A DNA stretch of 64,000 nucleotides from Apium graveolens (taxonomy: Eukaryota; Streptophyta; Magnoliopsida; Apiales; Apiaceae): assembly GCF_009905375.1 (NCBI RefSeq), contig NC_133652.1:120115797-120179796 (forward strand), written 5' to 3'. Position numbers and translations under genes: made by a program. The notes below the pieces were generated by a model that did not search any database, had not been told where the DNA came from, and saw only the letters and a list, made by a program, of their open reading frames with translations. This document shows positions 1-64,000 of this stretch, piece after piece (positions within the stretch are counted from its first letter, which is position 1; each line of letters opens with the position of its first letter).

Positions 1-1
1 G

Positions 2-379
2 ATGAGATTCGGAAATAAAGGGAAGTTGAGTCCTCGATATATTGGACCTTTTGAGATTTTGAGACGGATAGGACTCGTGGCGTACGAGTTAGCCATACCT
101 CCAAACCTCCAACAGGTTCATAATGTTTTTCATGTGTTAATGTTGAGGAATTATAACGTGGATGCCAAACATATTATGGAGCATGAACATGTGGACCTTC
201 AAGTAGATTTGTCCTATGTGGAACAACCTATTGAGATCATTGACTAGAAAGAACAAGTACTCTGGAGCAAGACTGTCAAGCTAGTTAGAGTTCTGTGAAG
301 ACATCACAATGTCGAGGAGTCGATATGGGGGTTAAAAAGCCATATGCAAGAAAAGTACCCCCATCTATTTGTGGACTGA
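2..379 (+). pseudogene. Element E: pol 3' end (integrase C-terminus and chromodomain), broken
   Basis: This is the C-terminal end of a Ty3/gypsy chromovirus polyprotein. It begins inside the integrase C-terminal domain ([15 protein letters not shown], then VHNVFHV) and runs into a chromodomain-like tail (VKLVRVL ... VEESIW ... KYPHLF). The same blocks occur in elements C and D in this window, which supports the call. The frame has a stop TAG at 245-247 and a further TGA just before the tail, so the copy is dead. In this family the integrase C-terminus and chromodomain help choose the integration site, usually methylated-H3 heterochromatin. The N-terminal part lies outside the window. The polypurine tract and 3' LTR follow directly. 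Confidence 0.9.
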
Positions 380-396
380 TTTCGAGACGGAATCCT

Positions 397-412
397 TTTA
401 AGGGGGGGAGGC
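397..412 (+). other. Element E polypurine tract
   Basis: A purine run (ttttaagggggggaggc) sits immediately before the first base of the 3' LTR. It is the expected plus-strand primer site for reverse transcription. Elements C and D have equivalent runs in minus orientation (10060-10077 and 24718-24732). Confidence 0.85.
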
Positions 413-2452
413 TGTAAGAACCCTAAATTTTGTAATATTTTAAAACTTCAGTGAATAGTAACTGGAGGTGATTATGTAAAACTTTTGAGTTCACCATAAA
501 TGAATACTGGAATCTTGAGAATCCGAGAACGTATTCTTGTTTACCGAGTAAAATAAGTCAACGTAAAAGCCGTCAGAATTCGAAGATTCACATTTATACT
601 ATGTGCTTTAGTATTCGTAAATAATGGTATAGAACCGGGAGTACTACATCAAATAAACAATTCATTAAGGTATCATTAAGATCAAGAGAAAGGCATGGAA
701 GTAACTAAAGGATTATAAACGATAAAAGAAATCCTTACGAAATGAAACGTTCTACGGGAAAACTATCGGAATAAAATGACAAGTGCATGAGTGTAAATTA
801 AATAAGAAGTTAATGGAAGCCATTCAAGGTGGCCATGCAAGATCCTACACCCAACTAGTAGTTATAAGTGTTACTCGTAGTTAGTAAATCAAACTAGAAT
901 AGTAGCATGAATAGTGTAGGGGAGACAAGAAGTACCATGCACCATGCTTCTACTTTTTTACTCCACCACACAAATAATCAAGCCATACCTCCACTTTTAT
1001 TTTGTCCAAATAATTATATATCAACCCATACTTCTATTTTACACCACACCACTCAAGTAACCAAGTCAAGAAAAGCTCCCACACTCCTCATTACCAGCAG
1101 TTTGGATTTTCAGACCAGGGGGAAAGAAAAATTTATAACTTGAGGTTTAGAGCTTCATAAATCATTACATTTGGACCATAGCTTCCTTATTACATAAAAA
1201 AGGTACGTGCAAAGTTTTATAGCCATTCATTAAGGATTTCAGAGGTAAATCGTGGTCCAAATTTGGGCATGTTTTTGTTGGTTAAAACTAAGTTGTGTTC
1301 TTGATGTTTTCTTGTTAGTTTAAGGCTTGTTAAGGATGGATCAAGCTTTTGCAAGGTTAATACACTCATCCTAGGTGTTCTAAGGATCCAAGACAGGTAT
1401 AACTCTTCACCCTTAATGATTTTAGGGTTAAATTTATGGATTTATGTTATAGAGTTTCAAGATTTAAAAGATTGTGAGTGCTTGAGGTTTATGTGTTTAA
1501 ATCTTGTTAAGTTTTAAAGATTATGAGATGTGGTTCTTGTATGTTACACTATATTATTTATAGAATGAGTATATGAGTGAATCTTGAAGATTATATATGT
1601 TGATGTTAGTTATAAGTGGTGAAAATGTCAAGATCTTGTTGTATATGTTAAGTTTGAAACTTGTGCACTTATTCTGGATTGTGCAGAAGGTTCGGCCATG
1701 AAATCCTCTGTAAATTGTGAACCACTGGACATGAAAATCTAGATATTGTTTTTAATTTTCTGTACATATAATTAATCTCGCGATGTGATTTACGGTTTAG
1801 GAGTATTGTCCGTTTTAGTGAAAATCATTCCTGCGAAAAGACAACTACAGATTAGTGCAGTTGTATGATGAATTTGGAACCTTAAAAATTTCAATTTGAC
1901 TTTGGAAAACTGATGATAACTGGATATTACATTAGGGAAGAAAGCCCAAAAAGAATTTTGGGAAAATATTAATTTTTCGATTTTATAGAAATGTTTGAAT
2001 AAAAAGAGCGCAAGAGAGAAACGCGTAAAAAGGAGGTTTTGGCGCGCATTTTCTCACATTCAAACTTAAAACTTGAAATGGACTTGGTAATACGAGCGAT
2101 CAATATTAAAACTCGAAAATGCCATAAAGTGAGTATTGAAGTGTTAATAATGTGACGAACGGAGATTGGTTACATTTACGTTCTTACGAAAGATAGTTAT
2201 TAAAAATGAATCGTTGATCGCGTTCTAACTTAGAATGTTGGTCCTTGATTATAGATCGTTACACGAAGCCCCGATACCACATATCCCCTAGCACTCGAGG
2301 CAAGTTTTCAAAATCCTATCTTATAATATCCATGCTTTAAATACTGTTGTGATTATGATACCATGCTTTACGGTTTAACATAAACGAATGATATATGCTT
2401 GTATATGATTTCAATAAGCCTACAATGTGCGTTTATTTATGAAATATAATTT
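413..2452 (+). mobile_element. Element E 3' LTR, first part
   Basis: The LTR starts tgtaagaacc right after the polypurine tract. It aligns in order, though weakly, with the LTR of insertion G: similar start, a shared ctcgaggcaagttttc-like block near 2300, then TA-rich sequence. It is interrupted by copia element A near 2452 and resumes at 40783-42554, giving a reconstructed LTR length of about 3.8 kb. No gene is supported inside; the ~78-codon ORF at 907-1143 has no family features. Confidence 0.8.
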
Positions 2453-2500
2453 TGAATAGCTCACAGCTGCTTTACGGTTTAATATAAAAGAATGATATAT
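2453..2500. other. Patchwork junction between E LTR and A LTR
   Basis: The join holds a mosaic of local copies. Positions 2451-2474 repeat the A-LTR sequence at 2543-2567 (ttgaatagctcacagctgc...). Positions 2468-2500 repeat the E-LTR sequence at 2364-2397 (tgctttacggtttaa...). The first ~210 bp of the A LTR, present at 39701-39911, are missing here, as is any target duplication. This looks like a templated-insertion repair scar. Confidence 0.75.
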
Positions 2501-3342
2501 ATATATATATATATATATATCAGATTGAGAACTCTGTGAAGATTTGAATAGCTCACAGCTGCTTTACAAGTTGAACAAACAGAACTACAGAGAAATTCTT
2601 ACAGAACACAGCTTGATATGTTTCTCTAAAAAATAAGTTTGCTTGGTAAAAAGAAGGTTCTACTTGCTACACTTGGTTTATATATCACCAAGTTACATGA
2701 CAGTAAGACAAGATAATAGAACACAAATATATCTAGTCTAACTCCATGCTGCTTCACTACTCTATTCCAGCATATTTGAAAATATTCACATTTGTATGGA
2801 AATGGTAATGCTTCTTTGTTCTCAAAATCCTGCTTAACAGGCTGCCACATTCCTTTTACAAAAACCCAACGCATGTGACTGTGTTGTCACTATCAACAGC
2901 TATTTTGAATATGATCATCCGTCGGGAGTCAAGTTGATTATCCGTTGGGTACTTTATTGATCATCCGTTGGGAGCCTTTGTAGATTATCCGTTGGGAGTC
3001 TTTCTGCCACTTGACTCTATTTCATTTATACAAAATTACAAGACATCTTATATTTATAATTAGCCAACATATTATGTACATCAATCTAGTAGTCACAATG
3101 ACTTATAGAATCCTACAACATCTACGTAACTAAAACATGTTATTTGCAGAAATGTGTTATAATACTTATTTTTTACATAAGCTACACTCTCGATGGATGT
3201 TCAGTTGTCATCCGTCAGGACTATAAAGTTCATCCATTGGGAATGTAATAGAACATCCGTCGAGAGCTACAAAAATCACTAAGTTAAATCTGCTAAGGTG
3301 TTTTGTTTAACTTATCATCAAGTTCACAAAATATTCCTAACA
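2501..3342 (-). mobile_element. Element A 3' LTR, truncated
   Basis: This is the left-hand LTR of Sirevirus-like element A in minus orientation. It matches the right LTR (39701-40782) from the TA repeat onward and ends in ...cctaaca, whose complement tgttagg is the LTR start. A TATA-box-like tttatata (minus strand tatataaa) lies at 2677-2684, conserved in the other A LTR and in B. Several copies of the ATCCGTCGAG-like motif lie at about 2925-3000 and 3190-3270. About 210 bp at the U5 end are missing. Confidence 0.9.
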
Positions 3343-3356
3343 ATCTGCCCCAATTT
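3343..3356 (-). other. Element A polypurine tract
   Basis: On the minus strand this reads aaattggggcagat, immediately before the 3' LTR start tgttagg. It is a typical copia polypurine tract position. Between it and the end of ORF3 (3609) there are about 250 bp of AT-rich untranslated sequence with no further feature. Confidence 0.8.
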
Positions 3357-3608
3357 ATGTCTACTGGAATTGTAGCCATAAATTAAGAGAAACTTGATGA
3401 TAACAAAACACCCCAAATATACAGATTGAGATATAATAGATAAATCTGATAAGTGCTTTAGGATTTATTGAAAATTGAATAAAGTAGAGTGCACAAAGAG
3501 TTCTCATAATCATTATCAAGGTGCTCCTCTAGTATAAGCAGATGATTTTTATTTCCTTGATTGTCTGGATTTCTTCCTAAGCTTCCTGTTATTCTCTTCT
3601 ATTTGATT

Positions 3609-6010
3609 CTAGAGTTGTCTGTGGAATTCAAGTTCATCAGCTTCAGATACATCCAGCTTTTCTTGCATTTTCAGTAGAGTCTCATTGCTAGAGATATTCA
3701 ATTGGTCATCTAGTCTGAAGAATCTTCTAACACCCTTGTCATCCATGAATTCCATTAGCCAATAAGGCCTTAAATAAACTCTACTTCCTGTGAAGGGAAT
3801 TGTTAGAGTTCTTGGAAGTGCATTCTTGGCTTTATCACTCCTTAGATCTTCTATCTTCTTTAGGACCAATTTCCTTGCAGTTACATTGAAACCAAAGTTT
3901 TTCTTGAAGGATGGGAAGATCTTTATTAGTATAGAGCAGCTTTCCTGAAGAATCCTGTGAAGTGGCCATGTAATTTCTCTCCCTCCCTTGTACTTAAACA
4001 CCAGACTTTCAGGAAGATGTCTGTGAGCATCAATCCCTCTTACTTCTTCCAATTTATCCAAGTAGAGATTTATATCTGAAAACTCCTTGATGTCACAGTT
4101 ATATAAAAGATCTCCCTTGTTGACTGTAGGTTGAGATTTGGTTAAGGTCTTGGTTCTGAGAGTCACATGCTTGACTTTCTTGATTGCTCTAGACTTTGTT
4201 TTTATTGGCTTGTTGAAGATAGGTAAATTGAGTTCAGGAATTGGCAAACTTTTCCAGTCTATTGGCTCATCCTTGGGGATTATATGCTCACCATGAAAGT
4301 TCTTTATTGAATCCACCTTGAATTCCTCATGTACCACTGAGGGCTTGGATGTTTGAGTTGAAGTTGTAGACTGTTTGGGAATGTAGTCTTCCATTTCCTC
4401 ATCACTGAAGTCCAATTTTCTTTTAGAGTGAAGCTTGTATCTGAATTTCCTTTTCTGTTGAAGTTCATTCTGCATTTTTTGATCTTGAGCTTCAGTAATC
4501 ACAGGTGGTTTTGCAGAAATCTCAGTTGTAGTCTTCACATCTAGAAGTTTGGCCAAGATAGCAGCTTGCTTCTTCTTTTGTTTGAGCTTTTTAGCATCTA
4601 AGGCAGTCTGCTTCTTTTCTTGCTTGATCCTTTCTTTTTCTTCCTTCTTAGCTTCTACAAACTGAGGGTGTCCAGCCACCACAAAGATTTCCTTACCATT
4701 CCTGTAGATCTTGGCAATTCTCTTCTTTTGTACTTAATCAAATGGATCTTTATAAAATGCTATGAACCTTGCCAACAGCTTCTTTTCATCTGGTTTTGGA
4801 GTCTCAAACATGAGATCCAAGGGATTCTTGTCTGATGACTTTGGATAGTTCTTTTTAGGCTTCAAAATCAGATTAGATTTTGGAGATTTGATGCATGAAG
4901 TTTGGCCTTTTCCAAGCTACCTAGACTCATTTTATTCACTGAGATTTTCTTGACTTGTGAGTGGTGATGAAAAGTCTTGTCTGGTTTCTATATTTGACTA
5001 AATTTCTTCTGATTTATGCATCAATATTTTTTCATTTATCATCCAATTCCTTCTCAGCAGCTACAACATCAAGCATCTTGAGGTTTGAGTTTGAATTCAG
5101 ATTAGCAGCTGCTATTTGGATCTGATCAATGCTGTCCAATACTGGTGGCTTTGGCAAAGTAATTTCTGGAACTATTACTTGACTGATTTGAACATTTATC
5201 ACATGCTCCCCATCACTGGTTGACTCTCCTTGACTAACTGGGGTTGTTGACTCTTTCTCTTCCTTTTTGTTATCATCAAGTAGAGTGGAGGTAGAAGTCT
5301 GTGCGGCCACCAGCTTTTGTAGCAACTGAGTTTGTTGTGCTTGATGTAGATGAATAGCTATGAGAGAGGCTTCAACTGCTTTCAATCTTGTGTCCAAGGA
5401 ATCCACTTTAGTTGCAAGATTAGAATTTCTCCTCAACTGTCTATTGATGTCAAGCATTGTTGTATTTGGAAATGTAGCATCCAATCTTTCAGGGACACTC
5501 TTCTTGACTTGGTCAATCTCTGTTTTGATTGAAGTGACATCTTGATTATGTTTAAGGTCTTGTATTTGATGTAGTTGTAGAGAATGTGGTGTGCCTGTAG
5601 AAGCTTCTTGGTGCTTGCATTAGTGGTGGCTTGAAGAGTAGTGTGTGTCTGTTGAATGATATGGAAAAGAGTTGTCTTGAAATGTTGTTCATCACACTCT
5701 TTACAAAAACACCCAAGGTGGAATGTTTGATCTGGAGCTAGGGCCTGCTTCCCCCCCATATCCATGAAATCTTCTCCATCACCATATTCATCTCCAAAGA
5801 AGTCTTCAGACTCACCAGTTCCATAGTCAACATCATCATCAACCTTGTTTGGCATGGCTGTGATGGCATCCTTGGCCCTTTGCATTGAAGCTGTAGTGTG
5901 CACCAAGTTGAGTAGCTTCTCAGCCTCCTCATTTCCCTGTCCAGCCAAAATTTGATATGTTGTGACAGGATGAGTAAATGTCTCAGAATCCAAAGAGATA
6001 GAATCAATTA
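3609..6010 (-). pseudogene. Element A ORF3, C-terminal part
   Basis: This continues the accessory ORF begun at 20677, after the interruption by element C. It matches element B 62445-63929 in order. The parts are an acidic segment after ETFTHPV (about 5990-5750), a likely coiled coil containing LDINRQLRRNSNLATKVDSL (about 5480-5270), a Lys/Glu-rich coiled coil (GHPQFVEAKKEEKERIKQEK, about 4680-4560), and a C-terminal globular segment (LYLDKLEEVRGIDAHRHLPE to the stop at 3609). There is an in-frame TAA at 4734-4736 and several frame changes between 4740 and 5600. I recognise no enzyme motif, signal peptide or membrane segment. The function is unknown; it may be a structural or nucleic-acid-binding accessory protein. 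Confidence 0.75.
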
Positions 6011-6180
6011 TGTCACGCCCCCAACTTAAACAGCAAATTAAATATAACTATTACAACATTTCTAAAAGAAGAATACACAACCAACTCCAAGACCTTACAG
6101 TTTAGGGTTTGGAACAACCCAACACTACCAACTATTATATCTGATTTTAAATACCGAGTCCTCACACAAACTATTATTAC

Positions 6181-6252
6181 TTATTCTACCTGAGCTCGAA
6201 CATAAGCATCAGCATCACAGGTCTTACGGGCAGTCTGCTTGAATCTAACCAT
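6181..6252 (-). CDS. Histone H3-tail-like mini-ORF in C 3' LTR
   Basis: This is a 23-codon ORF starting MVRFKQTARKT and ending ...YVRAQVE. Histone H3 starts MARTKQTARKS, so 8 of the first 10 residues match, including the exact KQTARK block holding K4 and K9. The ATG lies 9 nt after an 'acag' (minus strand), the same spacing as in the E and G LTRs. Three codons before the stop is CAG|GTAGAA, a good plant 5' splice-site match in phase 0. The copy in the 5' LTR (15685-15756) is identical. That it is translated, and that it acts as an H3 mimic, are inferences. It could instead be a chance short ORF kept only by LTR homogeneity, but homologous ORFs in E and G argue against that. Confidence 0.5.
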   Translation of the reverse strand: MVRFKQTARKTCDADAYVRAQVE

Positions 6253-6261
6253 AGCTGCTAG

Positions 6262-6305
6262 CTGTAATATCAGGGTAAAGCAAGAAGTGAGCCAAATGCT
6301 CAACA
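6262..6305 (-). promoter_or_regulatory. Conserved LTR block upstream of mini-ORF (C)
   Basis: On the minus strand it contains gagcatttggctcacttc then ttgctttaccctgatattac, ending in an AG 9 nt before the mini-ORF. The core ggctcactcttgcttt is shared with G (51531-51577) and E (42107-42152), although the surrounding LTR sequence is barely alignable. It could be a core promoter/initiator, or a branch point plus 3' splice site. Confidence 0.5.
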
Positions 6306-9300
6306 AGTGCTAACAGTACGATACAAAATATAAATCGAGATATAAATTAAAGAATGTCAATGGGAAGACATAATCTGAGATAACGAGAGATTAAACATTG
6401 GGTAATGGCATCATTTTTACTTGTATCAAAACAAATTTCAAAAAATCATGTCTTAATCAAAATCATTTTAGGACGCTACGGATTACAGCTGGTGATCAGC
6501 CGCGAAGTAATCCCGAAACTCGCTGGGTTCTAAAACATTAATGGGAATCCCTAGGCAACTTTTAAGCCTAATATAAGTGTGGAAAGGACTCGCGTCTCAG
6601 TCCAGATCCACCATTCAAAGAAAACATTTATCCCCCTTTGGGACTGAAAACCCACATTTTATTCATTTCAAAAAAAAAACTAATGCCGAATTAAGACAAA
6701 ATCTCTTTTTACAGTAAACATCTTTATCAAGGGATTATATATCAACTCGAAATACGGGAAATATGGTATTCAATCTCAGGGCCACGATTCACAAAACTAT
6801 ACTCTATTAAAGTAACTGAATGGTTTTCATATATCAAAGTTTGGACAAGGGAATTTAGTGAGGCTATTGGATATCATGAAGGGAAATGTCAAATTGGGCT
6901 TAAAGCAATGGTTTCTCATCAAGGTTCAAGTGCTGGATCTTCAAGGATGTAAGCTTCATGAATACTAAGGGTGTTAAGGTATGAAGATATAATTTTTAGC
7001 TCAGGATATATCAGAATTGTCAAGCTTTAGGATAGGAAAGAGGGGTATCAATTAATGAGGGATCACTTTGATAAGTATCTGACTTTCAGGGTTCAAGGTA
7101 TGGTTCTATAGGGGTTCAAGTATCAGGATGAGATATCAATACTTAGGAATCATCAGCATGTTAATCAAGAGAATCAACTAAGAGTGGTAACTACCCTTTC
7201 CTTTATCATGGCATTCAAATTAGTTTAGTATACTATCATGAATAAGACTTTTGAACTACTTGCAATACATACTCGAGGGTTCATGGCATTTCTATATGAT
7301 TCAAAGATAAACATAAGATACGCTTGACTTAATATATCAAATGACAGGGATAGTTGTAGCAATGTATGAATTATTAGCAGTAAATACGAAGGTCAAGTAG
7401 AATCACTTGCCTTGAGAAAGGCTGGTCTGGTCTAACTGGTAGGAGCAACTGGAGCTTCACTCGACCTTTATGGCAAGTTTTCCCTCGTCTCGAGATCCTA
7501 CATAAATAATAATCCTCATTATAATATATTCTCACTAACTTAACCTATTTACAACCCGAAATTAAACACGGATGGCACTTAGGCCTATATGCACCTAATT
7601 TTATATTCACTTTTAAATTACGAAAGTACACACATAGCCACATAATCACATATCATATATTAATACCAATAACACCATATATACCATAATGCAACACTAG
7701 GCTTGGATGATCTCGACTCACAACTTAAGTCACCTGGTCGCTAAACTAGACAAGGTCTTCTAATTTTGGCTTCCTAACTCGATGTGCCTTTCCTAAACTA
7801 TCCAAAACCTATTGACCCTCACTTGTGCCTTTTGCTCTACTAACCTTATACTATCTTACAACTATGATGGTTGACCTAATACTCACTTCTAAGTGTTCTA
7901 AAACTATGTGATAAGTGAAAGTGTTCACTGGTGCAAATTTCAGAATGACAACTATGGTTTCTTGAGTGCATTAGACACTCTTAAACTACAAGTTTTCCTT
8001 CACAAATTTTACACAAGACTCTCCTGACCTAAGGGCATCTCACAAACTTGATGTGGCTCAAGGGCCTGGCTTGGGCCTTTTTGGGCCTAAGCTAAAAGTC
8101 CAAGGTTCCCCTGTTTTTCTGGGCAGAAAACGCCCTGACTTGAATTAACTTGTGACACATGGTTCTAACTCATATCCTATGAACTATGGTTGGAAAAACT
8201 TCTCTGACACTCCCTCTAACTAAGGCCCAACAGGGCCTAATGAGGGCCTACCCATGACATGGCCAAATCTCCCTATTTCTAAGTTGCAACAAAACTGTCC
8301 CCTACTGGACAGATTTTGTTATTCTACTTGTGCACCTAACCAAATGACATGCAAACCTCCAACCAACACCTAAAACCTTTTATATACTCCCAATACTAAC
8401 TTCTGGTGGCTTGGGCCTCAAAGTGCACATCAATGACATGATCAAAACTCACTCTAAACCTCAGGGTTCTAAACTGATTTTCTGCAGAAACTATAACTCT
8501 TCTTTCTCCAAGGTTTTGACTTGACAAACTCAACTACCAACATCCCAATACTCAAACCAAGACTTAAACATGGTAATCTACTGAACTAAATCCCTTATTC
8601 TCAAAATAACCTTGGGTGAGATCATCCTTACCTAAGGTACAATTATGGCAAAACAAAAGAAACTACACTTCACAAATCACAAATCTTCATGCTTTTGAAA
8701 TAACAAGATATGCATTTTTATAAAAGATAACCATGAATTATTACCATGCAACAAGGAGCATAAATCAATATTAACACATTATTCCTACTGAAATTAAGGC
8801 TCACTAACAAAATCTTTCCAAATGATCAAAATCTCACAACATTCTAAGAGAAATCCACATGCATGCATGTCTTCGGGTTTTGCAAACCAAAACAACACAT
8901 TTTCTACATATATTCTATCATAAAATTGACATGAAAGCCTAACATAAGCTATACCTAGATGATCACTTAGCATGCAAAGAGTTTTATCAAATTTTCACCA
9001 CAAAATTCAAGTCATTATCACATAAACATGCAAAAATTGATTTAAGCAACAATAATAGTCTTAAGGACCATTCATTCGGCTCCCATATGGTGATGGCCGA
9101 ATGAAATGGATGGGAATGGCCATTTAATCATCAAGAGTTTCCCTCTCAAGACTTGGCACTTCTCCATTCCTTGTAGTCCTCTCAAAAATAACCCTAAACT
9201 GACAAGAATCAAGGTTGTACTTTGAGTTTTAACTAGAACCTTAACATGCAACTTCAAAACTTAAACTTTCTATTCAAAACTCTTTGAAATATGAATGATC

Positions 9301-10059
9301 ATGGTATGGGAAATAACATTTACTTGTATAAAGATTAGAAGCTTGGTTGAGGAATGAAGAAAAATGGGGAGGGGTGGTTCTTGGCTAAAAGCCGAGAGTG
9401 AGGGGGGAAGGAGGGCCGAGAGGAGGGAGAAGGGAGGGAGGAGAGAGTGAGGTGTGGGTGGAGTATGAAAATGATCATGACACTTTGCTTGTTTTATGGT
9501 ATTTGATTTGACAAAATTTGAGTGGAAAGGAGAATTGACAAGACTATCCATCCACTTATACTTGGTTCATTTTGCATGCAAGGGTGAAGAAGGAAATTGG
9601 CTAGAAAAATAAGAGTTAGTGGGGTTGGAATTGTCCTCTTTGTCCTTGAAAAGAATGAGAGGGTGGTTTGCATGCAAGGGCTTTCTTGTAATTTGCTAAA
9701 TATGACAACTAAAATTTATAATGATTTATTTTTATAAAATAAAATACAAGTTCAAAAATTATAAAATTTATACCATAAAATAACTTGGATTTTTAGAGAC
9801 TTTATAAAATCATTTTCAAAATTTGTGAACAAAATACCTTTTAAAAGAAAATTTTTCCAAGGCTTAGAATATTCCTTATAAATCAAAAATAAAGAAATTA
9901 AATAAACTCTTACTTTGAAAAATCATATACTACATAAAGCAAAGTTATAATACAGAAATTTTCACTCACACAAACGTACAATCATTGAATATATTTCATT
10001 CGGCTTTAATATTATACCAAATCCACAAATAATATTATACGAAAATACCGGTTGTAACA

Positions 10060-10077
10060 TCCTCTCCCCCTTAAGGG
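10060..10077 (-). other. Element C polypurine tract
   Basis: Minus strand ccttaagggggagagga lies directly before LTR start tgttacaacc at 10059. Confidence 0.85.
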
Positions 10078-10093
10078 ATTCTGTCCCCAGAAT

Positions 10094-13085
10094 CTAAGAG
10101 AACAGATGAGGATACCGGGAACGCATAACAGACTCTAACTCCCAAGTCGATTCTTCGACCTTAGGGTTCCTCCAAAGCACTTTTACTAACTTTACTGACT
10201 TATTTCTAAGGCTTTTCTCTTGCCAGTCGAGTATTTTAACCGGTTGCTCCACAAATGATAGGTCTGCCTGAATTTCTACAGGTTCATATTCTATCACATG
10301 GCTAGCGTCAGGATTGTACTTCTTAAGCAACGACACATGGAACACATTATGCACATGCTGATACTGAGGTGGTAAGGCCAACTCGTAGGCCACATTTCCC
10401 ACTTGACTCAAAATCTCAAAAGGACCTATGTATCTAGGTGCTAACTTCCCTTTCTTGCCAAATCTCATCAACCCTTTTCTAGGTGACACCTTCAGCAACA
10501 CAGCTTCGCCAATTTGGAATTGAACATCATTACGCGCTGGATCCGTATACTTCCTCTGTCTATCTTGAGCAGCAAGCAACCTTTTTCTGAATTAACTTGA
10601 CCGAGTCATGCAACTGTTGTACCAATTCCGAGCCGAGAATTCTTCCTTCTCCTACTTCATCCCAACTTGTTGGTGATCTACATTTTCGCCCGTACAAAGC
10701 TTCGTATGGTGGCATGCCGATACTGGAATGATAGCTGTTGTTGTAAGAGAATTCAATCAACGGCAAATGGTCGTCCCAACTTCCTGCAAAATCGATTGCA
10801 CAACTGCGCAACATGTCTTCAATTGTTTGAATTATCCTTTCACTCTGGCCATCAGTGTGCGGGTGGTACGCCGTGCTCATATTCAACTTCGTGCCAAGAC
10901 ATTCCTGAAATTGCTTCCAGAATCTCGAGTTAAATCGGGGATCTCTGTCTGAAACTATTGATACGGGTACTCCATGCCTTAGTACGATTTTGCACACATA
11001 CAGATGAACCAACTTGTCCAATGACGACTTCTCGTTTATTGGAAGGAAATGCGCCGACTTCGTAAGACGATCAATTATAACCCATATTCCGTCATGCCCG
11101 GATTTCATTCGCGGTAGTCCTACTATAAAGTCCATAGCGATATTTTCCCATTTCCATTCTGGAATCTTCAGGGGTTGAATTAATCCGCTTGGTCGTTGAT
11201 GTTCTGCCTTCACTTTCTGACAAGTATAGCACTTCGCAACCCATTCTGCCACGTCTCGCTTCATATTTGGCCACCAAAAGTTCTTCTTTAAGTCTCGATA
11301 CATCTTGGTGCTTCCCGGGTGGATTGAAAATTTTGAATTGTGGGCTTCATGGAGGATCTCATTCTTTAATTCAGGTACACGAGGAATCCATATTCTGGAA
11401 GAGAACCTTAGTATCCCTTGCTCATCCCTTCGAGTATTAATCTCCTCTCCAGATAACTGGTTCTTCTCTTTCTCCATTACTTCTTCTTGACATTTCTTTA
11501 TCTTTTCTACTAGTGTTGGCTGAAAGGTCATTGCACGACAAACTTCCTCAACTTTTCCGCAAGCACAAAGTTCCAGTTCAAATCTCTCGATTTCTTCAGA
11601 TAAGTCTTTTGATGTTATCATCATATTTAGTCTCTCCTTCCTACTCAGAGCATCGGCCACTACATTCGCCTTTCCAGGATGGTAATTTATCGAACAGTCA
11701 TAGTCCTTGATCAATTCCAGCCATCTCCTCTGCCTCATATTGAGCTCTTTCTGAGTAAAAATGTACTTTAAACTCTTGTGATCCGTGTAGATTTCACACT
11801 TCTCTCCGTAGAGGTAATGTCTCCAAATCTTAAGTGCGAACACTATGGCAGCTAGTTCCAAGTCATGCGTCGGGTACTTTAACTCATGCGGTTTTAACTG
11901 TCTTGACGCATAAGCGATCACTTTACTGTGTTGCATCAACACACAACCCAAACCCTTATGTGAAGCGTCGCTGAATATTACAAAGTTCCCTTGATCATCT
12001 GGTAGTACTAACACTGGAGCTGTTACCAACTTCTGCTTCAACTCTTGAAAGCTATCCTCACATTATACACTCCATTCAAACTTTTGATTCTTTCTGGTTA
12101 ACTTGGTCAATGGCGTGGCGATTTTCGAAAAATCCTTGACAAACCTTCTGTAGTATCCTGCCAATCCTAGAAAACTTCGCACTTCCGTAGGAGTCTTTGG
12201 CCTCTCCCAACTAATAACTGCCTCAATCTTTGCCAGATCCACTTTAACTCCTTCATTTCCAATGACATGCCCCAAAAATTGAACTTCCTTTAACCAAAAC
12301 TCACATTTGGTAAACTTGGCATACAACTTCTCTTGCCGAAGTATCTCTAATGCTATCCAGAGGTGCTGCTTATGTTCTTCTTCCGACTTAGAATAAATAA
12401 AAATGTCATCATTGAATACCACGACAAATTTGTCCAAATACTTCTTAAATACTTGATTCATCAGATCCATAAATGCGGCCGGAGCATTGGTCAGTCCAAA
12501 CGGCATTACTAGGAATTCATAATGCCCATATCTGGTCCTGAATGCGATCTTGGGAATATCCTCTTCTTTGATCTTTAATTGATGGTATCCCGATCTCAAG
12601 TCAATCTTTGAAAAGCATTTTACTCCCTTCAACTGGTCAAAAAGGTCATCTATTCTTGGTAGCGGGTAGCGGTTCTTGATCGTTACCTTATTCAACTCCC
12701 GATAATCTATGCATAGTCGCATACTCCCATCTTTCTTCTTTACAAACAGAACAGGTGTTCCCCATGGCGACGTACTTGGTCGTATCACTCCTTTATCCAA
12801 CAATTCTTGCAGCTGGCTCGCCAACTCTTTCATTTCTGCTGGTGCCATCCTATATGGGGCCTTTGAAACTGGTTATGCACCTGGAACAAGGTTGATCTCG
12901 AACTCGATTTATCGATCTGGTGGTAAGCCTCGTAGTTCATCGGGAAACACATCCGGGAACTCGTTAACTACAGGGATATCTTCCATGATGGGGCTGCCTT
13001 TTTCCGAATCTACTACATAAGCTAGGAACGACTCACAACCTTTTCTAAGTAGCTTCTTAGCCTGAACAATTGTAAGAAATAGTTG
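10094..13085 (-). pseudogene. Element C pol: reverse transcriptase, RNase H, integrase, chromodomain
   Basis: The domain order is gypsy-type. Reverse transcriptase: [10 protein letters not shown] and MPFGLTNAP, with catalytic box F-N-D-D-I at 12405-12420, where the second position is unusual (D has F-I-D-D). RNase [15 protein letters not shown]. Integrase: zinc finger [18 protein letters not shown] ... CYTC, then the acidic triad in [17 protein letters not shown] and GQSERI. Chromodomain: KVLWRN ... ESTWELES near 10100-10180. Breaks: a frameshift near 13080, two TAA stops between 12849 and 13021, a TAA at 12060-12062, and a one-base gain in an A-run near 10585. The chromodomain would target integration to modified histone H3. 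Confidence 0.95.
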
Positions 13086-14707
13086 CTCTTGCCTCTGCCC
13101 TTAAATACTACCTTCTCTCCACTCTTTGTCTTTAAATACACTTTCTTGGTCTTACAATTAATCTGAGCGCTATTCTCTCCTAACCAGTCCATTCCTAAAA
13201 TTATATCAAACTCTCCCAACTTGAAGAGTATCAAGTCGGCTGAAAACTTATATCCCGAAATATCAATCTCACACTTTGGACAAAATTGATTCACAGGAAT
13301 CTTCTCTTGGTTCGCAATTACCACATTCACTACCTCACTCATAATCATTTTCTCACATTGAAGCTTATCAACAAAAGATTTTGATATGAAAGATCTTGTT
13401 GCTCCCGAATCAATCAATACTTTAGCTTTGATATTATTGAGTAAAAGTGTACCTGCTATCACCTCAGAATTCTGAACAGCATCCTTCATCTTCAGATCAA
13501 ATGTCCTTGCTGTTGCTTGCGGGGTTGGTGCGGGTGGTGGAGGTAATGCCAATACCTCAACTGGCATGCTTGCACTGGTACTTGCCACGTTCATTATAGC
13601 TTTGATTGGTACGGTTGCCTTGCACTCCCTAGCTATGTGTCCAGTCTTCCCACACTTGTAACACGTAACTCCTGGCTTCGGCATCTTGCACTCATTTGCC
13701 AAATGTCCCTTCTGATTGCACCTATAACATGTCATGCTCAGCTTATTACACACTCTGGGGTGCCTTCTTCCGCAGTGCTTGCATTCTGGCCTCTGGAACC
13801 TGTTTTCTCCAACTTGCCCTTGGCTTGCCTGATTGTTCCCCTTCGATTCTTGCCTTTTACCCAAATTTCCTTTCTTTTGAAAATTTCCGCCCTTCTGGAA
13901 TCCGATCCTCTTTACATTCCGATCTTGTGAACTTCCCACTTCAGACTTTTCTCCATAAAATGGAACCTTCCTCTTCTTGTTATCCCTCTCCTTCCTTGAC
14001 TGCATCCCATTATTCTCAATCAGAGCAGCTTTCTGTACTACTCCCGCATAAGTTTCAAGCTCAAACATAGCCACTCTATCTCTGATCCAAGGCTCCAATC
14101 CTTGCTGAAATTTCTTTGCTTTTTCCTCCTCAGTGCTGGTATACATTGTCACAAACCTTGACAATTCAGTGAACTTCTTCTCATATTCCAATACAGTCAT
14201 GTTCCCTTGCTTCAACTCAAGAAATTTAAGTTCCATCTGATTCTGCATGTACTTAGGGTAATACTTGTCCAGAAATAACTTCTTAAATCTCTCCCAAGAA
14301 ATCTGCTGAGTGACTTCCATAGCTTTTACTGATTCCCACCAATAGATGACTTCTCCCTTCAAGAAGTAAGTAGCATACGGCGTCTTCTGATCGTCTCCTA
14401 ACTGTACCAACTCAAAAGCCCTTTCCATCTCCTTGATCCATGTGTTAGCTATCACTGGATCAGTGGTATCATGAAATGCAGGTGAATTCACATTCTGAAA
14501 AGCCTTAAAAGTGACAATTTGTCTAGGTGGTACTGGTGGTTCAGGTGGTTGGTGTGGCTCACGGTTATCTTGGTTTTCAATTCATTGTTGAAGAGTTAGT
14601 TGTTGTTGAGCTATAGCATTGGTCTGCTGTTGCAAGGTTTCCAGTAATCGAAGAATGTTTGGGTCTGTGGTGGATGTGGTTGTTGGGTTCTTCTTTTTGG
14701 GAGGCAT
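13022..14707 (-). pseudogene. Element C gag-protease
   Basis: The likely start is the ATG at 14707 (MPPKKKN, matching MPPRRN in D). The reading frame has a TGA at 14582-14584 and is then open to 13022. The gag core is about 14440-13980 ([48 protein letters not shown]). A Lys-rich linker follows. Three Cys-rich knuckles lie near 13780-13630, among them CYRCNQKGHLANEC and CYKCGKTGHIAREC. An aspartic protease with [10 protein letters not shown] lies near 13400. A frameshift near 13085 separates it from reverse transcriptase. Gag packages the RNA; the protease would cut the polyprotein. Confidence 0.9.
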
Positions 14708-15019
14708 GATCCTGAAATAAGAGTTGTGTCAAAACAGATATGAATGATAAAATGATTCGAGGGTATCGCATGGCATTCTCATTTACATATGGGGTCAAGT
14801 TTCCAAATTAAGCAGATATGATGATAAAAACGTAAAATAACAGTTGAGAGCAAATGGAACAATAGCACATAATTATTGAAATTTTAAAGGTCACAATACA
14901 TAAGATTAGGACAAGGTCTGATTCTAGGAATAACAGGCTTATTTAAAGGAAACAACGGAAACAACTAGGGATTCCACAGAGTCTGATGGTACAACAACAT
15001 GAAAGGTAAATGGAAAGAA
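14708..15019 (-). other. Element C untranslated leader upstream of gag
   Basis: About 310 bp lie between the leader ORF and the gag ATG. I see no ORF with family features. The region likely contributes to the packaging signal. Confidence 0.5.
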
Positions 15020-15376
15020 CTAAGGCTCCACTCCATCTGAACGGGGATTGGTAGTCTTTTCCTCTCGAAGCGTCTTCACAATGCTCTGGAGCTCATCCGC
15101 CACCATCTGAATGACATACTGGCTGGTGCGGTCCTGGTGCGCTGGCATCTCCTCAAGCTTAGTATTGACGTACTGAACCAAGATCTCAAGTCTCGCAGTC
15201 ATCTACTCCTTGGGCTTCCCTTCATAGTTTCGGCTGTCCGGATACACGTTCTTCAGTCGGTCTATCAGTCGGTCGTACTTGCCCTGAAGCATGACGAACT
15301 CGCGCCTCAACTCAGCATACACTGTGAAAGCAATAGTGTCGTCCGACCCAGAGGATGACGAGGAATGCGCCCTTTG
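15020..15376 (-). CDS. Element C leader ORF (possible second exon), one in-frame TAG
   Basis: An open frame upstream of gag on the same strand, about 118 codons, with one TAG at 15203-15205. It begins, if spliced, right after a good acceptor (pyrimidine-rich ctcctcttattggttgtcag, AG at 15377-15378) with QRAHSSSSSGSDD. It continues with a heptad-like, coiled-coil-prone stretch (ELRREFVMLQGKYDRLIDRL) and a second amphipathic segment (LEILVQYVNTKLEEMPAHQD). Joining the phase-0 donor after codon 21 of the 5' LTR mini-ORF (exon end 15694) to this acceptor keeps the frame and removes 317 nt, including the LTR end and the primer-binding site. A comparable ORF lies at the same place in D. Function unknown. 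Confidence 0.5.
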
Positions 15377-15496
15377 CTGACAACCAATAAGAGGAGTATT
15401 AATAATAAATTTACTTATCCTACTCTCTCGCATATTATCTATAACCTACACACATATCCTATAACCTATTTGGGCTGTCCAGGGACTCTAAACCGT

Positions 15497-15510
15497 GGCT
15501 CTGATACAAA
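15497..15510 (-). other. Element C primer-binding site
   Basis: Plus strand ggctctgatacaaa is the complement of a methionine-tRNA primer site (usual form tggtatcagagc) with one change. It lies 4 bp inside the 5' LTR border at 15515. Confidence 0.85.
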
Positions 15511-15514
15511 AACC

Positions 15515-18500
15515 TGTCACGCCCCCAACTTAAACAGGAAATTAAATATAACTATTAAAACATTTTTAAAAGAAGAATACACAACCAACTCCAAGACCTT
15601 ACAGTTTAGGGTTTGGAACAGCCCAACACTACCAACTATTACATCTGATTTTAAATACCGAGTCCTCACACAAACTATTATTACTTATTCTACCTGAGCT
15701 CGAACATAAGCATCAGCATCACAGGTCTTACGGGCAGTCTGCTTGAATCTAACCATAGCTGCTAGCTGTAATATCAGGGTAAAGCAAGAAGTGAGCCAAA
15801 TGCTCAACAAGTGCTAACAGTACGATACAAAACATAAATCGAGATATAAATTAAAGAATGTCAATGGGAAGACATAATCTGAGATAACGAGAGATTAAAC
15901 ATTGGGTAATGGCATCATTTTTACTTGTATCAAAACAAATTTCAAAAAATCATGTCTTAATCAAAATCATTTTAGGACGCTACGGATTACAGCCGGTGAT
16001 CAGCCGCGAAGTAATCCCGAACCTCGCTGGGTTCTAAAACATTAATGGGAATCCCTAGGCAACTTTTAAGCCTAATATAAGTGTTGAAAGGACTCGCGTC
16101 TCAGTCCAGATCCACCATTCAAAGAAAACATTTATCCCCCTTTGGGACTGAAAACCCACATTTTATTCATTTCAAAAAATAAAAAACTGATGCCGAATTA
16201 AGACAAAATCTCTTTTTACAGTAAACATCTTTATCAAGGGATTATATATCAACTCGAAATACGGGAAATATGGTATTAAATCTCAGGGCCACGATTCACA
16301 AAACTATACTCTATTAAAGTAACTGAATGGTTTTCATATATCAAAGTTTGGACAAGGGAATTTAGTGAGGCTATTGGATATCATGAAGGGAAATGCTAAA
16401 TTGGGCTTAAAGCAATGGTTTCTCATCAAGGTTCAAGTGCTGCATCTTCAAGGATGTAAGCTTCATGAATACTAAGGGGGTTAAGGTACGAAGATATGAT
16501 TTTTAGCTCAGGATATATCAGAATTGTCAAGCTTTAGGATAGGAAAGAGGGGTATCAATCAATGAAGGATCACTTTGATAAGTATCTGACTTTCAGGGTT
16601 CAAGGTATGGTTCTATAGGGGTTCAAGTATCAGGATGAGATATCAATACTTAGGAATCATCAGCATGTTAATCAAGAGAATCAACTAAGAGTGGTAACTA
16701 CCCTTTCCTTTATCATGGCATTCAAATTAGTTTAGTATACTATCATGAATAAGACTTTTGAACTACTTGCAATACGTACTCGAGGGTTCATGGCATTTCT
16801 ATATGATTCAAAGATAAACGTAATATACGCTTGATTTAATATATCAAATGACAGGGATAGTTGTAGCAATGTATGAATTATTTGCAGTAAATACGAAGGT
16901 CAAGTTGAATCACTTGCCTTAAGAAAGGCTGGTCTGGTCTAACTGGTAGGAGCAACTGGAGCTTCACTCGACCTTTATGGCAAGTTTCCCCTCGTCTCGA
17001 GATCCTACATAAATAATAATCCTCATTATAATATATTCTCACTAACTTAACCTATTTAAAACCCGAAATTAAACATGGATGGCACTTAGGACTATATGCA
17101 CCTAATTTTATATTCACTTTTAAATTACGAAAGTACACACATAGCCACATAATCACATATCATATATTAATACCAATAACACCATATATACCATAATGCA
17201 ACACCAGGCTTGGATGATCTCGACTCACAACTTAAGTCACTTGGTCGCTAAACTAGACAAGGTCTTCTAATTTTGGCTTCCTATCTCGATGTGCCTTTCC
17301 TAAACTATCCAAAACTTATTGACCCTCACTTGTGCCTTTTGCTCTAATGACCTTATACTATCTTAAAACTATGGTGGTCAACCTAATACTCACTTCTAAG
17401 TGTTCTAAAACTATGTGATAAGTGAAAGTGCTCACTGGTGCAAATTTCAGAATGACAACTATGGTTTCTTGAGTGCACTGGACACTCTTAAACTACAAGT
17501 TTTCCTTCAAAACTTTTCCACAAGACTCTCCTGACCTAAGCCCATCTCACAAACTTGATTTGGCTCAAGGGCCTGACTTGGGCCTTCTTGGGCCTAACCT
17601 AAAAGTCCAAGGTTCCCCTGTTTTTCTGGGCAGAAAACGCCCTGACTTGAATTAACTTGTGACACATGGTTCTAACTCATATCCTATGAACTATGGTTGG
17701 AAAAACTTCTCTGACACTCCCTCTAACTAAGGCCCAACAGGGCCTAATAAGGGCCTACCCATGACATGATCTCCCGATTTCTAAGTTGCAACAAAACTGT
17801 CCCCTACTGGACAGATTTTGTTATTCTACTTGTGCACCAAACCAAATAACATGCAAACCTCCAACCAACACTTAAAACCTTTTATATACTCCCAATAATA
17901 ACTTATGGTGGCTTGGGCCTCAAAGTGCACATCAATGACATGATCAAAACTCACTCTAAACCTCAGGGTTCTAAACCGATTTTCTGCAAAAACTATAACT
18001 CTCCTTTCTCCAAGGTTTTGACTTGACAAACTCAACTACCAACATCCCAATACTCAAACCAAGACTTAAACATGGTAATCTACTGAACTAACTCCCTTAT
18101 TCTCAAAATAACCTTGGGTGAGATCATCCTTACCTAAGGTACAATTATGGCAAAACAAAAGAAACTACACTTCACAAATCACAAATCTTCATGCTTTTGA
18201 AACAACAAGATATGCATTTTTATAAAAGATAACCACGAATTATTACCATGCAACAAGGAGCATAAATCAATATTAACACATTATTCCTACTGAAATTAAG
18301 GCTCACTAACAAAATCTTTCCAAATGATCAAAATCTCACAACATTCTAAGAGAAATCCACATGCATGCATGTCTTCGGGTTTTGCAAACCAAACCAACAC
18401 ATTTTCTACATATATTCTATCATAAAATTGACATGCAAGCCTAACATAAGCTATACCTAGATGATCACTTAGCATGCAAAGAGTTTTATTAAATTTTCAC

Positions 18501-19399
18501 CACAAAATTCAAGTCATTATTACATAAACATGCAAAAATTGATTTAAGCAACAAGAATAGTCTTAAGGACCATTCATTCGGCTCCCATATGGTCATGGCC
18601 GAATGAAATGGATGGGAATGGCCATTTAATCATCAAGAGTTTCCCTCTCAATACGTAGCACTTCTCCATTCCTTGTAGTCCTCTAAAAAACAACCCTAAA
18701 CTCACAAGAATCAAGGTTGTACTTTGAGTTTCAACTAGAACCTTAACATGCAACTTCAAAACTTAAACTTTCTATTCAAAACTCTTTGAAATATGAATGA
18801 TCATGGTATAGGAAATAACATTTACTTGTATAAAGAGTAGACGCTTGGTTGAGGAATGAAGAAAAATGGGGAGGGGTGGTTCTCGGCTAAAAGCCGAGAG
18901 TGAGGGGGGAAGGAGGGCCGAGAGGAGGGAAAAGGCAGGGAGGAGAGAGTGAGGTGTGGGTGGAGTATGAAAATGATCATGACACTTTGCTTGTTTTATG
19001 GTATTTGATTTGACAAAATTTGAGTGGAAAGGAGAATTGACAAGACTATCCCTCCACTTATACTTGGTTCATTTTGCATGCAAGGGTGAAGAAGGAAATT
19101 GGCTAGAAAAATAAGAGTTAGTGGGGTTGGAATTGTCCTCTTTGTCCTTGAAAAGAATGAGAGGGTGGTTTGCATGCAAGGGCTTTCTTGTAATTTGCTA
19201 AATATGACAACTAAAATTTATAATGATTTATTTTTATAAAATAAAATACAAGTTCAAAAATTATAAAATTTATACCATAAAATAACTTGGATTTTTAGAG
19301 ACTTTATAAAATCATTTTCAAAATTTGTGAACAAAATACCTTTTAAAAGAAAAATTTTCCAAGGCTTAGAATATTACTTATAAATCAAAAATAAAGAAA
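15515..19399 (-). repeat. Element C 5' LTR, outer end deleted
   Basis: It is nearly identical to the 3' LTR 6011-9897 (positions 19391-19399 match 9889-9897). The outermost 162 bp (equivalent of 9898-10059, the U3 start) are absent and copia A ORF3 sequence follows at once. Losing the U3 end removes the LTR terminus needed for integration and perhaps promoter sequence. Confidence 0.95.
15685..15756 (-). CDS. Histone H3-tail-like mini-ORF in C 5' LTR
   Basis: This copy is identical to 6181-6252: MVRFKQTARKT at the start, donor-like CAG|GTAGAA with the exon ending at 15694. Being in the 5' LTR, it lies at the head of the expected genomic transcript, upstream of the primer-binding site and leader ORF. 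The A/V at position 2 would allow removal of the first Met, leaving VRFKQTARK against mature H3 ARTKQTARK. Translation is not shown. Confidence 0.5.
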   Translation of the reverse strand: MVRFKQTARKTCDADAYVRAQVE

Positions 19400-20677
19400 A
19401 ATTTGTATCCCCAGTTGGTTTGGATTTCTTCTTTCTGGCATATGTTTGGGGTGAGCTAGTGTCCCTTACCCTCTTGGCCTGTGCTCTTGGCTGGGAGCTT
19501 TGTTCAATAGCTACATCCTTTTGGGAGGATGCAGCTAGCAATAAGCTTAAGTCCATTTTAAGCACTGTAGTCTGTTGGGAAACTGCAGTGTGGCTAGGCT
19601 GGGAAACACTCACCTCTTTAACCTTATCCTTAGGGCTTCTTTGATGTTCACCCTGTCCCTCACCTAACTCACTCACCTTCACACTCCCATCTTGATGTTT
19701 GGTAGATTTTGCAAATGGTTTCTTTTGAGAGAAACCAGAGGGGGTTTTCCTTGATTTGGTTTTTGAAATTTTTGTTTTGGGGGCTTGGGTAGGCATCTGT
19801 TTGGTCATGACACGGATGCCATGGCCACACTCAAAGGCAAAGAAATTTGAGAAGTTGGAATAGTAGGGACAGTGGTGCTTACCTCACTTACATGAGGGCC
19901 CTCCATGATTTGAAAATAGAAGATGGGCACCTCATTGTGATGACTTGCTCTATTAAGATCTATAAGCCTCCTTTTTTGAACCCAACAATCCAGTTTGTTG
20001 GTCGGGTTCTCAACAACAATGTCCTCAACAAAATGGTTAGCAAGAATCATAAAGAATCTAGCGTAATAGATATTTTTATTTCTCTTTTTAATTTCACCTA
20101 ACTTGTAACCTAACCCAAACATGATCATGTCACTGAAGTTATGGTACCTATCAGTAACTAGCATATAAAGCATGTTAAGCATGACAGTGTTGACAGAATC
20201 AGAGTTACTTATCTTACCAAAAAACACTTTGGTAACTACATCACAAAGATAACCCCACTCTTTCATAAGACCTAGTCTTCTAATCTCACTTAACTTAGTG
20301 GTAGGAAGAGCATAGCCAATAGAATTAAGCATGGTAACTAAATTATTATTTGTGTGGGGTTCAGTAGTAGTGTTCTCGGGAATCTTAAAGCATGCTTGAA
20401 TTACATCACTGTTAATGCAGTATTGCTTACCTTTGAGAGTGAAAGTTATGGTTTTGTCGGTAGACTGGTACACAACAGTTATCCATATCTCCTCCACAAC
20501 TTCACAGTAGATTGTGGGGGATTCCAACATAGCATAACTGAGTTTGCATTCCATCACAAAATCCATCATTTTGTGAAAATCTTCAGAAGCCGAAATCTCC
20601 TTGTTCACAAGAGCTACGAAATTGTTTTTCTCATAGATGAATCCAGAATGAAACATGATATTAACTACTGGTGCCAT
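19400..20677 (-). pseudogene. Element A ORF3, N-terminal part
   Basis: It starts MAPVVNIMFHSGFIYEKNN at 20677. The ATG is the first after a TATA-like box 108 bp upstream and matches the start in B (60274). The first ~270 residues form a compact-looking domain (VEEIWITVVYQSTDKTITFT; SDVIQACFKIPE; LMKEWGYLCDVVTKVFF; WVQKRRLIDLNRASHHNEVP). A Lys/Ser/Pro-rich tail follows. The frame is broken by a one-base loss near 19807, and the ORF is cut at ~19403 by element C; about 0.9 kb of ORF3 present in B (roughly 61557-62445) is missing. No signal peptide, membrane helix or catalytic motif is visible, so I do not call it env. The pattern loosely recalls plant transposon proteins of unknown function. 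Confidence 0.75.
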
Positions 20678-21197
20678 TGTTAAGGTGAGGAAATTTGCAG
20701 AGATGGAGTATTTGTTTTGAAGAAGAAGAGAGTTAGAGAAATTGCTTTGAGAATGATAAAAGAAAAGAATGAAAATGAATTTAGCTTTTATACTATCTTA
20801 GAAATAAACTGTCAAAAGTAATAAAATAAAATAAAGTAACTCCAAAATTGCCTAAAATAGCCGTTTAGCCGTTTAAAATAAAATAAAACTGTCAATTATC
20901 TGTCATGACATACTCACAGACTGTAAGTATATCCGATGGATAATGTCCAGTACTTTTAACGGCTAGGATGTAGGCAATTTGACGGATGAGGATAAAACAA
21001 TTATCCGTTAGGTATAAAATAATCCAGAAAAAAAATTGATTTTTACTAAGCTATTTTATCCCGGCGGATGATCAAACTCGATGGATAATGAGCATCCGTC
21101 GAGATGTAAATTTTGACTTAGCCAAAATTTCATCTAAAACAGAAAAATCAATTAAGTTTTTGGCTGCATTTCAACTTGCAAAATTATCTAAAAAGAT
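20678..21197 (-). promoter_or_regulatory. Element A region between pol and ORF3, with TATA box
   Basis: These 520 bp without a gene hold a TATA-like gtataaaagct (TATA at 20785-20792) and a C/T-rich leader running to the ORF3 ATG. Element B has the same layout with the same 108-bp spacing. Copies of the ATCCGTCGAG-like motif lie at about 20935-21105. It looks like an internal promoter for ORF3. Confidence 0.55.
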
Positions 21198-21280
21198 TTA
21201 AGAATAATTAAGCATACCTAACTCACTTACCAACCTAGAAAATGTGGATTCATCAAGTGGCTTGGTAAAGATATATGCAA
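21198..21280 (-). pseudogene. Element A pol, last codons after insertion D
   Basis: Minus strand FTKPLDESTFSRLVSELGML then the stop at 21198-21200; this is the extreme C-terminus of copia RNase H/pol. It is separated from the rest of pol (33983 onward) by element D. Positions 21276-21280 (tgcaa) are the left copy of D's target duplication. Confidence 0.9.
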
Positions 21281-24200
21281 TGTGGCGCCCTCCAAACCCG
21301 GGTCAGAAGTTTGGGGTCCACACACACACACACACATCTTATTTATAACCTGCTTATAACAATAATAAAGATAACAATAATATGCAGTGACCCTATTTAC
21401 CAACTACCACGGATCGCAACAGGTTAAAGTATGCACACAAGCCACACATCTACTTATATTACATATCGTTAAAATCCCAACCATTCAAACTCAAACTGAG
21501 TATTAAACTTTATTACAAACTTTTAAAGACTTAAATTATTCCAAAAGAAGTCTACTAGCTCAGCTTTCTCAACCTGAACCCCTAGCTCTCGCGCTAGACT
21601 GGGGATCCTCGTTACCAACTGGTTCCTTTTTAGCTGGAAAGAATATAAACAACATCGCACAAATGAGCTAACTAGCTCAGCAAGTCACAATGACAAAACT
21701 GAGAATAATGATCATCAGGTGAACATGATTATGATATCAAGTGAACAATGGATTATGATTTAGAATTGGATATTATACTTTTAATTTAAAAACCAAGGTT
21801 AGGCTGCTGATCAGTCACGCACTAACCCCGAGCAAGGCACACGGCATTGCTCTAACTACTGGATCCAAGGCACACATTGGCCTAACTTGACCATTATATG
21901 GTCTGACCAAGAATCTGGTCCATAATTTTATAAAAAACAATCCAATTCTAATATAATAACAGAATAAGCAATAATAAACAATAATCAGAATCATTAACAA
22001 CAATGAGTGTTTAACAAAGAAAGGGTTTCAATCCTTGTAAGGATCAATAAGATAATTTAAAAGCTTGGATGCTGGTATTGAAAGAATTGGATAACAATGG
22101 AATCAACATTTCAGGGTTTCAAAGATTTGGGCTTTCAAAGCATAGGATACAATGTTTGAGTAAATAATTAATTCAGTTTAGTGTTTGGAATTTTGTTTGC
22201 ATGTATTTGTGGAGTAGTATCGTATACTTGACGTTCGTGTTTGGGTATACAACAATCAATGGTCTAGAAAGAATAAGGTTTGTGGCTCAAGATCAATAAC
22301 TGGAATCAGGGTTTAGGTTTCTGTGCTTCAAAGCACTTGCAATATCACAGGATTATCAAGTACTACAATATCTCGAGAAAGTTCAGAACACTTGCCTGGT
22401 ACTAGCTTACTATTCTGCACTCACTTCCAATCACAATCGTCTTACTCCTCAACTACCTGTTTCCCTTTCCTACACCTTGCCTCTTCTGCTCACATATCAT
22501 AAACATCTATCAATAATCGACTCATAGAGTTCTATTCAACACATACTTCTGTCCACCCTTCGTTTTACCCAAATCCGATTAACAGATTGAAAGTTATGCA
22601 ATAATCAAGTAAACACCGAATATATAGACTGATAGTCAATCAACAAGTCACATATAGCACATAATACATCACGTAATCAATGATATATTATTTATAAAGA
22701 AGTCTCGGGTCATAAATAGGCTTTCTGATATTTAAAATGATTTTTAAAACATTTTTCAGAATTAAAACGGGTCGTTGGATCAATTTCGGAATAATAAACA
22801 GGGTTCTCTTGGCCAATTCTGGCTCCGAAACAATTTTATACTAATTATCGAGCCTTGGAAATAATTTAGAATAATATTTTAAAGCTCGAAACTATTTTTC
22901 GGAATTTTTAAATCATTTTTAAGTAATTATATCTAATTAAATAATTAATTAAAATCAATTAATAATTAATTAAATCAATTAATCAATTAATTTCCAAATT
23001 AATTGATCAATTAATCGATTAAAAATTAACTGAAATTAATTAACTAATTAATTCAGATTTATTTTTGAATTAAAAATAATTTTCGGAATTAAAATAATAA
23101 TTTTCAGAATTTTCAAAAATTAAAAATGAATTTTTATAATAAAAATAAATAGGAAATATGATTTTTAAACATTTTATAAACAGGAATCCTATTTTTGAAA
23201 ACTTTGCAAACTACAGGGACTAAACTTCACCATCTTCAAAAATACAGGGACTAAACTGCAATTTTGCAGTTTCAGTCGCCGGAAAATCGGGGGTGGCCGG
23301 AGAAGACGATCCCGGCGTCCTCACCCCACCAACACCTCCAGATCAACACTACACAATACCAGGAACATGTTCATGCATTCAAAACATTCTAATCATCCAT
23401 GTTCTGGCCGGAAATTGGCCAAGAACATCGTCGGTTTCCGGCGAACATCGTAAATCTTTAAAACACAACTCCCTTCGATTCAAGCATCCACTGTTAACGA
23501 GCTATATATCAATCGATTGCAAATTTTATAAGGAACACAACTCACTATAAATCTACAGCTAATAACCCCTGAATCAAAAACCCCCAAATTTCAATTGAAA
23601 ACATTCATACGGGTTATAAACCCTAATTTTGAAATTCAAAAATTAAACCCACTTTTGAGCATGTTATTGAACTCCAAATCAGACGTATGACATATGAAAA
23701 TCATCAGGAAAACAAGCTCTACAACATGCAATCATCAAATCATACAAACAATCATCCGAACAATAATTCATATTTTTAATAAAATAAATTCGAAAATAAA
23801 TAAATTTTCGGAAAATAAACCTTTGATTCTGCAGTGAAACAAAGCTCAGAATCTGATAGAACACTTCAAATCCTTCGTTTTGGTTACTCAAGCTTTGAAA
23901 ACAGAGATTGGTAACGCCTTCGTTTTGCTGTTTGATTCTTAGAACAGTTTATGTAATTAGGGTTTTTCTCTGAAAATTATAAAATTAACTATCTGCAAAT
24001 GATTTTGATACGAAATAAAATACGGAAAAAGGATATTTATAATTACGGAAAATTAGTATCCTGTTGGATCATTCCGGATATAAAACGGTACGTTTATTTA
24101 TAAAAACTGATCCAAACGGTATCGGTTTTCGGGATAATTATCCAAATCAGTACAATTTGTACTGCGGTCTTGGTCTCAGCGCCTAGAAGACGTACTACGA

Positions 24201-24717
24201 AGTGATAATTGGGATAGTTTAATAAAAAGCTCCCGTTTATCAAAAATACGGGTTTTATTGATTTACCGAAACGAATATTGTATCAAAAATATTGCGCCGG
24301 GACCCGAGCAAAATAAACCGTACGCCGGATCGAAAAAGTCGAAACATGGAATATGCTCGGAATATTACAATTAGGTTAGGAAGGAGTTCTCGGAAGAGTT
24401 TCGGGTTCCAAAAACGTAACAACGGTTGACGTCAGTTGGTTCCCGTTTTTATAAAATAGATTTTAAATACTCGGAAAAAGATTTTATAAATTTCATATGA
24501 TCCTTATAAATCCATAAATCAACATAAAAATAATTAGGAAAATATGACAATTATCTATGTTTTATTTTGGACATAAAAATTAAAATACTCAATTAATATT
24601 ATTTTTGAATATCCAAGTACAGATAACATTTAACAATTAACTCACAGAATATATACTGAACACACATAATAATTATTTAATAGCAAAATAATTACACGAT
24701 ATATCCCGGATATTACG
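21281..24717 (-). repeat. Element D 3' LTR
   Basis: It starts tgtggcgccc on the plus strand and ends attacg next to the polypurine tract. A (CA)n run lies near 21320. A segment at about 22930-23055 is made almost wholly of ttaatta-type words. The 85-codon plus-strand ORF at 23293-23550 occurs also in the other LTR but has no family features. I see no gene. Confidence 0.95.
22930..23055. repeat. AATTAATT-rich low-complexity segment in D LTR
   Basis: Overlapping taattaa/ttaatt words, many self-complementary, form a dense AT block. It is repeated in the 5' LTR at about 32210-32330. It may exclude nucleosomes or form cruciforms; no function is known. Confidence 0.8.
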
Positions 24718-24732
24718 TCCTTTCCCCCTTAA
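24718..24732 (-). other. Element D polypurine tract
   Basis: Minus strand aagggggaaagga lies directly before the LTR start at 24717. Confidence 0.85.
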
Positions 24733-24755
24733 AAGGATTCTGTCCTCAGAATCTC

Positions 24756-27700
24756 CTAAGAAAACAAATGAGGGTACTTTTCTCTCATATCACTTTCTAA
24801 TTCCCAGGTTGACTCTTCAACCTTTGGGTTTCTCCATAATACTCTTATTAACTTTACCATTTTATTTCTCAATACTTTCTCTCTCTCCTCTAAAATCTCT
24901 ATCGGACTCTCTATATAAGACAAATCTGCCTGAAGCTCTATTGGCTCATATTCTATTACATGCCTGGAGTCTGGATTATATTTCTTGAGCATCGATACGT
25001 GAAAAATATTGTGAATGTGCTCCATGTGCGGTGGTAATGCCAACTCATAAGCTACTTTGCCAACACGCTTTAGGATCTCAAAAGGTCTGACATATCTTGG
25101 ACTCAGCTTTCCTTTCCTTCCAAACCTCGTTAGTCCTTTCCACGGTGATACTTTCAGTAATACCAAGCTTCCTTCTTCAAATTCCATGTCTTTCCTTGAC
25201 TGATCTGCATATTTCCTCTGACGATCTTGTGCGGCTATCAATCTCTTTTGGATAATTTCAACAATTTCCTTTGTCTGCTGCACCAATTCAGGTCCAAGTA
25301 TTTTGTGTTCTCCTACTTCGTCCCAATATACTGGAGATCTACATTTGCGTCCATAAAGGGCTTCATAGGGTGGCATCCCAATGCTGGCGTGATAGCTGTT
25401 GTTATAAGCAAACTCTACCAGGGTAAATGCTCGTCCCAACTTCCTTTGAAATCAATAACACAAACACGTAACATGTCCTCGATTGTCTGGATCGTTCTTT
25501 CACTTTGGCCGTCCGTCTGCGGGTGATAGGCCGTACTCATATTCAATTTTGTTCCTAAACATTCTTGAAAACTCTTCCAAAATTTTGAATTAAATCTAGG
25601 ATCTCGATCAGATACAATAGACACTGGAACTCCATGACGAACTACAATTTCCTTTAGGTACATATGGACTAACTTGTCGAGCAAAAATCTTTCATTTATA
25701 GGCAGAAAATGAGCTGACTTGGTAAGTCTATCCACTATAACCCAAATGGCATCATGATTAGCCCTTGTCCTTGGTAATCCAACTATAAAATCCATGGCAA
25801 TGTGTTCCCATTTCCATTCTGGAATCTCCAATGGCTGTAGCAATCCACTTGGTCTCTGATGCTCTACTTTAACTCTCTGACAGGTATAACATTTTCCAAT
25901 CCATTCCGCAATTTCCCTCTTCGTGTCTGGCCACCAATAATTCTTCTTTAAATCTCTATACATCTTGGTACTTCCTGGATGGATGGAATACCTTGAATTA
26001 TGTGCCTCCTGTAGAATTTCATTCTTTAACTTTGTCACCGGTGGAATCCAAATTCTAGATGAAAACCTCAGAATACCTTGGTCATCTTTCTGCGTGCATA
26101 ACTCTTCCCCTACCAAACGATTTATATCTTGATCCATTACATCTTCCTGACATTTCTTTATTTTCTCTAATAATTCCGGTTGGAAAATTATACTGTACAC
26201 TTTTACTTCCTCAGGCTTGCAAACTCTAATCTCCAATTCCAATTTCTGAAATTCCTTATATATGTCTTCAGGTACTGATAACACATTCAACCTTTCCTTC
26301 CAACTCAATGCATCTGCTACCACGTTCGCTTTACCGGGATGATAATTAATCGAGCAATCATAATCCTTGATCAACTCTAACCATCTCTTTTGCCTCATAT
26401 TAAGTTCCTTCTGGGTAAATATATATTTTAAGCTTTTGTGATCCGTGAAAATCTCGCACTTTTCTCCATACAAATAATGTCTCCAAATCTTCAAAGCGAA
26501 AACTATGGCTGCTAGCTCCAAATCATGAGTAGGATACTTCTGTTCATGTGGTTTCAATTGCCTTGACGCATACGCAATCACCTTTTCGTGCTGCATTAGA
26601 ACACATCCTAATCCTTTGTGAGAAGCATCACTATAAATTACGAAATTCCCTTGATCGTCTGGAAGTGACAAAACAGGTGTCGTGATCAATCGTCGCTTCA
26701 ACTCCTGAAAACTTTCCTCGCATTTGTCGTTCCATATAAACTTCTCATTCTTTCGTGTAAGCTTTGTTAATGGTGTGGCAATCCTCGATAAATTTTGAAC
26801 AAATCGACGATAATATCCCGCCAATCCTAAGAAACTTCTTACCTCGGTGGGTGTTTTCGGTCTCTCCCAATTCATAATTGCCTCGATCTTTGTCGGGTCC
26901 AGTTTGATCCCTTTATTACTAACTATGTGCCCTAAGAACTGAACTTCCTGTAGCCAAAACTCACACTTCGAGAATTTAGCATATAACTTCTTTTTCCTTA
27001 AAATCTCCAAAGCCGTTCTCACATGTTCCGCATGATCCTCTTCCGTCTTTGAATAGATTAAAATATCATCTATAAACACAATAACAAACTTATCCAAATA
27101 CTCCTTGAAAATCCTGTTCATCAGGTCCATAAACGCTGCCGGGGCATTGGTCAATCCAAAAGACATCACTAAAAACTCGTAATGTCCATACCTTGTTCTG
27201 AAAGCTGTCTTTGGTATATCTTCTGGCTTGATCTTTAGTTGATGATATCCTGATCTTAAATCAATTTTGGAGAAATACTTGGCTCCCTTCAACTGGTCGA
27301 ACAGATCGTCAATTCTGGGTAACGGATACTTGTTCTTGATCGTAAGCTTGTTGAGCTCCCTGTAGTCAATACACAGTCTCATGCTTCCATCTTTCTTCTT
27401 AACAAATAATATCGGGGCTCCCCACGGGGATACACTGGGTCTGATTACTCCTTTTTCTAACAGCTCTTGCAATTGCTTCGTTAGCTCTTTCATCTCAACA
27501 TGAGCCATTATGTACGAGGTCTTGGATACTGGTTCTGTTCCAGGTGCTAAGTCGATCGCAAATTCAATTTCTCTATCTAGAGGAAGTCCTGGTAACTCGT
27601 CAGGAAATACGTCTGGAAATTCATTCACAACTGGAATATCTTCAAGTTTTGTTGGTTCTTGACTTCTGTCAATCACATATGGCACGAAATGCTCACATCC

Positions 27701-27878
27701 TTGTCGTAGTAACTTCTTGGCTTGAATCATCGTTAAGAACTTCTTTACTTGTTTTTGACCCTTAAACGTTACTATCCTTTCGTCTGGCGTTTTCACCATT
27801 ACCTTCTTATTTCGACAATCTATCTGGGCATCGTGCCTAGATAACCAATCCATCCCTAATATAACGTCAAATTCTCCT
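24756..27878 (-). pseudogene. Element D pol: reverse transcriptase, RNase H, integrase, chromodomain
   Basis: The frame runs from [10 protein letters not shown] (27853) to near 25421. It shifts by one lost base after DEHLP and continues to the stop at 24756. Reverse transcriptase: [10 protein letters not shown], catalytic box F-I-D-D near 27061-27078. RNase [15 protein letters not shown] and [10 protein letters not shown]. Integrase: zinc finger [10 protein letters not shown] ... CYTC and acids in [25 protein letters not shown]-terminal GPFEIL/VHNIFHVSML-type region, then chromodomain [18 protein letters not shown]. All catalytic acids seem present, unlike C's altered reverse-transcriptase box. 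The upstream gag frame is separated by another one-base loss near 27877. Confidence 0.95.
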
Positions 27879-29376
27879 AACTAAATAGTATCAAATCTAC
27901 ACAAAACTTACTACCAGAAATCTCAACCTCATAATTCCCACAAACTTGATTCACAGTTACACGCTCTTGGTTTACTAATTCCACAGTCATTATTTCATTT
28001 AAATACTTTACTGGACAAGTTAAATTGCTAACAAAATCTTGTGAAACAAACGATCGAGTTGCTCCCGAATCTATTAACACTTTGACACATAAAGAATTCA
28101 CATTGAGCGTACCTGCCACAACATTTGTATCCTGGATAGCATCCTTCACTGACATGTCGAAAACTCTAGCCCTTGGAGTTTCATTCACTGTTGGGGTAGA
28201 TCCCATAATCCTCAATGTATTACTGACTGGGGCTGGTGTCTTGCAATCCCTGGCCATATGTCCTGGCTTTCCACATTTGAAGCACGTAAATCCAATGGCT
28301 GGAACCTTCACTGCTGGATTCCGGATAGGTTGATCCTTATTTGCTGGCTCTCTTGCTGGCTGATTTCGGCACTCCCTCGAATAGTGCCCTTTCTGATTAC
28401 ATTTGAAACATACCACGTTCAACTTGTTACAAACTCCCCCATGCTTCTTTCCACAAACTTGACAATCTGGAAAAGTTAATCTCAACTGATTCAGATGATT
28501 CACATTAGGTGGACGGTTGCCCTGACCTCCGTCTCCTGCATTTTGTCTCCTGAAATTAAAATTTCTCCCTGGCTGAAACTTGCCCTTCTTAAAATTTGGA
28601 AACTTCCCTGGTTGTGACTGACCCTCACTCCCCTCAACTTTCCTTTTCTTGCTTTCCTTTTCCTTCTGGAACATCTCACTCTCTATCTCTGCGATCATAG
28701 CCTTCTGTACTACTCCTGCATAGGTATCCAATTCAAAAATGGCTACCTTCCCTCTGATCCATGGTTTCAAACCTTGCTGAAATCTTTTAGCTTTCTTCCT
28801 GTCAGTATCCACATACGACGGTACATACCTTGACAATTCCTCAAACTTACCCTCATAATCTGTTACCGACATGTTCCCTTGCATTAATTCTAAAAACTTC
28901 AGCTCCATTTGATCCTGAACAAACTGAGGAAAATATTTTTCTAAAAACAATTCCTTAAACCTTTCCCAAGTAATAACATCTGTGCCTTCCAATGTCTTCA
29001 CCATTTCCCACCAATAGGTGGCTTCATTCTTCAGATAGTAACTTGCAAACTCAACCTTCTGTTCCTCCTTTACTTTCACTAAGGCAAATGCCTTCTCTAT
29101 TTCCTTTAACCACACATTTGCTTCAATTCGCTCTAAGGAACCCTTGAATTCTGGTGGGTTTACTTCCTGAAAAGTTTTAAAAGTTACCTGGGGGTTGGTC
29201 TTTCTTTGTTGTTGTTGTGCCAGGTGAACTGTTTGTTGGGCCAAGATTTGAAGAATCTGGGCTATTGCTGGGTCTATGGTTCCTGGGTTCACATTTGGGT
29301 TCGTATCATCTTGGTTGTTATTGTTGTTGGTTTCTTCATTCTGGGTGTTGGTGCGGGTATTTCTTCTGGGAGGCAT
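27877..29376 (-). CDS. Element D gag-protease
   Basis: I choose the ATG at 29376 ([10 protein letters not shown]), not the one 14 codons upstream, because C has MPPKKKN at the same place. The frame is open for about 499 codons. Gag core: [50 protein letters not shown]. Basic linker KKRKVEG. Knuckles [26 protein letters not shown] and [14 protein letters not shown] at about 28465-28230. Protease [15 protein letters not shown] near 28050. It ends prematurely by a one-base loss before the protease C-terminus, which continues in the pol frame. Confidence 0.92.
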
Positions 29377-29835
29377 TTTTTGTAAAGAATCAAACAACTT
29401 ATTCAGCTTTTGAATCAAATCTTTGTATAAAAGAAAAGTTTTGTAAAACAGAGGTATCTCTTTTTGAAAACAGTTGTAACTAAGTAAATTGCATGCTTCT
29501 TTACAGAATATAAACAGTCATGGAAAACAGGGTACATGGTATCACAAGGTATAATTGGTGCAATAAATAAGGTAAAGTAAAACAGGTGTGATAAAGTAAA
29601 TGACAGTGCTGGAAAGGAAAAAGATACTGATATATATAGATCAAAAGTTTTAGGTAGTACAAGCGTAAAGACGCTTCAGAAGTAAAAGCAAAAAGGGTAC
29701 AACACCCTACTCACTAGTCAGCATAGCTAGTCTATAAATATAATTCAAAAGTCTACTGATACACACTACACACTACTGTACATACTACATAACCATAACA
29801 ACACTGCTCAGCATCTTCATCTCTAAATCTCTGGC
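29377..29835 (-). other. Element D untranslated leader upstream of gag
   Basis: About 460 bp between leader ORF stop and gag ATG. No ORF with family features is visible. It occupies the usual place of packaging/dimer signals. Confidence 0.5.
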
Positions 29836-30357
29836 TCATGGCAAATCTGGACCTCCAATCTCCTCAAGCTCCTCTAGAACCCACTTAGCCCACTCCACTA
29901 AGAAATCAAGAGTGATGTTCTCATGTGTAGCCTCAGTAATCCTCACAGCAGCTGCTCTACGAAACGCCTGGAGCCTCTCCCTAAGTCGCCTCTCACCACT
30001 CCCCATCTCTCTGGTACGCATGATATGTAATAACTCCTGGATCTGACCCTGTAGGAATCGCTGCTCTATAAGGCAAGTCTCAAACTGATGATATGGGACA
30101 GGATAGGAAGAGAACTAGAAAGGTACTCCTGTGACTGAATGACTAGTAAAGCCTGAATCGGCAGGTGGGGGTCCTCTGACAGGTGGCCTCATGTCTGGAG
30201 GTGGAATAGCCTGTAGTGGTACGGGCTGCAACACAGGTGGAGGTAGTATAGCCAGCACTGGTGGAACAACAGGACGTGGATCCGAAGACGGCACTCCAAC
30301 GGAAGGCTCTGAATGATCAGCTGGTACAGGAATAAAAGAGTCGGCCATCGCTGCAAT
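29836..30357 (-). CDS. Element D leader ORF, one in-frame TAG
   Basis: Reading from the acceptor-like tataatttcag (exon start 30357), the frame runs IAAMADSFIPVPADHSEP..., a Pro-rich segment to a TAG at 30115-30117. In the same frame it continues to 29836 with a helical, charged region (ERRLRERLQAFRRAAAVRI ... WAKWVLEELEEI). It occupies the same place as C's leader ORF, with the same plan of low-complexity N-part and coiled-coil-prone C-part. A donor-like CAG|GTTGAG in the 5' LTR (exon end 30838) would join in phase 0, removing the primer-binding site. The ATG at 30348 could also be used without splicing. Function unknown. Confidence 0.5.
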
Positions 30358-30530
30358 CTGAAATTATATCGCAATATAAGAATCTCGAACCATGATGCGA
30401 ATTATACTACTACTGGTTATACCGTAACACTCAACCTCTCAACGTTCTATCATTCTATTTCTTACTTCTAATCCTAACCCTCTACCCATTCCCGTCAACC
30501 TAGGCTTGTGTCAGTGACTTATAACCTGTA

Positions 30531-30546
30531 GCTCTGATACCAAACC
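30531..30546 (-). other. Element D primer-binding site
   Basis: Plus strand gctctgataccaaacc is the complement of ggtttggtatcagagc, a methionine-tRNA primer site adjoining the 5' LTR. Confidence 0.92.
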
Positions 30547-33500
30547 TATGGTGCCCTCCAAACCCGGGTCAGAAATTTGGGGTCCACACACACACACACA
30601 TCTTATTTATAACCTGCTTATAACAATAATAAAGATAACAATAATATGCAGTGACCCTATTTACCAACTACCACGGATCGCAATAGGTTAAAGTATGCAC
30701 ACAAGCCACACATCTACTTATATTACATATCATTCAAATCCCAACCATTCAAACTCAAACTGAGTATTAAACTTTATTACAAACTTTTACAGACTTAAAT
30801 TATTCCAAAAGAAGTCTACTAGCTCAGCTTTCTCAACCTGAACCCCTAGCTCTCGCGCTGGACTGGGGATCCTCGTTACCAACTGGTTCCTTTTTAGCTG
30901 GAAAGAATATAAACAACATCGCACAAATGAGCTAACTAGCTCAGCAAGTCACAATGACAAAACTGAGAATAATGATCATCAGGTGAACATGATTATGATA
31001 TCAAGTGAACAATGGATTATGATTTAGAATTGGATATTATACTTTTAATTTAAAAACCAAGGTTAGGCTGCTGATCAGTCACGCACTAACCTCGAGCAAG
31101 GCACACAACATTGTTCTAACTACTGGATCTAAGGCACACATTGGCCTAACTTGACCATTATATGGTCTGACCACGAATATGGTCCACAATTTTATAAAAA
31201 CAATCCAATTCTAACATAATAACAGAATAAGCAATAATAAACAATAATCAGAATCATTAACAAGAATTAGTGTTTAACAATGAAAGGGTTTCAATCCTTG
31301 TAAGGATCAATAAGATAATTTAAAAGCTTGGATGCTGGTATTGAAAGAATTGGATAATAAAGGAATCAACATTTCAGGGTTTCAAAGATTTAGGCTTTCA
31401 AAGCATAGGATACAATGTTTGAGTATATAATTAATTCAGTTTAGTCTTTGGAATTTTGTTTGCATGTATTTGTGGAGTAGTATCGTATACTTGAGGTTCG
31501 TGTTTGGGTATACAACAATCAATGGTCTAGAAAGAATAAGGTTCATGGCTCAAGATCAATAACTGGAATCAGGGTTTAGGTTTCTATGCTTTAAAGCACT
31601 TGCAATATCACAGGATTATCAAGTACTACAATATCTCGAGAAAGTTCAGAACATTTGCCTGGTACTAGCTTACTATTCTACACTCACTTCCAATCACAAT
31701 CGTCTTACTCCTCAACTACATGTTTCCCTTTCCTACGCCTTGCCTCTTCTGCTCACATATCATAAACATCTATCAATAATCGACTCATAGAGTTCTATTC
31801 AACACATACTTCTGTCTACCCTTCGTTTTACCCAAATCCGATTAACAGATTGAAAGTTATGCAATAATCAAGTAAACACCGAATATATAGACTGATAGTC
31901 AATCAACAAGTCACATATAGCACATAATACATCACGTAATCAATGATATATTATTTATAAAGAAGTCTCGGGTCATAAATAGGCTTTCTGATATTTAAAA
32001 TGATTTTTAAAAAATTTTCGGAATTAAAACGGGTCGTTGGATCAATTTCGGAAAAATAAACAGGGTTCGGTTGACCAATTCTGGCTCCGAAACAATTTTG
32101 TACTAATTATCGAGCCTTGGAAATAATTTAGAATAATATTTTAAAGCTCGAAACTATTTTTCAGAATTTTTAAATCATTTTTAAGTAATTATATCTAATT
32201 AAATAATTAATTAAAATCAATTAATAATTAATTAAATTAATTAATCAATTAATTTCCAAATTAATTGACCAATTAATCGATTAAAAATTTACTGAAATTA
32301 ATTAACTAATTAATTCAGATTTATTTTTGAATTAAAAATAATTTTCGAAATTAAAATAATAATTTTCAGAATTTTCAGAAATTAAAAATGAATTTTTATA
32401 ATAAAAATAAATAGGAAATATGATTTTTAAACATTTTATAAACAGGAATCCTAATTTTGAAAACTTTGCAAACTACAGGTACTAAACTTCACCATCTTCA
32501 AAAATACAGGGACTAAACTGCAATTTTACAGTTTCAGTCGCTGGAAAATCGGGGGTGGCTGGAGAAGACGATCCCGGCGTCCTCACCCCACCAACACCTC
32601 CAGATCAACACTACACAACACCAGGAACTTGTTCATGCATTCAAAACATTCTAATCATCCCTGTTCTGGCCGGAAATTGGCCAAGAACATCGCCGGTTTC
32701 CGGCGAACATCGTAAATCTTTAAAACACAACTCCCTTCGATTCAAGCATCCTCTGTTAACGAGCTATATATCAATCGATTGCAAATTTTATAAGGAACAC
32801 AACCCACTATAAATCAACAGCTAATAACCCCTGAATCAAAAACCCCCAAATTTCAATTAAAAACATTCATACGGGTTATAAACCCTAATTTTGAAATTCG
32901 AAAATTAAACCCACTTTTGAGCATGTTATTGAACTCCAAATCAGACGTATGACATATGAAAATCATCAGGAAAACAAGCACTACAACATGCAATCATCAA
33001 AACATACAAACAATCATCCGAACAAAAATTCATATTTTTTATAAAATAAATTCGAAAATAAATAAATTTTCGGAAAATAAACCTTTGATTCTGCAATGAA
33101 ACAGAGCTCAGAATCTGATAGAACACTTCAAATCCTTCGTTTTGGTTACTCAAGCTTTGAAAACAGAGATTGGTAACTCCTTCGTTTTGCTGTTTGATTC
33201 TTAGAACAATTTATGTAATTAGGGTTTTTCTCTGAAAATTATAAAATTAACTACCTGCAAATGATTTTGATACGAAATAAAATACGGAAAAAGGCTATTT
33301 ATAATTACGGAAAATTAGTATCCCGTTGGATCATTCCGGATATAAAACGGTACGTTTATTTATAAAAACTGATCCAAACAATATCGGTTTTCGGGATAAT
33401 TATCCAAATCAGTACAATTTGTATTGCGGTCTTGGTCTCAGCGCTTGGTTACACGTACTACGAAGTGATAATTGGGATAGTTTAATCAAAAGCTCCCGTT

Positions 33501-33982
33501 TATCAAAAATACGGGTTTTATTGATTTACTGAAACGAATATTGTATCGAAAATATTGCGCCGGGACCCGCGCAGAATAAACCGTACGCCGGATCGAAAAA
33601 GTCGAGACATGGAATATGCTCGAAATATTACAATTAGGTTAGGAAGGAGTTCTCGGAAGAGTTTCGGGTTTCAAAAACGTAACAACGGTTGACGTCAGTT
33701 GGTTCCCGTTTTTATAAAATAGATTTTAAATACTCGGAAAAAGATTTTATAAATTTTATATGATCCTTATAAATCCATAAATCAACATAAAAATAATTAG
33801 GAAAATATGACAATTATCTATGTTTTATTTTGGACAAATAAAAATTAAAATACTCAATTAATATTATTTTTGAATATCCAAGTACAGATAACATTTAACA
33901 ATTAACTCACAGAATAGATACTGAACACACATAATAATTATTTAATAGCAAAATAATTACACGATATATCTCGGATATTACA
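30547..33982 (-). repeat. Element D 5' LTR
   Basis: Partner of 21281-24717. At about 30838-30898 the minus strand has a 20-codon open stretch between ttctttccag and CAG|GTTGAG, in the same place as the mini-ORFs of C, E and G but without an ATG (LKRNQLVTRIPSLARELGVQ). The AT-word block recurs at about 32210-32330. Confidence 0.95.
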
Positions 33983-35811
33983 TGCAAGCTCCTTTTAACT
34001 TGGAACGAAATGAAGTTCCACAGTACCATTCATCACATGTTCACTAATAAAGTGGTACTTGTTGTCTATGTGCTTTGTTCTTGAATGTTGTACTGGATTT
34101 TCAGTGATGGCAATTGTACTTGTGTTATCACAAAAAATGGGAATTCTATCCACTTGTAGACCATAGTCCAACAATTGATTTTTCATCCATAAAATCTATG
34201 CACAACAACTACCAGTAGCAATATATTCAGCTTCAGCTGTAGAAGTAGAAACTAAATTTTGCTTTTTACTGAACCAGGACACAAGCCTGTTTCCTAAAAA
34301 TTGACAGGTTTTTGTTGTACTTTTTCTATCAATTTTACAACCTGCATAATCTACATCTGAATAACCAGTTAGATCAAAACCAGAATCTCTAGGGCACCAA
34401 ATGCCAAGTTTTAGTGTTCCATTGAGATATCTGAAAATTCTCTTAATAGCTACTAAATAAGATTCTCTAGGATCAGCCTGCAATCTAGCACAAAGACAAT
34501 TAGCAAACATTATATCTGGCCTACTAGCTGTTAAGTACAGAAGTGAGCCAACCATGCCTCTATAGCTTGAAATATCCACAGACTTTTCAGTAGTGTTTAA
34601 TTCAAGCTTAGTTGTAATGGCCATGGGAGTTTTTGCAGATGTGCAATCCATTAGATTAAACTTCTTTAAAATATCATAAATGTATTTGGTTTGACTAATG
34701 AATATTCCATCACTAACTTGCTTAACTTGCAAACCTAGAAATTAAGTTAGTTCTCCCATCATGCTCATTTCATACTTATTTTGCATCAATTTGGAAAACT
34801 TTTTGCAAAGTTTTTCATCTGTAGAGCCAAATATAATATCATCTACATAAATTTGAACAAGTATACTAGAGCCATTAATATTTCTAAAGAATAAAGTTTT
34901 ATCAATAGTACCTCTTGTGAAGTGATATTCTAAGAGGAACTTTGATAAAGTGTCATATCATGCTCTAGGTGCTTGCTTCAATCTATAAAGTGCTTTCAAA
35001 ATATAGTAGACATATTCTGGAAAATTTGGATCTTCAAAACCAGGAGGCTGGCTGACATAGACTTCCTCCTCCAAATCTCCATTCAGAAAGGCACTTTTGA
35101 CATCCATTTGATAGATTTTGAAATTGGCATGTGCTGCATAAGCTAAGAAAATTCTGATGGCTTCAAGTCTTGCAACAGGAGCAAAAATTTCATCAAAATC
35201 TATTCCTTCTTGTTGACAATAGCCCTAAACAACCAATCTAGCTTTTGTTCCTGACAACTATGCCATTTTCATCCATCTTTCTTCTTAATACTCACTTGGT
35301 GTCAATTGGATTCTTTCCCTTAGGCTTCGGTACAAGCTTTCATACCTTATTCCTTTCAAATTGGTTTAGCTCTTCCTAAATAGCTAAAACCCAATCAGGA
35401 TCCAACCGAGCTTCTTCTACCTTCTTTGGTTCTTCCTTAGAGAGAAAGTTGTTATACAGACATTCTTCTTGAGTTGCTTTCCTTGTTTAAACTCTAGAAG
35501 ATGCATCACCAATAATGAGCTCAAAAGGGTGATCTTTAGTCCATTTTCTCTATTGTGGTAGATTAGCTCTTGATGAAGAGGCCTCATTGTTGTCTTGATG
35601 TGTGACTGAGTTTTGATTATAAGCAACTCCCCCTGAGTTTATGGATCTTTGACTGAAGGATGGGGTTCTTTCTGTAAGTGATCTGTTTTGACTCTCAGCT
35701 TCTCTTATTGTTCTGACGGATGATGCACTTTGTATCTCGACGGATGAAGCTGAGTGTCTACTGACGGATGAAGCATTATATAACTCGACGGATGTTGAGT
35801 TATGTGCTTCA
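33983..35811 (-). pseudogene. Element A pol: reverse transcriptase and RNase H
   Basis: Copia reverse transcriptase and RNase H, matching B 57700-59700. Recognisable parts: the catalytic YVDD box near 34840-34855, [40 protein letters not shown], RNase H YSDVDYAGCKIDRKST and STSTAEAEYIATGSCCA. Many stops and frame changes occur between 34733 and 35600. Positions 33983-33987 are the right copy of D's target duplication, and pol resumes at 21280. Confidence 0.9.
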
Positions 35812-37266
35812 TTAGGTGTTGATTTTTTTTGTATTGTCCTTAGCCACTGTTTCTTGATCACTTTCATCATCACTGTCATCACTAACCATCTCAACATTAT
35901 CGAATTTGAGGCTTTCATGGAAATCTCCATCTTGTAGTCCTTCAATCTTTTTATCATCAAACACAACATGTACAAATTCTATAATAATGTTGGTTCTTAG
36001 ATTGTAGACTCTATATTCTTTTCCCACAACATATCCAACAAAAATTCCTTCATCTTCTTTGGCATCAAACTTCTCATGTTTATTAGTTTGATTCCTTAAG
36101 ATATAGCATTTATAGCCAAAGACATGTAAAAAATTTAGAGTTGCCTTTCTTATCTTGAACAATTGGTAGGGTGTCATGCATTTTGCTTGATTAACCAAAG
36201 AAATATTCTGAGTGTAGCATGCAGTATTCACAGCTTCAGCCCAAAATTATGTTGGTAACTTTGATTCTTCTAGCATTGTTCTTGTAGCTTCAATAAGAGA
36301 TCTGTTTTTCCTTTCCACCACTCCATTTTGTTGTGGAGTTCTAGCTACAGAAAACTCATGCATAATCCCATTCTCTTCATAAAATGATCTCATCACAGAA
36401 TTCTTGAACTCAGTTCCATTGTCACTCCTGATTCTTCTTACTTTGAAGTCAGGATGATTGTTGACTTGCCTTATGTGATTGATGATGATTTCACTAGCTT
36501 CATCTTTGGATTTTAGAAAATATGTCAAAGAGAACTTTGAGAAATCATCTACAATTACTAGGAAATATCTTTTCCTTGAGATGGACAATATATTGACTGG
36601 TCCAAACAAATCTGTGTGCAACAGTTGCAAAGGTTCTTCAATTGTTGAATCAAGCTTCTTTCTGAATGATGCTTTAATCTGATTTCCTTTCTGGCAGGCA
36701 TCACACAATCCATACTTAGTAAACTCCACTTGAGGGATACCTCTGACCAACCCTTTCTTGACTAGCTCATTCATGGTCTTGAAGTTTAGATGGGACAGCT
36801 TCCTGTGCCATAGCCAACTTTCATCTTGACTTGCTTTACTGAGAAGACAAGTTACTGAGTCTACATCTGATGAGTTGAAATCAGCTAGGTACACATTTCC
36901 TTTTCTCTCTCCAATGAGAACCACTTTGTTGCTCTTTTTATTGGTCACAACATATGATTCTGAATTGAAAGTAACTGAGTTGCCCTTATCACAAAGCTGG
37001 ATGATACTCAACAAATTGTGCTTGAGTCCATCTACTAAGGCATCATCTTTAATGATGACATTATCCTTTGAAATCAAGCCATATCCCATAGTATAACCCT
37101 CGCTATCATCTCCAAAAGTAATACTTGGGTCAGCTCTTTCCTTGAACTCAGTGAGCAGGTTAGAATCTCCAGTCATATGCCTTGAGAAACCACTGTCTAG
37201 ATACCAAAGATTCTTTCTGTTTCCCTGCACACATCTAAACGAAATCAAGTTGATTTTGGTACCCAA
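35812..37266 (-). pseudogene. Element A pol: protease end and integrase
   Basis: It starts around the protease active site (WYLDSGFSRHMTGD, near 37205-37165). The integrase zinc finger follows (HRKLSHLNF ... CDACQKG), then the catalytic acids in LLHTDLFGPV (about 36610), RSDNGTEF (about 36410) and NGVVERKNRSLIE (about 36310). A TAA at 36247-36249 breaks the frame after ESKLPT; the sequence goes on in frame through NYTQN-like and FGYKCYIL blocks to an acidic linker (SDDSDDESDQE). Confidence 0.92.
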
Positions 37267-39640
37267 GTTTCCTTGGGTCCTGCCTTATTAGCCTTTTTCT
37301 TTGGTTTCTTAGGTTTGATCACATTTGACTTGGGGATCTCAGATTCATCCTTAGTCATTTGAGTTGGACCTTTGAAACCAGTCATTGAAGCAGAATTATC
37401 ATGCACATTTTGGCTTACATGAAAAGGCATGCTATTTGCAAACATGTTATTCCAGTAAGGCATGCTAAATGGTATTTTTGGTATACTAAATGTAGCATAA
37501 TAAGGATTAGGTGCAAATGGCATATTAGCAAATTGTGCATTCATATTCTGAGCAAGCATAGCATTCATAGGCATTGCAGACATGGCAGTCATGTTGGAAA
37601 AAGAAGAAGGTGCAGTCATAGGAGTAGGCATAGCAATCATGCAATTAACAGACAAGTGATTAACACTACCACACTTAACACAGATTTTTCTTGGTGAATA
37701 TTTATCAGGTGTGTAGTTGTTATGTTTGTTAATCCCTACCTTCCCATTTCTATTGGTTTTCCTTTTAGCTTCTGTTTTAACCTCAAACTTTTCCATCCTG
37801 TCATTTAATTGCTTGACAGACATATGACCGACATTAACTTTCTTTTCTTTTCTAACTTGACTTGATTCTCCTGGAACAAAGTTTTTAGAGACTGATCCAT
37901 ATTTCTCATTCAATTTAACTTAGCTTTGCTAACTGGTTTACTCACAGCCGACAAATATGGCTCCTTGTCTCTGGACGGATAATCCTTTTGATTATCCGAC
38001 GGATGATTTTCATCATCCGTCGAGTCCACATCTGTAAAGAGTCCTTCAACCAGATTGGAGTCAAGCTTATCTTTGCTCTTTTTCCAGGCTGCATAACAAA
38101 AGGATTTCATACCTTGAATTTTAGTAATTTGAGCATGAACATCTCTAGATGATTTCCATGCTTTAATTACTTCATGTTCTCTCTCAAGCTGTTTCCATAA
38201 AATCTCTTCTTTCTTCAAAGACTCAGTTAATTCATCCTTAGCAATTTTACACTCAATTCTTAATTTTTCAAATTCAATAAATTAAGACTCTAGCACATTA
38301 TTCCTTTCACTTAAAAACAAATTGTTTTCTTTAATTTTAGTATTTTGCTTAGTGAGGGACTTAAGTGTAACACGCGGGTGATATAATTCTGTAGACATGT
38401 CATTTATTGCATCATTACACTCAGCTTTAGATATATGTGCTAGGTTAGTGGTGATTACCTGATTTTTTGAAGAACTGACCTCTATTTCATCTAATTTGGC
38501 TATTAGGGATAGATTGACATAACTTGTTTCTTCATCTTCATCCAATCCATCTGCAGCCCAGTAATTCTCCTGTGTGATGAAAGCCCTTTCCTTTTGTTTG
38601 AGCAACTCAAAGTATTTCTATTTATAATCAACAGGATCAAACTTCTTTTTGCTGGAATCAGACTTTCTACACTCACTAGCAAAATGACCTGCCGAGCCAC
38701 ATTTGAAATATTTAAATTTTGACTTATGAACCATGTTTCTATTTGGCTTGGCTGCTCCAAAATTCTTCTTGAATTTGAGCTTAGCAAATCTCCTGGATAA
38801 AAATGCTAGGTGCTCATCAATATCATCCATGTCATCTTGGCTCAACTGATCTTCATTCTCATCTACCAGCCCTTTACCCTTGCTTTTACAGACCTTTGAT
38901 GTAGATTCAACAACTTCCACCTTTATCTCTTTCTCTTTCTCTAACTCAGAAACCAGTGCTATGGATCCTCATTTATTCCTTCCTTTCTCCATCCTTTTAT
39001 CTTGCTCTATTTCAAGCTCATAAGTTTTCAGGATTCCATATAGTCTCTCCAAGGTGAACTCCTTGTAATCCTGAGAATTTCTCAATGAGACTGTCATTGG
39101 CTTCCACTCCTTTGGGAGAGATCTAAAGAACTTGAGGTTTGAGTATTTTGTTTGATAGACTCTTCCATGCAGCTTTAGAGCATTTAGTAGCTTTTGAAAT
39201 CTACTAAATATATCAGTGAGTGACTCACTTTCTTCACAGTGGAAATGCTCATATTGATGAATCAGGAGCTGCATATTTTTCTCCCTCACTTGCTCAGTAC
39301 CATCACAAATAATCTGTATTGTGTCCCAAACCTCTTTCGCTATTTTACAGTTAATGATGTTATCAAACATATCACCATCAACACTATTGAACAATATGTT
39401 CATGGCCTTCTTATCCTTCCTGACTTGCTCAATATCAGGATCTGACCATTCATGCCTAGGTTTTGGAATAGATGGTTCATTTCCAGTTGAAGCTCTAATA
39501 GGTACATGAGGACCTCTCGCTATGCAGTCCACTTAGGCCTCATCTTGCGAAAAAAGATGTAGGTGCATCTTCACCTTCCAGTGGTGATAGTTGTCTTTGT
39601 CCAGAAATGGAATTTGAACTCCAACATCCTTCTTGTTCAT
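37245..39640 (-). pseudogene. Element A gag
   Basis: ATG at 39640 (MNKKDVGVQIPFLDKDNYHH), matching B 46112. N-terminal copia gag domain (HEWSDPDIEQVRKDKKAMNI; VWDTIQIICDGTEQV; LRSLPKEWKPMTVSLRNS). The first zinc knuckle near 38710-38660 has its first Cys replaced by Tyr (YFKCGSAGHFASEC). A coiled-coil region follows (KLRIECKIAKDELTESLKKE), then a second knuckle CVKCGSVNHLSVNC near 37680-37640 and a Met/Pro/Asn-rich segment. Stops at 39533-39535, 38969-38971 and others, plus a frame change near 37913. Confidence 0.92.
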
Positions 39641-39686
39641 CTTGTTATTTGTTGTGATCTTTATACTCTTTCTTCTTCAAGAGCTT

Positions 39687-39698
39687 GCTCTGATACCA
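39687..39698 (-). other. Element A primer-binding site
   Basis: gctctgatacca is the complement of the methionine-tRNA site tggtatcagagc, 2 bp from the 5' LTR. Confidence 0.95.
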
Positions 39699-39700
39699 AT

Positions 39701-39909
39701 TGTTATTCCCTAAACAATACAACAAGAATTACAGAAGGGGGGTTGAATATAATTCTAGCTACTTTTAGGATTTTAAAAATTGTTCTAACTTAATATATAT
39801 AACAGTGTTTGATTTGCAATAGTGCGGAATGGAAGAGTAATAGAAATCAAATCACTAAGTAATAAAACACAAGCTTTAAAACTTTCTGGTGGATTTTAAA
39901 GTATCCACC

Positions 39910-39959
<50 letters not shown>

Positions 39960-40782
39960 CAGATTGAGAACTCTGTGAATCTTTGAATAGCTCACATCTG
40001 CTTTACAAGTTGAACAAACAGAACTACAAAGAAATTCTTACAGAATACATCTTGATATGTTTCTCTGAAAAATAAGTTTGATTGGTTTAAAAAAAAAGGT
40101 TCTACTTGCTACACTTGGTTTATATATCACCAAGTAACATGACAGTGAGACAAGATAACAAAACAAAAATATATCTAGTCTAACTCCATGCTGCTTCACT
40201 ACTCTATTCCAGCATCTTTGAAAATCTTCACATTTGCATGGAAATGGTAATGCTTCTTTGTTCTCAAAATCCTGCTTAACAGGCTGCCACATTCCTTTTG
40301 CAAACACCCGACGCATGTGACTGTGTTGTCACTATCAACAACTATTTTGAATATGATTATTCGTCGGGAGTCAAGTTGATTATCTGTTAGGTACTTTGTT
40401 GATTATCCATGGGGAGCCTTTGTAGATTATCCGTTGGGAGTCTTTCTGTCACTTGACTCTATTTCATTTGTACAGAATTACAAGACATCTTATATTTACA
40501 ATTAGCCAACATATTATGTACATCAATCTAGTGGTCACAATGACTTACAGAATCCTACATCATTTACTTAACTAAAATATGTTGTTTGCAGAAATGTGCT
40601 ACAATACTTATTTGTTACATAAGCTACACTCTCGATGGATGTTTAGTTGTCATTCGTCGGGACTATAAATTCATTCATCGAGACTGTAATAGAACATCCG
40701 TCGAGAGCTACAAAAATCACTAAGTTAAATCTACTAAGGTGTTTTTTTAACTTATCATAAAGTTCACAACATATTCCTAACA
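39701..40782 (-). repeat. Element A 5' LTR
   Basis: 1082 bp, tg...ca. TATA-like tatataaa on the minus strand at 40119-40126. A perfect 9-bp inverted repeat (tctggtgga/tccaccaga) lies at 39885-39893 and 39904-39912, and a (TA)n run at 39912-39956. ATCCGTCGAG-like motifs lie at about 40360-40440 and 40630-40705. Right flank gagat (40783-40787) has no partner at the damaged left end. Confidence 0.95.
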
Positions 40783-42554
40783 GAGATAGTTTTAAATATG
40801 ATTCAATTCCGGGATTAGCCGGATGCGAGAGATTTCAATTTTGTTAAACAAAGTACGTTCGCATAATATATATCGAGCGAACGATTGAGATTTGATTTTA
40901 TCAATATCTTTAATAAGTATTTGAATATTCATTTAAGGGATATCCTTATTTGATTAATTATTTTTTTAAATAACACTTAAAGGATTATTAAATATCCAGA
41001 AAATATTTAAAAATATATTACATAGATTATAAATTATTTCACTCTACTTAAAAATGTATTCAACTATTAAAAAAGTATTGATAGGGTATCAACTCCCATC
41101 TTGATTATTTATTTAATATTTATTAATTATTTAAACCTTATTTAAATATATTCTGAAACCCTAAATATTTAGTAAAAATATTTTTCGGACTTTTAAAAAT
41201 TATTTAAAAATAGACGTAGTTCCCGAAGGTACTTTATAAATTATTCAAACCTCAACGAAGGGATCAACCATCTGAAACTTATCAAAACCTCGGGGAACTT
41301 AGTCTAGAAGCATAAGAGTTTTGCTTCTTCACTCTAATAAAAAACAAGAAATCAATATTTATGTATTCCCCTGCTGTAGTTAGGGATTTGAATATGATTT
41401 CAAGTTCAAAACTCCGACAACTCCCAAGGATCAATTGAATTAAAGATTGACGAACAAATCATCTGAATGAAGGTCAACTCCTAATGACCTATTCATTTAA
41501 AAAGGATTTTAAAATGAAAGTTATCATTGTTGTTTATCTTAGGACTGGAATGTGGCCTGCCCGGTTAAAAGATACTATAGGGCAGCAACCATGAGAGCAG
41601 TGGCGCATTGTATGGTTATGTGGACCGCGTGTGACCATTGAGTTTCAGACTTGCACTGTAATATGATAAAAGCCATGTAGTGTCTTGATAAGCTCAAAGA
41701 TGGCTAGGTTAATTATCGCACGTCGGTTGACACCTTCTACTAGTAGAGAAAGTTTGCGTATACAGCTGATCACCGCATACATAGTTTATTCCAGTATAGT
41801 CCCTTTCCTTCCATTTTGGAAAAAAATGTTGTACAATTTACAACGGAAGGCCGATAAGGATGAATTTTAAATCATAACATATATGATGTGAATATCAACT
41901 CCGGCTTATAATCCTGGTTCAAGTAAAATCTTGAAGTTTGGAGAAGAGATAAATACAAGTATAGAGGGGATTTAATGCTATAGTTGATTTCGAGAATATA
42001 ATAAATTTGACAAGCACATAAATTTTCAAGAGTCTTTGAAAATACAAAGTTCAACTATTGGTTTTCCTTATTCTCACATACTAATATATGGATATGCATA
42101 CCTTGCTGAGCTATAGTGCTCACTCTTGCTTTTATATATCATATCATAACAGATTACCAGCATGGCTCAGACCAGGACTACTATCCGCAAGCGGGTAGGA
42201 GATGCTCATGAGTATGGTAGGTTGTTTGTGCGCCAGCCCCGTCAGGTAGACGAGTAGAGTTGGTTTCCCTTTTGTAAACTATGATCTAAGAACTAAAACA
42301 TTTGTGACCCGAGTCAGTCTCATGTAGAGCTGCCTTCGGTGTTCACCCTTTTGGGATAATTACATTTGGTTTGTAATGAACTTAACTAGCACGTGGATTA
42401 TTTTAGTAATGTTTCTGAGCATATAACCTGTGCGTGTGTGAGTTATGAATGAAAAGGTCAAGTGATATTAGTAAAATTAGTTTAATCAAATTTTGGTAAA
42501 TAATAAGTGAGCGTAACAACCCGAATTCACGACCTTGGATTTGGGGGTGTTACA
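40783..42554 (+). mobile_element. Element E 3' LTR, second part
   Basis: It continues the LTR broken at ~2452 and ends ...ggatttgggggtgttaca, the same style of end as G (gggggtgttaca). Shared landmarks with G include ctactagtagagaaag (41736-41752, G 51052) and the gctcactcttgctttt block. It carries the mini-ORF at 42162-42257. Confidence 0.85.
42162..42257 (+). CDS. H3-tail-like mini-ORF in E LTR
   Basis: 31 codons starting MAQTRTTIRKRVGDA and ending VRQPRQVDE. It shares M-A, T at position 4, basic residue at 5, T at 7 and R-K at 9-10 with histone H3, and the ends Y..VR.Q..E with the C mini-ORF. The ATG is 9 nt after the AG of 'aacag' (42151-42152). A donor-like CAG|GTAGAC in phase 0 precedes the stop by three codons. 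Same LTR position (about 300-390 bp before the LTR end) as in G. Weaker resemblance to H3 than in C; homology to the other mini-ORFs is the main support. Confidence 0.45.
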   Translation: MAQTRTTIRKRVGDAHEYGRLFVRQPRQVDE

Positions 42555-43310
42555 GTATTTATAATCGAGTGGAGGGGCAATTTAGTAAATAGAAAAATTC
42601 TTTCCCTTCTCTCTTTTATTTTATTTTCTATTTTTGATTTATAACTAAAAAAAATAATGCAATTTCTCTCCACTTAATCATAAATAATTAAAATTTCCTT
42701 TTTATAAAAATAAAGACACAAAACTAACTCTTTTTTAAATTTTATACAAATTATTGCACAAATAGATTATTTAATATGAATTTTTACAAATAACCCTAAA
42801 TAATATAATTGAACTCCATAAAATCATTTTAAAATATATAAACTTTCACATAATTCCCACTTAATTATTTTTAAAAAGTTGCTTGGACTATTTTAAAAGA
42901 AGCAAAACAAATTTCGCACCTTAATCATATTCAATAATTTTATAAAAATGTTTGAAGATCAATAAAATCCATAAAATCCCTTTTGAAAAACATTTAAAAA
43001 TAAAACCGATCTCGAATTCGAACATGCACACATCAAACATTATGTAAACACATACGATCATCACATATATTTCACATTCACCATTTTAAAAAAATTCTTC
43101 CCTTTTAATACGGGTTCCGTTCAACTTGACGGCCTGACGACACAACTTAATCCCTTAGCTGACTCATCAAACTGGAACGAGTTACTTTATGTTCCCAGTT
43201 ACTATTATACAATAATAAAATTTAAACCATATAATCATTTAACCTTTTATTTATTCACATAAATTCACAATTACAACACAAAATTATATTGTATTCACTT
43301 AATCACATTG
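42555..43310. other. Unassigned AT-rich stretch
   Basis: About 750 bp between the end of E's LTR and copia fragment F. Its AT-rich, poly-pyrimidine style resembles a decayed minus-strand LTR, but I could not match it to another LTR in the window. No gene or tRNA seen. Confidence 0.5.
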
Positions 43311-44560
43311 CGAAATTCGCAGTCTCCAGATCTGAGGTTCCACAGAACAGTGGAAATTCTTCTAACACTGAAGCATATGTTAAGGGGGGGGCATATGACT
43401 CAAATCCAGAGATAACTACAAGTAATTCAACTCAAGAAACATCAGTAAAAAGATCATCAGACTCATCTTCCTCAAATTCTGATGAGTCAAGTACTGGTAA
43501 CAATGAGAACACTGATTCACGGGGAGCATCAGGAAACAATAGTGGTACTAATCAAAGAAATAACAGAGAGTTCATGGATCGAGGGGGAGGCTCGTCTTCA
43601 AGGAGTCAACTTCCATCTACAAGAAAATGGTCTAAGTCACACACACCTGACTTAATCATTAGAAACCCTGACAATGGTGTAATAACAAGAAAAGCCACTC
43701 AGAGTGAATGTCTCTATCATTCTTTTCTATCTCAAACTGAACCTAAGAAGGTTGAAGAAGCTTTGCAAGATGCTGACTGGGTCATAGCAATGCAATAAGA
43801 ACTCAATGAATTTGAAAGGAACAAAGTTTGGACTCTTGTGCCAAGACCAAAGAACAGATCTGTAGTTGGCACAAAGTGGATGTTCAGAAACAAAACTGAA
43901 AGTGAGGGCATTATCCCAATGAATAAAGCAAGACTGGTTGTGAAGGGTTACTCACAACAAGAAGGCATTGATTATGATGAGACATTTGCTTCAGTGGCAA
44001 GGTTAGAGGCAATAAGAATCTTTCTTTCCTATGTTGCTCACAAGAAGTTTAAGGTGTTCCAAATGGATGTGAAGCCTAAAGATTCAGACTTTAAGCTAAT
44101 TGGATGTTCAGAAGCTGATTTTACAGGATGCAAAATAGACAGGAAAAACACTCCTAGAAGCTGCCAATTTCTTGGTGGCAGATTGGTTTCTTGGTATAGC
44201 AAGAAACAAAAGTCAATTTCCACATCAACTGTAGAAGCAGAATACATTACTACAGGAAGTTGTTGTGCTCAGATTCGATGGATGAAGAATCAGCTACTGG
44301 ATTATGGGTTAGACTATTCTTCTATTTCTATATATTGTGATAATCAAAGTGCTATTACAATGACAGGAAATCTAGTGCAGAATTAAATGACTAAACATAT
44401 TAGCATCATGTACCATTTCATAAGGGAACATGTGGAAGCAGTTACAGTGGAATTGGTTTTTGTTCCAATAAATCAGCAAGTAGAAGATATATTCACCAAG
44501 CTTCTCTGTGAAGCTACATTCACAAGATTGGTGAATGAATTGGGAATGATATCAGGTTAA
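43311..44560 (+). pseudogene. Fragment F: copia pol with reverse transcriptase core deleted
   Basis: A Sirevirus-like pol piece different from A and B. A Ser/Asn-rich linker comes first, then reverse transcriptase start ([57 protein letters not shown]). It then jumps at about 44074 straight to RNase H ([40 protein letters not shown]) and the pol C-terminus (TRLVNELGMISG, TAA at 44558-44560). By comparison with B about 0.7 kb is gone, including the YVDD box, yet the frame is kept across the join. Stops: TAA at 43796-43798 and one near 44384. Confidence 0.9.
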
Positions 44561-44998
44561 TTCTCAAACTCTGATAATTAAGTCTGTTGATATTTTTAAA
44601 GCATGGTATCTTATTATGTCTCAGTTCTTGTTAGATCTGATTATTGTGCTAAATGTTGATGTCATGATAACATGCAAATTGTGCTAAATGATCTGATATG
44701 AAAACTGCATGTTGAACTACTGATTATACTTACATGCTCTTTTATTAGTTAAGCTTGCTTTGACTAATAGTTTCTATCAGTAGTTAATAAATTATGATAT
44801 TGGTCAACCCAGTTTTGACTGATAAGTCCTGATACTCGTAATTAAAATACTGATAACAGTCAAACCATGATTGACTGTTATACTTCATTGATTATTTTGA
44901 ATTTATTCAAAATATATTGTTACACATTATTTTTAATTAATCAGTGAGTTAGTATAATATATTTTAATTGCTAAAATGGGTTAGCTACTGATGCAAGT
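44561..44998 (+). other. Downstream flank of fragment F
   Basis: About 440 bp of AT-rich non-coding sequence after F's pol stop, probably F's own 3' region, into which element B inserted. The 5 bp before B's LTR are caagt; the matching copy would be beyond the window. No gene seen. Confidence 0.5.
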
Positions 44999-46050
44999 TG
45001 TTGTGTATATGTTGTGTACTTGATGATTTCATGAACAAAACACCTTGGTAGATTTTACTTAGTGAAAATGTAGTACTCGACAGATAAGAATTATAGTCCC
45101 AACGGATAACTCATTTTAGTCTCAACGGATGATGACTTATTATCCATCGAGTGAGTAGCTTGTGTAACAATAAGTCTGTAGCACATTTCTGCATACACAT
45201 TGTTTACAATCTGTAGTAGTACCTAAGTCATGTTGAGTGTAACTAGATATGCAGAATAGGTTGATGAATTGTACATAGATGATGTCTTGTAATTCTGCAT
45301 AAATGAAATGAAGTCAAGTGCCTGATTGCTACCCAACGGATAAACAACAATGAATTCGACGGATGATCAACAACCCGACGGATGATCATTGACTCGACGG
45401 ATGATCATAAACCCGACGGATAAAGAATTCAAATATCTGTTGGCAGTGACAACACAGTCGTATACGTCGAGTGTATGCAAATGGAATGTGGTAGCCTATT
45501 CAACTGGGTTTTCGAGAACAAAGAAGCATTGTCATTTCCATGCTATTATGAAGATATTCAAAGATGGTGGAATAGAGGAATGAAGTAGCATTGTATTAGA
45601 CTAGATAGTTTTTGTTTTATTATCCTGTCTTATTACTTTGTAATTTTTGTGATATATAAACCAAGAAGCAGCAATAGAATAATAACTAAGGAACTAAGCA
45701 ACCAAGAGAGAAACATTTGTAAGCTGTATTCTTAGCATTTCTCTCATTCTTAGTTGTTATCATTTTGTAAGCAGCTGTGAGCTTTTTACACACAGAGTTC
45801 TCTCGATATATATTATATATCTCTGGTGGAATCATTCAAATCCACCAGAAAGTTTTTAAAGACTCTTGTTTTTAATTACTTGTGTTTTGATTCAATTCAA
45901 GTAACTATTCCGCATTCTACTAATCAATTCACACTTATATATATATATATATATATATTTGAGTTAGAACATTTTTATTCAAGAAAAAGTTTCAAGAATT
46001 CTATTCAACCCCCCTTCTATAATTCTTGTTATATTTTTAAGGGACTAACA
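44999..46050 (+). repeat. Element B 5' LTR
   Basis: 1052 bp, tgttgtg...ggactaaca. TATA-like tatataaa at 45653-45660. The inverted repeat tctggtgga (45822-45830)/tccaccaga (45841-45849) matches A. (TA)n at 45936-45958. A cluster of CGACGGATGA-type motifs lies at 45335-45420. Confidence 0.95.
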
Positions 46051-46052
46051 AT

Positions 46053-46064
46053 TGGTATCAGAGC
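46053..46064 (+). other. Element B primer-binding site
   Basis: Exact tggtatcagagc, the methionine-tRNA primer site, 2 bp after the LTR. Confidence 0.97.
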
Positions 46065-46111
46065 AAGCTCTTGAAGAACAAAGAGTTTAAAGATCAAAAC
46101 AATACAGCAAG

Positions 46112-48086
46112 ATGAACAAGAAGGATGTTGGAGTCAAGATTCCTTTTCTGGATAAAGATAATTACCATCATTGGAAGGTAAAGATGCATCTTCATTTGTT
46201 TTCTCAAGATGATGCCTATGTGGACTGTATAGAAAGAGGCCCTCATGTTCCAATGAGAGCTGCAACTGGAAATGAGCCATCTGTCCCCAAGCCAAGGCAT
46301 GAATGGTCTGATCCTAATATTGAACAAGTCAGGAAGGATAAAAAAGCCATGAATATCCTGTTTAATGGAGTTGATGGTGATATGTTTGACAACATTATCA
46401 ACTGCAAAACTGCCAAGGATGTTTGGGATACAATACAGATCATCTGTGATGGCACTGAGCAAGTTAGAGAAAACAAGATGTAGCTACTGATTCAGCAATA
46501 TGAGCATTTTAATAATGAAGAAAGTGAGTTTCTCACTGACATTTTTAGTAGGTTTCAAAAACTGCTAAATGCTCTAAAGTTGCATGGAAGGGTCTATCAG
46601 ACAAAAGACTCCAATCTGAAATTCCTTAGATCTCTTCCAAAGGAATGGAAACCAATGACAGTCTCATTGAGAAACTCGCAAGATTATAAGGAGTTTACTT
46701 TGGAGAGACTCTATGGAATCCTGAAACCTTATGAGCTTAAAATAGAGCAAGATGAGAGGATGGAGAGAGGAAGGAAGAAAGGAGGGTCCATTGCACTAGT
46801 TGCTGAGTTAGAGAAAGAGAGGAGATGAAGATGGAAGCTGTTGAGTCAACTTCAAGGGTCTGTGAAAACAAGGGCAAGGGGCTTGCAGTAGAAAATGAAG
46901 ATTCTTTGAGCCAAGAGGACATGGAAGACATTGATGAACATTTAGCATTTCTTTCCAGAAGATTTTCCAAGCTCAAGTTCAAAAAGAAATTTGGAGCAGC
47001 CAAACCAAATAGAAACATGGTGGATAAATCAAAATTCAAATGTTTCAAATGTGGCTTAGCAGGGCACTTTTCCAGTGAGTGTAGAAAGTTAGATTCAAGC
47101 AAGAAAAAGTTTGAGCCTGTGGAATATAAGCAAAAATACTTTGAGCTTCTCAAACAAAAGGAAAGGGCTTTCATTACACAAGAAAACAACTGGGCAGCTG
47201 ATGGTCTGGATGAAGATGAAGATGTCAGCTATGTCAATCTAGCCCTAATGGCCAAGTCTGATGAAACAGAAACAAGTTCTTCAAGTAATCAGGTAATTAC
47301 TACAAACCTTGCACATTTATCTAAAGCTGACTATAATGATGCTATAAATGACATGTCTACAAAGTTATATCATTTACGTGTTACACTTAAGTCTCTTACT
47401 AAAGAAAATGCTAAAATCAAATAAAACAATTTGTTTTTGAGTGAGAGAAACAATGTGCTAGAGTCTCAGTTCATTGATTTTGAAAAATTAAGAATTGAGT
47501 GTAAGATTGCCAAGGAGGAATTAACTGAGTCCTTGAAGAAAGAAGAAATTTTGAAGAAGCAGCTCGAGCGTGAACATGAGGTGAATAAGGCATGGAAAAC
47601 ATCTAGAGATGTCCATGCTCAAATCACCAAAGTTCAAGGAATCGAGTCCTTCTGTGATGCAGCCTGGAAAAAGAACAAGGAGAAACTAGAACCAAATTTG
47701 GTGGATGGAGTGCTAACAGATGTAGACTCGACGGATGATGAGGATCATCTGTCGGATAACAAAAAGGGTTATCCGTCGACTGATGAAAATCCTCATCCGT
47801 CGGCTGTAAGCAAGCCTATCAGTAAAGCCAAACTTGTTAAGTTGAATGAAAAGTATGGATCTTTTCCAAGAACTTTGTTTTAGGAGAATCGAGTCAAGTT
47901 AAGAAAGGGAAAAAGGCTAATGTTGGTCACATGACTATCAAACAGTTAAGTGACATACTTGAAAAGATTGAGGTGAAAACAGAGGCTAAAATGAAAAATA
48001 ATAGAAATGATAAAGTAGGGATTAACAAACACAATAACTACACACCTAATAAATATGCTCCTAGAAAAATCTGTGTCAAGTGTGGT
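46112..48086 (+). pseudogene. Element B gag (to insertion G)
   Basis: Starts MNKKDVGVKIPFLDKDNYHH. Gag core as in A. TAG at 46481-46483 (A has CAG), a frame change near 46820, the first knuckle CFKCGLAGHFSSEC at about 47038-47081 (intact, unlike A), TAA at 47422-47424, then a coiled coil and an acidic linker. A frame change near 47880 is followed by KTEAK...KICVKCG. The second knuckle is cut after its first half by G at 48087 and resumes at 55923 (SVNHVSVN then a stop instead of Cys). Confidence 0.93.
48082..48086 (+). other. Target-site duplication of G (left copy)
   Basis: gtggt, repeated at 55923-55927. The duplicated bases are gag codons of the second knuckle and occur once in element A. 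This shows that the 7.8 kb between them entered as one unit. Confidence 0.92.
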
Positions 48087-51000
48087 TGTAATAACCCCCA
48101 AAATTTTTAACTTTTTGTAACCCTTGTGAATAGTGTTTTTGCTGAATGAGAAAACTTTTCATGCCACACTATGTAGGGGTTCTATTATGGATATTCTGAG
48201 ATTTTATTAGTACTCTATATGGTATATGAGTGTATGTAAAGATCGTCAGAATCCAATTTCCGAACACTTTGGTTTTTCCCGGAAATCCACTAGATACGGA
48301 AAGAATTGAGTATAAGGTAGCAGGATAAAAAGGATTTAAATTAAAGGATTATAATAGAGGATCATAAAAAGGAATATAATATATTGAGAAAGGTTAAGGG
48401 AACCTAAGTAATAAGATCCCGGGTATGATCCTTCAAACGATAAACGAAAACGAAAGTTAAGCGAACCGTATAGCAGATCATCGGTCATTAGGCAAACAAT
48501 TAGGAAGTTAATCAAAGGGGATTAGAGAGAGAGTGATGTCACCCAACCAATGAGAGGAGGACAAAGAGGGAAGGATGACATCACAGCATGACATAGGCAT
48601 GACATTGGAAGGAAGGAGATGTGGTGGCTTTTTAACCACACAAAATCAAGGGCAACTAGGTAATTTACTAAAACAAACATAAAATCAAACCAACCAAGCC
48701 AAGCAAATCATTTTTCATCAAAATCAAAAAAGAAACCAAGGCATTGTTCTTCATGCTCTCGGCTTTTTGACATTTTAAAGGCAAGGAAATTCAAAACTCA
48801 AGATCCAAGCCTCCTAAATTGGTAAGATAATTCCCTAATCATCTTTATGCTTAGTTAGGGCTATATAATGAGTTTAAGCCATCAATTCCTTCTCAATCTC
48901 CTTCATTTAATCAATGAAGAAGACAATGAATAGTGTTTTCAAGTTTTTAACTTGAATTTTTTTTTCTTGATTTCCTTGAAGATCCAAGCATTCCTAAGAC
49001 TTCTCAAAGCTTCTTAAGGCTTCCTAGCTCCTCCCACCACTTCGAGGAAGGTATATCATCTCCAAACCCTAGATTCCTATGTATTATAAGATGATTTTGA
49101 TTAGTAGGGTGATATTGTAGCTTAATGTTTGTGATTTAGAGTTTGGGATTGAAATGGTATTGAAATGGAATGGTAAATGTTGTTGTTTTGGTTAAAAGAT
49201 TGTAGTATAGTTAAATTCAAGCTTAGGCATAAGTATAAATGTTAAAATTGAATTGGTTGGGGCTGATATGATGTGATAAGGATGGATGTTGGTTGTATGT
49301 TTGATTTGAGGTTGAATTGGGTTGGTTTTGAATGGTTTTAAATTGGGAAATCGCGTAAACATAGCCGTCGTAACGTCCGATTTTCTTTGGACTGCTTTTG
49401 TGCATAACATTAGGACCCGAGAAACCCCTGCTAGATTTTGACCATTGCCATTTCTAGATAGCTCGTGTTACGAGCTTCGTTTTGATATGTAGTTCGTTCG
49501 ATTCCGATGCACGGTTTAGGAGAAACGACCGTTTCAAGTAATGGCGTTTCGCGAACGAAACTTTTCCCCTCGCCTTACTTTGAAACATAGGTTAAAGACC
49601 AAAAAGGGTTAATTAATGTATGAAACATTTATGGTAAGTGTGTTAGGCAGTTAGTAAGACACTCGCGAAGGAATCGCCTTAAAACTCGTAAAGGTTAAAT
49701 TATTAAAAATGGTGGAGCCGAGGGTACTCGAGTGACTTAAGAGAATCAATAAGCGCAAAACAAGCGTTAGAGTCTAAGTTAGTTAAAGTATAGACTTACA
49801 AGTGACTTTGGTTTAATTCCAACTTACTTGTTGTTTATAGGTTACCAAACTCATCCCGAGCCTTTTATCACCCCAAGTCGCTCAGGCAAGTTTTCTATCC
49901 GTTATACTGTTGTTGTGATGTATTGTGTATATGCATGATCTTGCGTTAAATGCATATTTGTTATAGCAGATTCTTGCGATATATTGTAGCATGTTATATG
50001 GTACATATGCATGCCTGTTTCGTATTCTTGCCATATATATATCTGTTGGTTCAGTTGATAATACCTATGCTAGAGGTTAGCAGTATTTTGCATATACCCT
50101 TATTATAAGGACCCAAAAGGTGAAAACATTTTCTAAAACCGGGAGTCGAGGATCCCGAGTAGATTTTGTATATATGTATATATGTATATATTCATATATA
50201 TATATGGTTATAGTTTTCAAAACTATTAATCGAATAAGGGTTATTCGATAACTTTATATTATTTATTGAATATTATTTCGAATATTATTCGAGGGCTTAT
50301 GACTCTTTTATATTATTATGGGATATTACTTGGATATTCATTTGAGGATGTATGACTCCTTTATTTTATGAATATTATTTATAATATTCATTCGAGGTAT
50401 TATGACTCCGCTTATTACTGCATTATATTCTTTATTTTATTAAAGAATAAGGTGTCAATAATCAAACTTATTTTCGATTATTTAAATAAAGATAGTACTT
50501 TCGTATAAGTATATCTTTGGTTATTTAATACTCGTTTCAAGTATAAGTTTTAATACTTCTACTTCAATTATTTTTATAAAGATTATTCTTTATGGGAATA
50601 TTATTTAAATAATAATATTCAGACATTTTTTAAATATACTGGGGACTGATTTACTTCATTAAATCAGCTTTACTCCAAACACTCTTTAAAGTGTTTTCGA
50701 GTCTTCAAAATGATTTTTAAAAGTTAGAGCGGATCCCAAAACTCATTTTTATATTTAAGATCTTCCTTTTTAAGGGGATTTAAATACTCGCTCAAAACCT
50801 GAGAGATCCGGCTCTGTGGTGTATTTTATATTCGCAACAAGGTTGCAGTTTTGGTAAATGAATTGATTACTTACCCAACGTTCGGGAAGTAAGTCCATCT
50901 ATTGAGTCGGCATAAGCAACATGGGCTCAGTGGGCGTCCATGATAGTGTAAGTGGCTCAGTGGGAGTCCATCAAATGCATAAGTGGCTGAGTGGCAGTCC

Positions 51001-51979
51001 AGCATAAGGTCCTATTGAGACCAGGGTGATGACCAGTGGGGAATTCGTCCATCTACTAGTAGAAAAGGTTACTTATTGGTATCCTTGCCTGATCAGCAAG
51101 ATACCTGGTTTATGCCAAAATTCTTTTCCTTTCCCAAAATTTATTGGATGTTTCAAACTCTGTTCATACTTTACATGACAGAGGTTTTCAGGAAATGTAT
51201 AAAGAAGATGTATATGTGGATATATATATATCAGAACTTAATGAAGTATATCATAACTTCATTTTCTTTAATAATATTTCAAAGATTTAATCTATTCAAA
51301 TCTTGTCTTGTAGTCTCATCTATGTGATGAACTGTTGAAAGCTCATTATACTTTGAACAGTGGTAGTTCAAGTAGCTTTATAAATGATATAAATGTAGTG
51401 AAGTATCTGGTAACTTCATCCCTTGTTTTTATTTATATCTAGTAAGTAATTATCTTACACATGATAAAAGATTCTAGTAAGTATCCATTTAGATACTTAT
51501 ATTATTGTTATCACTATATATTATCTTGCGAGCTGTAAGGCTCACTCTTGCTTTATTTCTTCATCACACAACAACAGTTAGGAAAGATGGCCAGACTCCA
51601 GCAGACCCAGCGCAAGCGCGTGGGAAGCGTCCCGCGTCTTTCCGATGATGTTGTAGCTGCTATAGCTGCAGAGGTAGATCTATTGGTAGACCAGGCACTC
51701 TACTTTTGAGAATCAAATTATGTATAATTATAACTTGTGGCAGATAATGGCAATTAACTATAAATTATCAAGTAATCATTTTGGGTTGTAATAACTTTTA
51801 AATTGTGGATTCAAAGACTTGTACTTATTTCAATTTCATCTCTGAGACTATAACGGGTTGTGGTGTGTGTTAGTGTGGGGTCACAGCATAAGGTTATTTA
51901 TTATTAATTAAGTGAAGTGATATTGTGGAAAGAAAGACCGTGACGACCCGGATCCCCGACCCCGGATCTGGGGGTGTTA
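48087..51979 (+). repeat. G left arm: gypsy LTR, lacks terminal CA
   Basis: 3893 bp. It carries a three-unit ~30 bp tandem repeat (ggctcagtgggagtcca-like) at 50921-51002, the conserved ctcactcttgctttat block at 51541-51556, and the mini-ORF at 51587-51709. The last two LTR bases (ca) are missing at the centre. The ~83-codon ORF at 51076-51327 is also in the other arm only because the arms are copies. Confidence 0.93.
51587..51709 (+). CDS. H3-tail-like mini-ORF in G left arm
   Basis: 40 codons starting MARLQQTQRKRVGS; M-A-R, Q-T and R-K match histone H3 at the same positions (7 of 10). The ATG is 9 nt after the AG of 'aacaacag'. A phase-0 donor-like GCAGAG|GTAGAT lies after codon 29. The right-arm copy has changes R-to-H, R-to-C and S-to-P, two of them at CpG sites. 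It is clearly related to the E mini-ORF (RKRVG). Confidence 0.45.
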   Translation: MARLQQTQRKRVGSVPRLSDDVVAAIAAEVDLLVDQALYF

Positions 51980-51990
51980 GATACCATTTC
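51980..51990. other. Centre of palindrome G: primer-binding-site remnant
   Basis: gataccatttc; on the minus strand gaaatggtatc. The minus strand reads LTR end gtgttaca, then gaaa, then tggtatc, which is the first 7 nt of a methionine-tRNA primer site, and then the other arm. So the right arm is a 5' LTR with the start of its primer-binding site joined to an inverted LTR. Confidence 0.85.
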
Positions 51991-52736
51991 TGTAACACCC
52001 CCAGATCCGGGGTCGGGGATCCGGGTCGTCACGGTCTTTCTTTCCACAATATCACTTCACTTAATTAATAATAAATAACCTTATACTGTGACCCCACACT
52101 AACACACACCACAACCCGTTATAGTCTCAGAGATGAAATTGAAATAAGTACAAGTCTTTGAATCCACAATTTAAAAGTTATTACAACCCAAAATGATTAC
52201 TTGATAATTTACAGTTAATTGCCATTATCTGCCACAAGTTATAATTATACATAATTTGATTCTCAAAAGTAGAGTGCCTGGTCTACCAATAGATCTACCT
52301 CTGCAGCTATAGCAGCTACAACATCATCGGGAAGACATGGGACGCTTCCCACATGCTTGCGCTGGGTCTGCTGGAGTCTGGCCATCTTTCCTAACTGTTG
52401 TTATGTGATGAAGAAATAAAGCAAGAGTGAGCCTTACAGCTCGCAAGATAATATATAGTGATAACAATAATATAAGTATCTAAATGGATACTTACTAGAA
52501 TCTTTTATCATGTGTAAGATAATTACTTACTAGATATAAGTAAAAACAAGGGATGAAGTTACCAGATACTTCACTACACTTATATCATTTATAAAGCTAC
52601 TTGAACTACCACTGTTCAAAGTATAATGAGCTTTCAACAGTTCATCACATAGATGAGACTACAAGACAAGATTTGAATAGATTAAATCTTTGAAATATTA
52701 TTAAAGGAAATGAAGTTATGATATACTTCATTAAGT

Positions 52737-52788
<52 letters not shown>

Positions 52789-55700
52789 ACATATACATCT
52801 TCTTTATACATTTCCTGAAAACCTCTGTCATGTAAAGTATGAACAGAATTTGAAACATCCAATAAATTTTGGGAAAGGAAAAGAATTTTGGCATAAACCA
52901 GGTATCTTGTTGATCAGGCAAGGATACCAATAAGTAACCTTTTCTACTAGTAGATGGACGAATTCCCCACTGGTCATCACCCTGGTCTCAATAGGACCTT
53001 ATGCTGGACTGCCACTCAGCCACTTATGCATTTGATGGACTCCCCTGAGCCACTTACACTATCATGGACGCCCACTGAGCCCATGTTGCTTATGCCGACT
53101 CAATAGATGGACTTACTTCCCGAACGTTGGGTAAGTAATCAATTCATTTACCAAAACTGCAACCTTGTTGCGAATATAAAATACACCACAGAGCCGGATC
53201 TCTCAGGTTTTGAGCGAGTATTTAAATCCCCTTAAAAAGGAAGATCTTAAATATAAAAATGAGTTTTGGGATCCGCTCTAACTTTTAAAAATCATTTTGA
53301 AGACTCGAAAACACTTTAAAGAGTGTTTGGAGTAAAGCTGATTTAATGAAGTAAATCAGTCCCCAGTATATTTAGAAAATGTCTGAATATTATTATTTAA
53401 ATAATATTCCCATAAAGAATAATCTGTATAAAAATAATTGAAGTAGAAGTATTAAAACTTATACTTGAAACGAGTATTAAATAACCAAAGATATACTTAT
53501 AAGAAAGTACTATCTTTATTTGAATAATCGAAAATAGGTTTGATTATTGACACCTTATTCTTTAATAAAATAAAGAATATAATGCAGTAATAAGCGGAGT
53601 CATAATACCTCGAATGAATATTATAAATAATATTCATAAAATAAAGGAGTCATACATCCTCAAATGAATATCCAAGTAATATCCCATAATAATATAAAAG
53701 AGTCATAAGCCCTCGAATAATATTCGAAATAATATTCAATAAATAATATAAAGTTATCGAATAACCCTTATTCGATTAATAGTTTTGAAAACTATAACCA
53801 TATATATATATGAATATATATATATATATATACATATATACAAAATCTACTCGGGATCCTCGACTCCCGGTTTTAGAAAATGTTTTCACCTTTTGGGTCC
53901 TTATAATAAAAGTATATGCAAAATACTGCTAACCTCTAGTATAGGTATTATCAACTGAACCAACAGATATATATATGGCAAGAATACGAAACAGGCATGC
54001 ATATGTACCATATAACATGCTACAATATATCGCAAGAATCTGCTATAACAAATATGCATTTAACGCAAGATCATGCATATACACAATACATCACAACAAC
54101 AGTATAACGGATAGAAAACTTGCCTGAGCGACTTGGGGTGATAAATGGCTCGGGACGAGTTTGGTAACCTATAAACAACAAGTAAGTTGGAATTAAACCA
54201 AAGTCACTTGTAAGTCTATACTTTAACTAACTTAGACTCTAACGCTTGTTTTGTGCTTATTGATTCTCTTAAGTCACTTGAGTACCCTCGGCTCCACCAT
54301 TTTTAATAATTTAACCTTTACGAGTTTTAAGGCGATTCCTTCGCGAGTGTCTTACTAACTGCCTAACACACTTACCATAAATGTTTCATACATTAATTAA
54401 CCCTTTTTGGTCTTTAACCTATGTTTCAAAATAAGGCGAGGGGAAAAGTTTCGTTCGCGAAACGCCGTTACTTGAAACGGTCGTTTCTCCTAAACCGTGC
54501 ATCGGAATCGAACGAATTACACATCAAAACGAAGCTCGTAACACGGGCTATCTAGACATGGAAATGGTCAAAATCTAGCAGGGGGTTCTCGGGTCCTAAT
54601 GTTATGCACAAAAGCAGTCCAAAGAAAATCGGACGTTACGACGGCTATGTTTACGCGATTTCCCAATTTAAAACCATTCAAAACCAACCCAATTCAACCT
54701 CAAATCAAACATAAAACCAACATCCATCCTTATCACATCATATCAGCCCCAACCAATTCAATTTTAACATTCATACTTATGCCTAAGCTTGAATTTAACT
54801 ATACTACAATCTTTTAACCAAAACAACAACATTTACCATTCCATTTCAATACCATTTCAATCCCAAACTCTAAATCACAAACATTAAGCTACAATATCAC
54901 CCTACTAATCAAAATCATCTTATAATACATAGGAATCTAGGGTTTGGAGATGATATACCTTCCTCGAAGTGGTGGGAGGAGCTAGGAAGCCTTAAGAAGC
55001 TTTGAGAAGTCTTAGGAATGCTTGGATCTTCAAGGAAATCAAGAAAAAAAAATTCATGTTAAAAACTTGAAAACACTATTCATTGTCTTCTTCATTGATT
55101 AAATGAAGGAGATTGAGAAGGAATTGATGGCTTAAACTCATGATATAGCCCTAAATAAGCATAAAGATGATTAGGGAATTATCTTACCAATTTAGGAGGC
55201 TTGGATCTTGAGTTTTGAATTTCCTTGCCTTTAAAATGTCAAAAAGCCGAGAGCATGAAGAACAATGCCTTGGTTTCTTTTTTGATTTTGATGAAAAATG
55301 ATTTGCTTGGCTTGGTTGGTTTGATTTTGTGTTTGTTTTAGTAAATTACCTAGTTGCCCTTGATTTTGTGTGGTTAAAAAGCCACCACATCTCCTTCCTT
55401 CCCATGTCATGCCTATGTCATGCTGTGATGTCATCCTTCCCTCTTTGTCCTCCTCTCATTGGTTGGGTGACATCACTCTCTCTCTAATCCCTTTTGATTA
55501 ACTTCCTAATTGTTTGCCTATTGACCGCTGATCTGCTATACGGTTCGCTTAACTTTCGTTTTCGTTTATCGTTTGAAGGATCATACCCGGGATCTTATTA
55601 CTTAGGTTCCCTTAACCTTTCTCAATACATTATATTCCTTTTTATGATCCTCTATTATAATCCTTTAATTTAAATCCTTTTTATCCTGCTACCTTATACT

Positions 55701-55922
55701 CAATTCTTTCCGTATCTAGTGTATTTCCGGGAAAAACCAAAGTGTTCGGAAATTGGATTCTGACGATCTTTACATACACTCATATACCATATAGAGTACT
55801 AATAAAATCTCAGAATATCCATAATAGAACCCCTACATAGTATGGCATGAAAAGTTTTCTCATTCAGCAAAAACACTATTCACAAGGGTTACAAAAAGTT
55901 GAAAATTTTGGGGGTTATTACA
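51991..55922 (-). repeat. G right arm: inverted gypsy LTR, complete
   Basis: 3932 bp with both ends tg...ca (minus strand). It is longer than the left arm mainly through a (TA)n expansion at about 52741-52788 where the left arm has only a short run at 51228-51240, and more TA near 53815-53835. Tandem repeat copy at 53001-53083. Confidence 0.93.
52263..52385 (-). CDS. H3-tail-like mini-ORF in G right arm
   Basis: Starts MARLQQTQRKHVGS; 40 codons, open throughout. Copy of 51587-51709 with three amino-acid changes in the region after the H3-like part and the first ten residues unchanged. Confidence 0.45.
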   Translation of the reverse strand: MARLQQTQRKHVGSVPCLPDDVVAAIAAEVDLLVDQALYF

Positions 55923-55927
55923 GTGGT

Positions 55928-58344
55928 AGTGTAAATCATGTGTCTGTTAATTGAAAATCTGCCATGCCTACTTCCATGTCTGTGCCACCTCACTTTCCTA
56001 ACATGAATGCCATGCCTTCCATGCCTATGAATGCTATGTCTACACAGAATATGAATGCACAGTTTGCTAATATGCCATTTGCACCTAATCCTTATTATGC
56101 TGCATTTAGTATGCCACAAATGCCATTTAGCATGCCTTACTGGAATAACATGGTCACTAATAGCATGTCATTCCCTGTTGATTATAATATGCATGATAAT
56201 TCTATTGCAATGAATGGTTTCAAAGGCCTAACTCAAATGATTAAGGATGAATCTGATATCCCCAAGTCAAATGAGGTAAAGCCTAAGAAACAGAAAAAGA
56301 AAGCTAACAAGGCAGGACCCAAGGAAACTTGGGTAACAAAATCAACTAAAATTGATTTTGATGTGTGCAGGGAAATAGAAAGAATCTTTGGTACTTGGAT
56401 AGTGGTTGTTCAAGACACATGACTGGTGATTCTACCCTGCTCACATAGTTCAAGGAGAGAGCTGGCCCAAGTATTGCTTTTGGAGATGACAGAAGGGTTA
56501 TACTGTGGGCTATGGCTTGATTTCAAAGGACAATGTCATCATTGAGGAAGTTGCCTTAGTGGATGGTCTCAAACACAACTTGTTGAGTATCAGCCAACTT
56601 TGTGATAAAGGCAACTCAGTAACCTTCAACTCAGAAGCATGTGTTGTGACTAAAAAAAGAAGCAACAAAGTGGTTCTCACTGGTGTGAGGAAAGGAAATG
56701 TGTACCTAGCTGATTTCAACTCATCTAATGCAGAATCTGTCACTTGTCTTCTCAATAAAGCAAGTCAGGATGAAAGTTGGCTATGGCATAAGAAGCTATC
56801 CCATTTAAACTTCAAGACCATGAATGAGCTAGTAAAGAAAGAACTGGTTAGAGGCATTCCTCTAGTGGAGTTCTCTAAGGATGGATTATGTGATGCCTGC
56901 CAAAAAGGGAAGCAGATTAAAGCATCATTCAGGAAGAAACTTGATTCAACAATTGAAGAACCTTTATAACTGCTACATATGGATTTGTTTGGACCAGTCA
57001 CTGTGTTGTCCATCTCAAGGAAAATATTTTGCCTAGTAATTGTAGATGATTTCTCAAAGTTCTCTTGGACATATTTCCTAAATTATAAAGATGAGGCTAG
57101 TGAAATCATCATCAATCACATAAGGCAAGTCAATAATCATCCTGATTTCAAGGTTAGAAGAATCAGGAGTGACAATGGAACTGAGTTCAAGAATTCTGTC
57201 ATGGAAGCATTTTGTGAGGAAAATGGGATTCTGCATGAGTTTTCAGCAGCAAGAACTCCACAACAGAATGGAGTAGTGGAAAGGAAGAACAGATCACTTA
57301 TTGAAGCTGCAAGGACAATGCTTGAAGAATCTAAACTGCCAACATATTTCTGGGCTCAAGATGTAAATACTGCATGTTATACTCAAAATATTTCTCTGGT
57401 TAATCAAGCAAGATGCATGACTCCCTATCAATTGTTCAAGAACAAGAAGCCAACTCTAAATTTTCTTCATGTCTTTGGCTGCAAATGCTATATTCTGATA
57501 AATCAAACTGATCAAAATGGGAAGTTTGATGCTAAAGCAGATAAAGGAATTTTTGTTGGATATGCTGTTGGTAAAGCATATAGAGTCTACAATCTAAGAA
57601 CCAACATTGTTGTGGAATCAATACATGTTGTGTTTGATGATAAAAAGATTGAAGGACTTCAAGATGGAGATTACCATGAGAGCCTCAAATTCGACAATGT
57701 GGAGATGATTAGTGATGACAATGATGATGAAAGTGATCAAGAAACAGTATCAAAGGATAATGCAGAAAAATCTACTACCAATGAAGCACAAAACTCAACA
57801 TCTATCGAGTTGCATAATGCTTCATCTATCGGGAGGCAATCTGCGTTATCCGTCGGGAGACAACCAGCTTCATCCGTCGGTACTCAAAATTCACCATCCG
57901 TCAGGTTATCAAAAGGAGCAGGAAGTCAGGATAGATCACCTATAGAAAGTTCCCCTTTCTCAAATCAAAGATCCACAAACTCAGGGGGAGTTTCTAACAA
58001 TCAAAACTCAATCACACATCAAGACAACGATGAGGCCTCTTCATCTAGAGCTAATCTACCTCAACAAAGAAAATGGACAAAAAATCACCCCTTTGAGCTC
58101 ATAATTGGTGATGTTTCTTCTAGAGTTCAAACCAAGAGAGCAACTCAAGAAGAATGTCTATACAGCAGCTTTCTTTCCAAGGAAAAACCAAAGAAGGTAG
58201 TAGAACCTTTGTTGGATCCTGACTGGATTTTAGCTATGCAGGAGGAGCTAAACCAATTTGAAAGGAATAATGTATGGAAGCTGGTACCCAAGCCTAAAGG
58301 AAAGAATCCAATAGACACCAAATGGGTATTCACAAGCTTAAAGA
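55928..58344 (+). pseudogene. Element B gag end, protease, integrase, reverse transcriptase start
   Basis: Continues after G. A Met/Pro/Asn-rich segment (55964-56170) is followed by protease (LDSGCSRHMTGD, about 56394-56430, reached after a frame change near 56370) with a TAG after STLLT. The integrase zinc finger is HKKLSHLNF ... CDACQKG, then a TAA at 56967-56969 (A has CAA). Catalytic acids lie in LLHMDLFGPV (56970-57000), RSDNGTEF (57164-57187) and NGVVERKNRSLIE (about 57265-57305). The acidic linker and a motif-rich region (57800-57910) lead to the reverse transcriptase start, which breaks at the 44-bp duplication (58301-58388). Confidence 0.92.
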
Positions 58345-58388
58345 AAAGAATCCAATAGACACCAAATGGGTATTCAAAAACAAGATGA
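58301..58388 (+). repeat. 44-bp tandem duplication in B pol
   Basis: The block starting aaagaatccaatagacacca occurs at 58301 and again at 58345, period 44 bp. 44 is not a multiple of three, so it shifts the pol frame and explains the break. Confidence 0.88.
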
Positions 58389-59755
58389 ATGAAAATGACA
58401 TAGTAGTCAGGAACAAAGCTAGATTGGTTGCTAAGGGCTATTGTCAACAAGAAGGAATAGATTTTGATGAAACATTTGCTCGTGTTGCAAGACTTAAAGC
58501 CATCAGAATCTTCTTAGCCTATTCAGCCCATGCCAATTTCAAGATCTATCAAATGGATGTCAAAAGTGTCTTTCTAAATGGAGATTTGGAGGAGGAAGTC
58601 TATGTTAGTCAACCTCCTGGTTTTGAAGATCCAAATTTTCCAGAACATGTCTATTATCTTTTGAAAGCACTTTATGGATTGAAGCAAGCACCTAGAGCCT
58701 GGTATGACACTTTATCAAAGTTCCTTTTGGAAAATTATTTCACAAGAGGTACTGTAGATAAAACTTTATTCTTTAGAAATGTTAATGGCTCTAGTATACT
58801 TGTTCAAATTTATGTAGATGATATTATTTTTGGCTCTACAGATGAGAAACTTTGCAAAAAGTTTGCCAAATTAATGCAAAGTAAGTATGAAATGAGTATG
58901 ATGGGAGAACTAACTTACTTTCTTGGTTTGCAAGTTAAGCAAGTTAGTGATGGAATATTCATTAGTCAAACTAAATATATTTTTGATCTTTTAAAGAAGT
59001 TTGATCTAATGGATTGCACATCTGCAAAAACTCCCATGGCTACTGCAACTAAGCTTGAATTAAATATTACTGAAAAGTCTGTAGATATTTCAAGTTATAG
59101 GGGCATGGTTGGCTCACTTCTGTACTTAACAGCTAGTAGGCCAGATATAATGTTGGCTACATGTTTATGTGCTAGATTTCAGGCCGATCCTAGAGAATCT
59201 CACTTAATAGCTATTAAGAGAATTTTCAGACATCTCAAGGGAACATCAAAACTTGGCATTTGGTACCCTAGAGATTCTGGTTTTGATCTAACTGGTTATT
59301 CAGATGCAGATTATGCAGGTTGTAGAATTGATAGAAAAAGTACAACAGGAACCTGCTAATTTCTAGGAAACAAGCTTGTGTCCTGGTTCAATAAAAAGCA
59401 AAATTCAGTTTCTACTTCTACAGCTGAAGCTGAATATATTGTTGCTGGCAGTTGCTGTGCACAGATTTTATGGATGAAAAATCAATCGCTAGACTATGGT
59501 TTGTAAGTTGAGAGGATTCCTATTTTCTGTGATAACACAAGTGCAATTGTCATCACTGAAAATCCAGTACAACATTCAAGGACAAAGCACATAGATATCA
59601 AGTACCATTTCATAAGGGAACATGTAATGAATGGTACTGTGGAACTACATTTTGTTCCAAGTGAGAAGCAACTTGCAGATATCTTTACCAAGCCACTGGA
59701 TGAATCCACCTTTTCAAGGTTGGTAAGTGAGTTAGGTATGCTTAATTATTCTTAA
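58345..59755 (+). pseudogene. Element B reverse transcriptase and RNase H
   Basis: Reverse transcriptase with [31 protein letters not shown], and the catalytic YVDDIIFGS near 58813-58840; then [13 protein letters not shown] and [20 protein letters not shown]. RNase [17 protein letters not shown], then TAA at 59357-59359 and TAA at 59504-59506, both at codons that are CAA in A. The frame goes on through STSTAEAEYIVAGSCCAQIL and TRTKHID-like blocks to the true pol stop at 59753-59755. Confidence 0.92.
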
Positions 59756-60273
59756 ATCTATATGAGATAATTTGCAAGTTGACATGCAGCCAGAAATTTA
59801 ATTGATTTTTAAATCTTGGATGAAATTTTGGCTAAGTCAAAATTTACATCTCGACGGATGATCTTTATCCATCGAGTTTGATCATCCATCGATATACTAT
59901 TTGCTAATAAAAATCAATTATTTTTCTGGAATATTTTATGACTCGATGCATAACAGTCTATCCTCATCCGTCGAATTATCTTAATCTCAGCTGTTAATTC
60001 CTTGAACATTATCCATCGAGTATACTTATAGTTTGTAAGCATAACACGACGGATAATGGGTGGAATTTTTACAGTTTATTTTTAAATGGCTATTTTAGGC
60101 AATTTTAATTGGTTACTTTATTTTACTTTATTATTTTTAGCAGTTATTTTTGAGATAGTATAAAAGCTATTTCATTTCAATTGTTTTTCTTTTATCATTC
60201 TCAAATCAACTGCTCCAATTTCTTTCTCTTTCAAAGCACTTACTCTTTCTCTTCAAGCTCTCATTCTCTAACA
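59756..60273 (+). promoter_or_regulatory. Element B region between pol and ORF3, with TATA box
   Basis: 518 bp. Clustered motif copies (ctcgacggatgatc, catccgtcgaatt) lie at 59850-60060. TATA-like agtataaaagct has its TATA at 60159-60166, 108 bp before the ORF3 ATG exactly as in A. The leader is C/T-rich (ctctttcaaagcacttactc), like many plant 5' leaders. Candidate internal promoter for ORF3. Confidence 0.55.
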
Positions 60274-63200
60274 ATGGCGCCCGTTGTCAAGATTATGTCT
60301 CAAACTGGGTTTATTTATGAGAAGAACAATTTCACTGAACTAGTAAACAAGGGTATTCAGCAATCTGGTGACTATCACAAGATGATGGACTTTGTGAAGA
60401 ATTGCAAGCTTAACTATATCATGCTGGAATCTCCCACAATCTTTTGTGAAGTTGTTGAAGAGATGTGGACCACTGCTATATACAACTCAACAGATAAGAC
60501 CATCACTCTAACCATTAAGGTAAAGAATTATGTATCAATAGTGATGTTATAAAAGCATGTTTCAAGATTCCCGATAACAATGTGACCTCACCACACACTG
60601 ACACTGATATAATCAATATGCTTAATTCCATGAACTATGCTCTTTCTACTTTTAAGTTAAGTGACATTAGGAGATTAGGTCTTAGGAAAGAATGGAGTTT
60701 TATGTGTGATATAGTGACAATGCTATTTTCAGGTAAAGTCAGTAATTTTGATTCAGTCAATATCTCCATGCTTAACATGCTTTACATGCTAGTTACAGAT
60801 AAGTTCTAAAATTTCAGTGACCTTGTCTTGTTTGAGTTGGGTTTCAAACTAGGAGAGTTAAATAAGAGAGGTAAAAATGTGTATTATGCTAGATTCTTTA
60901 TGATGTTAGCTACTTATCTCTCTGAGGTTATTGTGCTTGAGAATCCTAACAACAAATTAGATTGTTGGGTCCAAAAGAGAAGGCTCATTGCAGATTTGAA
61001 CAGGGCCAATCATCACAAGGAGGTGCCACTATTCTATTTCCCTGTAATGAAAACACCTCAGGTAGTGAGGTAAGTTCATCTATCCCTACGACTATTCTAA
61101 CCTCACTAATTTCTTTGAGTTCAAGTGTGGCTATGGCAACTGTGTCAATGACCCAACAGTTGCCTACCCAAGCTACCAAACCTGCAAATATTTCAAAACC
61201 CAAATCAAAGAAAGCCCCTTCCGGTATCTCTCAAAAGATGCCAGTTGTAAAATCCACCAAAACCAAAGAGGGGAGTGTGCAGGTGGGTAAGAAAGGTGAG
61301 GGAAGGGGTGAACATAAAAGAAACCCTAAGGATAAGGATAGAAAGTTGATTGGTTCCCAGCCTAGCCACACTGCAGTTTCCCAACAAACTGCAGTGCTTA
61401 AAAAGGATAAAAGCTCATTTCTAGCTGCATCCTCCCAAAAGGATGTAGTTATTGAACAAAGCTCTCAACCAAGAGCACATGCCAAAAGGGTTAGGGACAC
61501 AAGCTCACCCCAAACTTATGCCAGAAAGAAGAAATCTAAAACCCTTGGGGATGCACAGGGTACACACACTGTGCAAACTGGTGCTAAAGACACAGTCACT
61601 GCACCTTCACAAATTCAGTTTGATGTGACTCCAATAAATGTGGAGTCATTGCCAAAATCTCTAGTAATAGAAGCACCTCAAACACCAAACTCACCCACAA
61701 ACTCACTGGATGTGGATATGATAAACACATCAATTCCCGATTCCCCTTCTTTAACTTTGTTGGGGAAGCCAAAATCTAGTGCAACAGCTAAAATCTAGTG
61801 CAACTGAGCATCATCTTTTAGATGATTTGTTGGCTCACTTGCCCATTCTTTCAGGAACTGTTGAATCATTTGTGCCCAAAATATCTTCAATCAGCACATA
61901 GTCCACAATAGTTTCCATTCCTAGTTCATTCATTTCTACTCTCTCGATGGATATTGCTCATCCGTCGAGTAGTGATTGTATCTCGACGGATAAGCTTAAC
62001 AGCAGTTATCCGTCGGATAGCAAAACCACTCACCCAATGGATATCACTCATCCGTCGAGTATCTCTGCACAGCTTCAAACTTCATTTATTTCAAGTGCGG
62101 AAGAATTAGTCGTTGTACATTCACTATTAGGATTGAGAGAGAAGAGTGTTATAAGTGAAAGTCTGGTTTGCTCCCTGAAAAAAGGAGAGGAAATGAGTGA
62201 AATTATGCAATCCATTTCTTCAGGATTGGCAAAAGAAAGTGAGAGGAGTCCCACCTTAGATGGTGAAGGTGAGGGTGTGAGGGTGGGGAGCCAGGGTGAG
62301 ACCCTGATGCAATAAAAGAGAGAAAATGAGAGAAATGCAGGTACTGGAGCTATACGGATGGATGTTATTGCTAGTGAGTCAATGAATGTCCAGGATGCAG
62401 ACAGGGAGGGACTACCTCAGCAACCTAAAGCTGTTATAGATTCCACCTCCCTTGATGCTGAGGCATTTACTCACCCTGTTCCAGCTTATCAACTTATAGC
62501 TGAACAGGGAAATGACAATGCAGAAAGGATGCTCAATCTGGTGCATACCACACAGTCTATGCTAAGAGCTAAGGATGCCATCACAGCTTTGCCCTCTACA
62601 GCTGGTGATGTGGACTATGAGACTGGTGGCTCAGCTGATTTCTTTGATGATGAAAGTGGGGATAGTGAAGATGAATCAATGGACATAGGGGGAGAAGTAG
62701 GTTCCGGTTTAAGATCAGGTATGCCATCATGGGCATTTTCAAAGCACTGTGATGAGCACTACTTCAAGATAACCCTGATCCAACTAATCAATCAGACAAA
62801 TACTGCTCTTCAAACCACTACAAATGCCAGCACCAAGAAGCTCCTTCAGGCACATCTAGCCTCTCTGTAACTTCAATAAATTCAAGGCTTCCAACATACT
62901 AGGGATGTAAACACCATCAAGGGTGATATTGAGGAGATGAAGAAGGCCATATCAGAAAAGATGGATTCTAAGCTTCCAGAAGCTACAATGCTTGACATCA
63001 AGAGACAATTAAGGAAAAATTCTGATCTTGCAACCAAGATAGATGCCTTGGATACAAGAATGTCATCCATGGAAGCATCTTTAACAACCATTCATCTTCA
63101 TCAAGCCCAACAGACAGATTTACTTCAAAAACTGGTGGTTGCTCAAACCCCCTCCTCTACTCAACTTGATGATAAAAAAAATGGGGGAGAAAGGACCAAG

Positions 63201-64000
63201 TGAGGGGGAGAAGCTTCAAATTCAAATGAGTAAAGTAATTGTGCCTTCAGTTACTATCTCAAAGCCACCCGTTACAAACAGTATAGATCTAATAAATGCA
63301 GCAGCAGCCAACATTATAGCAGCTGAAATGAAGTAGTTGAAGCCAATTAACTGGGATATGATTGATGAGGATATACAAAAGAAGTTTGGACTAGTCACTG
63401 AGCCAGTAAAGTCAGCCATCCATCACTCTCAAGTCAAGAAAATTAATGTGAATGAGATGAGCATGAACTATCTGGAAAGGGGACAGTCATCCTGCATCAA
63501 ATCTCCAAAGGCTGAAATAATTCTGAAACCAAGGGTGAATTATCCAAAACTATCATTGAAGAACCCTTTGGATACTGTGTATGAGACACCTAAGCCTGAT
63601 GAAAGAAGCTTCTATCAAGGTCAATTGCTTTCTACAAAGATCCAGCTGATTCAGCTTCCAAAAGGAGAATTGCTAAAATTTTCAGGAATGGGAAAGAAAT
63701 TTGTGTGGTGGCTGGACATCCTCAATTTGCTCAAGTAAAGAGAGAAGAAAGGGCTAGATTGAAGCAGGAAAAGAAGCAAGCTCCTCTATATGCTAAAAAG
63801 GCTAAACAAAAGAAAGAGCAAATTGCTATCTTGGCCAAGCTACATGATGTAAATTCATCACAACAAATTCCTGCTCAACCATCTGATATCATTGAATCTC
63901 AAGATCCAAAGAAGCAAGCTGAACAATAGAAGAAATATCCAAGAATCAAGGAATTGGCTAAAAGAACCAAAAGGAAACTGGACATTGTTGATAAGGAATT
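60274..64000 (+). pseudogene. Element B ORF3 (accessory ORF downstream of pol), runs off window
   Basis: Starts MAPVVKIMSQTGFIYEKNN. N-terminal domain as in A (VEEMWTTAIYNSTDKTITLT; WVQKRRL), then a Lys/Ser/Pro-rich part (61100-61560). A long Ser/Thr-rich part absent from A (61560-62440) includes the recurring motif at 61940-62062. ...AEAFTHPVPAYQLIAEQGN, an acidic patch, a coiled coil (LDIKRQLRKNSDLATKIDAL, 62985-63060) and a Lys-rich coiled coil (63705-63830) complete the visible part. Breaks: frame change near 60525, TAA 60807-60809, frame change near 61060, TAG 61796-61798 at a short duplication (aaaatctagtgcaac twice), TAG 61899-61901, TAA 62313-62315, 62868-62870, TGA 63201-63203. Function unknown; no signal peptide or membrane span. 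Confidence 0.8.

What the first reader, a model, noticed from the sequence alone, without database searches (positions are those of the whole stretch)
15685..15756. Histone H3-tail mimic encoded inside chromovirus LTRs
Element C's LTR has a mini-ORF starting MVRFKQTARKT; H3 starts MARTKQTARKS. The KQTARK block (H3 K4 to K9) is exact. Related mini-ORFs sit at the same LTR position in E (MAQTRTTIRK) and G (MARLQQTQRK). Each differs from H3 at different residues, and pooled they include every H3 residue 1-9 at its position. All share 9 nt from an upstream AG to the ATG. These LTRs belong to elements (C directly, E by its pol tail) with a chromodomain, the domain class that reads methylated H3 tails. 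A mimic tail could engage H3 readers or methyltransferases, or the element's own integrase. Sequence similarity is seen; function is inference.
Basis: partly seen in the sequence, partly recalled or inferred. Interest (0 to 1): 0.93.

Follow-up and report, generated by a model that had tools for sequence, protein, structure and literature searches.

The report
Histone-tail-like exon hidden in retrotransposon LTRs
In celery, several families of chromodomain-type jumping genes carry, inside their end repeats, a short coding piece that looks like the tip of histone H3 and appears to be the spliced-on start of a small accessory protein; selection has kept it, but whether it really imitates the histone is untested.

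Summary
In detail: C's LTR encodes MVRFKQTARKT at the stated place (minus strand), with relatives in E and G. It looks not like a free mini-ORF but like a coding exon: AG, 9 nt, ATG, 21-29 codons, CAG/GAG|GTAGA. Beyond the LTR end and PBS, an AG acceptor in the same phase opens a second exon before gag (C 118 codons, G 245). Celery gene models make the same C junction (1 protein) and leave G exon 1 at or next to this donor (36 of 41 proteins). Exon 2 sits where the function-unknown 5'aORF of Tekay chromoviruses sits (PMC11728184, passages). Between E and a second family, E2, exon-1 dN/dS is 0.07, against 0.75-0.78 within families. E2 reads MARTRTTARKR, an unplanned further H3 match; Thr6, Arg8, Lys9 recur in all four families. 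Against: one species; element D lacks the exon; no transcript or peptide examined; phmmer against PDB chains finds nothing. Spliced, selected LTR exon: likely. H3 mimicry: plausible, about 0.3; a basic nuclear/RNA-binding tail is the main rival.

The parts
15694..15765 (-). C exon 1 in the 5' LTR: 9 nt leader + 63 nt coding MVRFKQTARKTCDADAYVRAQ; AG before it, GT (15693) after it
   Evidence: donor CAG|GTAGAA scores highest of the donors in 16100-14650 with a rough typed-in weight table, the AG before the exon only 11th among acceptors
15377..15693 (-). C proposed intron, 317 nt: end of the LTR (near 15515), PBS-like TTTGTATCAGAGC, untranslated leader
   Evidence: AgCh_013390 has the residues of both ends joined
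15023..15376 (-). C exon 2: 118 codons (stop 15022-15020); this copy has one in-frame stop at 15205-15203
   Evidence: three predicted helices in a related copy, mean pLDDT 59
6190..6261 (-). C exon 1 copy in the 3' LTR
   Evidence: LTR pair 6011-9897 / 15515-19399 at 97.6%
14707..14711 (-). C gag start: ATG (first base 14707) 4 nt after an AG acceptor; gag MPPKKK
   Evidence: same arrangement in a G element (L077)
10103..10237 (-). C chromodomain-like tail of integrase (weak match)
   Evidence: Chromo E=0.0059, 16.9 bits against cut-off 25.1
42153..42245 (+). E exon 1: MAQTRTTIRKRVGDAHEYGRLFVRQPRQ; donor GT at 42246; no PBS seen after this LTR's end
51578..51673 (+). G exon 1, left LTR: MARLQQTQRKRVGSVPRLSDDVVAAIAAE; donor GT at 51674
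52299..52394 (-). G exon 1, right (inverted) LTR

Best explanation
The H3-like mini-ORF is the first coding exon of a two-exon accessory gene (a spliced 5'aORF) of celery chromoviruses. The exon lies in the LTR, about 240 nt (C) to somewhat under 400 nt (E, G) before its 3' end; splicing would remove the LTR end and the primer binding site and join it in phase to exon 2 between PBS and gag. The product would have a basic H3-like N-terminal tail followed by a partly acidic, largely helical body. Shown: the anatomy in C and G with intact copies, the same kind of acceptor and the same phase in E/E2, agreement of public gene models, and purifying selection on the exon between E and E2. Inferred: that the mRNA and protein are made, that the protein is nuclear, and what the tail does; I put engagement of H3 readers or writers at about 0.3 and a general nuclear or RNA-binding tail at about 0.45.
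For: C: of 39 copies examined 15 passed a filter for PBS and acceptor flank (at least two further copies with open exon 2, L032 and L037, did not pass it); of the 15, exon 1 is open in 14 and the GT donor present in 15; a TCAG acceptor was found in 13, and exon 2 is open for 118 codons in 7 of those 13. G: exon 1 open in 29 of 30 loci (L073 has a stop); exon 2 found in 7 of 9 loci tried and open for 245 codons in 4 of the 7. Junctions: AgCh_013390 reads KQTARKTCDANAYVRAQ followed by QRAHSSSSSG, the C junction I had proposed; 4 celery models join G exon 1 to G exon 2 (P0014-P0017); of 41 proteins with G exon 1, 29 depart from the unspliced reading right after residue 29, 7 share the next Val and then depart, 5 read on; 4 models (3 genes) with upstream exons join exactly at the AG 9 nt before ATG. 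Selection: E x E2, 11 x 18 copies, pN 0.092, pS 0.635, dN/dS 0.069; divergence by codon position 0.124/0.121/0.434, an excess reached in 0 of 20000 shuffles; no gap columns in the exon against 24 downstream. C against E or G in windows of about 105 nt around the exon: z 5.8 and 4.7; flanks z -0.3 to 1.6. Exon 2 of C and G shows no significant similarity although their RT is 81% identical.
Against: No RNA or peptide was examined; gene models follow GT/AG signals and need not reflect transcripts. With the rough weight table the G donor ranks 7th, the E donor 3rd, the G exon-2 acceptor 12th, and the AG before exon 1 11th (C), 10th (E) and below the 14 listed (G). Exon 2 of C can also be read without splicing from an in-frame ATG 19 codons upstream (open in 12 of 13; P0001, P0007 and P0008 start there), and G exon 2 has an internal Met at which P0009-P0013 start. 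Element D, whose RT is as close to C's as G's is (81%), has a pre-gag ORF with its own ATG and no H3-like LTR exon. Over 1.1 kb the best local alignment of C with E or with G was not above shuffles and did not lie on the exon. Within G the exon varies as much as its flanks, within C a little less. In the E/E2 flanks the third alignment class is also the highest in 5 of 6 windows, 1.3-1.6 times the others, against 3.5 times in the exon. Many copies are broken. Every named source is one species. The copies scored are the best 40 of 3332 (C), 1103 (G) and 1559 (E) first-look candidates.
Confidence: 0.82

Rival explanations
1. The tail is a true H3 mimic: after Met removal the protein shows ARTRTTARK / VRFKQTARK / ARLQQTQRK (or ARLKQTQRK), and Thr6-x-Arg8-Lys9 is read or methylated like H3K9, tying the protein to host silencing factors, to chromatin, or to the element's own chromodomain.
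For: Identity to H3 1-10: C 7, G 6 (7 in the K4 variant of P0015 and P0022), E window copy 5. E2, found after the hypothesis, has A1 R2 T3 T6 A7 R8 K9 as its commonest residues, 7 of 10 (R2 in 10 of 18 copies, Gln in 8; A7 in 13). T6 in 10 of 11 E and 18 of 18 E2 copies, R8 in 9 and 16, K9 in 11 and 18. The partner of type II chromodomains is described as unidentified (PMC6317226 and PMC12786077, passages).
Against: K4 is Arg in most E and E2 copies and Gln in 39 of 41 G proteins; S10 is Arg in most, Thr in C: not a full copy of the tail. Short basic motifs arise for other reasons. phmmer finds no chain of the PDB set at E<=10 for any of the three exons. No binding data.
Confidence: 0.3
2. The exon gives a basic nuclear-localisation or RNA-binding tail; the protein is a Rev/CERV-like regulator that exports or packages the unspliced genomic RNA. 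Likeness to H3 is incidental.
For: A spliced mRNA for a helical protein beside an unspliced genome resembles the logic of Cer1 CERV, a product of a spliced mRNA needed for gRNA export (PMC10309623, passages). RKR cluster in E, E2 and G. Sunflower and other Tekay 5'aORF proteins are predicted nuclear with helical stretches (PMC11728184, passages).
Against: T6, and A7 in C, E and E2, are conserved although uncharged. Neither export element nor RNA binding was tested.
Confidence: 0.45
3. Exon 1 is only a regulatory upstream ORF or leader; exon 2 is translated without it.
For: In-frame ATGs exist before exon 2 (C) or in it (G); unspliced, the mini-ORF closes after 23 codons in C.
Against: Amino-acid-level constraint (dN/dS 0.069), phase-0 match with exon 2 in C, G and E/E2, AG and GT borders.
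Confidence: 0.1
4. Chance resemblance in non-coding LTR.
For: H3 was picked after the fact; an unrelated peptide in the window also reaches 5 of 10.
Confidence: 0.03

Closest known systems
5'aORF proteins of Tekay chromoviruses (sunflower Tekay 13-2, maize Tekay, sorghum Sb7, rice Retrosat-2)
   Same: Same place between 5' LTR and gag; accessory protein, partly disordered with helical stretches, no amino-acid similarity between species (PMC11728184, passages)
   Different: Here the first coding exon sits in the LTR, an intron spans LTR end and PBS, and the N-terminus is H3-like; none of this appears in the passages seen, and the words splic- and intron do not occur in that paper's main text
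Cer1 CERV (C. elegans) and retroviral Rev
   Same: Regulatory protein from a spliced mRNA of an LTR element (PMC10309623, passages; Rev recalled)
   Different: No sequence relation tested; CERV exons 1-3 share the gag frame, here the gene precedes gag; function not tested
Spliced plant elements Ogre, EVADE, BARE1
   Same: Plant LTR elements that use splicing to make separate mRNAs (PMC12786077 and PMC6317226, passages)
   Different: Their splicing as described lies in gag-pol; here the intron removes LTR end and PBS and the first exon is LTR-encoded
Histone H3 tail and known H3 mimics (influenza NS1, G9a; recalled)
   Same: Short N-terminal run with R2 (C, G, most E2), T6, R8, K9
   Different: K4 and S10 replaced in most families; body not shown to be a histone fold (low-confidence helical models)

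Membership tests
Ty3/gypsy chromovirus | gag, protease, RT, RNase H, integrase in Ty3/gypsy order | tested here: met
   C and D ORFs: Retrotrans_gag, RVP_2, RVT_1, RT_RNaseH, Integrase_H2C2; split over several ORFs
Ty3/gypsy chromovirus | chromodomain at the integrase C-terminus | tested here: inconclusive
   C: Chromo E=0.0059, 16.9 bits, below cut-off 25.1; not tested for E and G
Tekay clade | position in RT/INT phylogeny | not tested
   No reference set used; the label rests on the pre-gag ORF, the Met-type PBS and the chromodomain (inference)
Tekay 5'aORF | ORF between 5' LTR/PBS and gag, same strand | tested here: met
   C, D and G up to gag; E/E2 after the PBS, gag not looked at
Tekay 5'aORF | sequence homology to described 5'aORF proteins | not tested
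   Published sequences were not at hand; the paper reports no amino-acid similarity between sunflower and grasses
Spliced LTR-element gene | donor and acceptor with phase kept in several families | tested here: met
   splice-site scores are middling for several sites
Spliced LTR-element gene | spliced RNA observed | not testable with these tools
   Only gene models seen
Histone H3 mimic | H3 residues kept at matching distance from the N-terminus under selection | tested here: met
   with K4 and S10 as exceptions
Histone H3 mimic | recognition by an H3 reader, writer or eraser | not testable with these tools
   needs binding or methylation assays

The most novel reading that the evidence does not exclude
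Celery chromoviruses keep an H3K9-type histone-tail mimic as the N-terminus of a spliced accessory protein whose first exon rides in the LTR. The conserved core T6-x-R8-K9 mostly lacks the K4 and S10 of H3, so it would be a K9-type mark that cannot be switched by S10 phosphorylation, used to occupy or recruit host H3K9 machinery or as the missing ligand of the element's own chromodomain.
Probability: 0.28. Interest if true: 0.94.

Novelty: new variant of a known kind. Interest (0 to 1): 0.76.

Why it matters
The passages read call the function of 5'aORF proteins unknown and the partner of type II chromodomains unidentified. A selected H3-like tail on the 5'aORF protein would link the two questions and make them testable with peptides. 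A coding exon inside the LTR, spliced across the PBS, would also separate an accessory mRNA from the reverse-transcribable genome, a layout that the passages read do not describe for plants, and could let the many LTR copies (3332, 1103 and 1559 first-look candidates for C, G and E) donate a ready-made coding exon to host genes.

Tried and rejected
Rejected: chance; gag N-terminus (my first idea, - gag starts at its own MPPKKK, 14707); an H3-like exon in D (none in the scan or the frames). Uninformative: within-family variation in C and G; Foldseek against viral proteins with the low-confidence G model (21 matches, none at E<=0.001); phmmer against PDB chains with exon peptides (0 matches); Pfam on C exon 2 (0 families); flank windows read as codons as a dN/dS control (no usable pair), replaced by mod-3 divergence of the aligned flanks, where the third class is the highest in 5 of 6 windows, 1.3-1.6 times the others, against 3.5 times in the exon.

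Literature: eight searches, each showing 8-25 rows of up to 4,546 papers; no row reported an H3-like tail or an LTR-encoded spliced 5'aORF exon. Seen of papers: passages of PMC6317226, PMC12786077, PMC10309623, PMC11728184, PMC2832683, PMC12085086; part 1 of 3 of PMC7264820; a term search without hits in PMC3059260. The survey of extra ORFs that PMC11728184 cites was not among the rows listed and was not read.

Full report
Where it is. The window lies in G000:C6 of a 3.33 Gb genome. The lengths of G000:C8, C9, C10 and C11 equal those of contigs that carry proteins named Apium graveolens, so this is celery. Element C lies on the minus strand with LTRs 6011-9897 and 15515-19399, 97.6% alike, and gag-pol domains of a Ty3/gypsy element; its integrase tail gives a weak chromodomain match.

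The observation. The H3-like peptide is present in both C LTRs, in E and in both arms of G, each with AG exactly 9 nt before the ATG. Against H3 residues 1-10 the scores are C 7, E 5 and G 6; 60 simulated windows never exceeded 5. An unrelated peptide of the window also reaches 5.

It looks like an exon. After 21 codons in C the frame reaches CAG|GTAGAA; in E CAG|GTAGAC after 28; in G GAG|GTAGAT after 29. Past the LTR end and the PBS, C has TTGTCAG|CAA followed by a 118-codon frame in the same phase, G has TGTGTAG|GCG followed by 245 codons, and E/E2 have TTGTAG|GTACCC or GAACCC followed by an open frame that by eye resembles the start of G exon 2 (EYERAHDETLL / AYEREHDEALL against FEREHDEALL). 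In one search, 11 E/E2 loci had a PBS within 500 nt: in 6 the acceptor was located (open for 166, 44, 26, 111, 192 and 22 codons; in L087 the base after TAG differs), in 4 the script stopped at another TAG and in 1 it found no anchor. The gag gene follows separately; in C and in a G element its ATG stands 4 nt after an AG (TTATTTCAG|GATCATG, TTATTATCAG|AATCATG), which suggests alternative splicing of one leader (inference). Scored with a rough typed-in weight table, C's donor is the best in its region, but several of the other proposed sites rank only in the middle.

Gene models. A protein search with C exon 2 returned 8 proteins among 19 candidates. One, AgCh_013390 of Apium graveolens, carries KQTARKTCDANAYVRAQ followed by QRAHSSSSSG, the junction proposed beforehand. 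A search with G exon 2 returned 8 among 3249 candidates, and with the first 45 residues of one of them 39 among 42. In all, 41 proteins carry G exon 1: 29 depart from the unspliced reading right after residue 29, 7 share the next Val and then depart, 5 read on; 4 (3 genes) with upstream exons join exactly at the AG 9 nt before ATG. Two are isoforms X2 and X3 of RefSeq LOC141687104. These models may be computed rather than transcript-based. Every named source is celery; the rest are unnamed contigs.

Selection. Copies of one family cannot tell: dN/dS within E is 0.78 and within E2 0.75, as expected of dead copies; in G the exon varies as its flanks do, in C a little less and without indels. Between families it is clear. 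The E search scored 40 of 1559 candidates and gave 30 loci: 11 E copies, 18 copies of a family about 81-83% identical (E2), and one locus dropped because its match starts after the ATG. Over 198 pairs pN is 0.092 and pS 0.635, dN/dS 0.069. Divergence is 0.12 at codon positions 1 and 2 and 0.43 at position 3; flanks 0.28-0.34; the excess was reached in 0 of 20000 shuffles. The 9 leader nt and the 9 donor nt show no majority difference. One of 11 E and one of 18 E2 copies has a stop in the exon. Pairs are not independent, and the flanks show a weaker unevenness of the same sign in 5 of 6 windows. C and E, or C and G, share no flank that aligns better than shuffles, while windows around the exon do; over the whole 1.1 kb, however, the best local alignment was not above shuffles.

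The tail. By commonest residues: E2 MARTRTTARKRVG, E MAQTRTTARKRVG, G MARLQQTQRKRVG (K4 variant MARLKQTQRKRVG in P0015 and P0022), C MVRFKQTARKTCD; H3 MARTKQTARKSTG (recalled and as in the finding). E2 was not known when the H3 idea was formed and matches H3 at 7 of the first 10 positions, though R2 is only 10 of 18 copies. T6, R8 and K9 recur in all four; K4 and S10 mostly do not. Exon 2 of C and G has no significant similarity (best E 0.60) although their RT is 81% identical, so the tail is conserved better than the body. AlphaFold models of exon 2 alone give three helices in C and in G at low confidence (mean pLDDT 59 and 62).

What it does. The gene sits where the Tekay 5'aORF sits, which was found in 500 of 523 sunflower group-2 elements, is predicted nuclear and has no known function (PMC11728184, passages). 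The 2019 survey considered only extra ORFs of at least 250 codons (PMC6317226, passages), which would miss C and G. My best reading is a nuclear accessory protein made from spliced mRNA (inference). For the tail I weigh two roles: a basic NLS or RNA-binding tail of a CERV/Rev-like factor (0.45), or an H3K9-type mimic (0.3). The retained uncharged T6 and A7 favour mimicry; the loss of K4 and S10 limits it to the K9 context. A link to the element's own chromodomain, of a class whose partner is unidentified, is speculative.

Limits.

Noticed in passing
48087-55922: Two G-family LTRs meet tail to tail in an inverted palindrome (arms of about 3.9 kb, 97.7%); at the junction near 51980-52000 the left LTR end runs into the reverse complement of the PBS edge. 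It looks like an autointegration product.
   Followed up: no
30548-29300 (minus), element D: Element D also has a pre-gag ORF with its own ATG (MADSF, one stop) and a helix-like second half, but no H3-like LTR exon.
   Followed up: partly
about 60 to 25 nt before exon 1 in C, E and G; a similar block in D's LTR: Block like TTGCTGAGC-GCTCACTCTTGCTTT with a GAGC/GCTC inverted repeat; between E and E2 the stretch -60 to -10 differs at 3 of 51 sites, less than the exon. Possibly a core promoter or processing signal.
   Followed up: no
P0018-P0034, P0036-P0054: Many celery gene models splice the G LTR exon onto unrelated exons, so the LTR may act as a portable coding exon for host transcripts, or mislead gene prediction.
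   Followed up: partly
L074:502-1131: A G-family exon 2 copy carries a duplication of its acidic start; G copies differ in the number of acidic repeat units.
   Followed up: no
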